DNA of 44,827 bases, taken from contig JAJISE010000012.1 of NCBI GenBank assembly GCA_022848865.1, positions 1 to 44,827 on the forward strand, written 5' to 3'. The number at the start of each line of letters is the position of its first letter. Positions within the stretch are counted from its first letter, which is position 1. Below, in pieces: positions 1 through 44,827 of the stretch. This DNA is from Candidatus Thermoplasmatota archaeon (lineage in GTDB: Archaea; Thermoplasmatota; Thermoplasmata; RBG-16-68-12; JAGMCJ01). The notes beneath the pieces were generated by a model. That model was not told the DNA's origin and made no database searches. It worked only from the letters and a program-made list of their open reading frames with translations. The position numbers were made by a program, and so were the translations under genes.

Positions 1-247
1 CTTCGACGCGAGATCGGAGGGCGAGACGGTCGGGGACATCGCCAAGAAAGATGGAGAGGGCAATCCACTGTTCGCGGAGATACGCAGGCTGGGCTTCATA
101 CGCGAGCTGCCGCTCATTGTTCATACACTGAGGGTATTCGCTGAGGGGGATGTCCGAATCGAGGGCGGAACGGTCGTTGCCCATGGCCAACCAGTCCCTG
201 GCGGGTACGATCTCTCAGAGGCGATTGACAAGGCAGTATCCACCTAG
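1..247 (+). CDS. C-terminal fragment of an unrecognised protein
   Basis: The window opens inside a reading frame that runs from base 2 to a TAG at 245-247 and gives about 81 residues. Codon use is as GC-rich as in the genes that follow. The fragment has mixed charge, no Cys pair and no membrane segment, and it ends in AIDKAVST. I do not recognise the family. It lies 65-77 nt upstream of the corrinoid-activation gene on the same strand, so it could belong to the same Wood-Ljungdahl accessory operon; that is inference from position only. Confidence 0.6.
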   Translation, partial: FDARSEGETVGDIAKKDGEGNPLFAEIRRLGFIRELPLIVHTLRVFAEGDVRIEGGTVVAHGQPVPGGYDLSEAIDKAVST

Positions 248-312
248 CGGAAGAGAAGGCGCTTCTCCCTGCAGGCAGTCGAAAACGTTTATCTATAGAG
301 CAGGACTTCGGA

Positions 313-2199
313 ATGCTGGGAGACATGGCTAAGAAGGTGCAGGTCAGGTTCCTACCAGGCGACAAGACGATAGAGGTCGACAAGGGCACGGACCTCCTCG
401 ACGCAGCGATCGAGGGCGACATCTACATCGATTCCATCTGCGGCGGTCGAGGCAAGTGCGGTAAGTGCAAGGTCATCGTTCAGGCGGGAGATGTTACAGC
501 CGAGAAGACGGAGCTTCTCGAACCTGACGAGATCAAGAAGGGTTATCACCTCGCATGCATGACCCGGGCGGAGGGCGACGTCGAAGTCCTCGTCCCTGAA
601 GAGAGCCGCATGGGGCTGCTTCAGATACTCATGAAGGCCGACGTCGTGGAGGCGGAGAAGCTGGACCCGCCCATCATGAAATTCCATTTCAAGCTGAGCG
701 AGCCCACGCTGACGGACAATCTGAGCGACCTGGACCGCCTGAAGCGAGCTCTGAGCGACCACGGGATCGAGGACATCATGGGCCCCCTGCCCGTGATGAG
801 GAGGATGAGCGACCTCTTCAGGAAGAGCGAGTGGGACGTGACGGCCACGGTCGTGGAGGACGGCGAGTGCCACGAGCTCGTGCATCTGCAGGGTGGAGAC
901 ACATCCGCGAGGAACTTCAGTCTGGCGGTGGACGTGGGGACCACGACCGTCGTCGCCGAGCTCGTGAACCTGAGCAGCGGGGAGATAGTAGCGAAGGAGG
1001 CAGCCTACAACAAGCAGGTGATCCACGGCGAGGACGTCCTCACCAGGATTCTTCACGCCGAGGAGGAGAAGGGCGGGCTGAAGGACCTCAGAATGCTGAT
1101 CGTGGAGACGATTAACTATCTCCTCAAGGAGATGATGGACGAGGCGGGAGTGCGTCGGAACGAGATCTGCTACGCCGCCGCGGCCGGGAACACCGTGATG
1201 ACCCATCTGCTTCTCGGACTGAACCCGGCGCACATCAGGCGGGAGCCGTACATCCCGTCCGCGAACTTCTTCCCGCTCATCAAGGCCAGGGAGACCGGCA
1301 TCAAGATCAACCCAGAGGGCTACGTCTACATCCTGCCGTGTCGGAGTAGCTACGTCGGCGGGGACATCACGGCGGACGTGCTGGCGTCAGCGCTGCACAA
1401 GACGGATAAGCTCTCCATGCTGATTGACGTCGGGACGAACGGCGAGGTCGTTCTCGGGAACAAGGACTGGATGGTCTCCTGCTCGTGCTCGGCGGGCCCG
1501 GCGTTCGAGGGCGGCGAGGTCGATTACGGCATCCGGGCAATGGTCGGTGCGATAGAGAAAGTGACCCTCACCACGGACCTTGAGGTCAAGTACAAGACGA
1601 TAGGGGACGTGAAGCCCAAAGGCATCTGCGGCACCGGTCTCATCGACCTTCTCGCGGAGATGTTCATGCACGGCGTCATCGACCGTTCAGGGAGGATCAG
1701 GTCGCTCAAGACCCCGAGGGTCCGCGACGGCCCCGAGGGCAAGGAGTTCGTCGTCGTCTGGGCGGACGAGACCAGGATATACAATGACATGGTCATCACA
1801 GAGGTCGACATCAGGAACATCATCAGGACGAAGGCGGCGGTCTACGCTGCCGCGACCGTGCTGCTGAAGACGATGAACTGCTCCTTCGACGACGTCGAGC
1901 AGATATTCATCGCTGGCGGCTTCGGGAACTATCTGGACACGAGGAAGAGCATATGGCTCGGCCTGCTTCCCGACGTGGACCCTGACAAGTTCAGGTTCAT
2001 CGGGAACGGGTCTTTGGCGGGCGCTCGCTTGACGATCCTGTCGAAGAAGAGCAAGCAGGAGGCGATCGATATCGCCAAGAAGATGACCTACATCGAGCTT
2101 AGCGTCACACCGTCATTCTTCAACGAGTTCACCTCCGCCATGTTCTTGCCTCATACCGACCTAGAGAAGTTCCCGAGCGCCAGGGAGCTGGTCATCTGA
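313..2199 (+). CDS. acsV: AcsV-like corrinoid activation protein (2Fe-2S ferredoxin + ASKHA ATPase)
   Basis: Predicted ATP-dependent reductive activator that returns inactive Co(II) corrinoid protein to Co(I). The first ~95 residues are a plant-type [2Fe-2S] ferredoxin with Cys43, 49 and 52 (C-x5-C-x2-C) and Cys82. The C-terminal two thirds are the ASKHA ATPase of this family, visible as VDVGTTTVVAEL near residue 206, IDVGTNGEVVLG near 375 and IAGGFGNYLDTRKS near 535. The length of 628 aa is normal for AcsV/RamA-like proteins, though the extra 4Fe-4S domain of RamA is not seen. Two in-frame ATGs (313 and 325) compete: GGGAG lies only 2 nt before 325, while a weaker GCAGGA precedes 313. The natural substrate is probably the AcsC/AcsD corrinoid protein encoded convergently at 5141-7437. 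Co-directional with the methyltransferase, CooC and DUF166 genes. Confidence 0.9.
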   Translation: MLGDMAKKVQVRFLPGDKTIEVDKGTDLLDAAIEGDIYIDSICGGRGKCGKCKVIVQAGDVTAEKTELLEPDEIKKGYHLACMTRAEGDVEVLVPEESRMGLLQILMKADVVEAEKLDPPIMKFHFKLSEPTLTDNLSDLDRLKRALSDHGIEDIMGPLPVMRRMSDLFRKSEWDVTATVVEDGECHELVHLQGGDTSARNFSLAVDVGTTTVVAELVNLSSGEIVAKEAAYNKQVIHGEDVLTRILHAEEEKGGLKDLRMLIVETINYLLKEMMDEAGVRRNEICYAAAAGNTVMTHLLLGLNPAHIRREPYIPSANFFPLIKARETGIKINPEGYVYILPCRSSYVGGDITADVLASALHKTDKLSMLIDVGTNGEVVLGNKDWMVSCSCSAGPAFEGGEVDYGIRAMVGAIEKVTLTTDLEVKYKTIGDVKPKGICGTGLIDLLAEMFMHGVIDRSGRIRSLKTPRVRDGPEGKEFVVVWADETRIYNDMVITEVDIRNIIRTKAAVYAAATVLLKTMNCSFDDVEQIFIAGGFGNYLDTRKSIWLGLLPDVDPDKFRFIGNGSLAGARLTILSKKSKQEAIDIAKKMTYIELSVTPSFFNEFTSAMFLPHTDLEKFPSARELVI

Positions 2200-2222
2200 C
2201 CTTCCGTGCGGGTTTCCTTCCG

Positions 2223-3224
2223 ATGACCGTTGGAAGCCTCCCGCACACTGACGTCAAAAAGGCCGTGGACCTCGTTTTGAAATACACGCCCGAGGTCCCG
2301 ACCTGGCCACAGCTTCCCCGCCGGGGATTCAAGGAGAACATGTACGCCCAGTACTCGCAGAGCATCCCTGGCATCTGGATGGAGGATGACAGGATATTCG
2401 TGAATCCCGGGGAGGCCTCTGAGATCGAGTCCTTCTACGAGAAGGTCATCGAGGAGGATTTGGAGTACTTCTCGCTGTCGCCCGAGTTCGCCACCGCATT
2501 CTTCGAGTTCGAGCGGGCAGTGAAGGGAACCCCCGCCAAGATAGTTCGAGGGCAGGTCACGGGACCCATCAGCTTGGGTCTCAACCTGACGTACGAGGAC
2601 AAGAGATCGCTTCTGTACGACGACACGTACAAGGAGATCATCACGAAGACGGTCAACATGACCGCCCGTTGGATGGCGAACCGTCTCTCTGGTCTACACG
2701 AGAACACACTGGTCGTCTTCGACGAGCCGTATCTCAACATGTATGGCTCGGCCTTCCTGAACATCGGCAAGGACGAGGTCCTCACATTGTTCGAGGACGT
2801 GGTCAGCGACCTTGGCGGGCTGAGCGGGTTCCACTGTTGCGGGAACACGGAATGGCCGCTCATCCTGCGGTCTCCCGCCAGTATGCTCTCCTTCGACGCC
2901 TACAACTACGGTCACACGCTCTCGCTCTATCCCGAGGATGTGTCAGCCTTCCTGGACCGGGGAGGGATTATCGCGTGGGGTGTCGTGCCTTCCACTCCCG
3001 AGCCCTTCGACGCGGAGAATCTGCAAAGCCTTATAGGGAAGCTTGAAAATAATATTGGACTGCTGGCAGACAAAGGTGTGGACGAGGAAAGGATCCACAG
3101 GCAGTCCCTTGTGACGCCCATGTGCGGCCTCTCAGGCCTCAGCGAGGATCAGGCGGAGGCGGCCCTGAGGATGACGAGGGAACTATCCAGCCACATGCGT
3201 GAGAAGTACGGTCTGGAGGACTGA
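2223..3224 (+). CDS. UroD/MetE-superfamily methyltransferase-like protein
   Basis: A 333-aa protein of the uroporphyrinogen decarboxylase / cobalamin-independent methionine synthase superfamily. The N-terminal GSLPH signature is typical. The zinc-site positions look MetE- or MtaA-like: FHCCGN (His-x-Cys) in the middle and TPMCGLSG near the C-terminus give one His and two Cys candidates. The N-terminal half of full-length MetE is absent, so this corresponds to a core catalytic barrel. It starts 23 nt after acsV and its TGA at 3222-3224 is followed at 3226 by the cooC ATG, so it belongs to that operon. Inference: it moves methyl groups to or from the corrinoid iron-sulfur protein, either to homocysteine (a core-MetE) or as a stand-in for the methyltransferase AcsE, which is not seen here. 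Confidence 0.8.
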   Translation: MTVGSLPHTDVKKAVDLVLKYTPEVPTWPQLPRRGFKENMYAQYSQSIPGIWMEDDRIFVNPGEASEIESFYEKVIEEDLEYFSLSPEFATAFFEFERAVKGTPAKIVRGQVTGPISLGLNLTYEDKRSLLYDDTYKEIITKTVNMTARWMANRLSGLHENTLVVFDEPYLNMYGSAFLNIGKDEVLTLFEDVVSDLGGLSGFHCCGNTEWPLILRSPASMLSFDAYNYGHTLSLYPEDVSAFLDRGGIIAWGVVPSTPEPFDAENLQSLIGKLENNIGLLADKGVDEERIHRQSLVTPMCGLSGLSEDQAEAALRMTRELSSHMREKYGLED

Positions 3225-3225
3225 G

Positions 3226-3972
3226 ATGGGAAAGACCATCGCCGTTTCGGGCAAGGGCGGCGTGGGGAAGTCCACGTTCGCGACGCTTCTGATAAAGGCG
3301 CTCAGCGAGAAGTCCGTGGTTCTGGCGGTCGACGCAGACCCCAACTCGACGCTCGACGTGATGCTGGGGGTCGAAGTGAACCAGACCATCGGCGATCTCA
3401 GAGAGGACCTGCTCAAGAACGTTGGTGATTTGTCCCCCGCTATGTCCAAGCAGGACTACGTGGACTATAACCTCCGCATGGCCATGACCGAGGGCGACAA
3501 GTTCGACCTCGTTGCGATGGGCAGACAGGAGGGTCCGGGCTGCTACTGCTACATCAACAACATCCTTCGGACGTATCTGGACCAGCTCTCGGCGAACTAC
3601 GATTACGTGGTCATAGACAACGAGGCCGGGATGGAGCACCTCAGCAGGAGGACCACAAGGAACGTCGATATGATGTTCATACTGTCGGACCCGACCAAAC
3701 ACGGCGTGGTGACCGCTGGAAGGATCAGGGAACTGAGCGGGAGCCTAGACCTGAAGGTGAAGGACAGATGCCTGGTCATCAGTCGCACCGCCGAGATCCC
3801 GGAGCTCCTCAGCCCGGTCATCGAGGAGGCTGGTTTTGACTGCAGGGAAGTGTTCCCCGAGGACCAGAACATAATGGAGTCCTCCCTGACCGGGGATCCG
3901 CTCATCGATCTCCCCGCGGACAGCGTCGCCTACAGGCGGGCCAAGGAGATTCTCGCCAAGCTGAACATCTAG
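3226..3972 (+). CDS. cooC: CooC/AcsF-type nickel-insertion ATPase (copy 1)
   Basis: MinD/ParA-fold ATPase that loads nickel into CO dehydrogenase or acetyl-CoA synthase. From the ATG at 3226 the protein has 248 aa. It has a deviant Walker A (GKGGVGKST, residues 9-17), a DADPN switch, and the CooC-specific CxC motif (Cys106 and Cys108 in GCYCY) that binds nickel at the dimer interface. The frame is open 27 bases further upstream, but the ATG one base after the preceding TGA fits the family N-terminus MGKTIAVSGKGG. A second CooC lies at 12460-13251. One may serve the CODH C-cluster and the other the ACS A-cluster, as proposed for CooC versus AcsF; the sequence does not say which. Confidence 0.93.
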   Translation: MGKTIAVSGKGGVGKSTFATLLIKALSEKSVVLAVDADPNSTLDVMLGVEVNQTIGDLREDLLKNVGDLSPAMSKQDYVDYNLRMAMTEGDKFDLVAMGRQEGPGCYCYINNILRTYLDQLSANYDYVVIDNEAGMEHLSRRTTRNVDMMFILSDPTKHGVVTAGRIRELSGSLDLKVKDRCLVISRTAEIPELLSPVIEEAGFDCREVFPEDQNIMESSLTGDPLIDLPADSVAYRRAKEILAKLNI

Positions 3973-4006
3973 CCACCGCGCGATTTCAAGTCGGCAGAGG
4001 CACTAC

Positions 4007-5140
4007 ATGAGAAAGGAAGTCACATTTGGCAAAGAATACACTGGAAGCGATGTTGTAGCGGCCCTCAGGTCGTCTGCATCCAGCACGGGGTCGTTGCGCT
4101 TTGACTACGTTCCCGAGCGGGTCTATCTGAAGGGGCAGAAGGAGAAGGAGGTCTTTTCGAACCTTCGACTGACAATCGGCGACAAAGAGGTATGCGTTCT
4201 CGTGGGAGAGGAAACCGAGCTTCGGGGCGATGCGAAGTACTCATCCATCACTCTAGAGATTGGCGAAGACCTCGATTTGGACGAAGACTTCGAGAAGAAT
4301 CTCCTTGAGGCTCTGGAGAGAGGGCCGACCTATCGCGTCGAGCGGGCCGCGGAGAAGGAGGAGGAAATCCAGAAGCGGGAGCTGACGGCCGAGGAACTCG
4401 AGCGGATAGGCAAAGGAGAAATGACGATTCTCGCGCTCGTTCAGGGTGAGTACGGTGAGCGCATCGCCAAGAATGTTCAGGACAACGGTCCCGAGGGCTT
4501 CAAGGTGGAGACACTGACCCTCCCTGAGGATCTGCCCCTCGTCATCGACGACCCCGCCGAGTTCCTGCCAGAGTCCGTGCCCAAAGCGGACCTGGTACTC
4601 GCTCTGCAGGAGAACTCGAGCGCCGCTCAACTGATCGTAGACATAGTGAAGGCCGCAGATGCGATTGCGCTTATCGCACCGGTGGACAGCTCACAGTGGC
4701 TGCCGCTCGGGATGAAGACCCAGATCAAGCGGGAACTCTCGAAGATCGGAATCGCAACCGCGTTCCCGAGGCCCTTCTGCACCCTCGATGAGGTGGGCGA
4801 TCCTATCATCGACAAGTTCGTGGAGTTCTTTGGAAGGCCCATACTGGACGTGAAGGTCGAGAAGAACACCGTGACGGGGACGGAGGTCGTGCGTGACTCG
4901 CCCTGCGGCTGCGGAAGGTTCGTTGCCGATAAACTCCCAGGAACGGAGGTCAGGGATGCCGTGGAGAAGGCGGGGCTTGCGCACCATCACTATCCATGCT
5001 TGTGCTCGATGAACGTCGAGGACGACCTCGGGGACACTCTGATGCACGTCTCCGGTCTGCAGATGAAGAAGACCGTGGACAAGTCACTCGAGCCGATCAG
5101 GAAGAAAGAGGCGAGCTACATAGACCCGACGCAGATGTAG
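4007..5140 (+). CDS. DUF166-family protein with four-cysteine C-terminal motif
   Basis: A 377-aa protein. Residues ~138-355 match the DUF166 family, which is mostly archaeal. The family is sometimes labelled thymidylate synthase in databases, a label I do not trust. The C-terminal region carries CGC at Cys300/302 and CLC at Cys331/333, with GRFVAD between and LGDTLMHVSGLQ after, which suggests a metal or Fe-S site. The first ~135 residues are an extra acidic domain that I do not recognise. The TAG at 5138-5140 abuts the stop of acsC on the other strand with no base between. The position at the end of an acsV-methyltransferase-cooC run points to CODH/ACS or corrinoid protein maturation; this is inference, as no function is established that I know of. 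Confidence 0.75.
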   Translation: MRKEVTFGKEYTGSDVVAALRSSASSTGSLRFDYVPERVYLKGQKEKEVFSNLRLTIGDKEVCVLVGEETELRGDAKYSSITLEIGEDLDLDEDFEKNLLEALERGPTYRVERAAEKEEEIQKRELTAEELERIGKGEMTILALVQGEYGERIAKNVQDNGPEGFKVETLTLPEDLPLVIDDPAEFLPESVPKADLVLALQENSSAAQLIVDIVKAADAIALIAPVDSSQWLPLGMKTQIKRELSKIGIATAFPRPFCTLDEVGDPIIDKFVEFFGRPILDVKVEKNTVTGTEVVRDSPCGCGRFVADKLPGTEVRDAVEKAGLAHHHYPCLCSMNVEDDLGDTLMHVSGLQMKKTVDKSLEPIRKKEASYIDPTQM

Positions 5141-6475
5141 CTAGGCGCCAGCGTATTCTCTCAGGTACTTCGGAAGGCCGGAGGAATCCCTCGGTCCAAC
5201 GACCACTTCCCAGCCGGAGTTCTCGTTGAGCTTTCCGCTCATCCTCGCCACCTGTCCGGGGATGATGATCTTCTTGTGATTGACCTTGTCCGCGATCCCG
5301 CAGCTCTCTATCAGCTCCGTAGCCGTGTCGGCGGTGAACTTGTCCGCCGCGAATGCCGTCATCACGGACAGACCCTCGGAATCGGCCACGAGGAGATAGC
5401 TCGGGACCTTGCTCGTCTCGATGTCCCCCGCGACGGTGAAGTAAGTGAGCGAGAAGTTCGTTGTGATCAGCACCGGTGAGTCCTCGGCGGGTCCGTTCAG
5501 CTCGTATATGCCAGGCTTCACCTGTATGGGCTTCTGCGGGTCCGTGTAGATGTTCTGCCTGAGCGTGAGCAGCGGATACATGATGGCCCTGTCCGCCTCC
5601 TTCATAACGACGATGGAAGCGTACTTCACGGTTCCTATCGCGGCTTCCAGACCCTCGCTCGCGCCCTCACCCCCGGCGAACATGATGACCGGATAGCCGA
5701 GAGGTCTGAAGAGCTTCTTTATGGCGAGCCGCCTGACCAGCGTGAGCTCCTGGAACAACCTGCCCAGGGGTTTCTTGCCGAGGTCAAGGACGATGTCCTC
5801 CACACCCGCCTCCTTCACCTTCTTGCTCAGTTCAGCGAGTTCCTCCAACCCCGAGTCCTCTAGGACCGCCAGCGGGCAGTTGTTCGCCTTCGCGAGTTCC
5901 GCCATCTTCTCGTAGTTGTCCTTGGTCGCGGCGTGAATGAGCGGTCTGTCAGAGCCGCAGACCTTCAGCCCTTCCTCCATGACCGCTGGGTTCTGCGACA
6001 CGAGCACGAGCGGTACCGATGTCTTCCCCTTCACCGCGGAGACGGCGGAAGAGAACTTCGCTGGATCGTCCGACTTCGAGCGGATTGCGATCATGTCAAG
6101 TTGCATCTCCTCCCCCACTCGCTCGAACTTCATCTCCTCGGTTGCCTGGACCTTGGACTCTATGTCTGGAGAGTCATCATCGACCATCAGGGCGTACGCT
6201 ACAGGATGGTAGAACGTCTTCTCGTGCCTATGCATGACGACCTCGTCTCCCATCTCGATCTCCCTGTCCCCAGAGCCCACCTTCACCAGTTTTATCGGCG
6301 GTGCGGCTGAGGATTCCAGCAGTTCCTTTGCCTCGTCCGAGACGTCCGGACAGGCGTCGATGCTCGCCTTCTTGTTGGCCAGCTGCATCGCGAACGCGAG
6401 GCATGTTGGGAACCCGCATTTCCCGCAGTTCGTCTGCGGCAGTTTCTTGTAGATGTCAAGGGCAGTGAGCGCCAT
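5141..6475 (-). CDS. acsC: Corrinoid iron-sulfur protein large subunit (AcsC / CdhE, gamma)
   Basis: Large subunit of the methyl-carrying corrinoid/Fe-S protein of the Wood-Ljungdahl pathway. The N-terminal 4Fe-4S domain shows Cys17, 20, 25 and 42 in the CGKCGFPTC motif. The following TIM-barrel and C-terminal corrinoid-binding region continue to residue 444, almost exactly the length of bacterial AcsC. It is the last gene of the operon ferredoxin-acsA-acsB-acsD-acsC. Its ATG overlaps the acsD stop by one base (TAATG), with GGAGGTG seven bases ahead, so the two subunits are probably translationally coupled. It converges with the DUF166 gene with zero spacing, leaving no room for a separate terminator. 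Confidence 0.95.
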   Translation of the reverse strand: MALTALDIYKKLPQTNCGKCGFPTCLAFAMQLANKKASIDACPDVSDEAKELLESSAAPPIKLVKVGSGDREIEMGDEVVMHRHEKTFYHPVAYALMVDDDSPDIESKVQATEEMKFERVGEEMQLDMIAIRSKSDDPAKFSSAVSAVKGKTSVPLVLVSQNPAVMEEGLKVCGSDRPLIHAATKDNYEKMAELAKANNCPLAVLEDSGLEELAELSKKVKEAGVEDIVLDLGKKPLGRLFQELTLVRRLAIKKLFRPLGYPVIMFAGGEGASEGLEAAIGTVKYASIVVMKEADRAIMYPLLTLRQNIYTDPQKPIQVKPGIYELNGPAEDSPVLITTNFSLTYFTVAGDIETSKVPSYLLVADSEGLSVMTAFAADKFTADTATELIESCGIADKVNHKKIIIPGQVARMSGKLNENSGWEVVVGPRDSSGLPKYLREYAGA

Positions 6476-7437
6476 TACTGCTCACCTCCTCCATGGAGGC
6501 TCTTGACCGACTCCTTGACGTGCTTGACAGCGTCCGGATGTCTCATGAGAAGCGCGTCCGCGCCCGCCAGCAGGGCGGACAGACCGGTCGTGGCCTCCCA
6601 GAACACGGCTCGGGAAGTGAAATCCCCGGTGTCGGCGTCCTCCTTGAACGCCTCCCTCGCGTTCCAGACGCGCGCTGTCCCGCACATTATGGGAACCTGA
6701 AGGATCTTGTCTCCCATGAGCGCAGCGAGCCGGATCCTCTCGATGACAGAGTACGAGTACTCGAGCCCGTATCCTAGCCCCGCCTGAAGCGGGTCCATGA
6801 CGATGTTCTCGAGCTTGACACCGAAATCCGTGAGCAGGATGTTCATCTGCTTCGCCAGGTTGATGTCCAGATTGCTGAACGCCACGATTCCATGGTCGTT
6901 GGACATGGTCGCGACGGATATCGACTTGTACGCGGCCTCCTCCGCGAGACCGAGAAGGCACCTCTCGCCGGCCATAACGTTCGAGGCCATCTCGAGGACC
7001 TTAGCGTCCTTCTCCTCATCCCCGGAGCCGTAAATCAGGAGCGGGACTCCGACCGCTTCCTTGAGCTCCTTGATTGTCTGCTCAGCGTCCTCGACCGAGC
7101 GGTTCTCCTCCTCCGGGTTCGTGCCGATCATCCTGATGCAGATCATGTCCGCGCCGTATTCCTCGACGCACTTCTTGGCCCACTTGCCGGGGTCGTCGAT
7201 GACATCCTCGAAGGGCTTCCTCGCAACCTCTGGATAGTCCTCTCGGACGACGTCGAAGATCTCCATCCCTATCGGCGGCTCGTTCGGATACTCGCCCTCA
7301 AAGCCGAGGAAAGGCAGGCTTGTTGCCCCTCCCAGGGCAACCTTGCTCGTCCGCGTTCCTCCCTCGCTCTCGAGGGCTCCGATGACGACTTGTCCAATCT
7401 TCCCTACCCACTTCTCCTTGGGCAACTCCAATGCCAT
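6475..7437 (-). CDS. acsD: Corrinoid iron-sulfur protein small subunit (AcsD / CdhD, delta)
   Basis: TIM-barrel small subunit that pairs with AcsC to hold the corrinoid. Family features include the opening LPKEKWVGKIGQVVIGA, a central stretch with DMICIRMIGT, and MDPLQAGLGYGLEYSYS. The length of 320 aa matches bacterial AcsD; methanogen CdhD proteins are usually longer. It lies 12 nt downstream of acsB. No cysteine cluster is present, as expected for this subunit. Confidence 0.95.
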   Translation of the reverse strand: MALELPKEKWVGKIGQVVIGALESEGGTRTSKVALGGATSLPFLGFEGEYPNEPPIGMEIFDVVREDYPEVARKPFEDVIDDPGKWAKKCVEEYGADMICIRMIGTNPEEENRSVEDAEQTIKELKEAVGVPLLIYGSGDEEKDAKVLEMASNVMAGERCLLGLAEEAAYKSISVATMSNDHGIVAFSNLDINLAKQMNILLTDFGVKLENIVMDPLQAGLGYGLEYSYSVIERIRLAALMGDKILQVPIMCGTARVWNAREAFKEDADTGDFTSRAVFWEATTGLSALLAGADALLMRHPDAVKHVKESVKSLHGGGEQ

Positions 7438-7449
7438 TGTACCAGGCCC

Positions 7450-9606
7450 CTACAGCATAGATGGTAACTTCAGAGCTGGATGGTCCTTCTCTGCGAGGAA
7501 CTCAAGCAGCTCCGCCGATTCCGTTGCGACAGTCTCGTCAGCGATCTTGTCCACGAAATCGGGAATGCCCAATTCCTCTGCTCTCTCTTTAAGTTTGTCG
7601 TACATCGCGTCCTTGAGCTCCTTCGGCATCCAGACGATCCTTTGGAACCCGCCATCCGCGCTTACGAACTTGTCCGACAGCAGGTAGTACCTTCCGACGC
7701 CTATGAATCCAGGCATCTGCAATCCGCCACCCACAGTTCCGGCGAGCGTGGAGAACTTCATCCCCAGGGGCGTCATCCCACCGTGCTCCCGGTTTACGAC
7801 GACGACGCCGTTCGCCTCGGGAACTATACCGACGATGCATTCGAAGCAGCCGCACGAGGTCATCGGGTCCTCCATCATGGTGTAGATGTTGAACTTGTCC
7901 AGCTTCCCGTGAGAGTGCTCGATTACCGCCTCGTTCACGCCCTCCCACTGGCCCTTGACCTCCTCTATAGTGGTCTTTTTGTCAATGGGCTGATTCGGAC
8001 CCGTCGGCGTAATCTGATTACTGGCCTTGGCGTCCAGCCAGTTGATGGCGCCGCAGAGCCCGAGCCTCTGGGGAGTGATGATGCACACGTGGTTCGGAGC
8101 GAAGCTCTGGCACAGCGTGCAGGTGTAGAACGTTTCCACGGCCTCGTCGGTCATTCCTCTCAGCCGCTCGTCCCTGTATTCGTAGGATTCCATCGCCTCC
8201 GGAAGGTGCTTCTCGATCTCCGCTGGGTCCGTCGTTATGGTCACCTGAACACGGCTCAACAGTCCGCCAAAGTCGTCGTGGAACTTGGCGTGCAGCACGT
8301 CGCCGAAGTGCTTGAACCTCAGGCCCTGGGCGGCACCGTCCTTGCTGAGCCTTATCCAAAGAAGGTTCCTCTGGCCCGTGTGCCACGCGCCCTCGGCGAA
8401 GTTGATGAACTGATGTATCCTCCTCTCCAGGACGGACTCGAAGTCCTTCTGCATATCCTTTCCGTAAACCTCGACCACGATCCCGAGCGGGCTGCCGCTC
8501 CCTTCCTCGAGCTCGTCGATGTCCTTCCCGATCATGGTTATCTTGCCGTCCTCCACCTCGTCCGCCTCTCGCATCTTCACCAGCTCGAAGACGGGCGTCT
8601 TGGAGGGTCCGCCGCATTCCACATACGTGTCCGGTCTCCTGACGGTCTCGCCCTCGAACGCGGGTCCGTACGGGACCGGGATGTCGACGGCTGCGAGCTT
8701 GACCTGCATGTCCCTTACTTCGATGGCCGTCTGAACCATCTGGTCGTAATCCTTCTGCACGATGTACTTGCCCGGGATCTCCTCTACATCCTGGTCCGTG
8801 ATCGTCGGGGAGCCGTTGAACATCACGGCGAACTCAGCTGCGACCTTGATCTGGTCAAGCGGGCCGAACTGGAACACTACGACCTTGGGTCTCGTCTTGA
8901 GGTATTTCAGCAGTCCCTCTCGGTCTCCGCGCTTTATCCCGCCGAAAGCGAGGGCGGCCCTGATGGCGAAGCTTAGGCCGTGTATCGCCTGCGTGAACTC
9001 GCCGAGGGGAAAGAGCATTATGTCAGTCCCCATCTTGATCCCCTGGTCCTCGAGCTGCCTGATTATGTCGAATGTCGCCATGAGCAGCATGCCCTTGTTC
9101 TGGAAGTCCCTCACTATCCTCGCTAGAGCCTCCGGGTCCTTCGCCTTTCCGATGAAGACTACAGCACCAGGGATGGTATCGTCGACGAATGCTATGCCCA
9201 GATTCCTGAGAACTGGGTCTCCAACGAAGCCGCAGTACTCCTGCCTTCCTGGCGGGGCCTCGTTCTCGAACGGCTTGTCGTTACCGATGTACCGAAGCGC
9301 CTCCACGATCTCGGCGGACCACATGGTGGCCTCGCCGGCGGTTAGCGCGTTCTCGAGAGTGGGCTCGGGCCTTATCTTCCCCCTGACCTCTCCGAGTAGA
9401 GCGGGAAGGTCACTGAGCGTCTTCACGGGCGTCGTCGTCCAGCCGTAGAAGCAGGGTAGCTCGTATCCCGTGTCCGGATACTCGATCGTCTGGTCAGGAC
9501 CGTATTTCCTCAGGGCGCGGTTCAGGAGAACGTCGGCGTAGCCGGTTGCCGTTATGGCTCCCGAGATCGCCATGCTGAACAGCTCTGTCTGCGTGACCTT
9601 GGTCAT
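7450..9606 (-). CDS. acsB: Acetyl-CoA synthase, bacterial-type AcsB
   Basis: Makes acetyl-CoA from CO, the corrinoid-bound methyl group and CoA. The A-cluster is complete: Cys496, 499, 508 and 518 can bind the [4Fe-4S] cube, and Cys585-Gly586-Cys587 in TSCGCFEC provide the distal nickel site. The protein has 718 aa and keeps the ~310-residue N-terminal CODH-binding domain that methanogen CdhC (about 470 aa) lacks, so it is the full-length bacterial architecture. Its ATG overlaps the acsA TGA (ATGA, 9603-9606). The last residues end in LKLPSML. Confidence 0.96.
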   Translation of the reverse strand: MTKVTQTELFSMAISGAITATGYADVLLNRALRKYGPDQTIEYPDTGYELPCFYGWTTTPVKTLSDLPALLGEVRGKIRPEPTLENALTAGEATMWSAEIVEALRYIGNDKPFENEAPPGRQEYCGFVGDPVLRNLGIAFVDDTIPGAVVFIGKAKDPEALARIVRDFQNKGMLLMATFDIIRQLEDQGIKMGTDIMLFPLGEFTQAIHGLSFAIRAALAFGGIKRGDREGLLKYLKTRPKVVVFQFGPLDQIKVAAEFAVMFNGSPTITDQDVEEIPGKYIVQKDYDQMVQTAIEVRDMQVKLAAVDIPVPYGPAFEGETVRRPDTYVECGGPSKTPVFELVKMREADEVEDGKITMIGKDIDELEEGSGSPLGIVVEVYGKDMQKDFESVLERRIHQFINFAEGAWHTGQRNLLWIRLSKDGAAQGLRFKHFGDVLHAKFHDDFGGLLSRVQVTITTDPAEIEKHLPEAMESYEYRDERLRGMTDEAVETFYTCTLCQSFAPNHVCIITPQRLGLCGAINWLDAKASNQITPTGPNQPIDKKTTIEEVKGQWEGVNEAVIEHSHGKLDKFNIYTMMEDPMTSCGCFECIVGIVPEANGVVVVNREHGGMTPLGMKFSTLAGTVGGGLQMPGFIGVGRYYLLSDKFVSADGGFQRIVWMPKELKDAMYDKLKERAEELGIPDFVDKIADETVATESAELLEFLAEKDHPALKLPSML

Positions 9607-11618
9607 TCCTCCTCACCTCCGTCCGCAGCGACCTCAGGTTTCTCCGCGAAAACATCCTCCTTCGTCTCGCCGGACCAATAGATGGTCTCCTTGTCCTCAC
9701 CGATGCCCAGTCTCCAGCGTCGATTCCTCACTATGTTGACCAGTTTCCTGGCAGCTTCGTCCGGGTCCTCCTCGAAGACGAAGTAGCCTCCGTAGACGTC
9801 GCGGGCTGTGTTCTCGGCGATTTGTACCACGAGGGGACTTCCATGTATGAACGGGAGCACCGCCACGTGGGTCGGCCAGCCAGTCGCCACCAGCCACGTC
9901 CCTATCACCACCGCCTTCTCGCTCATGTCCTCTGGCGCACTCGCGACGACGGGGAGGTCCTTGATATCCACTCCCATCTTGTTCGCGAGCATCGTCATGA
10001 AGTCATGTATTCGTGAGTTATCAACGCAGGACCCCATGTGCCAGACGGGCGGGAACGGGCCGTCGAAGCCAAACTTCTCTCCAAGCTCGGTGAGCACTTC
10101 CTTCAGACCCTCTCCCGCGAAGTCCTTGGTCGCCTTGGAGTTCGTGAGTCCTGCTCTGACGTAGGCGCCTGCGGCACAGCCTGTCGAGATGACAAGGATA
10201 TCGTTCTTGATGAACTCCTTCGCGAGGGTCAGATGATTTAGGTCATGGCAGGTCTTCACGTTGTTGCATCCAACGAGTGCTGCGAATCCCTGGATCTTTC
10301 CCTCATTGAGCTTGTCCGCAAGATACTGAAGAGGATCATCGGAGGCCTTGGACAGAATCTCCATGATCTGTTCCACGCTGAATCCGACACAGGAAGTCTC
10401 CTTCACATCCGGTATGTGAATGGCATTCTCATTCCTGTCCTTGTAGGCGTTAATGGCCAGAAGCAGTATCTTCCTTGCGTCCTCCTTCGCGCTCGCCGGA
10501 TTGAACTCTATGTGGATATCCCCTGGCTGCCTGCAGAGGTCGGACGTCGATATCAGCTTCGTGTGGAAGCAGTTCGCCCACATCCCAAGCGAGGGCAATA
10601 TACACTGATAGTCGATGACCATGGCATCAAGGACACCGGTCATGATGGCCAGCTCCTGGGAGGCGAAGTTGGTCGCAAGCGGAATCCCCCGCCGCATGAG
10701 CAGTTCGTTTCCGGTGCAACATATCCCTACGATGTTGATGCCGTCCGCTCCAACTTCCTCGGCGGCACCCTTCATCTCATCTGCGATATCGCACATAATC
10801 TCGCTCAGTACGGGGTTGTGACCGTTCATCGCGATGTTGACGGACTCCTTCTTGAGCACACCGAGGTTCGACTCAGTGAACGTGAGCATGGGAGTTCCGA
10901 ATAAGATGTCACTCAGGTCCGTGGATATGTGCTCACCAGCTAGATCGGCGAGAGCGCACTTTATCCCGCTGAAAATGAGGGGAACGGGATCTGCATCCAC
11001 ACCTATGTGGGTGCGATGCATGACCTCCACGACCGCGGCATCGATGGCATTGGGAAGGACACCATATCTGTCCAGCATCTCCAGCCTCTTGGAAGTTAGC
11101 GTGGTCCGCAACCAGGTGAGTGGTTCGTGCTCCACCCTTGAGAAGTCCTCGAAGGCCTCCCCGAGAAGCTCCTTCGTCAGCTCCATCGTGTCCTTTCCAT
11201 CTACATCTATTCCGACCCTCTGCGCGACGACTCTGAGCTTGTCCTCGTCCTTTATCGAGTAAGCGTCGGCCTTTCCGTCGATAAGGGCCTTCATGGTATG
11301 GGCGATGTGTCTTCCGTGGTCGGAGTGGGCAGAACATCCTGCCGCTATCTTCCTGAGAAGGTTCCTCGAGACGATCGTGTAGGCCGTCGCCCCGCATATG
11401 CCTCGCGAGGGTTCCTTGCCAAACGGATTGATCCTGCACGGTCCCTGAAGACATATCGTGCAGCATATTCCCAGCTCTCCGAAGCGGCACTGTGGTTGCA
11501 TCCTTTCGTAGCGGTCCCACATCGTTGTGGCATCCACGTCCGAATCGCGCACCTTCTCCAACATCTCCAGTGTCGCCGGGTCTACTGACTTCTGTTTCAT
11601 TTCAGATTCTTTAGCCAT
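9603..11618 (-). CDS. acsA: Carbon monoxide dehydrogenase catalytic subunit, AcsA/CooS type
   Basis: Interconverts CO and CO2 and feeds CO to AcsB. All cluster ligands can be found: Cys44 and Cys52 (shared D-cluster), Cys53, 56, 61 and 75 (B-cluster), and His267, Cys301, 339, 451, 481 and 531 (Ni-Fe C-cluster). AHSDHGRH near residue 98 supplies the proton-relay histidines. At 671 aa it has the bacterial AcsA/CooS length and lacks the additional ferredoxin-like domain of archaeal CdhA; no CdhB (epsilon) gene is nearby. The start has GGAGGAA four bases ahead of the ATG at 11618. It lies 10 nt downstream of the ferredoxin gene. Confidence 0.96.
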   Translation of the reverse strand: MAKESEMKQKSVDPATLEMLEKVRDSDVDATTMWDRYERMQPQCRFGELGICCTICLQGPCRINPFGKEPSRGICGATAYTIVSRNLLRKIAAGCSAHSDHGRHIAHTMKALIDGKADAYSIKDEDKLRVVAQRVGIDVDGKDTMELTKELLGEAFEDFSRVEHEPLTWLRTTLTSKRLEMLDRYGVLPNAIDAAVVEVMHRTHIGVDADPVPLIFSGIKCALADLAGEHISTDLSDILFGTPMLTFTESNLGVLKKESVNIAMNGHNPVLSEIMCDIADEMKGAAEEVGADGINIVGICCTGNELLMRRGIPLATNFASQELAIMTGVLDAMVIDYQCILPSLGMWANCFHTKLISTSDLCRQPGDIHIEFNPASAKEDARKILLLAINAYKDRNENAIHIPDVKETSCVGFSVEQIMEILSKASDDPLQYLADKLNEGKIQGFAALVGCNNVKTCHDLNHLTLAKEFIKNDILVISTGCAAGAYVRAGLTNSKATKDFAGEGLKEVLTELGEKFGFDGPFPPVWHMGSCVDNSRIHDFMTMLANKMGVDIKDLPVVASAPEDMSEKAVVIGTWLVATGWPTHVAVLPFIHGSPLVVQIAENTARDVYGGYFVFEEDPDEAARKLVNIVRNRRWRLGIGEDKETIYWSGETKEDVFAEKPEVAADGGEEE

Positions 11619-11628
11619 GGTATTCCTC

Positions 11629-12057
11629 CTATTCTTTCACCGTCAGAGCATCAGTCGGACAGGCCGCGACGCAGGCCAGGTTCTCATACTCCTCGCAGAG
11701 GTCGCACCTGACCGCGACTTCGCTGACCATGTCCTTCTCTATGCAGTCGAATGGGCATGCCTCCAAGCACTCCCAACATCCCGTGCACTTCTCCACGTCG
11801 AACCTCACGAACCCGTCCTCTTCCTGCGTGATGGCATCGAACTCGCAGACCTCCATGCACTTCGGGTTCTTGCAGAACTGGCACCTCACGAGGTACGGGT
11901 TACCCTTCTTCAGAGAGACCCTGACACGCGGGATCGGCCTCGGCTCCGCAAGAAGGATGTCCGGCCAATCCACGTGATCGGAATGCCTCTCCCCGCACGC
12001 GGTCTCGCAAGCCCTGCAACTCATGCAGATATCTTTATCGAACTTGACTTTCTTCAC
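11629..12057 (-). CDS. Four-cluster ferredoxin, CooF/HycB-like
   Basis: A 142-aa electron-transfer protein with four [4Fe-4S] motifs: CMSCRACETAC near residue 11, CQFCKNPKCMEVC near 79, CTGCWECLEAC near 90-100, and CDLCEEYENLACVAAC at the end. The arrangement resembles CooF and other CODH- or hydrogenase-linked polyferredoxins. As first gene of the acs operon it is the likely redox partner of AcsA. It starts 33 nt or so downstream of the predicted transcript start of the promoter at 12111-12120. Confidence 0.92.
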   Translation of the reverse strand: MKKVKFDKDICMSCRACETACGERHSDHVDWPDILLAEPRPIPRVRVSLKKGNPYLVRCQFCKNPKCMEVCEFDAITQEEDGFVRFDVEKCTGCWECLEACPFDCIEKDMVSEVAVRCDLCEEYENLACVAACPTDALTVKE

Positions 12058-12110
12058 TCACTACCCCCGATTAGATGGCCAACAATTCGGTTATGTCGTA
12101 TACACCGCTT

Positions 12111-12120
12111 GTTTATAAAG
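12111..12120 (-). promoter_or_regulatory. TATA box of the ferredoxin-acsABDC operon
   Basis: On the minus strand this reads CTTTATAAAC, a near-ideal archaeal TATA element, 54 nt before the ferredoxin start codon. A transcript starting ~25 nt downstream would have a leader of about 30 nt. The rest of 12058-12226 holds no gene. A small hairpin (CTTCG pairing with CGAAG around 12190-12208) is visible downstream of the tautomerase gene but has no U-tract. Confidence 0.6.
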
Positions 12121-12226
12121 TTGACCTGCTTGGCCACCGATTCCTTTCCCATTTCACGAACCGCCAGATGCTGGCCTTTGCGAATCATCTTCGGCAAAAG
12201 ACGAAGTTCGACTTGCCCGATGGATG

Positions 12227-12409
12227 CTAATCCTCGGAGACAAGCTCTCCCGCCGAGGCCCAATTGGACTTCTCCACATCGTTGAAGACGATCCAGATCG
12301 AGTCTGGTGGGATACCCGCGATCCTCACGAAGGCGTCCGTTATAGCTCGCGCGAGCTTCTGCTTCTTCTCCTTGTCCCTGGGCCACATGTATACGTTTAT
12401 GAATGGCAT
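12227..12409 (-). CDS. 4-oxalocrotonate tautomerase-like small protein
   Basis: A 60-aa protein beginning Met-Pro, so that Pro1 becomes the catalytic base once Met is removed, as in the tautomerase superfamily. The strand-helix pattern PFINVYMWP...KQKLARAITDAF fits the family. The start is set by GGAGGTG four bases before ATG at 12409. A longer frame overlaps it and is a shadow. It sits between cooC and the acs operon on the same strand; no link between tautomerases and CODH is known to me, so its substrate is open. Confidence 0.85.
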   Translation of the reverse strand: MPFINVYMWPRDKEKKQKLARAITDAFVRIAGIPPDSIWIVFNDVEKSNWASAGELVSED

Positions 12410-12459
12410 GTTGCACCTCCTTGCAGAGCGGAATGCCTTCCTGTGAAAAAAGCTATCGT

Positions 12460-13251
12460 TCAGTCCGGGAGCCCCAGTTTGTCCCCGATCTCCTCGATTG
12501 CCGAGACGATCTCCGAGCAGTCCTCGTTGTCGATCGGCGGGACGTCCTTCATGTCAGCCTCGATTACGCACGGTTTGTAGGGAATCGACCCGACCAGCTC
12601 GATGCCTATGTCCGCGAGCTTCGAGCGGGTGAAGTCATCCTTTCCGAGCGATTTGTTGAGGACCGCGACGACCTTGCCGATACCCACGTCCTCCGCCAGC
12701 TTCCTTATCCTCTCCGCCGTCTCGATGGACTTCGTTCCGGGTTCCACCACGATGACAAGAATGTCCACGCCCTCCGCCGTGCCCCTGCCCAGATGCTCGA
12801 CGCCCGCCTCCATGTCCATTATGAGAACCTCGTCCCTGTCCAGAACGAGGTGCCTCAGGAGCCGCTTCAGCAACGCGTTCTCGGGGCAGAAGCATCCGCT
12901 CCCGCCCAGCTCGATGGTCCCCAGGACGATCAGTCTCACGCCGTCCTTCGCGATTGTGCCGTACGTGTCAACGAGGTCGTCCACCTTCGGGTTGAGCTTG
13001 AACATCTGTCCGTAGGAGGACCCTGGTCTCACGCCCGTCCTCTCTTCTATGAGGTCCAGCATGCGGGAGAGCGGGACCAGGTTCTTTCTCTCCTCCTCCG
13101 GTATCCCCACCGCGGACGCGAGGCTGGGGGACGGGTCGATGTCCACCGCCAATACTCTCATTCCTCGCCTCGCCAAAAGCCTTGCCAGGGTTCCTGCCAG
13201 CGTGGTCTTGCCTACACCGCCTTTCCCGGCGATTCCTATCCTCTGGGCCAT
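12460..13251 (-). CDS. cooC: CooC-type nickel-insertion ATPase (copy 2)
   Basis: A 263-aa ATPase with deviant Walker A GKGGVGKTT (residues 10-18), switch DIDPSPS, and the nickel-binding CxC at Cys120/122 (GSGCFCPE). The region around LIMDMEAGVEHLGRG matches CooC closely. It is encoded 7 nt downstream of cooT, itself a nickel chaperone, which makes maturation of the CODH C-cluster the likely job of this copy. It differs clearly in sequence from the copy at 3226-3972, so the two are not a recent duplication. Confidence 0.94.
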   Translation of the reverse strand: MAQRIGIAGKGGVGKTTLAGTLARLLARRGMRVLAVDIDPSPSLASAVGIPEEERKNLVPLSRMLDLIEERTGVRPGSSYGQMFKLNPKVDDLVDTYGTIAKDGVRLIVLGTIELGGSGCFCPENALLKRLLRHLVLDRDEVLIMDMEAGVEHLGRGTAEGVDILVIVVEPGTKSIETAERIRKLAEDVGIGKVVAVLNKSLGKDDFTRSKLADIGIELVGSIPYKPCVIEADMKDVPPIDNEDCSEIVSAIEEIGDKLGLPD

Positions 13252-13258
13252 CGGAGAC

Positions 13259-13447
13259 CTACTTGGAAGCGATGATGAATCGGTGGTTCACCAGGTCCAC
13301 TCTCTTCACAGTCCCTTGGACGGTCTTCATCTCGCCCATGATGTCTATGCAGGTTATCGTCTTGTCGTTCACCTCGACCTTGGCGACATCCTTCATGAGC
13401 TCGGTCTCTTCTCCATCCATCTCAACGTAAACAGTGGATTCGCACAT
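13259..13447 (-). CDS. cooT: CooT-like small nickel-binding protein
   Basis: A 62-aa protein that begins Met-Cys, as CooT proteins do; Cys2 and the N-terminus form the nickel site in the characterised family member. The short beta-rich sequence, with VEVNDKTITCIDIMGE and a C-terminal VDLVNHRFII, matches the family in length and pattern. The frame is open far upstream, across the PEBP gene region, but the ATG at 13445-13447 gives the conserved MC start and lies about 30 nt after a TATA box. It is immediately upstream of cooC, matching the cooC-cooT partnership known from bacterial CODH loci. Confidence 0.85.
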   Translation of the reverse strand: MCESTVYVEMDGEETELMKDVAKVEVNDKTITCIDIMGEMKTVQGTVKRVDLVNHRFIIASK

Positions 13448-13477
13448 GTTCTCACTGGCTCGGAGAAAGGAACGTCG

Positions 13478-13485
13478 GTATTTAA
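13478..13485 (-). promoter_or_regulatory. TATA box for cooT-cooC
   Basis: Minus strand TTAAATAC, with an A-rich upstream segment (eight A residues at 13488-13495). It lies 31 nt before the cooT ATG, so the transcript should be nearly leaderless. Confidence 0.5.
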
Positions 13486-13508
13486 CGCTTTTTTTTCGGC
13501 GGCTCGGG

Positions 13509-13943
13509 CTACTTGCGGGTGTACCTTCCCATGATGACGGCTTCGCCGATTTTGTGCTCCTCCACTTCGCGGTAGAATGCCCTCTTCTCGGCCGCCAGGA
13601 TCTTCTCGACGTTGAGCGCGTAGAGCTTGAAGTAGTACCTGTGAGTCCCGCTCGGCGGGCAGGGTCCTCCATAGCCCTCCCTCCCGAAGTCGTTCGTGAT
13701 CTGGCGGGAGCCCGCGGGCCTCGAGTTCTGAGGCATCTCTCTTGTGGCGGGCGGGATGTCTCCCAAGAGCCAGTGCACCCAGGTCCCCATGGGAGCATCC
13801 GGGTCGTCCATGATGAGCGCCAGGCTCTTCGTTCCCTCAGGAACCTCCTCCCAGACGAGATGGGGCGATACGTCCTCCCCGTCGCAAGTGAAACCAGAGG
13901 GGACGTCCCCACCATCCTCGAAGTCGTTGCTCTTCATTCTCAT
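13509..13943 (-). CDS. PEBP / YbhB-YbcL family protein
   Basis: Phosphatidylethanolamine-binding-protein fold, bacterial and archaeal YbhB/YbcL branch. The signature ligand pocket is visible: FTCDGEDVSPHLVW, then MDDPDAPMGTWVHWLL and GPCPPSGTHRYYFKLYAL. At 144 aa it lacks a signal peptide and is cytosolic. A second ATG two codons in could be the start. It lies downstream of ubiE on the same strand. The function of prokaryotic members is largely unknown. Confidence 0.9.
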   Translation of the reverse strand: MRMKSNDFEDGGDVPSGFTCDGEDVSPHLVWEEVPEGTKSLALIMDDPDAPMGTWVHWLLGDIPPATREMPQNSRPAGSRQITNDFGREGYGGPCPPSGTHRYYFKLYALNVEKILAAEKRAFYREVEEHKIGEAVIMGRYTRK

Positions 13944-13990
13944 GACCTCGCCATCTGAGTCTACGTTTATGATTCTTTCTCTGAACCCGC

Positions 13991-14710
13991 CTATTTCGTG
14001 GCCTTGTGAATCCCAACCATCCCGAGGAGGAGGGGTTGGAAGGTGACCTCGCTGAAGCCCGCCCCGCGCAGGATGATGGCAACTTCCTCTGAGGCGGGGA
14101 ATTTCGTCGCGGATTTGCCAAGATACGTGTACGCGCCCTTGCTCCCCGATGCCGCCCCGCCAACGAAGGGCACAATCGTCCTCAGATACGCGTGGTATAA
14201 CTTCCTCAGGACGTCCGATTCAGGTTGGCTTGTCTCCATGATGACGAAGTGCCCGCCAGGCCTCAGTATCCTCAGGACCTCGGCCAGGTATGTTCCGATG
14301 GCGGGGTTCTTGTAGAGCAGGTTCCTGAACGAGAAGGCGATTGCCACGCAGTCGAACGATTCGCCTCTGAACGGCAGATGGCCCGCGTCCGCAAGGATCA
14401 GCGGCTTCGACCGGCCCGCTGCCGCGCTGGCTTTGCCTATCATCGACTCTGTGAAGTCCAAGCCGAGCACCCTCGACCCATCGCGGGTCCGCCTCATGAT
14501 CGTGAAGAGAAGGTCGCCCGTCCCGCAACACAGATCCAGAATCGCTTCGGGGCGGTCCTCAAGGCACGATGCCGTGGCCTTCGCCCTCCACCGACGGTCC
14601 AGTCCGAAGGTCAGGAGACGGTTCAGCAGGTCGTACTCATCTGACACGCCCTGGAACATCTTTCTGAGAGATGCAGGTCGATGACCCGTGGGCGCGTCAT
14701 CACTGACCAT
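13991..14710 (-). CDS. ubiE: UbiE/MenG-type C-methyltransferase
   Basis: SAM-dependent methyltransferase likely to methylate demethylmenaquinone or a related quinone precursor. Motifs: FQGVSDEYDLLNRLLTFGLD at the N-terminus (the UbiE signature), LDLCCGTGDLL as SAM motif I, and ADAGHLPFRGESFD as the post-motif. The frame extends to a TTG at 14746, but that lies within the promoter spacing; the ATG at 14710 (239 aa) is preferred. If correct, it implies a membrane quinone pool. No other menaquinone genes are in the window. Confidence 0.85.
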   Translation of the reverse strand: MVSDDAPTGHRPASLRKMFQGVSDEYDLLNRLLTFGLDRRWRAKATASCLEDRPEAILDLCCGTGDLLFTIMRRTRDGSRVLGLDFTESMIGKASAAAGRSKPLILADAGHLPFRGESFDCVAIAFSFRNLLYKNPAIGTYLAEVLRILRPGGHFVIMETSQPESDVLRKLYHAYLRTIVPFVGGAASGSKGAYTYLGKSATKFPASEEVAIILRGAGFSEVTFQPLLLGMVGIHKATK

Positions 14711-14746
14711 TCTATCTGACCTTTCCACGCTACAAAGAAGTCGCAA

Positions 14747-14757
14747 GATTTACATAA
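14747..14757. promoter_or_regulatory. Possible shared TATA region between ubiE and the desulforedoxin gene
   Basis: The AT-rich string GATTTACATAA lies between divergent starts at 14710 (minus) and 14798 (plus). It reads TTATGTAAA on the minus strand and TTTACATAA on the plus strand, so it could serve either direction. Confidence 0.35.
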
Positions 14758-14797
14758 GCCCTTTGAATTGTGAGACTCAGACTCCAGGGTGGAACCA

Positions 14798-14923
14798 ATG
14801 GTTCGTGTTAATGAAGTAGGTGAAGTTTTCCGATGCGAGATATGCGGGAATGTCGTCGAGGTCAAGGAAGCCGGTGGCGGAGAGCTAGTCTGCTGTGGCC
14901 AGGCTATGGTGAAGGTCGAATAG
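14798..14923 (+). CDS. Desulforedoxin-like protein (41 aa)
   Basis: A tiny iron protein with CEICG at the N-terminal side and ELVCCGQAM near the C-terminus; this is the C-x2-C and adjacent C-C iron site of desulforedoxin and of the N-terminal domain of desulfoferrodoxin. AGGGTGG lies 5-12 bases ahead of ATG 14798. It is likely a dimeric rubredoxin-type electron carrier or a superoxide-defence partner. It stops 3 nt from the converging flavoprotein gene. Too short for usual ORF cut-offs. Confidence 0.88.
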
Positions 14924-14926
14924 CGA

Positions 14927-15520
14927 TTATTCCATCCGTTCTGCCGGCGCGGCGATTCTGACGCCGATCTCGAATGCCCTAGCCATGGTCTCTTCGTCGT
15001 CCTTGACGCCGCCCCTGGCCTCGTCCGTCTGACCGTAGAGTATCTTGTCAACGAGCTCGATGTTCGCCCACTTAAAGAACGCCTTCGCGGTCGTCAGGAT
15101 GGGCGTGAAGTCCCTGTCCTGCCCGCCGACCGCGATGAAGACTCCCTTGTTCCGGCGCTGTTTCCTTCTCTCAAAACCGTACGTGCCGTCCTCGCGCTTC
15201 ACATAGGGCATCAGACAGTTGCAGCGGTCAATCATCAGCTTCGTCTGCGCGCTCACGGTGTCGAAATACAGAGGAGAACCCAGGACGATGACGTCGCAAG
15301 AGTCCAGGGCGTCATAGATGACCTTCATGTCATCGTCGAAGAGGCAGTACTCAGGATCGGGGTCCTTCACACAGTCCTGGCACGGCCGGATCTTCAGGTC
15401 GTTCAGATGCACCTTCTCGGTCTCCGCCCCCTCGCTCTTGGCGCCCTCCAGAACTCGCGACACGAGCAGGTCCACGCTCCCCTTCTTGACCGGACTGCCG
15501 ACGATCCCACAGACCTTCAT
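14927..15520 (-). CDS. Iron-sulfur flavoprotein / NADPH-dependent FMN reductase family
   Basis: A 197-aa flavodoxin-fold protein. It starts VCGIVGSPVKKGSVDLLV (FMN phosphate loop) and has GSPLYFDTVSAQTK (FMN ring contact). Between them lies CQDC followed by a third Cys eight residues later (C-x2-C-x8-C), resembling the compact cysteine motif of archaeal iron-sulfur flavoproteins, though the fourth ligand is not obvious. Probably a redox shuttle in anaerobic metabolism. Confidence 0.85.
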   Translation of the reverse strand: MKVCGIVGSPVKKGSVDLLVSRVLEGAKSEGAETEKVHLNDLKIRPCQDCVKDPDPEYCLFDDDMKVIYDALDSCDVIVLGSPLYFDTVSAQTKLMIDRCNCLMPYVKREDGTYGFERRKQRRNKGVFIAVGGQDRDFTPILTTAKAFFKWANIELVDKILYGQTDEARGGVKDDEETMARAFEIGVRIAAPAERME

Positions 15521-15587
15521 TCTGCCACCTTCTGTGATCTAGGGAATCAGCGATGCGAGAAAAGACTTATGGGTCTCCAAGGGACCA

Positions 15588-15608
15588 ACGGCCCAGGAAG
15601 GGGGCCGT
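15588..15608 (-). terminator. Hairpin downstream of the small membrane protein gene
   Basis: ACGGCCC (15588-15594) pairs with GGGCCGT (15602-15608) around a 7-nt loop, 15 nt beyond the stop of the gene at 15623. A weak T-rich stretch follows about 30 nt further on the minus strand. It could be a terminator or an RNA-stabilising stem. Confidence 0.3.
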
Positions 15609-15622
15609 AGGCCGTCGTCGAC

Positions 15623-16003
15623 CTACTCCTTCTTCCCAAGCCCCATGTCCTCGAGGTTCGCTCGAAGGACGTCACCCAATCCGACGGGCATCAGGGACAG
15701 CATACGAAGGATGCCTAACAGGGCAATGGTAATGCCGAAAAGCACCGTTGCAATGCCTACAAGCTTCAGCGTCAGGATCGTGGGCTTCATCTCCTCGATG
15801 GCCGCCAGATCCTTCGCCAGGTCGGAACCCGCCAGCGCGCTGTCCCTATCGGCCTTCGAGTTGTTCGCGAAGTAGTCCTCCTGCATGGGAACGAGCACCG
15901 TCTGCTCCATGATCAGGGCTGTCCAGGCCATGCCGACGCCGATGACGGCGAACAGTATGGCGATCAAGGTTACCTTTCTCACCATCTTGACCGGTGGGTC
16001 CAT
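15623..16003 (-). CDS. Two-helix membrane protein of unknown function
   Basis: A 126-aa protein with hydrophobic segments at residues ~10-30 (VTLIAILFAVIGVGMAW) and ~80-102 (LKLVGIATVLFGITIALLG). Between them is a ~45-residue acidic loop rich in Asp, Glu and Lys that would face outward if the N-terminus is inside. The tail ends DMGLGKKE. I do not recognise a family. It starts 11 nt after the stop of the zinc-finger gene and forms an operon with it, which recalls a cytosolic zinc-finger protein paired with a membrane partner. Confidence 0.75.
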   Translation of the reverse strand: MDPPVKMVRKVTLIAILFAVIGVGMAWTALIMEQTVLVPMQEDYFANNSKADRDSALAGSDLAKDLAAIEEMKPTILTLKLVGIATVLFGITIALLGILRMLSLMPVGLGDVLRANLEDMGLGKKE

Positions 16004-16014
16004 CTCGTCGCCTC

Positions 16015-16524
16015 CTACGCCAGCATCTGGCCGAACTTCTTCCGGACCATCTTTCGCTTGAGGAAGAAGTAGTCCTCCGTCGATTTCATGACGGCCTGCT
16101 TCTCCATCATCTTGCGCTCGTGCGGCCAGTCCTTCATGATCTCGGCGAAGACGGCCATGAGCGTGTTGCGGTGCTCCTTCGGGATTTCCATCATGATGTC
16201 GGTCCTAGCCTTCACGACCTTCATCCTGGCATCCTCGGAGATATCACCAAGAGCGTTGAGAAGATCGGCTATCGCTGCCTTCCGCTCCGCCTCGGGCATT
16301 CCCAGGAACTTGCGCATCCTCGAGCCCAGAAGTTGCTTTCTCTCGTCCAAGGGCTTGGAGGCCAAATCCTCCAGAAACCCCAGTTGCACATTCAGCTTCT
16401 CAGCGGCCTCCGCGTATTCCTTGCATTCGGGACACGCTGCGAAGTGCTCTTCGTAGGAACGGACGTCCCCACCAGCGCACTCCTCGCAGGCGCTGAGCAT
16501 ATCATCTAGTTGTTGTGATGTCAA
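16015..16524 (-). CDS. Zinc-finger protein resembling zf-HC2 / anti-sigma ZAS domains
   Basis: The first 40 residues carry a Cys/His cluster: CEEC, then EEHFAACPEC (His-x3-Cys-x2-Cys), the pattern of zinc-binding anti-sigma (zf-HC2) domains. The rest (to residue ~169) is a helical, Lys/Glu-rich domain without membrane segments. The start is a TTG at 16524: GGAGGTG (16530-16536) lies exactly 5 nt upstream, whereas an in-frame ATG at 16542 would put the Shine-Dalgarno site inside the gene. Archaea have no sigma factors, so a role as a general sensor or adaptor is more likely. Function unknown. Confidence 0.75.
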   Translation of the reverse strand: MTSQQLDDMLSACEECAGGDVRSYEEHFAACPECKEYAEAAEKLNVQLGFLEDLASKPLDERKQLLGSRMRKFLGMPEAERKAAIADLLNALGDISEDARMKVVKARTDIMMEIPKEHRNTLMAVFAEIMKDWPHERKMMEKQAVMKSTEDYFFLKRKMVRKKFGQMLA

Positions 16525-16655
16525 AATTACACCTCCGATCATAGTCTTACACTCGGGGGCATATCAACTGTCGTTTGTCCCCCGTGAGGGTGACAGCTGC
16601 AAAAGAATAATGTTATGAGCGACTATCACTTGGCAATAGCAGGAGAAGTGGTCGC

Positions 16656-19600
16656 ATGGCCAAGAGAACATACGCGGATCTGGTCTTCAACGCTCGCCTC
16701 GAGGATATCGACAAGGAGGTCGCTGACCTCATAGGCTTCGAGGAGGAGAGACAGGATAGGAAGCTCATAATGATCGCATCCGAGAGCTATTGTCCCAGCC
16801 CGGTGAGGGAGGCGGTCGCGTCCGCCTTCGCGAACCTCTACGCCGAGGGGCATCCATCGGTCAGGATGGACAAGGAGGACAGGGGGCTGGCAACGGACTA
16901 CGAGCACCAGATGACGCACCAGCGCAGGTTCGCGGACAGGAGATACTACAAGGGCTGTGAGTACGTCAACATCATGGAGAACCTGGCGGAGAAGAGACTG
17001 GCGGAGATCTTCGCGACGGACGAGATATCCGCGGACGAGATCTACACGAACGTCCAGCCGCTCTCGGGCGCTATCGCCAACAACGCCGTCTACAACGCCT
17101 TCCTCGAGCCCGGTGACACGGTCATGGGGATGGCGCTGAACGCGGGCGGGCATCTCACGCACGGGAGCGAGGTGAACCGCTCCGGGCGGTACTACAACGT
17201 AATCCCCTACTACCCGGACGACAGGACCGGCAAGTTCAATTTCAAGGAGCTGAAGAGGCTCGCCAAGGAGCACAGACCGAAGCTTGTCATCGCGGGGTAC
17301 AGCGCCTACCCGTGGAACATCAACTGGAAGAAGTTCAGGGAGGTCGCCGACGCGGCTGGCGGGGCGATTCTCCTCGCGGACATGGCGCACGTCGCAGGCC
17401 TCATCGTCGGCGGGCAGTTCAACAACCCCATTGGATACGCGGACGTGGTCATGTTCACGACACAGAAGTCAATCTGCGGTCCCCGCGGGGCGGTCCTCAT
17501 GACGACGGACAAGGAGAAGGCGAAGGCGCTGGACCGGGCCGTCTTCCCGGGCGAGCAGAGCGGGCCGCACCTGAACAACGTCATCGCGAAGGCCGTGTGC
17601 TTCGAGATAGCCAAGACGCCCGAGTTCAGGGAGCTGACGAGGAGGATCGTGGAGAACGCGAAGCATCTGGTGAGCTCGTTCAAGAAGCTCGGTCTTACCG
17701 TCGCCTACGGCGGGACGGACAGCCACCTGCTTCTGATCGACCTGAGGGACATCAAGACGAAGACCGGCTACCCGCTCACGGGCGAAATCTCGGCCCGCAT
17801 CATGGAGCTCTGTGGAATCGTCATCAACAAGAACACGATCCCGTACGATGAGAATGCCATACACCCGAGCGCGATACGCTTCGGCACGACTTGGGTCACC
17901 CAGCGTGGGTTCGGAAAGAGTCAAATGGAGAAGATCGCCGCCTTGTCTCACAGGATACTGACGAACATCCAGCCCTTCCACTACGTCGGACGGGAGAAGG
18001 ACGTAGGCAGGGGGAAGATCGAGCTCAGGATACTCGAAGAGGTCAAGCGGGAGGTCGACGAGCTTGTCCGGGAGGCGAGGAGCGAGGTGCCCGCGCCGAG
18101 GCATGGATATCCGCACTATGGCACCGGCGAAGGTGAGGAGTTCGAGAGTCCTCTTGAGGAGATTCACAAGGAGTCCCGCGCCAAGATGAGGAGGGTCGGC
18201 GGGTGGAGGATTCCTGCGGTCTATCACACGCTGAAGAAGGACATCGAGAAGACCAAGGACTCCGCCGGAGTCTTGGACGCGTCTGCCTACGGACTCCTAG
18301 AAGTTCGTGGCTGGCGGGCGAGGCCATTCCTCGACGAGGTCTGCACCGGCCCCATTCGCGACATGGAAGTGGGAACGAGCCAGAGGACTCTCGTCCTGGA
18401 CAAGGACGGCAGGATAATCGACGACGTGGTCGTGATGAGAGGGCCGCCTGACAGGGTCGGAAGGGACCGCTACATCGTCGTGACCAACCCCCAGAACGCA
18501 GACAGAATCAAGCTCTGGTTCCGAGCACTGTCCGATTCCTACGTAATCTTCGATGACGATCTCTTCAGAAAGGTCCAAGGACCCGTCATGGTCAAAGACC
18601 TCAGGCGGGAGGGCAAGACGAGCATCTTGCTCCACGGTCACAGCAGCCTGAGGGTTCTGAGGAAACTGGCTCCAGAACTCAAGAAGTGGAGCGGCAAAGG
18701 TCTCGTGAAGGTTTCGATGGACAAGAACCGGGTCGTGATCGGATGGGCCGGGTTCCACGAGAAGTGTGAGAGGTTCCACATCATCGTTGACAGGAAGAAG
18801 AGCGTGCACGTCTGGAAAGCGATTCTGGACGCGGGCAAGAGAATGGGGATTGGCCCGATCGGATATGACGCAGAACTGGATACGCGGAAGAGGCGCTACC
18901 TCCCGATTTACGGCAGGAGGAAGACACACGCGAGTGAGATAGTGCGCAGGCGGAAGGATTTCATGGACATCTCGAAACCCTATTTCGTGGGTCAAAGGGA
19001 TTTCCTGCGGAAGAGGTCCCGCAAGAAGATGTACATGTACGAGCCAGAGGACATTCCCCTGAGGAGGAGCTGCCTGTACGAAGAGCACCTCAAGCTGGCC
19101 AAAAGGACCTCCCTGAAGCCCTTCGCGGGATGGGAGATGCCCATCCTCTACACGAGCATCGCCGACGAGCACAAGGCGGTCCGGGAGACCGCTGGGCTCT
19201 TCGATGTGAGCCACATGGGCGTCATCAGCGTTCAGGGGAGAGACGCCACCGACTTTCTGGATGCCGTAACGACGAACTACGTGAGATGGCTCAAGCCCTG
19301 CGAATCACATTATTCCTACGTGCTGGACATCGACGGGCGCGTTCTCGATGACATATTCATCTACAAGATCGGCGAGGAGGACTACATGGTCGTCGCCAAC
19401 GCCGTCAACGCAGAGAAGGTACTTGCTTGGCTTCAGGCCGTCAGCACCGGTGAGTACCTCCTCAGCAGGGAACACCCGTCCGTGGACGTCAGCGGAGACG
19501 TGAGCGTGAGGGACCTGAAAGACCCCTCGAGCGGGAGGGACCGGCGGGTGGACATCGCGCTCCAAGGACCCAGTTCCCGCGAGACAATCATGGAGCTGAT

Positions 19601-20303
19601 TAAGGACGAAAGGCTAAGGCGGAGGTTCTGGTCGCTGGCAAGGTTCGAGCTCATGAAGCTGAGGCTGGGGAACGTTCCGCTGATAATCTCCCGCTCGGGA
19701 TATACCGGCGAGGAGTATGGCTACGAGCTCTTCGTGCACCCGAAGAATGCTCCGAAGCTGTGGAATCTGATCCTGGAGAAGGGAAAGCCCTACGGCGTGA
19801 AGCCAGCGGGCCTGGGAGCGAGGGACTCCACCCGGACGGAGGCGGGATTCCCGCTGTGGGGGAACGAGCTCGCGGGCGAGCACGATCTCTTCCCGACAGA
19901 GGCGGGATACGGGACCTTCGTCAAGCTGCACAAGTCCTTTTTCGTCGGTAGGCAGAGAGCGGTCGAGAAGGCCAGGAACCGCGAGAGAGAAATCATCCGC
20001 TACCGGATGAAGAATAAGGGAATTCGCGTCGTCAGGCCTGGTGCCTTTGTCGTGAGCGATCAGGACAGGATCATCGGGGAGGTGACGAGCAGCGTCGTCA
20101 TCGAGGGAAGGCAGCTTGGCTTGGCTCTCGTGCCGAGAGAGAATGCGATTGAGGACGCAGAGATCGGGATAGTCATCCCGCCAAGGGGAGTGAAAGCCTC
20201 AGGGAAGGAGATACAGGGACTCGTGGACTCAGGCTCCGCGACGGTCGAAAGGGCGAGGACACTCCCCAGACTGCTGATCGCGGAAGAGGGTCAAGAAGAG
20301 TAG
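16656..20303 (+). CDS. Fusion protein: serine hydroxymethyltransferase + two GcvT-like domains
   Basis: One open frame of 1215 codons. Residues ~1-475 are SHMT: IASESY, HGSEVNRSG, DMAHVAGLI (Asp242, His245), PLP lysine Lys271 in TTQKSICGPRG (TTHK in most SHMTs), and Arg408 in IRFGTTWVTQRG. About 25 residues are inserted between YAEGHP and RYYKGCEYVN. Residues ~500-800 form a diverged GcvT (aminomethyltransferase) domain with RVGGWRIPAVYHT, AGVLDASAYG and IDDVVV. Residues ~808-1205 form a second, well-conserved GcvT domain: FAGWEMPILYTSI, AGLFDVSHMG, RVLDDIFIY, SRSGYTGEEYGYE, GLGARDSTRTEAGFPLWG. Both ends of the C1 chemistry of serine and glycine are therefore on one chain. No gcvH or gcvP is present. 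The GcvT parts could instead be folate-dependent demethylases. Start: AGGAGAAG about 7 nt upstream of ATG. Confidence 0.93.
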   Translation: MAKRTYADLVFNARLEDIDKEVADLIGFEEERQDRKLIMIASESYCPSPVREAVASAFANLYAEGHPSVRMDKEDRGLATDYEHQMTHQRRFADRRYYKGCEYVNIMENLAEKRLAEIFATDEISADEIYTNVQPLSGAIANNAVYNAFLEPGDTVMGMALNAGGHLTHGSEVNRSGRYYNVIPYYPDDRTGKFNFKELKRLAKEHRPKLVIAGYSAYPWNINWKKFREVADAAGGAILLADMAHVAGLIVGGQFNNPIGYADVVMFTTQKSICGPRGAVLMTTDKEKAKALDRAVFPGEQSGPHLNNVIAKAVCFEIAKTPEFRELTRRIVENAKHLVSSFKKLGLTVAYGGTDSHLLLIDLRDIKTKTGYPLTGEISARIMELCGIVINKNTIPYDENAIHPSAIRFGTTWVTQRGFGKSQMEKIAALSHRILTNIQPFHYVGREKDVGRGKIELRILEEVKREVDELVREARSEVPAPRHGYPHYGTGEGEEFESPLEEIHKESRAKMRRVGGWRIPAVYHTLKKDIEKTKDSAGVLDASAYGLLEVRGWRARPFLDEVCTGPIRDMEVGTSQRTLVLDKDGRIIDDVVVMRGPPDRVGRDRYIVVTNPQNADRIKLWFRALSDSYVIFDDDLFRKVQGPVMVKDLRREGKTSILLHGHSSLRVLRKLAPELKKWSGKGLVKVSMDKNRVVIGWAGFHEKCERFHIIVDRKKSVHVWKAILDAGKRMGIGPIGYDAELDTRKRRYLPIYGRRKTHASEIVRRRKDFMDISKPYFVGQRDFLRKRSRKKMYMYEPEDIPLRRSCLYEEHLKLAKRTSLKPFAGWEMPILYTSIADEHKAVRETAGLFDVSHMGVISVQGRDATDFLDAVTTNYVRWLKPCESHYSYVLDIDGRVLDDIFIYKIGEEDYMVVANAVNAEKVLAWLQAVSTGEYLLSREHPSVDVSGDVSVRDLKDPSSGRDRRVDIALQGPSSRETIMELIKDERLRRRFWSLARFELMKLRLGNVPLIISRSGYTGEEYGYELFVHPKNAPKLWNLILEKGKPYGVKPAGLGARDSTRTEAGFPLWGNELAGEHDLFPTEAGYGTFVKLHKSFFVGRQRAVEKARNREREIIRYRMKNKGIRVVRPGAFVVSDQDRIIGEVTSSVVIEGRQLGLALVPRENAIEDAEIGIVIPPRGVKASGKEIQGLVDSGSATVERARTLPRLLIAEEGQEE

Positions 20304-20304
20304 C

Positions 20305-20859
20305 TCACTCCGAGTGCAGCTCGTTCATGTTGCGGAAGCAGCCCGCCGAGATGAGCCCCTGTTCGATCCACTCGTCAATGATAGGGAATGAGGCCTTCTC
20401 CACTCGGCCAAAAAGCTCCGATATCTTGAGCGTCCCGCTCGCCAGCATCTCTTCGACCAGTGGCATCTGGCTTTTCGAATACAACGAGCAAAGCGGTTCC
20501 AAGTGCCCGTTCCTCCATCTCGGAACGACGAGCTCACTCTCACCATGATCGAGCAGAAGACCCAGTATCCGAGGGTCGAGGTCTGGCATGTCGCACGCAA
20601 GAACAAAGACCCGCTCGTATCTCGCGTTCTTCAGGGCGGAGTAGATCCCGCCTAGCGGACCCTTCTCGCTCACCAGATCCCCTCTGATGTCCACATCAGT
20701 GCCCGAAAACTCGCCCTGAAGGAAGACATCGTCCGAGAGCCTTTGGAACTTCTCGTAGCATATGTTGTAGAGCGGTTTTCCACTGACTTCGAAGAGCTGT
20801 TTGGCCCGCCCGAAACGGGAGGAGTTCCCGCCAGTGAGAATCGCTACCGAGATATCCAT
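20305..20859 (-). CDS. mobA: Molybdenum cofactor guanylyltransferase MobA
   Basis: Nucleotidyltransferase that converts Mo-molybdopterin to the guanine dinucleotide form. The N-terminal ILTGGNSSRFGRAKQL loop binds GTP, KGPLGGIYSAL and VLACDMPDLD (metal-binding Asp) follow. The length of 184 aa is normal. It converges with the SHMT fusion gene (2 nt apart). It lies 7 nt downstream of fdhD, so the pair makes a molybdoenzyme-maturation operon. Confidence 0.92.
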   Translation of the reverse strand: MDISVAILTGGNSSRFGRAKQLFEVSGKPLYNICYEKFQRLSDDVFLQGEFSGTDVDIRGDLVSEKGPLGGIYSALKNARYERVFVLACDMPDLDPRILGLLLDHGESELVVPRWRNGHLEPLCSLYSKSQMPLVEEMLASGTLKISELFGRVEKASFPIIDEWIEQGLISAGCFRNMNELHSE

Positions 20860-20866
20860 CAGGCGA

Positions 20867-21646
20867 TCACCCGAAGTCGATGTACTTCTCCCCGCAATAT
20901 AGGTTGAACCGCTTTCCCCGAGCGAATCCGATTACCCCCATGTCATATGCATTCGCGAGCTCTATCGCCTCAAGCAACGGGGCGCTCCTAGACATTGCGA
21001 GCGGGATCCCCGCCCTGAGACACTTCCAAACCATATTAGACGTTATCCGGCCCGTGACGAAGAGGGCCTTGTCCGCGAAAGTGCCGCCATTGAGGAATGT
21101 GGAGCCGATGACCTTGTCAACCGCGTTGTGGCGGCTCACATCGAAGGCCGTGACGATGAGATTCATCTTCTCATCGAACAGGAAGGCGTAGTGGTATGCA
21201 CCGGTCTGCTTGTACACATCCACGTGGTCAGAAGTCCTACTGTGTACGAGCGGGACGTCAGAAGCCTTGATTCTGAGCGGGGAGTCCATCTTCGCGATTC
21301 TATCGCCGATTCTCTTCTGGACATCCGAGGGAGTCGTGCAGTCCGTCCAGAGTATGTTGTAGTTCCTCCTGTAGGAGATGTCCGAGTCCAGGTCGATGGA
21401 GACATCCACGCGGAAGCTCCCGTCCTTCTCCCTTTCCGAGTATGTCTTGATCTCAGAGGGCTCATCGATGAAGCCTTCTGAGAAGAGGTTACCATAAACG
21501 AAGTCCTTGATGTCATGAGGTGAGATGATCGTGTCAAAGCCGATCTTGTCCTCGATCTCCAGATGGAGGAACGTCTCTTCGGCGACTAGGTCATCCACTT
21601 CTTCGAGGGCGCCGTCTTTCCATCTCTTGATCCTGATCTTCTTCAT
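20867..21646 (-). CDS. fdhD: FdhD-type sulfurtransferase
   Basis: Delivers sulfur to the Mo/W-bisMGD cofactor of formate dehydrogenase. The conserved C-terminal half is clear: TGAYHYAFLF, DVSRHNAVDKVIGS, TGRITSNMVWKCLRAGIPLAMSRSAP. In the flexible loop where E. coli FdhD has C-x2-C, this protein has WTDC, so only the second cysteine remains (about residue 103). 259 aa. Formate dehydrogenase itself is not in the window. TATA box at 21671-21678. Confidence 0.9.
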   Translation of the reverse strand: MKKIRIKRWKDGALEEVDDLVAEETFLHLEIEDKIGFDTIISPHDIKDFVYGNLFSEGFIDEPSEIKTYSEREKDGSFRVDVSIDLDSDISYRRNYNILWTDCTTPSDVQKRIGDRIAKMDSPLRIKASDVPLVHSRTSDHVDVYKQTGAYHYAFLFDEKMNLIVTAFDVSRHNAVDKVIGSTFLNGGTFADKALFVTGRITSNMVWKCLRAGIPLAMSRSAPLLEAIELANAYDMGVIGFARGKRFNLYCGEKYIDFG

Positions 21647-21670
21647 CCGTCATGTCATCGGCTGGATTGG

Positions 21671-21678
21671 TAAATAAA
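21671..21678 (-). promoter_or_regulatory. TATA box for fdhD-mobA
   Basis: Minus strand TTTATTTA, 25 nt before the fdhD ATG at 21646, implying a very short or absent leader. Confidence 0.5.
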
Positions 21679-21706
21679 CCTTGTTCAGGAGACGGGACAG
21701 TCCCCA

Positions 21707-22005
21707 AAAAGCGACCGGAAGTGGTCACTTTTCGTTCACTTCTTACCGCTCAAGCCTAACCCTGTGACCATCCTCATTACAGGATGAGGTGATTGAAACG
21801 TCCGGAAGAACCATAAGAAGCGCAACCCCCCACCGGGGAACTGGGTCGCCCTCGCCTGGAATCGTGAGGCACGCTCGGAACGAGGCGGGGAACGGAGGCG
21901 CTGACTGGCTGGCTGCCAGAGGCCTCCGCCCCCAGTAGGAAGGGGTCATGCGGGGCGGATAGGTCCGTCCCACGAACGCGGCAATCGAGCTGGACCCCTT
22001 TCTGT
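21707..22005. ncRNA. Highly structured intergenic segment, candidate noncoding RNA
   Basis: The gap 21647-22081 has no credible gene but is packed with stems. AAAAG-C-GACC pairs with GGTC-A-CTTTT (21707-21732). CATCCT pairs with AGGATG (21769-21786), with an alternative CCTCAT/ATGAGG. GGAGGC (21894-21899) pairs with GCCTCC (21922-21927) and encloses CTGGC/GCCAG. AAGGGGTC (21940-21947) pairs with GACCCCTT (21993-22000) and encloses GGGGCGGA/TCCGTCCC (21952-21970), closed by a 4-nt TAGG loop. The strand cannot be decided because stems read alike on both. I looked for RNase P, SRP, tRNA and cobalamin-riboswitch signatures and found none. It could be a regulatory leader of the VOC gene (plus strand) or an independent RNA. 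Confidence 0.45.
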
Positions 22006-22081
22006 ATTCTCTTCGTTCACTCAACTCCCCCCGCAAGTTTTAAGTCTCGTATTCACTTGGGGCGGTCATAGGGGGTTGATT

Positions 22082-22456
22082 ATGACAGAAGAACCTAAAC
22101 ATGGAAGCTTCACCCACATAGAAATCCCTGTCAAGGACAAGGAGAGGAGCAAGGAGTTCTACGGTGAGGTTTTCGGATGGAAGTTTGAGGACGTGCCTGA
22201 GATGGACTACACGCTTTTCCACGCGCCGACACCGCCGCACGGCGGCCTGTTCGTCCCGGAAGAGGGCCAACCCACTTTTGGAGTGCTGAACCATATCAAT
22301 GTTGACTCGGTCGACGAGACGTCCAAGAAGATCGAGGAGCTGGGCGGGAAGATGCTCGTGCCCAAGTCGGAAGTCCCCAACATAGGCTGGTTCGCGGTCT
22401 TCCAGGATCCGGACGGGGCTGTTCAGGCGCTCTTCGAGAGCTTGCCTAAGGAGTAG
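22082..22456 (+). CDS. VOC-superfamily (glyoxalase/dioxygenase-like) protein
   Basis: A 124-aa single vicinal-oxygen-chelate domain with two betaalphabetabetabeta modules: FTHIEIPVKDKERSKEFYGEVFGW and LNHINVDSVDETSKKIEELGG, then WFAVFQDPDGAVQALFE. The metal-site candidates are His in the first strand and Glu near the C-terminus. The frame opens at a TTG (22076), but GGGGG at 22071-22075 and the ATG at 22082 make the latter the start. TATA-like TTTTAAG sits near 22038. The substrate cannot be read from the sequence. Confidence 0.88.
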   Translation: MTEEPKHGSFTHIEIPVKDKERSKEFYGEVFGWKFEDVPEMDYTLFHAPTPPHGGLFVPEEGQPTFGVLNHINVDSVDETSKKIEELGGKMLVPKSEVPNIGWFAVFQDPDGAVQALFESLPKE

Positions 22457-22506
22457 GATTCGAATCTCGATCCATAGGCAACATGACAGCGCTCACGCTA
22501 TAGACA

Positions 22507-22542
22507 GAGAAAATAAGAAAAGATGGCGGGTGTTATCCCGCC
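22507..22542 (-). terminator. Hairpin plus T-rich tract ending the SdrD-like gene
   Basis: On the minus strand GGCGGG-ataaca-CCCGCC (22542-22525) is followed by a T-rich run (22523-22507) containing TTTT twice. It lies 10 nt beyond the stop codon at 22552-22554. This is the most convincing terminator in the window. Confidence 0.7.
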
Positions 22543-22551
22543 TTCTCGTTT

Positions 22552-24951
22552 CTACGGATATTCGATGGTCGGTGCCTCGGGCAGGACCAAGGTGTGGTCG
22601 CCCGTGCCTTCGTTGTGGTTGTTGTTGATGTTGTCCAGGGTCTCCTGGAAGGACGTGAAGTCGTAGTCCTCGTCCTCGTTTACCAGCTTCCAGATTGCCT
22701 CGTCGTAGACTTCCTGGACGGTCCATCCGCTGTAGTCATCGCCTTCGAAGATGTAGACCGCGTCGGCCATGTCCGTGCCGAATTTCAGGAGGTTCATGTG
22801 CAGCGCCAACAGCTGGGCCCTGAACAGACTCCTGCATGTTCCCGCACAGTTGGCGGGATAGTCTCCAGCTCCGTCGAAGATCCACTTGGCCTCGTCGTCG
22901 TTGTCAATCTCGTAGTCACCATCGGGTGTCTGCACATCGACAGCCATCGGATAGTCCGGTAGCAGATCGTATGCCGGATCCCTCGGCGGGGCGCCGTGTC
23001 CCGTGTGGGTCTTCCAATAGCCCCACGTCAGTCCGCCCGTGAACTCGACCACGTTGCCGAAGTCAGCGTCGTCCATGAAGAAGCCGCTCGTGCCGTCGAA
23101 CATGTAGTGTCCATCGCCCGGATACGTGTTGGCCCAGACGTAGTACTCGCCTGGAGCGGTTGGCATGATCTCCTTGACCTCGTAGCCTCCCGGACCCAGG
23201 TCGTAGAAGCAGTACTCACCGTTGGCGTCTGTGTAGACGGTCTCGACGAGCGCACCATCCTTCCAGAGCTCTATCATGAAGCCCTCGATGATTTCCTCGC
23301 CCTCGTCCATCACGCCGTCCTTGTCCACGTCGTACCACTTGGCTCCGCAGACCTCACCGAGCTCGAAGTTGTAGAAGTCGAGTGTCTGTGCCTGTCCGCT
23401 CACAGCTGTGAACGTGAACTCTGTCGGCGCAGTTGCCATCCAGCCTTCCATCTCCGCCTCGGCGACCTTGTATTCGCCGCCCGCACAGACCTCGAACGCG
23501 TAGTACCCGCTCGCGTCCGTCGTTGTGGTTGCGACCTCGACCCAAACACCGGCGTCCATCTTGTAGAGGGTTATCGTCCAGCCCTCGAGGCCGGTATCTC
23601 CCTCGTCCCAGTCGCCGTCACCGTTCATGTCCTCGTACTTGTATCCAGAGACGGAGAAGCACTGGAAGTTGTAGAAGTCGAACGGTCCCTGGCCAACTCC
23701 GCTAGCTGCTGTGAAGCTGAAGCTCGCATCGCTCGTGTGGACCCATCCGTCCCTGTCCTCCTCGGAGACTCTGTAGTCGCCCGGCTCGGTCGCGGTGAAC
23801 GAGTAGTACCCGCTCGCGTCTGTTGTGGTTGTAGCGTAGGTCGACCAAGTTGCGCCACCATCAGTGGATCTCTCAAGGGTTATCTCCCAACCCTCGATTC
23901 CCGGTTCGCCTACATCCCAGTCGCCGTCCCCGTTCAGGTCGTTGTACTTGTGTCCCCAGACATCGAACTCGTTGAAGTTCCCAAAGGCGACGCTGTATGT
24001 CAGCGAGACCTTGTAGTCAACGGAGACAGTCACGGGGTTTGCTGGCTGAGCAGGCTCACCATCTATGATTGTCGCCGTGATGCTCCAGCCGCTCTGGACT
24101 TCCTCCTCGATTATGTAGTCGCCGTCAACCGAGGCGTCTATCACGACGCAACCGTCCTCGCCCGTGTAGAGTGTGTTTACGACTCCCAGTGGGTCTGTCA
24201 CATGCATCGCCCAACCTGGTATGCCGAGCTCGCCCTCGTCCCACAGGCCGTTCCCGTTCATGTCCTCGAACTTGCAGACCTCTATCTCAGGGGTCGGCTT
24301 CTCTGGACCCTTGGACTTTGCCTTGAAGTTGTCCGTCTTCGAGTGAGCGGGGACAAAACCGTGGTAGTTCCCAGGTGCGTATCCGGGATCAAGATCGTTC
24401 GGATCACCAAGGTAGAACTCTGTAGGCGTTGCCCAGACCTTGTATACTCCCCCTCTATTGGGAGTGTCCTTGTAGGGCATCAGCTGGATCGTCAGCGAGT
24501 CTGCCCAAAGGTTCCATCCGAGATCGTGCAATCCGTACTCCCAGCCCTCCATGTAGCAGTCGAAGGTTTCTGTCTTGCCGTTCCCGTTGCCCTTCGTAAT
24601 CGTGTAGGTTCGGCCTGCTGAGAGGTACTCCGCGATTACACCGTCCTCCACTCTGAACTCTCGGCAGATCGCCGGATCCTCAGATAGCAGTTTCTTGCCC
24701 GACGGATCCGTTACTTGAAAGTAGTAGTTCCCGTCGGGAAGACCCGCCGCACCTGGCGGGGCATGGGGCCCAGGGCCGCCGTTGAGGTAAACGTCCCTCT
24801 TGTCAGCGTAGTGGTTTGCATTCACCATCGTTCCGTCTTCCAGGCTCGTGAATATCGCGCCGGACAATGGTGCCCCAGCGCTCGCGGTCTGGAAGAGAAG
24901 CGCACTGATTGACAGTGCTATTCCTATAGCTAAGAGAAATCTCTTCTTCGT
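22552..24951 (-). CDS. Secreted multidomain SdrD/Cna-B-like protein, probable ACG start
   Basis: The standard frame opens at TTG 24867, but 28 more in-frame residues upstream form a textbook signal peptide: KKR, then FLLAIGIALSISALLF, then cleavage after ASA. No ATG, GTG or TTG precedes them; ACG at 24951-24949 does, with GGAGGTG exactly 5 nt before it, the spacing seen at other starts here. The mature protein has an N-terminal domain (to ~residue 220), then four prealbumin/SdrD-B-like repeats marked by DxNGDGxWDxGE calcium-binding loops near 240, 340, 440 and 540, and a C-terminal WGYWKTH domain. No C-terminal membrane anchor is seen. Likely a cell-surface or S-layer-associated adhesin; the terminator follows directly. 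Family function is adhesion or structure by analogy only. Confidence 0.8.
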   Translation of the reverse strand, partial: TKKRFLLAIGIALSISALLFQTASAGAPLSGAIFTSLEDGTMVNANHYADKRDVYLNGGPGPHAPPGAAGLPDGNYYFQVTDPSGKKLLSEDPAICREFRVEDGVIAEYLSAGRTYTITKGNGNGKTETFDCYMEGWEYGLHDLGWNLWADSLTIQLMPYKDTPNRGGVYKVWATPTEFYLGDPNDLDPGYAPGNYHGFVPAHSKTDNFKAKSKGPEKPTPEIEVCKFEDMNGNGLWDEGELGIPGWAMHVTDPLGVVNTLYTGEDGCVVIDASVDGDYIIEEEVQSGWSITATIIDGEPAQPANPVTVSVDYKVSLTYSVAFGNFNEFDVWGHKYNDLNGDGDWDVGEPGIEGWEITLERSTDGGATWSTYATTTTDASGYYSFTATEPGDYRVSEEDRDGWVHTSDASFSFTAASGVGQGPFDFYNFQCFSVSGYKYEDMNGDGDWDEGDTGLEGWTITLYKMDAGVWVEVATTTTDASGYYAFEVCAGGEYKVAEAEMEGWMATAPTEFTFTAVSGQAQTLDFYNFELGEVCGAKWYDVDKDGVMDEGEEIIEGFMIELWKDGALVETVYTDANGEYCFYDLGPGGYEVKEIMPTAPGEYYVWANTYPGDGHYMFDGTSGFFMDDADFGNVVEFTGGLTWGYWKTHTGHGAPPRDPAYDLLPDYPMAVDVQTPDGDYEIDNDDEAKWIFDGAGDYPANCAGTCRSLFRAQLLALHMNLLKFGTDMADAVYIFEGDDYSGWTVQEVYDEAIWKLVNEDEDYDFTSFQETLDNINNNHNEGTGDHTLVLPEAPTIEYP

Positions 24952-24965
24952 ACAGCCACCTCCTC

Positions 24966-24995
24966 TTAGGGAGACCCTCCTTAGGGAAACCCTCC
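24966..24995 (-). repeat. Two tandem 15-bp repeats in the leader of the SdrD-like gene
   Basis: TTAGGGAGACCCTCC and TTAGGGAAACCCTCC lie head to tail, differing at one base. On the minus strand they place GGAGGGT twice upstream of the real GGAGGTG, and each unit is partly self-complementary (GGG/CCC). They lie within the predicted 5' leader. Confidence 0.8.
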
Positions 24996-25024
24996 TCTGT
25001 GGTCATCCAGATTAATTGGTGGCG

Positions 25025-25033
25025 TATTTATAA
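25025..25033 (-). promoter_or_regulatory. TATA box for the SdrD-like gene
   Basis: Minus strand TTATAAATA. A start ~25 nt downstream gives a leader of about 50 nt that contains the tandem repeats and the Shine-Dalgarno site. Confidence 0.6.
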
Positions 25034-25129
25034 CTTATCGGAAATGAGGCTGTCCACGTACGTCAATAGCATTCAACGACATGACTTCATTCCCAACAGC
25101 GGGGAGAACCACTCGAAGTTACCACCGTT

Positions 25130-28100
25130 CTACCGCTTCTTCCTGTAGAGAACCGCACCGAGCGGGGAGAGAATACCGAGCAGCACGAGTGAAAAGAGCA
25201 TAGCAGATATCTCTGGTTGTCGTGCATCGATAGCTCTCGACGCTTGATCGGGATCCGGGACCGATGTACCCTCATGTTCTGGCGGGAGGGATTTGGTGCC
25301 CTCATTGCCAGCCGAGTCCTTCGGGTCCTGCTGATTCTCCGCTCGATTCATCACGGTCCATGTTCCCGACATAGAGGCCTCGATCCAGTAGCCATTCCCC
25401 GCTGTCATCGTCTCGATGTCGTTCGCGACCCTGAGGAAGTAAGGTGGTGAGAACGCGTTGAAGATCTCCACTCTGATCGCCCCCGAATCGGATTTCAGGT
25501 CCGCGATCGTGTAGTCAGTATCAAATGACGGAAAGCCAACAAGGTTCCATCCCTTCGCAAGGTTCACGAGGGTAGTGGTAGGAACCCTTCCTGCCACGGT
25601 CAGATTGGAGCGGCTCACGACCTCGACCCAGATGCCCATGTTCGTGCCGATCTGTTCCAACGTGCAGTAGTTCTTCTGCGTGGAGTAGCTCTTCCAGCTT
25701 CCTGCATAGTAGTAGCGCGCGGTGTCGAAACTCAGCGTCCTCAAAACAGCATCAACGGAATCATCCTTCTGCTCCAGCGGGATGGAGACCAGCTTCCAGC
25801 CTGGCATCAGGTTCTTAACGTACTTCCCCGCCTGTGCTGAGTACGGCGCCGAGTTGTTCGCGAAGTCCACCGCTCTTACCTGGTAGAAGTAGTAGCTGGA
25901 GTCGCCTTCGCCCCCGTTCGCATGAACGAAGAAGTCCGTGTCGGCCGGTGCTGAGCCGAGAAGCACGTAGCTAGTCCCTGTCGGATCATATGTCGTTCCG
26001 TAGTACACGTCGTACCGCTCGACACCAGATTCGAGGTCCGTGGCGAAGGTCCAAGTGATGTTGACATCCCGCCATCCGACACCTTCAAGGACTGCCCACA
26101 CGTCGTCCAGTGTTGCAGGCGGGCTCGCATCGATGTAGAACGGTCCCACATGAAGGGCGTCGGGATCCCAGTTGCCCGCCACATCCCTTGTCCTCGCGTG
26201 GAAGTACCAATCGCTACCTGTGCCGAGGGGCGGGCTTGTCGTGCTGGGGCTCGTCGAGTCCACGCTCGAGTCTGGGAGAGCCGCAGGCGACTGTGTCCAA
26301 TCGAACGAGTAGCCATAGACGCCGCTCGTCGCGTCCCACGCACCGGTCCAGCTGAAGTCTATCGTATCGTCACTCGACCAAGTCCCCACACTATGGCTCG
26401 ATGTGAAGCCGTCGGGATTGTGTGGGTCAGTGGCGTCCTTGCTGAAGGTGCCAGTCCTCGTCATCTCGAAGTTGCCGACGTTGTCCACAGAGTAGTAATC
26501 CACCGTATAGTTACCGTCAATTACGACATCCGGCGGAGAGAAGTACACCGTCCATGGTGCACCGTTGATCCTGTAAGTCGTCACATCCACGCCGCTGTGA
26601 TTGTCTGAGGGTGTTAGAGCGATACTGACATCGGACAAGAACCAACCGAAGTCACCGACCGTTCCAGTGAATGCATGAGTGGTCCAGGGATCCTCAACGT
26701 CGATGTAGAACGGTCCCACATGATAGGCGTCGGGAGCCCAGTTCCCGGCGTTGTCCACCGTCCTGATGTGGAAATGCCAGTTGTCGCCCGGACCCAGTGG
26801 GAAGCTCGTTGTGTTGGTCAGGACCGATGTTATCACACTCATGGGGAGAGTGTCGGAAAACCTCGACCACGTGTAAGAGTACCCGTAGACGCCGCTCAAA
26901 GGATCGGAAGCCCCGGCCCATTCGATGAATATCCTGTCATCGCCAGACCATACGAATTTCTGATGACTGGAGCTGTAGCTGTCCGGATTGTCTGGCGGGG
27001 CGGTATCAACGTAGAATGGTCCCACGTGGTAGGCGCCCACCGCCCAGTTGCCAGCTTTGTCCATGGTTCTTATGTGGACATACCAGCTGTTGCCATCTGT
27101 CAGGGCGTAGCTCGTTGACTCGAAGTCCGCAGTATCCATGGTCGGCCCGGGGACGGAAATCGGACTCATTGTCCATTCTACCGCGAACCCGCCGATTCCG
27201 CTGATATTGTCCCAGGCTCCTGACCACCTTATCCAGACCGTATCGTCATTTGACCATCCCATCAGACTGTGCGAACTGGTGTAGCTGTTGGGATTCATAG
27301 GCAATGAGTAGTCAACCGTCACTCTGGCGGAATCTTCGGTGAAGCTGGCTCCGAAGTACGCCCTCGCGTATATGGTGTGCCAACCCTCCAGCAAGGACGA
27401 CGTGTCCCACTCGTAGTACCAGTCGGCGGTCCCGTTGGCGAGTATCCAGGAGCTGTCGTCAACCTTCACGTAGACCTGATCGATTGCGCCATGGCCGAGC
27501 AATATGACATCGTCCAAGTACGCACCTTCCCTTGTGCCGCTCGTATCGCTGTGGAAGTGGAATCCGATCTCGGTGGCGGTCGTCGGGATCGAGACAGACG
27601 AGCCCATCCATCCGTTGCTGTTTCCAGTATGCGGATCCACGTAATGCCATGTCCCGTCGTAGTATGTCACATAGACGTAGTCAACGCCGTCCTCGGAGTC
27701 CAACCAGTAGTTGTACGCGAGGGTGGCAGAGTCGTGCCCGCTCAGGTCGACGTCATGCTGCATGTAGGCGTCCATGCCATTGTCGTAAAGCCGCCTAATG
27801 TCGTTGGGGATTCCGCCAGTGACCTCGACGTCATCGATCCGCATGTACTGGTCGTACGTGCCGTGATAGAGGAACGCGAGATGGACGGAGGGGTCTCCCG
27901 CCGCGGCGGAGAGGTCGATGTACTGAATCCCCTGCGTCGTGGACGTCCAAGTCTGAAGTCCAGTGAACGCAGGGTAGTTCGCGCTTGTTGAGTATAGCAC
28001 GCTCGCGTACTCGTCCCCGTCACCATGCTGATAGTCCAAATAGAACGTGAGGTTGAGCGAGGACTGAGAGCTGGCATCGAAGCCCGTGCTCATCTGGAGC

Positions 28101-29938
28101 CATTCCGTGATGTCAGTACCCGCTCCTGCGCCGGAGCTGTCGCACTCCGCGACGTAGTCGCTTCCCGATTCCAGCTTCATCTCCCATGGGTGCGAGTCCG
28201 GTCCGACGCTGAGGGTCGTCCAATCCGGCGGCATGAGCCCGCCGTTGTCGAAATCCTCGGTCTGAACGGTCTCGAAGTATTCTCCGAATGCCGCGGACCA
28301 CACGCTCGTCACACCATCGTAGTACGTGGTGTTCGTCAAGCCCCAGTAGTCCTCACCTCCAGAACTCGTGCTGTCCCCCACGACCCAGGTGCCGGGCCAC
28401 GAGCCCTCGAAGTCCTCTCTGAGAACGACCGTCCACATCGGATTCGTCGCCAGTCCCGAGATGTTCACGAGCCCGTTGATGTTGTCGCCATCAAGAGGGT
28501 TCAACATCCTCATGCCTGGATAGAAGGAGATCGACACAGTCCCCGGCGTGTCCTCGGGCGTGTCAGGGGATTCGTCCGATACACGCGTGTAGACGCCTGG
28601 ACTGTAACCGCCCTCGTAAAGCTCAATCTTGTAGGATGTTATCGTCGAGTAGTCTGTCCCCGCGCCGACGCTGAGGAAGAAGAGGTTGTGCCCGTTCCTC
28701 CACTCGTTCTTGAAGTCGGTGTAGTCCAACGCCATGAAGGCCGGGAAGTCGTGGTTCCCTCCCCTCCACCAGGGTGATCTGGTGGCGGCGGGGTCGCTGA
28801 TCGGACCGATGCCCAGAGTCACGGGAGCGTTCCTGCCGCCCTGGGGGTTCATGTTCACGATGCCGAGCAGGGACGGCTCGTAGTCGATCCTGTCGCGGAA
28901 TCTGATGGCTATGTTCGGAAGCTCGTCCGCGGCCTCGTAGGTCATGTAGTAGTAACCGTTGCCTCCCCAAGCAGAGCCCCAGCCAGCGCCCCAGGAATTG
29001 ACGATCTTGAAGGCGCCGATCTCGCCGTCGTCCTCCTTCGTGTCGTTGAATCCCACGATTGTGTTCGCATGGTTGGGATTGCCCGTCACATGCTCCGTGG
29101 AGTTGATAGTGTCGTCGCCGCTTCCGAGTCCGTTGCCGTAGTTGCCTGCATCCAGGACTATCGAGATGGCGTATCCCTCGGCGACCCAAGCCTTTATGAC
29201 GTCCGTGTTGGACGGGTCCGTGGACTGATAATCCAGCCCGCGGTACTCGGGCGCGCTCCTCCAAGCGTCCTCATCGCCCCAAGAGACAGCGTCGGCAGCG
29301 TTGTAGGGCATCTCCGCCCAGATGGAATTGCCAACAGTCTTGATGACCTCCATGTTTCCCGACGGCCAGGAGCCGGAGTCGAAGCCCGAGTTTGCCTTGT
29401 TGTACACGAAGGCCGGGCTCATAAGATGGTTGTTGTTCCCCGTGGACGCATCCGTCCAGTTCAGGTCCTTCGCCTGGTTATAGCCGTTTATGTAGTATGC
29501 GACGGACCAGGCCGAACAGGAGCCCTGGCTCTGCTGGCTTCGAACTTTCGGGAAGTAGGGCTCCTGCGAGTGGTCCACCATCGGCTCGAGCATCGGCTCG
29601 TTGACACCGTCGGTCCACGATGTGCCGATCATGTTCTGCCATTCAGCCTCCGTTGGCGGGGCGAGTCCGGTGCCGAGCCCGTCGAACAGGATGTTGTAGT
29701 TCTTCTGCGGGTCCCGCACGCCGAATTCCGCCTTGAGCCTCTCGACCTCCTCCGCGGTGATGACGTGAGACTCGTACTGGAACATCGAGTCCGTCTGGAC
29801 ATCCGTGAGGTCTTTCGCGGGAGCTTCCGGATCGAGCGTGGCAAGCTGCCCGCCTGCAAACGCAAGGGCCGATGTCGCCAGGAGTATGATAGCCAAAATC
29901 CAGGTCTGGATGGTAGATCCGCTCTCGTTCCGTGACAT
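25130..29938 (-). CDS. Membrane-anchored papain-like (C1A) peptidase with Ig-like repeats
   Basis: 1602 aa. Residues 11-29 are a signal or N-terminal membrane helix (TWILAIILLATSALAFA). The C1A catalytic domain covers ~90-360: Gln138 and Cys141 in SQGSCSAWS, His290 in NHANTIVGF and Asn314 in KIVNSWGAGWG. A jelly-roll/MAM-like region follows (~500-850). Three ~100-residue repeats start near 880, 985 and 1160; each ends in a WY/FHxRTxDxAGNW...HVGPFY motif. Two GWKLVSIP/GWNLVGFP modules (~1390 and 1470) precede a low-complexity linker and a C-terminal helix (EISAMLFSLVLLGIL) with basic tail YRKKR. It is likely displayed on the cell surface to digest external protein. GGAG lies 7 nt before ATG. 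Confidence 0.9.
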   Translation of the reverse strand: MSRNESGSTIQTWILAIILLATSALAFAGGQLATLDPEAPAKDLTDVQTDSMFQYESHVITAEEVERLKAEFGVRDPQKNYNILFDGLGTGLAPPTEAEWQNMIGTSWTDGVNEPMLEPMVDHSQEPYFPKVRSQQSQGSCSAWSVAYYINGYNQAKDLNWTDASTGNNNHLMSPAFVYNKANSGFDSGSWPSGNMEVIKTVGNSIWAEMPYNAADAVSWGDEDAWRSAPEYRGLDYQSTDPSNTDVIKAWVAEGYAISIVLDAGNYGNGLGSGDDTINSTEHVTGNPNHANTIVGFNDTKEDDGEIGAFKIVNSWGAGWGSAWGGNGYYYMTYEAADELPNIAIRFRDRIDYEPSLLGIVNMNPQGGRNAPVTLGIGPISDPAATRSPWWRGGNHDFPAFMALDYTDFKNEWRNGHNLFFLSVGAGTDYSTITSYKIELYEGGYSPGVYTRVSDESPDTPEDTPGTVSISFYPGMRMLNPLDGDNINGLVNISGLATNPMWTVVLREDFEGSWPGTWVVGDSTSSGGEDYWGLTNTTYYDGVTSVWSAAFGEYFETVQTEDFDNGGLMPPDWTTLSVGPDSHPWEMKLESGSDYVAECDSSGAGAGTDITEWLQMSTGFDASSQSSLNLTFYLDYQHGDGDEYASVLYSTSANYPAFTGLQTWTSTTQGIQYIDLSAAAGDPSVHLAFLYHGTYDQYMRIDDVEVTGGIPNDIRRLYDNGMDAYMQHDVDLSGHDSATLAYNYWLDSEDGVDYVYVTYYDGTWHYVDPHTGNSNGWMGSSVSIPTTATEIGFHFHSDTSGTREGAYLDDVILLGHGAIDQVYVKVDDSSWILANGTADWYYEWDTSSLLEGWHTIYARAYFGASFTEDSARVTVDYSLPMNPNSYTSSHSLMGWSNDDTVWIRWSGAWDNISGIGGFAVEWTMSPISVPGPTMDTADFESTSYALTDGNSWYVHIRTMDKAGNWAVGAYHVGPFYVDTAPPDNPDSYSSSHQKFVWSGDDRIFIEWAGASDPLSGVYGYSYTWSRFSDTLPMSVITSVLTNTTSFPLGPGDNWHFHIRTVDNAGNWAPDAYHVGPFYIDVEDPWTTHAFTGTVGDFGWFLSDVSIALTPSDNHSGVDVTTYRINGAPWTVYFSPPDVVIDGNYTVDYYSVDNVGNFEMTRTGTFSKDATDPHNPDGFTSSHSVGTWSSDDTIDFSWTGAWDATSGVYGYSFDWTQSPAALPDSSVDSTSPSTTSPPLGTGSDWYFHARTRDVAGNWDPDALHVGPFYIDASPPATLDDVWAVLEGVGWRDVNITWTFATDLESGVERYDVYYGTTYDPTGTSYVLLGSAPADTDFFVHANGGEGDSSYYFYQVRAVDFANNSAPYSAQAGKYVKNLMPGWKLVSIPLEQKDDSVDAVLRTLSFDTARYYYAGSWKSYSTQKNYCTLEQIGTNMGIWVEVVSRSNLTVAGRVPTTTLVNLAKGWNLVGFPSFDTDYTIADLKSDSGAIRVEIFNAFSPPYFLRVANDIETMTAGNGYWIEASMSGTWTVMNRAENQQDPKDSAGNEGTKSLPPEHEGTSVPDPDQASRAIDARQPEISAMLFSLVLLGILSPLGAVLYRKKR

Positions 29939-30372
29939 GAACTAACTCCTTGAGTGGGAAATGGAATATGGACAATCGCTGTGTTTGAGTTTTACTGCCC
30001 ACATATGTCTTCCCGTTCTTCTGCATGACAAGCGGTGACCGAGAACCTCATGGATTAGGACACCGCACGAGTCCAGGACATGGATTGTCTGGTCACCAAA
30101 TAAGGTTTTTGCTTCCTGTATTGATAAGTGGAATATCACAGCAGGTATCACACATACATGTGGTTTCGACTCGCAAGCCGTCGCTATTGGGACAAAATGA
30201 TGATAATGCATCGGGATTCCTCGGAGGGGGCTGGAACAGGGCAGGGTGAGGCGATAATGGAGCAGGTAGGACGCTCGTAGCGATTCAAGCTACCCGCGTG
30301 CGACCCCCAAGCGTGAAACATGCGAGGAAGAAGCTTAAAGATGCGAGGATCATGCGAGAAAGATAGGAGAGC
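29939..30372. other. Intergenic region (434 bp) without a gene
   Basis: It holds the upstream region of the peptidase gene and the downstream region of the cyclase-fold gene. Visible elements: a stem GTAGC/GCTAC (30277-30293) with a 7-nt loop, and three copies of ATGCGAG(G/A)A at 30320, 30341 and 30352, two of them separated by a TATA-like GCTTAAAG. No Shine-Dalgarno-supported frame was found. Confidence 0.6.
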
Positions 30373-31221
30373 CTACAAGGCTCCCGCGTTCCTCAGTCCG
30401 TCAAGTACCAGGAACGTACTGCTCTCCCTGTCCTTCTTCCCCCAGCTTCCGTCCTTGTTCTGCCGCCTGATGACGGAGGGCAGCGCGTTTTCGATCTGCA
30501 TCCTCGCCATCTCGGACTTCGCCCTGGAAATGCCGTGGAACGTGTGATAGAACGGATAGCTCTTCCACGCTCCTGTCCCAGTCTGCTTCTCCGCCAGATA
30601 TTTCAGGCCCTCTTGGACCCGCTTTGTTCTCGCGCTGAGCGGGTGCTCTATCAGCACGCGGAGTACGTTGATCGTGCACCACGCGCCACACCAGGTGGGC
30701 GTCCAGAACTTGAGGTACGACCTCACGGTCTGCTGGACCTCTTCCTTGTCGTCGAGACCGAGAACGTGGAAAAGATGGACCGCGTACGCCGTCTGATAGA
30801 ATATCGTACATCCGGGACCGAACTCGCCGTATGATGTCTCGCGCATGAGGCTCGGGTCTCTCCTGTTTCCGGAGTAGAAGAACCCCGGATGGTCGTGATA
30901 CGTGGATTTCTGGGTCGTCAGCAGCCAGTCCAGTCCCTTCTTCATGCTCCTATTCTTCGCTCCGTACCCGAGAAGCGCGAGCTTCCAGAGATTGTTGGCA
31001 GTGTGGACGAACAGCTGATCCCAGCTTCCGTCATCGGACTGTTCGGAGATGATCTCTTCATGCAGATTCCTCCGCAGGCCTGCATCCCCTTTCTTGCGAA
31101 ATACATCCCTCCTGAGGTACACTCCGATTGGCGATTCCAGATCCTCCACGAAATCGAGCGGGTCCGCCCTTAGCACAATGGCATTCATGAACTCACAGTC
31201 GCGGAGAGGCTGTGAGCCCAT
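30373..31221 (-). CDS. Terpenoid-cyclase/prenyltransferase alpha-toroid-fold protein
   Basis: A 282-aa all-helical protein with the repeated QxDGSW-type motifs of the squalene-hopene cyclase and prenyltransferase fold: EQSDDGSWDQLF near residue 58, and RRQNKDGSWGKKD near 255. The catalytic DxDD of squalene cyclases is not seen and the protein is less than half their length, so it is probably not a cyclase of that type. ATG 31221 and ATG 31188 are both possible starts; a perfect 7-bp stem (31192-31198 with 31210-31216) lies between them. It shares its upstream region with the divergent perR gene. Confidence 0.75.
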   Translation of the reverse strand: MGSQPLRDCEFMNAIVLRADPLDFVEDLESPIGVYLRRDVFRKKGDAGLRRNLHEEIISEQSDDGSWDQLFVHTANNLWKLALLGYGAKNRSMKKGLDWLLTTQKSTYHDHPGFFYSGNRRDPSLMRETSYGEFGPGCTIFYQTAYAVHLFHVLGLDDKEEVQQTVRSYLKFWTPTWCGAWCTINVLRVLIEHPLSARTKRVQEGLKYLAEKQTGTGAWKSYPFYHTFHGISRAKSEMARMQIENALPSVIRRQNKDGSWGKKDRESSTFLVLDGLRNAGAL

Positions 31222-31290
31222 TTAACGCTTCCCTCGGGGGGAGAGTGAATCTCGTAAGCCTTTAATATGTAACTTGTATTGAATATTATA

Positions 31291-31305
31291 TTGTAATCAT
31301 TACAG
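31291..31305 (+). promoter_or_regulatory. PerR-box-like operator ahead of perR
   Basis: TTGTAATCATTACAG; bases 31292-31304 form a perfect palindrome TGTAAT-C-ATTACA. It differs from the Bacillus PerR box TTATAATnATTATAA at only a few positions. It lies 25 nt before the perR ATG, between TATA-like TTTAATAT (31261-31268) and the gene, a position where binding would block transcription. It may also act on the divergent gene at 31221. Confidence 0.7.
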
Positions 31306-31329
31306 ATTAGGTACCTAGTGGGTGAACGG

Positions 31330-31749
31330 ATGGATACAGGGAAGTACACTGGAATACTCCGCGAAAAAGGAATAAAGGTGACACCGCAGAGACTCGAAGT
31401 GCTGAGATTCCTGGATGAGAATAGAGTCCATCCTACCGCCGATAACATCTACAGGGCACTGAAGAAGGACAACCCCTCCCTATCGAAGACGACGGTCTAC
31501 AATGTGTTGGACATCCTGAGCAAGTACGGGCTGGTCGAGGTTCTAACGATATCCGGCACCGAGTCCAGATACGATTACAGATCGACTCGACATCAGCACT
31601 TCCTGTGCACCAGCTGCGGACGGATAGTGGACATCCACATCAAGGGGCTCTGCATGGATTGCATGCCTGAGAAGGGTCATAAGGTTGAAGAGGTCCACGG
31701 ATATTTCAAGGGCACCTGCAGGGACTGTCTGAAAGGGATCGGAGGCTGA
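31330..31749 (+). CDS. perR: PerR-type Fur-family regulator
   Basis: A 139-aa winged-helix metalloregulator. The DNA-binding part has TPQRLEVLRFL and SKTTVYNVLDIL. Structural zinc: Cys93/96 and Cys130/133. Regulatory-metal candidates His34, Asp82, His88, His90 and Asp101 sit exactly three positions below His37, Asp85, His91, His93 and Asp104 of Bacillus PerR, and Asp82 is the residue that favours PerR over Fur behaviour. An additional CxxC (Cys108/111) is unusual. ATG 31330 is preferred over GTG 31318 by homology. It heads the oxygen-defence operon and probably represses it together with itself. Confidence 0.88.
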   Translation: MDTGKYTGILREKGIKVTPQRLEVLRFLDENRVHPTADNIYRALKKDNPSLSKTTVYNVLDILSKYGLVEVLTISGTESRYDYRSTRHQHFLCTSCGRIVDIHIKGLCMDCMPEKGHKVEEVHGYFKGTCRDCLKGIGG

Positions 31750-31753
31750 TCGG

Positions 31754-32932
31754 GTGGACAAGGTCGAGATAAAACCCGGCATATACTGGGTAGGTGCGAT
31801 TGACTGGGACCTCAGGGACTTCCACGGCTACACGACCGACCGAGGCTCAACATACAACGCATATCTCATAGTTGACGAGAAGACAGTGCTCGTGGACACG
31901 GTCAAGAGACCCTTCTTCGATGAGATGCTCTCTCGGATCAAGGAGATCGTTGACCCCGCCAGGATCGACTACATAGTTTCGAATCATGTTGAGATGGACC
32001 ACTCAGGCTCATTGCCGCTGATGCTGGATGTAGTGCCTAACGCAACAGTGCTGGCCTCCCCTCGCGGGAAGAAGGGCCTTGTTAGGCACTACAAGAATGA
32101 GCTGAACCTGAAAGCGGTGGAATCTGGTGAATCACTCAAGATAGGGGAACGAACACTGCAGTTCGTCCACATCCCGATGGTCCACTGGCCCGACTCGATG
32201 GTCACCTATATCCCGGAGGAAAAGTTGCTGCTGCCGAACGATGCCTTCGGGCAGCACCTGGCGACGCCAGAGCGGTTCGATGACGAGATCTGCTGGGACA
32301 TACTCAAGGAGGAGGCCGCCAAGTACTACGGCAACATAGTCCTTCCCTATGGCGGGCAGGTGGGCAAAGCACTGGACGCTCTCTCCGGGCTTGACATAGA
32401 CATGATTGCACCCAGTCACGGGATCATCTGGCGGACTTGGCTGCCGAGGATTCTTGAGGAGTACAAGAAGTGGTCCAGCCACGAGACCGAGAACAGGGCG
32501 GTCATCGTCTATGACACGATGTGGGGTTCCACTGAGATGATAGCCCGCAAGCTCGAGGAGGGCCTGAGAGAATCCGGGATTCCCGCCACAAAGAGGAACC
32601 TGAAGGTGAGCCACATGTCCGACGTGATGACGGATATCCTCACATCCAAGCTCGTTCTTCTGGGCTCCCCAACCCTCAACAACCAGATGCTTCCGACGAT
32701 GGGCGGGTTCCTGACATACATGAAAGGGCTCAAGCCGCTCAACAGGATCGGCTTCATCTTCGGTTCCTACGGCTGGGGCGGGCAAGCTATTGGACACATG
32801 GAGGACATCGTGAAGGAGCTCAAGTGGGAGATGCCCTTGGAGAGCATCAACATCAAGTTCGTTCCCGATGAGGATGAGTTGGACAAGGTCAGACAGATTG
32901 GATTTGAACTGGGAAAGAAGGTGAAAGAATGA
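31754..32932 (+). CDS. fprA: Flavodiiron protein (FprA / rubredoxin:oxygen oxidoreductase)
   Basis: Reduces O2 (or NO) to harmless products. A metallo-beta-lactamase domain (~1-250) carries the diiron ligands HVEMDH (near residue 77), VHWPDS, NDAFGQH and SHG. A flavodoxin domain (~255-390) begins VIVYDTMWGSTEMIA and includes GSPTLNNQMLPTMGGFL and GSYGWGGQ. 392 aa, a normal length. It starts at GTG 31754, 4 nt after perR, and its TGA overlaps the rubrerythrin ATG. Confidence 0.95.
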   Translation: MDKVEIKPGIYWVGAIDWDLRDFHGYTTDRGSTYNAYLIVDEKTVLVDTVKRPFFDEMLSRIKEIVDPARIDYIVSNHVEMDHSGSLPLMLDVVPNATVLASPRGKKGLVRHYKNELNLKAVESGESLKIGERTLQFVHIPMVHWPDSMVTYIPEEKLLLPNDAFGQHLATPERFDDEICWDILKEEAAKYYGNIVLPYGGQVGKALDALSGLDIDMIAPSHGIIWRTWLPRILEEYKKWSSHETENRAVIVYDTMWGSTEMIARKLEEGLRESGIPATKRNLKVSHMSDVMTDILTSKLVLLGSPTLNNQMLPTMGGFLTYMKGLKPLNRIGFIFGSYGWGGQAIGHMEDIVKELKWEMPLESINIKFVPDEDELDKVRQIGFELGKKVKE

Positions 32933-33501
32933 GCGTGAAAGGAACAAGAACGGAGAAGAATCTCCTGGCGGCTTTCGCGGGAGAGTCGCAGGCGAGGAAC
33001 AGATACTCGTATTTCGCGAGCGTGGCAAAGAAGGAGGGCTATGAGCAGATCGCCGCCATCTTCCTTGAGACAGCCGAGAACGAGAAAGAGCACGCCAAGA
33101 GATACTTCCAGTATCTGGAAGGCGGAGACGTCGAGGTCACTGCCGCTTATCCGGCGGGCGTGATTGGCGACACCGCCGCGAACCTCGAGGCGTCCGCCAA
33201 GGGTGAGAACATGGAGTGGACCCAGATCTACAAGGAGATGGGCGACGTGGCCGAGGAAGAGGGCCTCCCCGAGATAGCGGCCCAGTTCAGGAACATCGCA
33301 AAGGTCGAGCGGCAGCACGAGAAGCGCTACCTCAAGCTGCTCGAGAACGTCCGCGGCGGGAAGGTCTTCAAGATCGACGCACCGACGAAATGGAAGTGCA
33401 GGAACTGCGGATACATCCACGAGGGCACGGAGCCGCCAGAGAAATGCCCGGCCTGCCTGCATTCAAGGGCTTACTTCGAGCTCCTAGCGGAGAACTACTG
33501 A
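32929..33501 (+). CDS. rbr: Rubrerythrin
   Basis: Peroxide-reducing diiron protein of 190 aa. The ferritin-like domain has Glu ligands in AFAGESQARNRY, ETAENEKEHA, EEEGLPEIA and KVERQHEKRY. A C-terminal rubredoxin domain has CRNCGY and CPAC. ATGA overlap with fprA couples the two. The context (perR, flavodiiron protein) supports a role in oxygen and peroxide defence. Confidence 0.96.
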   Translation: MSVKGTRTEKNLLAAFAGESQARNRYSYFASVAKKEGYEQIAAIFLETAENEKEHAKRYFQYLEGGDVEVTAAYPAGVIGDTAANLEASAKGENMEWTQIYKEMGDVAEEEGLPEIAAQFRNIAKVERQHEKRYLKLLENVRGGKVFKIDAPTKWKCRNCGYIHEGTEPPEKCPACLHSRAYFELLAENY

Positions 33502-33513
33502 GCGGGGGAAAGA

Positions 33514-33753
33514 ATGGCAGATTTGGTACCGGACGCCGAACTCGACTGTGTGGGGCTCTTCTGCCCCATGCCCATCATGAAGACGAAGCAGGCGATAGAC
33601 AACCTCGAGGTAGGTGAGATACTCATGGTCGAGGCGGACGATTCGGCCTATGAGGGCGACCTCAAGGTTTGGGCCAAGAATATGGGTCACGAGATAGTCA
33701 GATTCGAGAGAGAAGGGACGATGATGACCGCATACATCAAGAAGACGAAGTAG
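33514..33753 (+). CDS. tusA: TusA/SirA-like sulfur carrier
   Basis: A 79-aa sulfurtransferase-fold protein with the CPMPIMKTK signature, where the Cys near residue 17 accepts persulfide sulfur. Another Cys sits five residues before (DCVGLFCP). It is located between rubrerythrin and the IscS homologue, so a role in sulfur supply for Fe-S repair is a reasonable inference. Confidence 0.92.
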   Translation: MADLVPDAELDCVGLFCPMPIMKTKQAIDNLEVGEILMVEADDSAYEGDLKVWAKNMGHEIVRFEREGTMMTAYIKKTK

Positions 33754-33769
33754 TCCGCGGGGGAATGCC

Positions 33770-34930
33770 ATGGAGAGAATATTCCTGGACCACGCATCCG
33801 TAACGCCCGTCGACGCAAGAGTGCTCAGGTTCGCTGAGCCGTATCTTGCGGGCGGTTACGGGAACCCCTCGTCCCTTCATTCCGTCGGTCTGGAAGCCAG
33901 GCGGGCCATCGAGGACGCCAGGGTGAATGTCGCCGCCCTCATCAATGCGGAGAAAGAGAAGACGATATTGTTCACGAGCGGGGCGACCGAGGCGAACAAC
34001 CTGGCAATCAAGGGTGCGGCTCTCAGGAATATCGGAAAGGGAAAGAAGGTCGTCTCCAGCGCGATAGAGCACATGTCCGTCCTCAACCCGATGAAGGACC
34101 TGCAGAAGAACGAATTCGAGTTCACCACGGTTCCCGTGGATTCGAGCGGCATTGTTGACCTCGAGAAGCTGGAGGACTCGCTGACAAAGGAGACCTCGGT
34201 GACGTCGATAATGTACGCGAACAACGAGATCGGGACGATTGAACCCATCCGAGAGATCAGCGAGATTGTGCACGAAAAGGGCCTATACCTTCATGTGGAC
34301 GCGACCGCCGCGGCAGGTCGGATACCGATAGACGTTCAGGCGGATGGCATAGACCTGCTGACGCTGTCATCAAACGACATGTACGGTCCTCAAGGCGCCG
34401 GTGCACTGTACGTGAAGACAGGCGTCAGGATCCAGCCGGTTCTCCCCGGCGGAGGACAGGAGCGAGGGCTCAGGTCAGGCACCGAGAACATCTTCGCAAT
34501 CGCCGGCATGGGCGAGGCGGCCAGAATCGCGCGCGAGGAGATGGGCGCGGAGAGCGCCCGCCTGAGCGAGATGAGGGACAACCTGATCGAGGAGATACTG
34601 AAAATCGAGGAGACCTACCTCACCGGGCATCGAACGAAGAGGCTGCCGCACCACGCGAGCTTCCGCTTCAGCCACATAGAGGGCGAGAGCATACTCCTCC
34701 TCATGGACGCCCAGGGCATACAGGTCTCGACAGGCTCGGCGTGCTCGTCGAAGACGCTGGAGCCTTCGCACGTGTTGTTGGCCATCGGGCTGAAGCACGA
34801 GGAGGCGCACGGCTCCATGGTTCTGACGCTCGGACGGTCGAACACGGTCGAGCAGGTGTCCCGGGTCGTAGACGCCGTGAACGAGATGGTCGACAAGCTG
34901 AGGAAGATTTCATCTTTGGGCAAGGAATAA
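33770..34930 (+). CDS. iscS: IscS/NifS homologue lacking the PLP-binding lysine
   Basis: A 386-aa fold-type I protein of the cysteine desulfurase family. Present: LDHASVTP, GNPSSLHSVG, TSGATEANNLAI, His101, Asn152 (YANNEIG), HVDAT and the mobile-loop Cys325 (TGSACSS). Changed: the usual S-x-H-K-x-Y-G-P reads SSNDMYGPQG, so His is Asn202 and the Schiff-base Lys is Asp203; the Gln of DAxQ is Ala. I recall the Archaeoglobus fulgidus IscS having the same Lys-to-Asp change and no desulfurase activity alone. It may therefore act as an IscU scaffold partner using external sulfide. Next to iscU. Confidence 0.9.
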   Translation: MERIFLDHASVTPVDARVLRFAEPYLAGGYGNPSSLHSVGLEARRAIEDARVNVAALINAEKEKTILFTSGATEANNLAIKGAALRNIGKGKKVVSSAIEHMSVLNPMKDLQKNEFEFTTVPVDSSGIVDLEKLEDSLTKETSVTSIMYANNEIGTIEPIREISEIVHEKGLYLHVDATAAAGRIPIDVQADGIDLLTLSSNDMYGPQGAGALYVKTGVRIQPVLPGGGQERGLRSGTENIFAIAGMGEAARIAREEMGAESARLSEMRDNLIEEILKIEETYLTGHRTKRLPHHASFRFSHIEGESILLLMDAQGIQVSTGSACSSKTLEPSHVLLAIGLKHEEAHGSMVLTLGRSNTVEQVSRVVDAVNEMVDKLRKISSLGKE

Positions 34931-34940
34931 GGGTGATAGA

Positions 34941-35396
34941 ATGGCACAGCAGATAGGATACAGCAAGAAGGTGATGGAGCACTTCATGAACCCGAAGAAC
35001 GTGGGGACTATGGACGACGCAGACGGCCACGGCAAGGTCGGGAACCCCGTTTGCGGGGACCTCATGGAGATCTTCATCAAGGTCAAGGACGACAAGATCG
35101 AGGACATCAGGTTCCAGACGTTCGGTTGCGGTTCGGCCATTGCGACGAGCAGCATGGTGAGCGAGATGGCGAAAGGGATGCGCTTGGACGAGGCGATGAG
35201 AATCACGCGCAACGACGTGGCCAACGAGCTGGACGGTCTTCCACCCGTCAAGATGCACTGCTCGAACCTGGCGGCGGACGCGCTCCACGAGGCCATCAAG
35301 GACTACAAGCGCAAGAAAGGCGAGATAGTCGAGGAAGAGGAGAAGCCGGCGGGGCACACGTGCGAGCACAATCATAATCACTGTGATACGTGTTAA
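34941..35396 (+). CDS. iscU: IscU-type Fe-S scaffold with His/Cys-rich tail
   Basis: A 151-aa protein. The scaffold domain has the three cluster cysteines Cys38 (NPVCGD, with Asp40), Cys63 (FGCGSA) and Cys107 (MHCSNL). Residues ~125-151 form an acidic linker and a tail with three Cys and four His (HTCEHNHNHCDTC), a likely metal-binding site not found in standard IscU. It follows the lysine-less IscS by 10 nt. Confidence 0.94.
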   Translation: MAQQIGYSKKVMEHFMNPKNVGTMDDADGHGKVGNPVCGDLMEIFIKVKDDKIEDIRFQTFGCGSAIATSSMVSEMAKGMRLDEAMRITRNDVANELDGLPPVKMHCSNLAADALHEAIKDYKRKKGEIVEEEEKPAGHTCEHNHNHCDTC

Positions 35397-35423
35397 GATT
35401 CGAATATGAAGGGAGGTGAGAAT

Positions 35424-35576
35424 GTGTGTGAGAAATGCGGTTGCTCTGAGACCGGGAAGCCGATCAAGTACGAGTGCGAATGTGGGGACGATTGCACGTG
35501 CTGCGTCATCGAGTTCGATGAGGAGCCCCAGGCGACACCGTACTGCTGCGGTGCACCGATGAAGCGGGTGAAGTAA
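35424..35576 (+). CDS. Cys-rich mini-protein (50 aa)
   Basis: From GTG 35424 the protein has ten Cys in 50 residues: MCEKCGC, YECECGDDCTCC and a C-terminal YCCGAPMKRVK. The last part resembles the CC-G-x-M end of desulforedoxin. The start is set by GGAGGTG (35412-35418) 5 nt before GTG; an in-frame ATG at 35406 would include the Shine-Dalgarno site. Last gene of the perR operon, 27 nt after iscU; probably binds iron, zinc or an Fe-S cluster. Confidence 0.75.
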   Translation: MCEKCGCSETGKPIKYECECGDDCTCCVIEFDEEPQATPYCCGAPMKRVK

Positions 35577-35683
35577 AGGGTAGTCACTCAAGACCCTCTA
35601 GTCACTGTTTTCCAGACGCGGAGCTGGAGCAAGGCAAAACCCCCGTTTCCACCGAAACATTTATCTGGCTCCGATTACAGAGT

Positions 35684-35690
35684 TATATAA
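35684..35690 (+). promoter_or_regulatory. TATA-like element ahead of the pilin gene
   Basis: TATATAA, followed by two CTGCAG sites (35691-35696 and 35705-35710) flanking 8 nt. A second candidate, TTTATC at 35660-35665, gives a more usual leader length; I cannot choose between them. Confidence 0.35.
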
Positions 35691-35721
35691 CTGCAGGCGA
35701 AAGTCTGCAGGAGGACAAAAC

Positions 35722-36174
35722 TTGGAAAGAGCCTGGATAAGGAACGAGGTAGGCGTGTCTCCGGTTATCGCGACCATATTGATGGTGGCGATCACCGTGG
35801 TGCTCGCAGCTGTTTTGTACGTGTTGGTGGCCGAAATCATCCCCGACAATGGAGAACCGCCGGGGCAGGTCCTGATGACCAAGGAACCCATTGGACCGGA
35901 CACTTGGGAGTTCCGTGTCACCAGCACAACGACCAACGAGGAACTCAGCTTCTACAAGGTGATCATCCTCAAGAACGGGACCAAAGTTCACACAATGGAC
36001 CCGCTCGAGGAAGTCAGCAAAGGCAACTATAGGTTCACCGACCTCGATGACGGTGGCGGACTGACGTCTGGTGACCGCTTCATCATCACGTGCGAACCAG
36101 AGAGCCGCTACGAGCTGAACATATTCTGGAGAGAGTCCGGGAACGTAATGGGAAGTGTCGAGTGGGAGACCTAG
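35722..36174 (+). CDS. Archaeal type IV pilin-like protein
   Basis: A 150-aa class III signal-peptide protein. A short basic N-terminus precedes GVSPVIATILMVAITVVL, the hallmark N-terminal helix of archaeal pilins (DUF1628/pilin_N type); cleavage would be just ahead of VSPVI. The remainder is a beta-rich outer domain. It starts at TTG 35722, placed by GGAGGAC with a 5-nt spacer. Likely assembled into an adhesion pilus; no assembly ATPase is nearby. Confidence 0.88.
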   Translation: MERAWIRNEVGVSPVIATILMVAITVVLAAVLYVLVAEIIPDNGEPPGQVLMTKEPIGPDTWEFRVTSTTTNEELSFYKVIILKNGTKVHTMDPLEEVSKGNYRFTDLDDGGGLTSGDRFIITCEPESRYELNIFWRESGNVMGSVEWET

Positions 36175-36188
36175 GCACTCCCCCTCTC

Positions 36189-36200
36189 TTTATTTTTTTT
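36189..36200 (+). terminator. Poly-T terminator after the pilin gene
   Basis: TTTATTTTTTTT begins 15 nt past the pilin stop, a typical archaeal intrinsic signal. CCTCT-gga-AGAGG follows directly. The remaining stretch to 36474 has no supported gene. Confidence 0.6.
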
Positions 36201-36474
36201 CCTCTGGAAGAGGCGTCTCACCTTTTCAGGCACTTCAGAAACACCCAGACACCTCTGGATGACTATTCACCAGCAATCACTATCCTCACACAAGGAAGAC
36301 GCGCCTGAGCAGCGACCTGTATGAACTGAATAAGCGCTCGAACGAGAGTCGGCCTCTTGTCACGGTGCAAAGGCTCAAATGGTATGCGGACTATCGTATG
36401 CGAGCGATTCTTGTCTACCGAGCGGAACTCGCATCGGGCATGATCGTTCGAGAAACAAAGGATGGTTGGTTGGA

Positions 36475-36744
36475 ATGAACATATACGTAGGGAACTTGGC
36501 GCGTGAGGTCACCGAAGACGAGCTGCGGGAGGCCTTTGAAGCCTTTGGTGAAGTCTCGTCCGCAAAGATAATCACAGACAGGATCAGCGGCGAATCGAGA
36601 GGATTCGGTTTCGTTGAGATGTCTGATGACGAAAAGGGTAAGGAAGCAATGAGCGGCTTGGACGGAACTGATCTAAAGGGACGCGAGATCAAGGTCAACG
36701 AGGCACGACCGCGTCGAGAGAGCGGATCGGGCAGCCGCTACTGA
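36475..36744 (+). CDS. Single RRM RNA-binding protein
   Basis: An 89-aa RNA-recognition-motif protein. RNP2 is IYVGNL at residues 3-8; RNP1 is RGFGFVEM at ~42-49. A short Arg/Gly/Ser tail ends the protein. It closely resembles the Rbp proteins of cyanobacteria and other bacteria. The frame opens upstream at 36379, but the ATG at 36475 begins exactly where RRM proteins begin. RRM proteins are rare in archaea, so transfer from bacteria is likely (inference). Confidence 0.9.
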   Translation: MNIYVGNLAREVTEDELREAFEAFGEVSSAKIITDRISGESRGFGFVEMSDDEKGKEAMSGLDGTDLKGREIKVNEARPRRESGSGSRY

Positions 36745-36791
36745 GCGCACTATCTTCGGCTCTTTGTCTTAGGCGATAGCGAGAGGATAAT

Positions 36792-37223
36792 ATGACCGAG
36801 GCAAAGAATGGCGATACGGTTAAGGTTCACTATACTGGCAAGCTGAACGACGGCGACGTCTTCGACTCCTCTGAGGGTGGAGACCCCCTCGAGTTCACCC
36901 TCGGCGGGGGCCAGGTGATCTCAGGGTTCGAAGAAGCAGTGCTGGGCATGAGCCTGGGCGAGTCCAAGACGGTCGAGATTCCGGCGGACAAGGCCTACGG
37001 CGAACGCGTCGACGACCTCGTCGTGCAGATCGACCGGAAGGAGATGCCGCCCGATCTGGACTGCGAAGTGGGTCAGAAGCTCCGCGTCGACGGATCGGAC
37101 GGTCCCGCCGCAGTGGTGACGGTCCTCGAGGTCACGGAATCAGCCGTGACCGTGGACGGGAACCACCCCCTAGCAGGGGAAGATCTCACCTTCGACATCC
37201 GGCTGGTCGAGATAGCGGCCTGA
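36792..37223 (+). CDS. FKBP-type peptidyl-prolyl isomerase, SlyD-like
   Basis: A 143-aa protein: FKBP half-domains (VKVHYTGKLNDG, then FDSSEGGDPLEFTLGGGQVISGFEEAV) flank an inserted IF domain around residues 70-125, as in archaeal short FKBPs and SlyD. HPLAGEDLTFDIRL closes the fold. The SlyD His-rich tail is missing. Chaperone and proline isomerase. Confidence 0.93.
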   Translation: MTEAKNGDTVKVHYTGKLNDGDVFDSSEGGDPLEFTLGGGQVISGFEEAVLGMSLGESKTVEIPADKAYGERVDDLVVQIDRKEMPPDLDCEVGQKLRVDGSDGPAAVVTVLEVTESAVTVDGNHPLAGEDLTFDIRLVEIAA

Positions 37224-37373
37224 AGTCGCAACCTTCCGGGCGGGAGCTCAATCCAACGTTGTAGCACAGCGGGTGCGCCATTTTCAGAGATTTCCACCTG
37301 CCAGAGCTCACGCTAACTCGGAATGCTCGCTCACTAGCGCGACGCGAGATTCTCGTTGGGTCCTCGTTGACCT

Positions 37374-37517
37374 CTAAAACCTTCTGCCACTTCCGCGGGG
37401 CTTTCTCTTGGACCAACAATCTCGGCAGTACACTGGTCTGTCCGGGTCAGGCTTGAAGGGAACTTCACATTCCTGGCCGCAATCAGAACAGGTTGCCTTG
37501 TGCGTCTCGCGTTCCAT
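37374..37517 (-). CDS. CxxC-x17-CxxC zinc-ribbon mini-protein (47 aa)
   Basis: Starts at ATG 37517, with GGAG 8 nt upstream. CSDC and CRDC are separated by a 17-residue linker that contains VPFKPDPDRPVYC, the hallmark of the CxxC_CxxC family (TIGR04272-like) found in multiple copies in methanogens and other archaea. A basic tail (KRKPRGSGRRF) suggests nucleic-acid contact. A longer frame through the same region is a shadow. Confidence 0.85.
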   Translation of the reverse strand: MERETHKATCSDCGQECEVPFKPDPDRPVYCRDCWSKRKPRGSGRRF

Positions 37518-37659
37518 ATTTCACTCTCCTTTTTACGACAAGAAATAGACACAAAAGAGCTCTAATTCCTGAACGTTGGCAGAACCCAAACAGTCCTACG
37601 TATTAAACTTGTCCATCCCCGTGACATCGTCTGGGGTTCAATGGAATCGTTGCGGAAAC

Positions 37660-40644
37660 CTACTCCTTGAACCTCAGCGCCTCGGCGGGAACGATCCTGG
37701 CTGCCCTGAAGGCCGAGGAGATCGTTGCCAGCAGTGTGAATGCCAGGGCGACCAGGGTTATGAGGAGGATGTTCAGATAGGGTATCAGGTTCATGAACTC
37801 GAGGAAGGTAGCACCTTCGCCGAAGAAGTCACCGTAGATGTAGTAGGACAAGCCCACGCCAAGGAGAACGCCCACGGTGATCCCCGTGATCGAGACGAAT
37901 GATGTCTCCAAGATGAAGGTGTTTCTGATCATTCTCCTCTTGTATCCGATGGCCCTCATGACACCGATCTCGTTCGTCCTCTCGACCACGCTTCTGACGG
38001 TGATTATCCCGAGCCCCGCTATTCCCACTATCAGGCCGAGGCCCAGGTAGACCTGGAAGAGGTTCATTATCGAGCTGGAGATCTCCAGGAACTCCTGGAT
38101 GACGTCCCTTATGACGATCGTCTGCATCCCGCTCGTCAGGAACTCCCGCTCAAGGTCCTTCGACAGGGACCTCACGTTCTCGATGTCGGGGTCGCTCGCA
38201 GTGAAGAAGAACAGGCTCGGCAGCCGGGCTCCGAAGTGGGAGTTCAGGGTCGCATCGGACATCACGATTCCCTGGAAGAACAGGGACTCGTCGACTATCC
38301 CCACGACCGTCTTGTTCACTCCCAGGGTCTCCAGCACAAGCTCCTCCCCGGCCTCGATTCTGAAGGCGCCGACGTTCTCGGGACCATACTGGACACTCGC
38401 GGCGGTCGAGCCGTCCGTGACGACGAGCGATGGGTCTGCTCTCACGGCATCCCAGACCTCCTGGGGACTGTCGTAGCCCTCCATCATGGAATGGAAGGTG
38501 AAGTCGTTCTCCTCGAAGAACCGCTCGTCAGCGCCGTAAAGAGCAACGGGGATCGAGGAGTTCTTGCCCTGCTCCACCGCGTACACGTTCACGCGTAAGA
38601 CGCTCATGCTCGATATCTCGTCGAATCTGTTCGCCAGACTGGGTCTGTACGAGATGTTCTCGGATATGTTCACGATCGGTGTGGACGGGTTCGAGAAGCC
38701 GATGATATCGTAGCTACCAGCCTCTTCCACGAAGGCGCTCTCCACGCTGTTTCTCTGGAAGCTCGTGATCATGGCGATCACGGTGACGGTGAAGATAATC
38801 AAGGCGAACATCCCCAGCGTCATCCCGGTTCTGAACTTCTTCTTCATCGGGTATGACAGGGCGATGCGTATCACCGGTACTATCCTCCTCCTTCGTGCCA
38901 GGGCCCTGGTGAGGACGTTGAGGAACGTAGTCGAATTGACCATCAGCAGGAGTATCGCTGCCAGGACGAGGAACAGCCCTGAGAGCACGAACATCTCCAT
39001 GCCCGATTCGAGCTCGAGACCTCCCGTCCAGTCGATGGGTGCCAGGATCCAGAACAGGATCGCGGCGCTCGCCACCGAGTACGCAGCCCTGGAGCGGACC
39101 CACCTGGAGGCTATCATCCCACCGCCCAGCAGGAACAGGCACGGACCGGTCATGAAGTACGCCATCGACTTCTGCGCAATCCCGCCGTAGAACATCAGGA
39201 CGCCGAGCGCAACGAGAAGGGCACCCACGGCCACGAACCTCCCCGAGGGGCGCTCCTTTATCGGTTCAGGGATCGCCCTTATCGCCCGGACGATGTTGAG
39301 CCGGCTGACGACCCAGGAAGCGAGCAGAACAGTCAGGAAGGTGATCAGCGCTCCGAGGCAGAACCCGAGGATCAGGCTGTCCACCTCGAAGTAGAAGGGC
39401 ATCTCGAAGCCGGCGGCCCCGAATATCGAGCCGAAGGCCGTGACCATGCCATAGGCTATCGCGAGCCCCGCAAACGTGCCGATGAAGGCCGCGATGAGCG
39501 CGTACGCCGAACCCTCGAACACGTACATCTGCACGAGATGCCTCCTCTTCATCCCGAGGGCGCGGGAGATGCCCATCTCTGGCTTCCTCTCCTCTGCCAG
39601 CATCACGAAGATGTTGATCACCAGGATGATGCCGGCGACGATGCTGAAGGTGCCCATCAGGGAGAATACCTCCGTGATCATCTCGCTGGCCGTCTCGACG
39701 AATTCGAGGTTGTCCTGCTTGATCGTTTCGATCTCAAGGGGAGTGCCCCCGATTCCCGCCAGAACGCTCTCGATCTCCGAGACCGCGGAATCTGTCTTAT
39801 CAGCTCCCGTTTCGGTGTCCCCCACGTTGGACACGGCGATGAGGTTGATGGTCCCGGGCCTCTCGAACATCTGCTGCGTCAGGCCGAGGCTCACGAAGAT
39901 GTTGCCCCCGCCGAGGAAATTCCCCTTTCCCTCGTTCCGGACGATGACGGTCACGTTCAGATTCTGGACCATAGGTATCACGTCCGGAACCTGAGGATTG
40001 GATATGTTGAACCTGAAGAGCGTGTAGAAGATGGTGATCGAGTGGCCCTCCTCCGCATCGACGGAGTCGGCCAGCCGCCTGTTTATGACTGCATTCCCGG
40101 GAACGGAGAGGGTGCCTTCCTCGTCGACGACCGAACCCGAAGTGTCCCACAGGTCCCCGAGTTCCCTGCTGGCCTGAGGGTCTATTCCGAACAGGTTCGC
40201 GGAGGGCTCCGAGAGCTGGGTGTCCGGGTTCATCACCGGCACCGTCTCATAGACCATGGGTAAGAGACCGTCGACGCTGGGCAGTTCCCCCTGGTTCTTG
40301 GCCACACTCAGGTTCTCGTAGTAGGAGTAGTTGAAGTAGGAGAAGATCCCGGTCTCGTTGCCCGATTGATTGCCTCCAGGGGTGTGTATTAGCTCGTCGA
40401 TCTCCCCCAGTTGCTGGTAGATGCTGTTCCTGAAGATGTAGCTCAGGGTATCGCCGACGACCAGGGAAGAAGTGATGATCGCCGTCCCGACCAGCAGCCC
40501 GCCGATGACGATGACGAGGTTCTTCTTCCTCCGGACGAGGTTCCTCATCGCCATCTTCCGCTGGGAGACGTTCCGCAGGGCCAGGGCGCCCACTATGGCG
40601 AAAACGACGACTACGAGCAGCACGATCGACAGAGTTCCGTCCAT
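37660..40644 (-). CDS. ABC transporter permease, MacB/FtsX family with two FtsX modules
   Basis: 994 aa. An N-terminal helix (~5-25) is followed by a second helix (~42-62) and a MacB-type extracytoplasmic domain to ~320. FtsX module 1 runs ~325-460, with EERKPEMGISRALGMKRR in its coupling loop. More helices lie at ~465-560, a second extracytoplasmic domain at ~610-840 and FtsX module 2 at ~865-990, with ERTNEIGVMRAIGYKRR. The duplicated layout resembles the 10-helix FtsX permeases. Partner of the ATPase at 40649-41353, whose stop is 4 nt upstream. Exports lipids, peptides or lipoprotein-like substrates. Confidence 0.92.
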   Translation of the reverse strand: MDGTLSIVLLVVVVFAIVGALALRNVSQRKMAMRNLVRRKKNLVIVIGGLLVGTAIITSSLVVGDTLSYIFRNSIYQQLGEIDELIHTPGGNQSGNETGIFSYFNYSYYENLSVAKNQGELPSVDGLLPMVYETVPVMNPDTQLSEPSANLFGIDPQASRELGDLWDTSGSVVDEEGTLSVPGNAVINRRLADSVDAEEGHSITIFYTLFRFNISNPQVPDVIPMVQNLNVTVIVRNEGKGNFLGGGNIFVSLGLTQQMFERPGTINLIAVSNVGDTETGADKTDSAVSEIESVLAGIGGTPLEIETIKQDNLEFVETASEMITEVFSLMGTFSIVAGIILVINIFVMLAEERKPEMGISRALGMKRRHLVQMYVFEGSAYALIAAFIGTFAGLAIAYGMVTAFGSIFGAAGFEMPFYFEVDSLILGFCLGALITFLTVLLASWVVSRLNIVRAIRAIPEPIKERPSGRFVAVGALLVALGVLMFYGGIAQKSMAYFMTGPCLFLLGGGMIASRWVRSRAAYSVASAAILFWILAPIDWTGGLELESGMEMFVLSGLFLVLAAILLLMVNSTTFLNVLTRALARRRRIVPVIRIALSYPMKKKFRTGMTLGMFALIIFTVTVIAMITSFQRNSVESAFVEEAGSYDIIGFSNPSTPIVNISENISYRPSLANRFDEISSMSVLRVNVYAVEQGKNSSIPVALYGADERFFEENDFTFHSMMEGYDSPQEVWDAVRADPSLVVTDGSTAASVQYGPENVGAFRIEAGEELVLETLGVNKTVVGIVDESLFFQGIVMSDATLNSHFGARLPSLFFFTASDPDIENVRSLSKDLEREFLTSGMQTIVIRDVIQEFLEISSSIMNLFQVYLGLGLIVGIAGLGIITVRSVVERTNEIGVMRAIGYKRRMIRNTFILETSFVSITGITVGVLLGVGLSYYIYGDFFGEGATFLEFMNLIPYLNILLITLVALAFTLLATISSAFRAARIVPAEALRFKE

Positions 40645-40648
40645 GGTC

Positions 40649-41353
40649 TCAACCGGAATGTATTGGTCGGTATTCCTTCTCGATGAGGCCGTCCCTGAGC
40701 CTGAGCACGCGGTGTGCCTGCTCCCCGACGGCGGGGTCGTGGGTGACGATGACGAATGTCTGCTTGTTCTTCTCGTTCAGGTCGCAGATCAGGTCCATCA
40801 CCTGCGTGGAGGTCTCCTCGTCCAGATTGCCCGTCAGCTCGTCCCCGAAGACGATCGCCGGGTTGTTCACGAGGGAGCGGGCAATGGCAACGCGCTGCTG
40901 TTCTCCACCAGACAGCTCGGAGGGTCTGTGGGATTCCCACTTCTTGAGCCCGACCAGATCCAGCGTCTTCAAGGCCCTCACCCTAGCTTCCTTGAGCTTG
41001 ACCCCAGCGAGGAGAAGAGGTAGCTCCACATTCTCGACTGCGGTCAGAACGGGCAGCAGGTTGTACGCCTGGAAGATGAAGCCTATCCTCTTCGCGCGGT
41101 ACTCCGTCTTCTTGTCATCCGACATGCCCTCGAGCGCCTGTCCCTCGATTGTGATGTGCCCCTCCGTCGGGTCGTCGATCCCGGACAGGCAGTTCAGAAG
41201 CGTCGTCTTCCCGCAACCCGAGGGTCCCATGACCGAGACCATCTCTCCCTTCGTGATGTCCAGATCTATGCCCTTGAGCGCGTGCACCTGCACCTTCCCG
41301 ATGTCGTAGACCTTACGAAGGCTCCTGGCTTGAACAACAACCTGCGACTCCAT
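40649..41353 (-). CDS. ABC transporter ATP-binding protein, LolD/MacB type
   Basis: A 234-aa ATPase: Walker A GPSGCGKTT (~residue 38), Q-loop FIFQAYNLLP, signature LSGGEQQRVAIARSL, and Walker B IVFGDELTGNLD, where most relatives have ADEPTGNLD (Glu retained, Pro replaced by Leu). It starts at ATG 41353 with GGAGGAC 5 nt before. Drives the permease encoded next. Confidence 0.95.
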   Translation of the reverse strand: MESQVVVQARSLRKVYDIGKVQVHALKGIDLDITKGEMVSVMGPSGCGKTTLLNCLSGIDDPTEGHITIEGQALEGMSDDKKTEYRAKRIGFIFQAYNLLPVLTAVENVELPLLLAGVKLKEARVRALKTLDLVGLKKWESHRPSELSGGEQQRVAIARSLVNNPAIVFGDELTGNLDEETSTQVMDLICDLNEKNKQTFVIVTHDPAVGEQAHRVLRLRDGLIEKEYRPIHSG

Positions 41354-41397
41354 CTGACGTCCTCCGAGGCTCTGTCATGCAATATTGTGTGCACGGG

Positions 41398-41405
41398 TAT
41401 TTAAA
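41398..41405 (-). promoter_or_regulatory. TATA box for the ABC exporter operon
   Basis: Minus strand TTTAAATA, 45-52 nt before the ATPase start codon. Confidence 0.6.
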
Positions 41406-41597
41406 CAGTCAGAAATCGCCCAAACCCCTATCGACGTCATTCCGATGTAGGTCGTAGTAGGGAATCGAGGACTGCGTGGATTGTTTCTTCTGTTTGCTCA
41501 TGCCGGCTGCGCCTGTGACTGAGTACACCAGTCCAGCAGCCCCATCGAATCGCTTCAGGGGAAAGGGTTATTATTCGTCAGTTGATGCGTTTCCTGG

Positions 41598-42614
41598 ATG
41601 TCCTCAGGGTGGAAGGAAATCAAGGAACTGCTGCTCCCGCGTCTGCTGGACTCATTGTCCCACCTTCCCAACTACATAAGGGACGGGGGCACCCTGGAAG
41701 CCGGTGGGAGGGAACTCGAATTCCACATCGAGGACTCCCGCGGTTCTCACGACACGGGCACTATCGTTAGCGGGCTCGGCTCGGAGGACGTGCGGATGTA
41801 CGGTTTCGCCATCTTGCTCGCAAGAGAATGCGTTCTGCTCGAGGTGTGGAATGACCACGAACTTAATTGCTGGGCCGAGTACGACCTCTCGACGCGGCAG
41901 CAGATATTCATTCGGCGCCAAGAGCTGGGCCCCTTTCTGGAGAAGTACGTGTCCGACGAAGACGTTCGTGGGCGGTACATGGAGGAGATAGACCCAGACT
42001 TCTCAACCGACGCACTCCGGCACCGCCGTTACTACTTCGCCTCGGAGTGGAAGGAGGACCGGCGAATGCTTCTCGAGATGTGTAGGGGCCTCAGCCTCGC
42101 GAAGACAGTCGAGGCCGTGAATGAACTGGCCTGGATGTACTTCAGAAACAACTCCAAGGATGGCACTTGGAGGGGGGTGTGCGTTCTGCAGCACGCGTAC
42201 CAACTCTACCTCAAGGGCACGGAACTCGAGCCCGAGTTCCTCGCAAGGATCATGCTCATCGGTAACACCGCCGTGGACTGGGACGCCCATCCGCAGGAGT
42301 GGTACATCAACGAGTCGCTGAAGTTCCTGCCCTTCGTGACTTCCCTCTTTGAGAGATCCGATGAGGCATTCCGAGAGACCGAGCTTTGGGATGTCATGAT
42401 GTCGGAGCTTCTGATACCCTTCCTCTCGCGGAAGTGGCACGATGAGGCATTCGAAAAGGCGCAGTCATTGTTCGTGACCATGAAGAATGCCCAGGAGGCC
42501 GGTGCCATGCCAAGAGAGGTCACGAGGCTCTTCATGAAAGGTCTGCTGAAGGGCAAGCTGTTGACGAGGGAAGAGGCACAGCGTGTGAAGACGAATCTGA
42601 AACTGGTCTCCTGA
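41598..42614 (+). CDS. Protein of unknown function (338 aa)
   Basis: Soluble, acidic and helix-rich in its second half, with an aromatic-rich core (WMYFRNNSKDGTWRGV, RRYYFASEWKEDRR). No Cys motif, signal peptide or membrane helix is seen. TATA-like GGTTATTATT at 41566-41575 lies about 30 nt before ATG 41598, so the transcript may be leaderless. I do not recognise the family. Confidence 0.75.
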   Translation: MSSGWKEIKELLLPRLLDSLSHLPNYIRDGGTLEAGGRELEFHIEDSRGSHDTGTIVSGLGSEDVRMYGFAILLARECVLLEVWNDHELNCWAEYDLSTRQQIFIRRQELGPFLEKYVSDEDVRGRYMEEIDPDFSTDALRHRRYYFASEWKEDRRMLLEMCRGLSLAKTVEAVNELAWMYFRNNSKDGTWRGVCVLQHAYQLYLKGTELEPEFLARIMLIGNTAVDWDAHPQEWYINESLKFLPFVTSLFERSDEAFRETELWDVMMSELLIPFLSRKWHDEAFEKAQSLFVTMKNAQEAGAMPREVTRLFMKGLLKGKLLTREEAQRVKTNLKLVS

Positions 42615-42671
42615 GCTCGGTCCGCTCCCAACGATTTCGGGAAAACGGTTATTAGTCAGGCCATCCCTCAA

Positions 42672-43163
42672 GTGGCCCGGATTGACAGGACCGCCTGTCG
42701 CATATGGAGAGTGCTCAATATGCCCGAGGATAGCCAGTATGTGAGACTTCTTGACGAGGATGAGACTCCCGACGAGGGTAGCGTGCTCGACACGATCGGT
42801 GAACCTTCCGCGGGACTGTGGAGCAAGTTGGGGAACTTCCTCAGGGAGAGCTATGACTTCGAGCCCGAACTGGTGTACTACGGCAAGAAATACGGCTGGT
42901 GCTACAGATATCGGAGGAAGAAGAAGACCCTGTGCACGATCTTCCCCGAGACCGGGGCATTCACGGTCCTCGTCACGCTTGGGAAGAAGGAGGTCGAGGG
43001 AGTCGAGAGCATTCTGAGCACGCTCAATCAGGAGACTCAACGGATCTTCAAAGAGGCCCGCCAGTATCATGACGGGAAATGGATCTACCGGAGAGTGCTG
43101 AACGAGCACGATTTGGCGGACATCGTTGCTTTGCTGAAGGCCAAGAAGAAGCCCACCTCGTGA
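42672..43163 (+). CDS. DUF3788-like protein
   Basis: Central YYGKKYGWCYRYRRKKKTLCTIFPE and GAFTVLVTLGKKEVE-type segments match the DUF3788 family. GTG 42672 lies 25 nt after TATA-like GGTTATTAG (42647-42655), which would make a leaderless message of 163 aa. ATG 42720 (147 aa) is the alternative and gives the start MPEDSQYVRLLD. Function unknown. Confidence 0.75.
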   Translation: MARIDRTACRIWRVLNMPEDSQYVRLLDEDETPDEGSVLDTIGEPSAGLWSKLGNFLRESYDFEPELVYYGKKYGWCYRYRRKKKTLCTIFPETGAFTVLVTLGKKEVEGVESILSTLNQETQRIFKEARQYHDGKWIYRRVLNEHDLADIVALLKAKKKPTS

Positions 43164-43182
43164 TGGCGCACGATTGAACCGC

Positions 43183-43205
43183 CCGCCTGTATGAGATCGT
43201 TTCGG
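43183..43205 (+). repeat. 23-bp dispersed repeat, copy 1
   Basis: CCGCCTGTATGAGATCGTTTCGG type. It matches copies at 44047-44069 and 44573-44595 at about 19-21 of 23 positions. Located between DUF3788 and abrB. Confidence 0.65.
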
Positions 43206-43344
43206 GGGGAAAGGACTCTGTGTCTCCGTGCCGGTTCCTTTCACCGACTGGATGGCCGCCCAGGAGCTGGGGGGCACATACCGCGCAAGTGAAGCCTGTC
43301 GCCCCGAAATGGTTGGAATGCCATGGAAAGAAGTAAATACCATA

Positions 43345-43370
43345 ATACCACATATTGTAATCAGTGGTAT
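43345..43370 (+). promoter_or_regulatory. Inverted-repeat operator ahead of abrB-vapC
   Basis: ATACCAC (43345-43351) and GTGGTAT (43364-43370) are perfect inverted arms with 12 AT-rich bases between. CCATGG flanks the promoter region at 43321 and 43371. It directly precedes the antitoxin ATG (43373) and probably mediates autorepression by the AbrB/VapC complex. Confidence 0.55.
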
Positions 43371-43372
43371 CC

Positions 43373-43630
43373 ATGGCAGAAATAGTCTCGGTCGACAAGG
43401 CGGGGCGCCTCGTCATTCCCAAGTCCGTGAGGGACTCCCTCGGCATCGGCGAGGGTACTAAGTTCCTCCTCTCCGAGGGGGACCACGGCCGCATACTCCT
43501 GCAGAAGTTCAGCGTCGAGGAGATCGCCGACAGGCTCGAGCGGGAGATGAAGGGAAAGGACGTGGACGCGATCGTGCGCAGGGTCAGGAAGGAGATGAAT
43601 GCCAAGGTCAAGAAGAAGTATCCTGCTTGA
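43373..43630 (+). CDS. AbrB/SpoVT-family antitoxin (VapB-like)
   Basis: 85 aa from ATG 43373 (an in-frame GTG nine bases upstream falls in the operator). The swapped-hairpin AbrB domain is at residues 1-45 (SVDKAGRLVIPKSVRDSLGI), followed by a helical toxin-binding tail that ends KVKKKYPA. It overlaps the toxin gene by 32 bases in another frame. Neutralises the PIN toxin and binds the upstream operator. Confidence 0.9.
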   Translation: MAEIVSVDKAGRLVIPKSVRDSLGIGEGTKFLLSEGDHGRILLQKFSVEEIADRLEREMKGKDVDAIVRRVRKEMNAKVKKKYPA

Positions 43631-44030
43631 CACGAACGTTTTTGTCGCGGCGGTCAAGGACCCTAGGAGGCAGACGGACACGCTGCGCTTGATCCTTCAC
43701 CTCGTCGAGAGCGAGGACGTCAAGCTGGTCGGGCACGAGCTCCTTGCTGAGGAGATGGTGAGGTATGCCGAGGAGTTCGGCTCGGAGACCGCATCTTGGA
43801 TACTGGGCGCGCTTCTGGGGAAGATGAGGCTTGTGGCGGTGAGAGAGAACCTCGTGCGGCTGTGCAGGGGCTATGTCAAGACGCCTGACCTCGCGGACGT
43901 CGTTCACGCGGCTGTGTGCCTGAAGGCCGACGCCGTGCTTATCACGAACGACAGACACTTCGACAGGATTGGGGACGAGGGGATAATCGAGGTCTGGAGC
44001 ATCTCGGAGGCGATCGAGAGGCTGCTGTGA
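43599..44030 (+). CDS. PIN-domain ribonuclease toxin (VapC-like)
   Basis: A 143-aa PIN nuclease. Acidic residues: Asp in LLDTNVFV, Glu in LLAEEMVRY, Asp in TPDLADVVHAA and Asp in TNDRHFD. Paired with the AbrB antitoxin; likely cleaves RNA when the antitoxin is lost. Confidence 0.9.
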   Translation: MPRSRRSILLDTNVFVAAVKDPRRQTDTLRLILHLVESEDVKLVGHELLAEEMVRYAEEFGSETASWILGALLGKMRLVAVRENLVRLCRGYVKTPDLADVVHAAVCLKADAVLITNDRHFDRIGDEGIIEVWSISEAIERLL

Positions 44031-44046
44031 GGGTTGCGTCGTGGGT

Positions 44047-44069
44047 CCGCCCGTATGAAGTCGTTCTGG
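44047..44069 (+). repeat. 23-bp dispersed repeat, copy 2
   Basis: CCGCCCGTATGAAGTCGTTCTGG type, 17 nt after the vapC stop. Confidence 0.6.
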
Positions 44070-44112
44070 TGGCAGACTGTGCGGCGCTTCTAAGACGGAC
44101 GTGAGACGAAAG

Positions 44113-44286
44113 CTAGTCCTCAGACCGCAAGCCCAATACGACCAGCAGGACTCCGAATGCTGCAAAGACAGGAACTCCGACCATAACAGGGAATCCAACA
44201 GCGTAGTCCAGTAGCGGAGCCACAAGAAAGAGACCCACCGCATGCGCGATCAGAACGCTTCCGACGAAGAGCGGGAACACCCTCAC
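44113..44286 (-). CDS. Small two-helix membrane protein (57 aa)
   Basis: GTG at 44286 overlaps the TGA of the preceding gene (GTGA). The protein is almost wholly hydrophobic: segment 1 ~residues 5-30, segment 2 ~34-52, and a short polar tail LRSED. No family recognised. Translational coupling suggests it forms a complex with the 86-aa protein. Confidence 0.7.
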   Translation of the reverse strand: MRVFPLFVGSVLIAHAVGLFLVAPLLDYAVGFPVMVGVPVFAAFGVLLVVLGLRSED

Positions 44287-44543
44287 TCAATCCCTCGCTT
44301 TCTTCGAATCCATCTCGCTTTCCGTCGCCTGCGCCTAATCCTCGTGAGAGTACCCCAGCCGATGAGTGAGATGCCAGCGATGAAGGTGACAGGAGCTACC
44401 AGAGAGATGATATCGGCGATGAACAGAACGTACCAGTATCCAGTGGCCAGAGCGATCAGGAAGACCACGCCCAGGAACCCCGCGACTATCACCAACCACA
44501 TGCCCACCGCTATGGCCAGGTCCGGTTCCATTCGTTCTTCCAT
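44283..44543 (-). CDS. Small membrane protein with Arg-rich tail (86 aa)
   Basis: Two hydrophobic segments (~9-33 and ~38-66) and a strongly basic cytosolic tail with RIRRRRRKARWIRRKRG. Upstream partner of the 57-aa protein, overlapping it by 4 bases. Function unknown. Confidence 0.75.
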   Translation of the reverse strand: MEERMEPDLAIAVGMWLVIVAGFLGVVFLIALATGYWYVLFIADIISLVAPVTFIAGISLIGWGTLTRIRRRRRKARWIRRKRGIE

Positions 44544-44572
44544 GAAATCCCTCTCGACACTATGGCATCAAC

Positions 44573-44595
44573 CCGCCCGTATGAAATCGTTTCGG
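44573..44595 (+). repeat. 23-bp dispersed repeat, copy 3
   Basis: CCGCCCGTATGAAATCGTTTCGG type. Directly beyond it a short stretch (about 44594-44680) reads as a plausible protein end (SVQVKLSGKREDG...) with no start codon, possibly a gene remnant joined at the repeat. Confidence 0.65.
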
Positions 44596-44708
44596 CGAGT
44601 CCGTGCAGGTCAAGCTCAGTGGCAAGCGGGAGGACGGCACCGCCTTCGAGGCGTACGACAGCATCAGGGTGATCGACAGAAGAAAGCCAGGTGTGTTGGC
44701 CCCCTCGA

Positions 44709-44827
44709 TCACGGAAGAATGCGGAAGCTCACCGAAGCGCGGATGTCCCCGAACTCGACCCTCGCCTTGTACATCCCCGGCGGCACCTGGGTGCCACTGC
44801 GCGGGTCCCAGTCGGTTCTGCCGTTCA
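44709..44827 (-). CDS. C-terminal fragment of an Ig-like-domain protein
   Basis: A frame entering from the right edge ends at TGA 44709-44711. The last ~39 residues (TDWDPRSGTQVPPGMYKARV...ASVSFRILP) look like the final strand pair of a FlgD-like or other Ig-like domain, common at the ends of secreted archaeal proteins. The rest lies outside the window. Confidence 0.6.
   Translation of the reverse strand, partial: NGRTDWDPRSGTQVPPGMYKARVEFGDIRASVSFRILP

Follow-up and report, generated by a model that had tools for sequence, protein, structure and literature searches.

The glycine cleavage system (GCS) and SHMT form a metabolic couple that is described from plant mitochondria and from E. coli in vitro (PMC7227101), in which separate proteins catalyze two reactions linked by methylene-THF. 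In the E. coli system in vitro, methylene-THF from the GCS decomposes to formaldehyde, and the addition of SHMT abolished this leak (PMC7227101); suppression of such a leak may plausibly be an advantage of coupling the GCS to SHMT. A further set of described systems consists of DMGDH/DMGO, the alpha subunit of sarcosine oxidase and TMAO demethylase, each of which has a GcvT-fold folate domain fused to an enzyme that feeds it one-carbon units. These proteins do not use an H-protein, and their partner enzyme is either an oxidase or a demethylase. Here we describe a gene that differs from both, in that the predicted GCS and SHMT functions reside in a single chain and the GcvT fold, present in two copies, has SHMT as its partner. 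Our search of open-access full text, outside which most subscription papers lie, returned no published description of an SHMT-GcvT fusion. Both component enzymes are textbook material, and the novelty lies in the broad distribution of the fusion, its replacement of a stand-alone GcvT, the conservation of a third, apparently dead domain and a channelling question that can be put to the test. We consider it very probable that the gene encodes a bifunctional enzyme in which a T-protein domain (GT2) and SHMT would share methylene-THF while a second GcvT copy (GT1) serves as an inactive adaptor. The computed parts of this reading are the intact frame, its conservation, the active-site residues, the single clades, the presence of P- and H-proteins without another T-protein, the gcv neighborhood and the distribution of FTHFS and Mch; both activities, the direction of flux and any direct hand-over of methylene-THF are what we infer.

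The gene occupies positions 16656..20303 (+) of the window, by which we mean the whole stretch of 44,827 nucleotides that was analyzed. Frame translation from the ATG at 16656 to the TAG at 20303 gives 1215 residues with no internal stop. Using profiles built for this analysis, we find an SHMT domain (residues 8-470) followed by the decayed GcvT copy GT1 (497-795) and the well-conserved copy GT2 (802-1165). For the whole protein, Pfam reports SHMT at 378.7 bits (PF00464, cut-off 27) and two GCV_T stretches with 339 bits combined, and the NCBIfam scores are 419.8 for the SHMT model PRK00011 (cut-off 335) and 291.3 for the gcvT model TIGR00528 (cut-off 235.85), the latter being the sum of two domains. 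The predicted model of the chain (monomer, residues 1-1175) is confident throughout (pLDDT 91.3, pTM 0.88), which argues for a defined packing of the domains. The window derives from a metagenome-assembled genome, a circumstance that would favor an assembly or frameshift artefact. Nevertheless, we give such an artefact a negligible probability and regard it as ruled out, given that the same domain order, with its linkers and an insertion in SHMT conserved, is found again in the genus and the class and in about 70 genomes from many phyla. The fusion is present in all five genomes of the genus, whole in G001, G003 and G004 (86-98% identity) and truncated in G002 solely where the contig ends, which rules out an assembly error. 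The uninterrupted frame across SHMT and two GcvT domains that a preliminary description of this DNA had reported is therefore real, and the missed stop or frameshift that it had considered is excluded.

The preliminary description had also suggested searching for the same domain order elsewhere, and this order is widespread. Beyond the genus, further families in the order and class have versions of the fusion that are 45-55% identical, and among named records Thermoplasmata archaeon RS_14_3 (98%) and Candidatus Thermoplasmatota archaeon bin211 (97%) come nearest. The roughly 70 genomes with this order belong, by phylum names taken from record titles, to Thermoplasmatota, Planctomycetota, Deltaproteobacteria/Myxococcota, Chloroflexota, Spirochaetota, Aerophobetes, Poribacteria, Bacillota, Bdellovibrio and others. 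When GTDB species genomes were scanned for two short peptide patterns, 113 relatives came up; we retained 80, nearly all of them the fusion. These patterns limit sensitivity, making the count a lower bound. In trees, the fused SHMT domains form a single clade relative to 19 stand-alone SHMTs (support 100/100), GT2 together with one split copy forms a single clade relative to stand-alone GcvTs (support 100/100), and GT1 forms a single group (support 100, long branches). The simplest reading of these trees would be a single origin followed by transfer between phyla. Homologs that are always encoded as separate genes, a pattern raised earlier as an argument against the fusion, are not what we find: the exceptions are three split Chloroflexota loci (L096, L098 and L099), which show that a covalent connection between the parts is not required there. 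The genome of one of these has a separate GcvT (L125), which is nested among the fused Chloroflexota in a quick tree; its position is not fixed in more careful trees, in which the fused copies can also be placed as one clade (p-AU 0.58), so that the split in Chloroflexota may be either ancestral or secondary.

The SHMT domain (16677..18065, +) is about 40% identical to bacterial SHMT (GlyA, PF00464; E. coli 1dfo, B. stearothermophilus 1kkj), with which it has in common the fold, the PLP lysine, the folate-site Glu and Tyr and the substrate Arg. On its own this part scores 424.6 on PRK00011 (cut-off 335), and its predicted fold matches E. coli 1dfo with a TM-score of 0.93 by target length. In our alignment, the PLP lysine K271 (codon at 17466..17468, +), the PLP-stacking H166, the Asp/His pair D242 and H245 and the substrate Arg R408 are kept in 78/78 fused SHMTs, and Y62 and E64 in 77/78, the remaining one being a gap. 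The domain is predicted to be a PLP-dependent enzyme that interconverts serine and glycine in a THF-linked reaction. Relative to GlyA, the fusion has 740 more residues downstream and an insertion of 26 residues (69-94; 16860..16937, +) in the folate-site loop, located after Tyr62/Glu64 and between YAEG-P and RRYYKG. Essentially every fusion has this insertion, whereas nine of ten stand-alone bacterial SHMTs lack it. An FPGEQ-G-H motif, Gln416 and Trp413 are further features typical of the fusion clade as compared with GlyA. Lys271, Arg408, the TTQK variant and an insertion of about 25 residues had all been read correctly from the sequence beforehand. We rejected TTQK as a mark of function or family, as only 6/78 fused SHMTs carry it and 72/78 have TTHK. 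A second, archaeal-type SHMT relative on contig C34 scores 251 bits on PRK00011, under the cut-off of 335.

The GT2 domain (19059..20150, +) has kept D898, D899, GYTGE at 1015-1019, E1024, GARD at 1054-1057, R1060 and E1062. Across the fusions, D898, D899, GYTG, E1024, R1056, D1057, R1060 and E1062 are found in 71/71 GT2 sequences, in line with the earlier description of the second GcvT domain as well conserved, and D898 aligns with the catalytic D97 of E. coli, the residue mutated in PDB 3a8k. GT2 shares with GcvT (PF01571, TIGR00528; T. maritima 1woo, E. coli 3a8i) the catalytic Asp, the folate-site residues, the domain order and the genomic partners P and H; unlike a stand-alone GcvT, it is joined to SHMT through the dead copy and its N-terminus is not free. 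GT2 scores 240.1 bits on Pfam GCV_T (cut-off 25.6). Certain GcvT-fold proteins act as demethylases, and GT2 could be an H-protein-independent folate methyl- or methylenetransferase of the DmdA, LigM, DesA or DMGDH/sarcosine oxidase type. GT2 alone does fall slightly under the T-protein cut-offs, with 218.9 on TIGR00528 (cut-off 235.85; the split relative L125 reaches 286.1) and 285.3 on PRK00389 (cut-off 300), and the window itself contains neither gcvP nor gcvH. However, we judge a function of this type improbable. The best sequence matches of GT2 are T-proteins (1woo, E 1.8e-58), as compared with DMGO (2.7e-22), DmdA (3.9e-13) and LigM (5.8e-10). A GcvT-type demethylase is likewise disfavored by the demethylase models, on which GT2 stays below every cut-off (DmdA 86.5 bits, cut-off 410; DesA 58.4, cut-off 800; LigM 48.3, cut-off 580) and scores far further from it than on the T-protein models. 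Moreover, the fusion has no oxidase or demethylase partner domain, occurs in gcv clusters and, in genomes that encode P and H, is the sole GCV_T protein.

This last point holds for the genome from which the window comes. The preliminary description had remarked that no gcvP or gcvH is nearby, with the hint of a function apart from the glycine cleavage system. The remark applies to the window but gives a wrong impression of the genome, where contig C18 encodes adjacent GcvPA (598 bits, cut-off 364) and GcvPB (684, cut-off 441) and contig C32 encodes GcvH (150 on TIGR00527, cut-off 116); the gcv genes of this genome are simply not adjacent to the fusion. A Pfam search of the same genome gave just two GCV_T matches, both inside the fusion, and no other GcvT was found there. 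Because the genome encodes P and H on other contigs and has no T-protein besides the fusion, the hint is not supported and H-protein-dependent T activity, rather than folate-dependent demethylation, is the expected reaction of GT2. Among 61 related genomes of the class, the fusion is present in 12, none of which has any other GCV_T (12/12), with GcvP in 12/12 and GcvH in 10/12; these 12 fall in four families, and neither here nor below do the counts represent phylogenetically independent events. The 49 class genomes without the fusion have a stand-alone GcvT in 43 cases and none in 6. We extended the comparison to 50 further fusion-bearing genomes which, like the others counted here, include metagenome-assembled genomes (MAGs) of varying completeness: 38 lack any further GCV_T above the cut-off, and both GcvP (GDC-P) and GcvH (GCV_H) are present in 33 of those 38. 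There is no separate SHMT over the cut-off in 35/50, and 26/50 have the fusion as their sole member of both the SHMT and the GCV_T family. Among the candidates tested, only G098, G103 and G104 have, besides the fusion, a stand-alone protein that passes the cut-off of TIGR00528, and in two fusion-bearing assemblies of unstated completeness (G065 and G105) neither P nor H was found. For genome annotation, this means that MAGs apparently without gcvT may hide it inside a protein named SHMT. Gene order gives the same picture in other genomes, with gcvH and/or gcvP no more than 7 kb from the fusion in 11 loci. For instance, an Aerophobetes locus (L034) has fusion-gcvH-gcvPA-gcvPB on one strand.

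The intervening domain GT1 (residues 497-795; 18144..19040, +) is a diverged GcvT-fold domain that scores 106.7 bits on Pfam GCV_T (cut-off 25.6) and has lost GYTGE, the equivalent of Glu1024, GARD and the equivalent of E1062. Its most conserved part is LSDSYVIFD (residues 625-633; 18528..18554, +), in which D627 is invariant and D633 almost invariant; just downstream, D635 and G642 do not vary either. We think that GT1 is probably a catalytically inactive adaptor with a GcvT fold, in line with the preliminary description, which had correctly noted the loss of the GLGARD-type motif and had called the first copy diverged and possibly structural. GT1 could instead be a working second binding site that docks the lipoyl-H-protein or holds THF between the active sites. 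In the window protein its predicted fold is that of a complete T-protein (pLDDT 91; closest PDB fold the T. maritima T-protein 1woo, TM 0.77, 22% identity) and an Asp-Asp pair is still present, and GT1 occurs in essentially every fusion whose sequence extends this far along the chain. These features would fit a binding role, yet we consider one unlikely. In the alignment of fusions the equivalents of GYTGE, E1024, R1056 and E1062 are mostly gone, the tree has GT1 evolving faster than GT2, and in many relatives GT1 has shrunk to a remnant of about 100 residues around W-RALSDGYV-FD-GPV. The fate of this remnant in the three split Chloroflexota loci suggests that it is functionally part of SHMT, because the SHMT chain ends there directly after the LSDGYV-FD motif and the motif stays with SHMT.

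To identify the one-carbon carrier we looked at marker enzymes of the folate and methanopterin pools. FTHFS (formate-THF ligase) is present in the window's own genome and in most relatives, and Mch (methenyl-H4MPT cyclohydrolase) was found in 0/61 genomes by a search that was positive in three archaeal control genomes. Because FTHFS is present and Mch absent, the likely carrier is THF, and H4MPT is disfavored.

Based on these data, we propose the following scheme for the bifunctional enzyme. The P-protein GcvPA/GcvPB would load the lipoyl arm of the H-protein with an aminomethyl group from glycine, and GT2, as the aminomethyltransferase, would move the carbon to THF to yield methylene-THF and ammonia, or run in reverse. 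The SHMT domain would then form serine from methylene-THF and a second glycine, or supply methylene-THF from serine. GT1, inactive and probably bound to the SHMT part, would position the two catalytic domains. A single chain would fix the ratio of both enzymes and allow the labile methylene-THF to be produced and used side by side. All steps are reversible, and with CODH/ACS and FTHFS in the genome the net direction could be either synthesis or breakdown of glycine and serine.

Channelling between GT2 and SHMT is plausible. In its strongest form, methylene-THF made at GT2 from the lipoyl-H-protein would reach the SHMT site in its own chain or dimer without being released, the insertion and the dead GcvT copy would form the bridge, and the protein would act as one glycine-to-serine enzyme; we put this forward tentatively, as somewhat doubtful. 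There is about an even chance that the fusion secures only equal amounts and co-location, with methylene-THF diffusing freely. Unfused GCS and SHMT work in most organisms, the intermediate common to both reactions is soluble, and Chloroflexota have split versions (L096, L098 and L099, with the stand-alone GcvT L125), all of which fit free diffusion. On the other hand, the fusion-specific insertion at the folate loop of SHMT, the retention of an inactive third domain in essentially all fusions and the confident whole-chain model suggest specific contacts between the domains. Whether the GCS and SHMT transfer methylene-THF directly to each other matters for photorespiration, for one-carbon metabolism and for the engineering of reductive glycine pathways. 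A natural and widespread fusion, with one chain for both jobs, makes the question of channelling directly testable and offers engineers a ready-made coupled enzyme.

Lastly, the fusion is divergent from a CODH/ACS operon in the window. The genes AcsC, AcsD, AcsB and CooS (5141..11618, -) lie upstream on the other strand, and we regard them as context rather than as part of the enzyme. The link to CODH/ACS and folate one-carbon metabolism drawn in the preliminary description gains some support from two bacterial MAGs in which CODH/ACS and FolD genes adjoin the fusion, with divergent neighbors methyltransferase-acsC-acsB-cooS-acsD-cooC-folD in one (L053) and acsD-cooC-folD in the other (L085), but it is confined to a minority of loci. 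On the divergent CODH/ACS side, the window also encodes a CooC/MinD-type ATPase (12460..13251, -), a homolog of which flanks the fusion at three other loci (L027, L028 and L060).

In Thermoplasmata archaeon CSMAG_1472 (L093:6069-8664), a single 865-aa frame encodes a fusion-type SHMT, behind which lie a short remnant of GT1, the diverged first GcvT-like domain, and then a sigma54-activator-like AAA segment; the contig carrying this frame may be chimeric. At the Chloroflexota loci L096, L098, and L099, one gene combines the SHMT with a GT1 remnant, and in the L098 genome a separate gene on a different contig (L125) encodes a GcvT belonging to the fusion clade. Lastly, we find an additional archaeal-type SHMT relative in the window's own genome (contig C34, L117:367-1635) that is long-branched and scores under the SHMT subfamily cut-off (251 bits; PRK00011, 335 bits).

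Adjoining the fusion are two predicted short ORFs (window 15623-16542), for which Pfam gave no match and which show 97-100% conservation in two relatives (L023 and L024). The CODH/ACS cluster (window 313-11618) encodes CooS, AcsB, AcsC, and AcsD subunits that are all bacterial-type, in a Thermoplasmatota host, together with an AcsV-like corrinoid activator. A DUF166 protein (window 4007-5140) is weakly similar to the seleno-protein DfsP (66 bits; cut-off 200).

Elsewhere, window 22552-29938 encodes a pair of large proteins, one of 771 aa with SdrD_B/prealbumin-like repeats and one of 1602 aa with a papain-type peptidase domain. In window 31318-35396, genes for NifS and NifU come after those for a Fur regulator, a flavodiiron protein, and rubrerythrin; together they form a set for oxygen defence and Fe-S cluster assembly.
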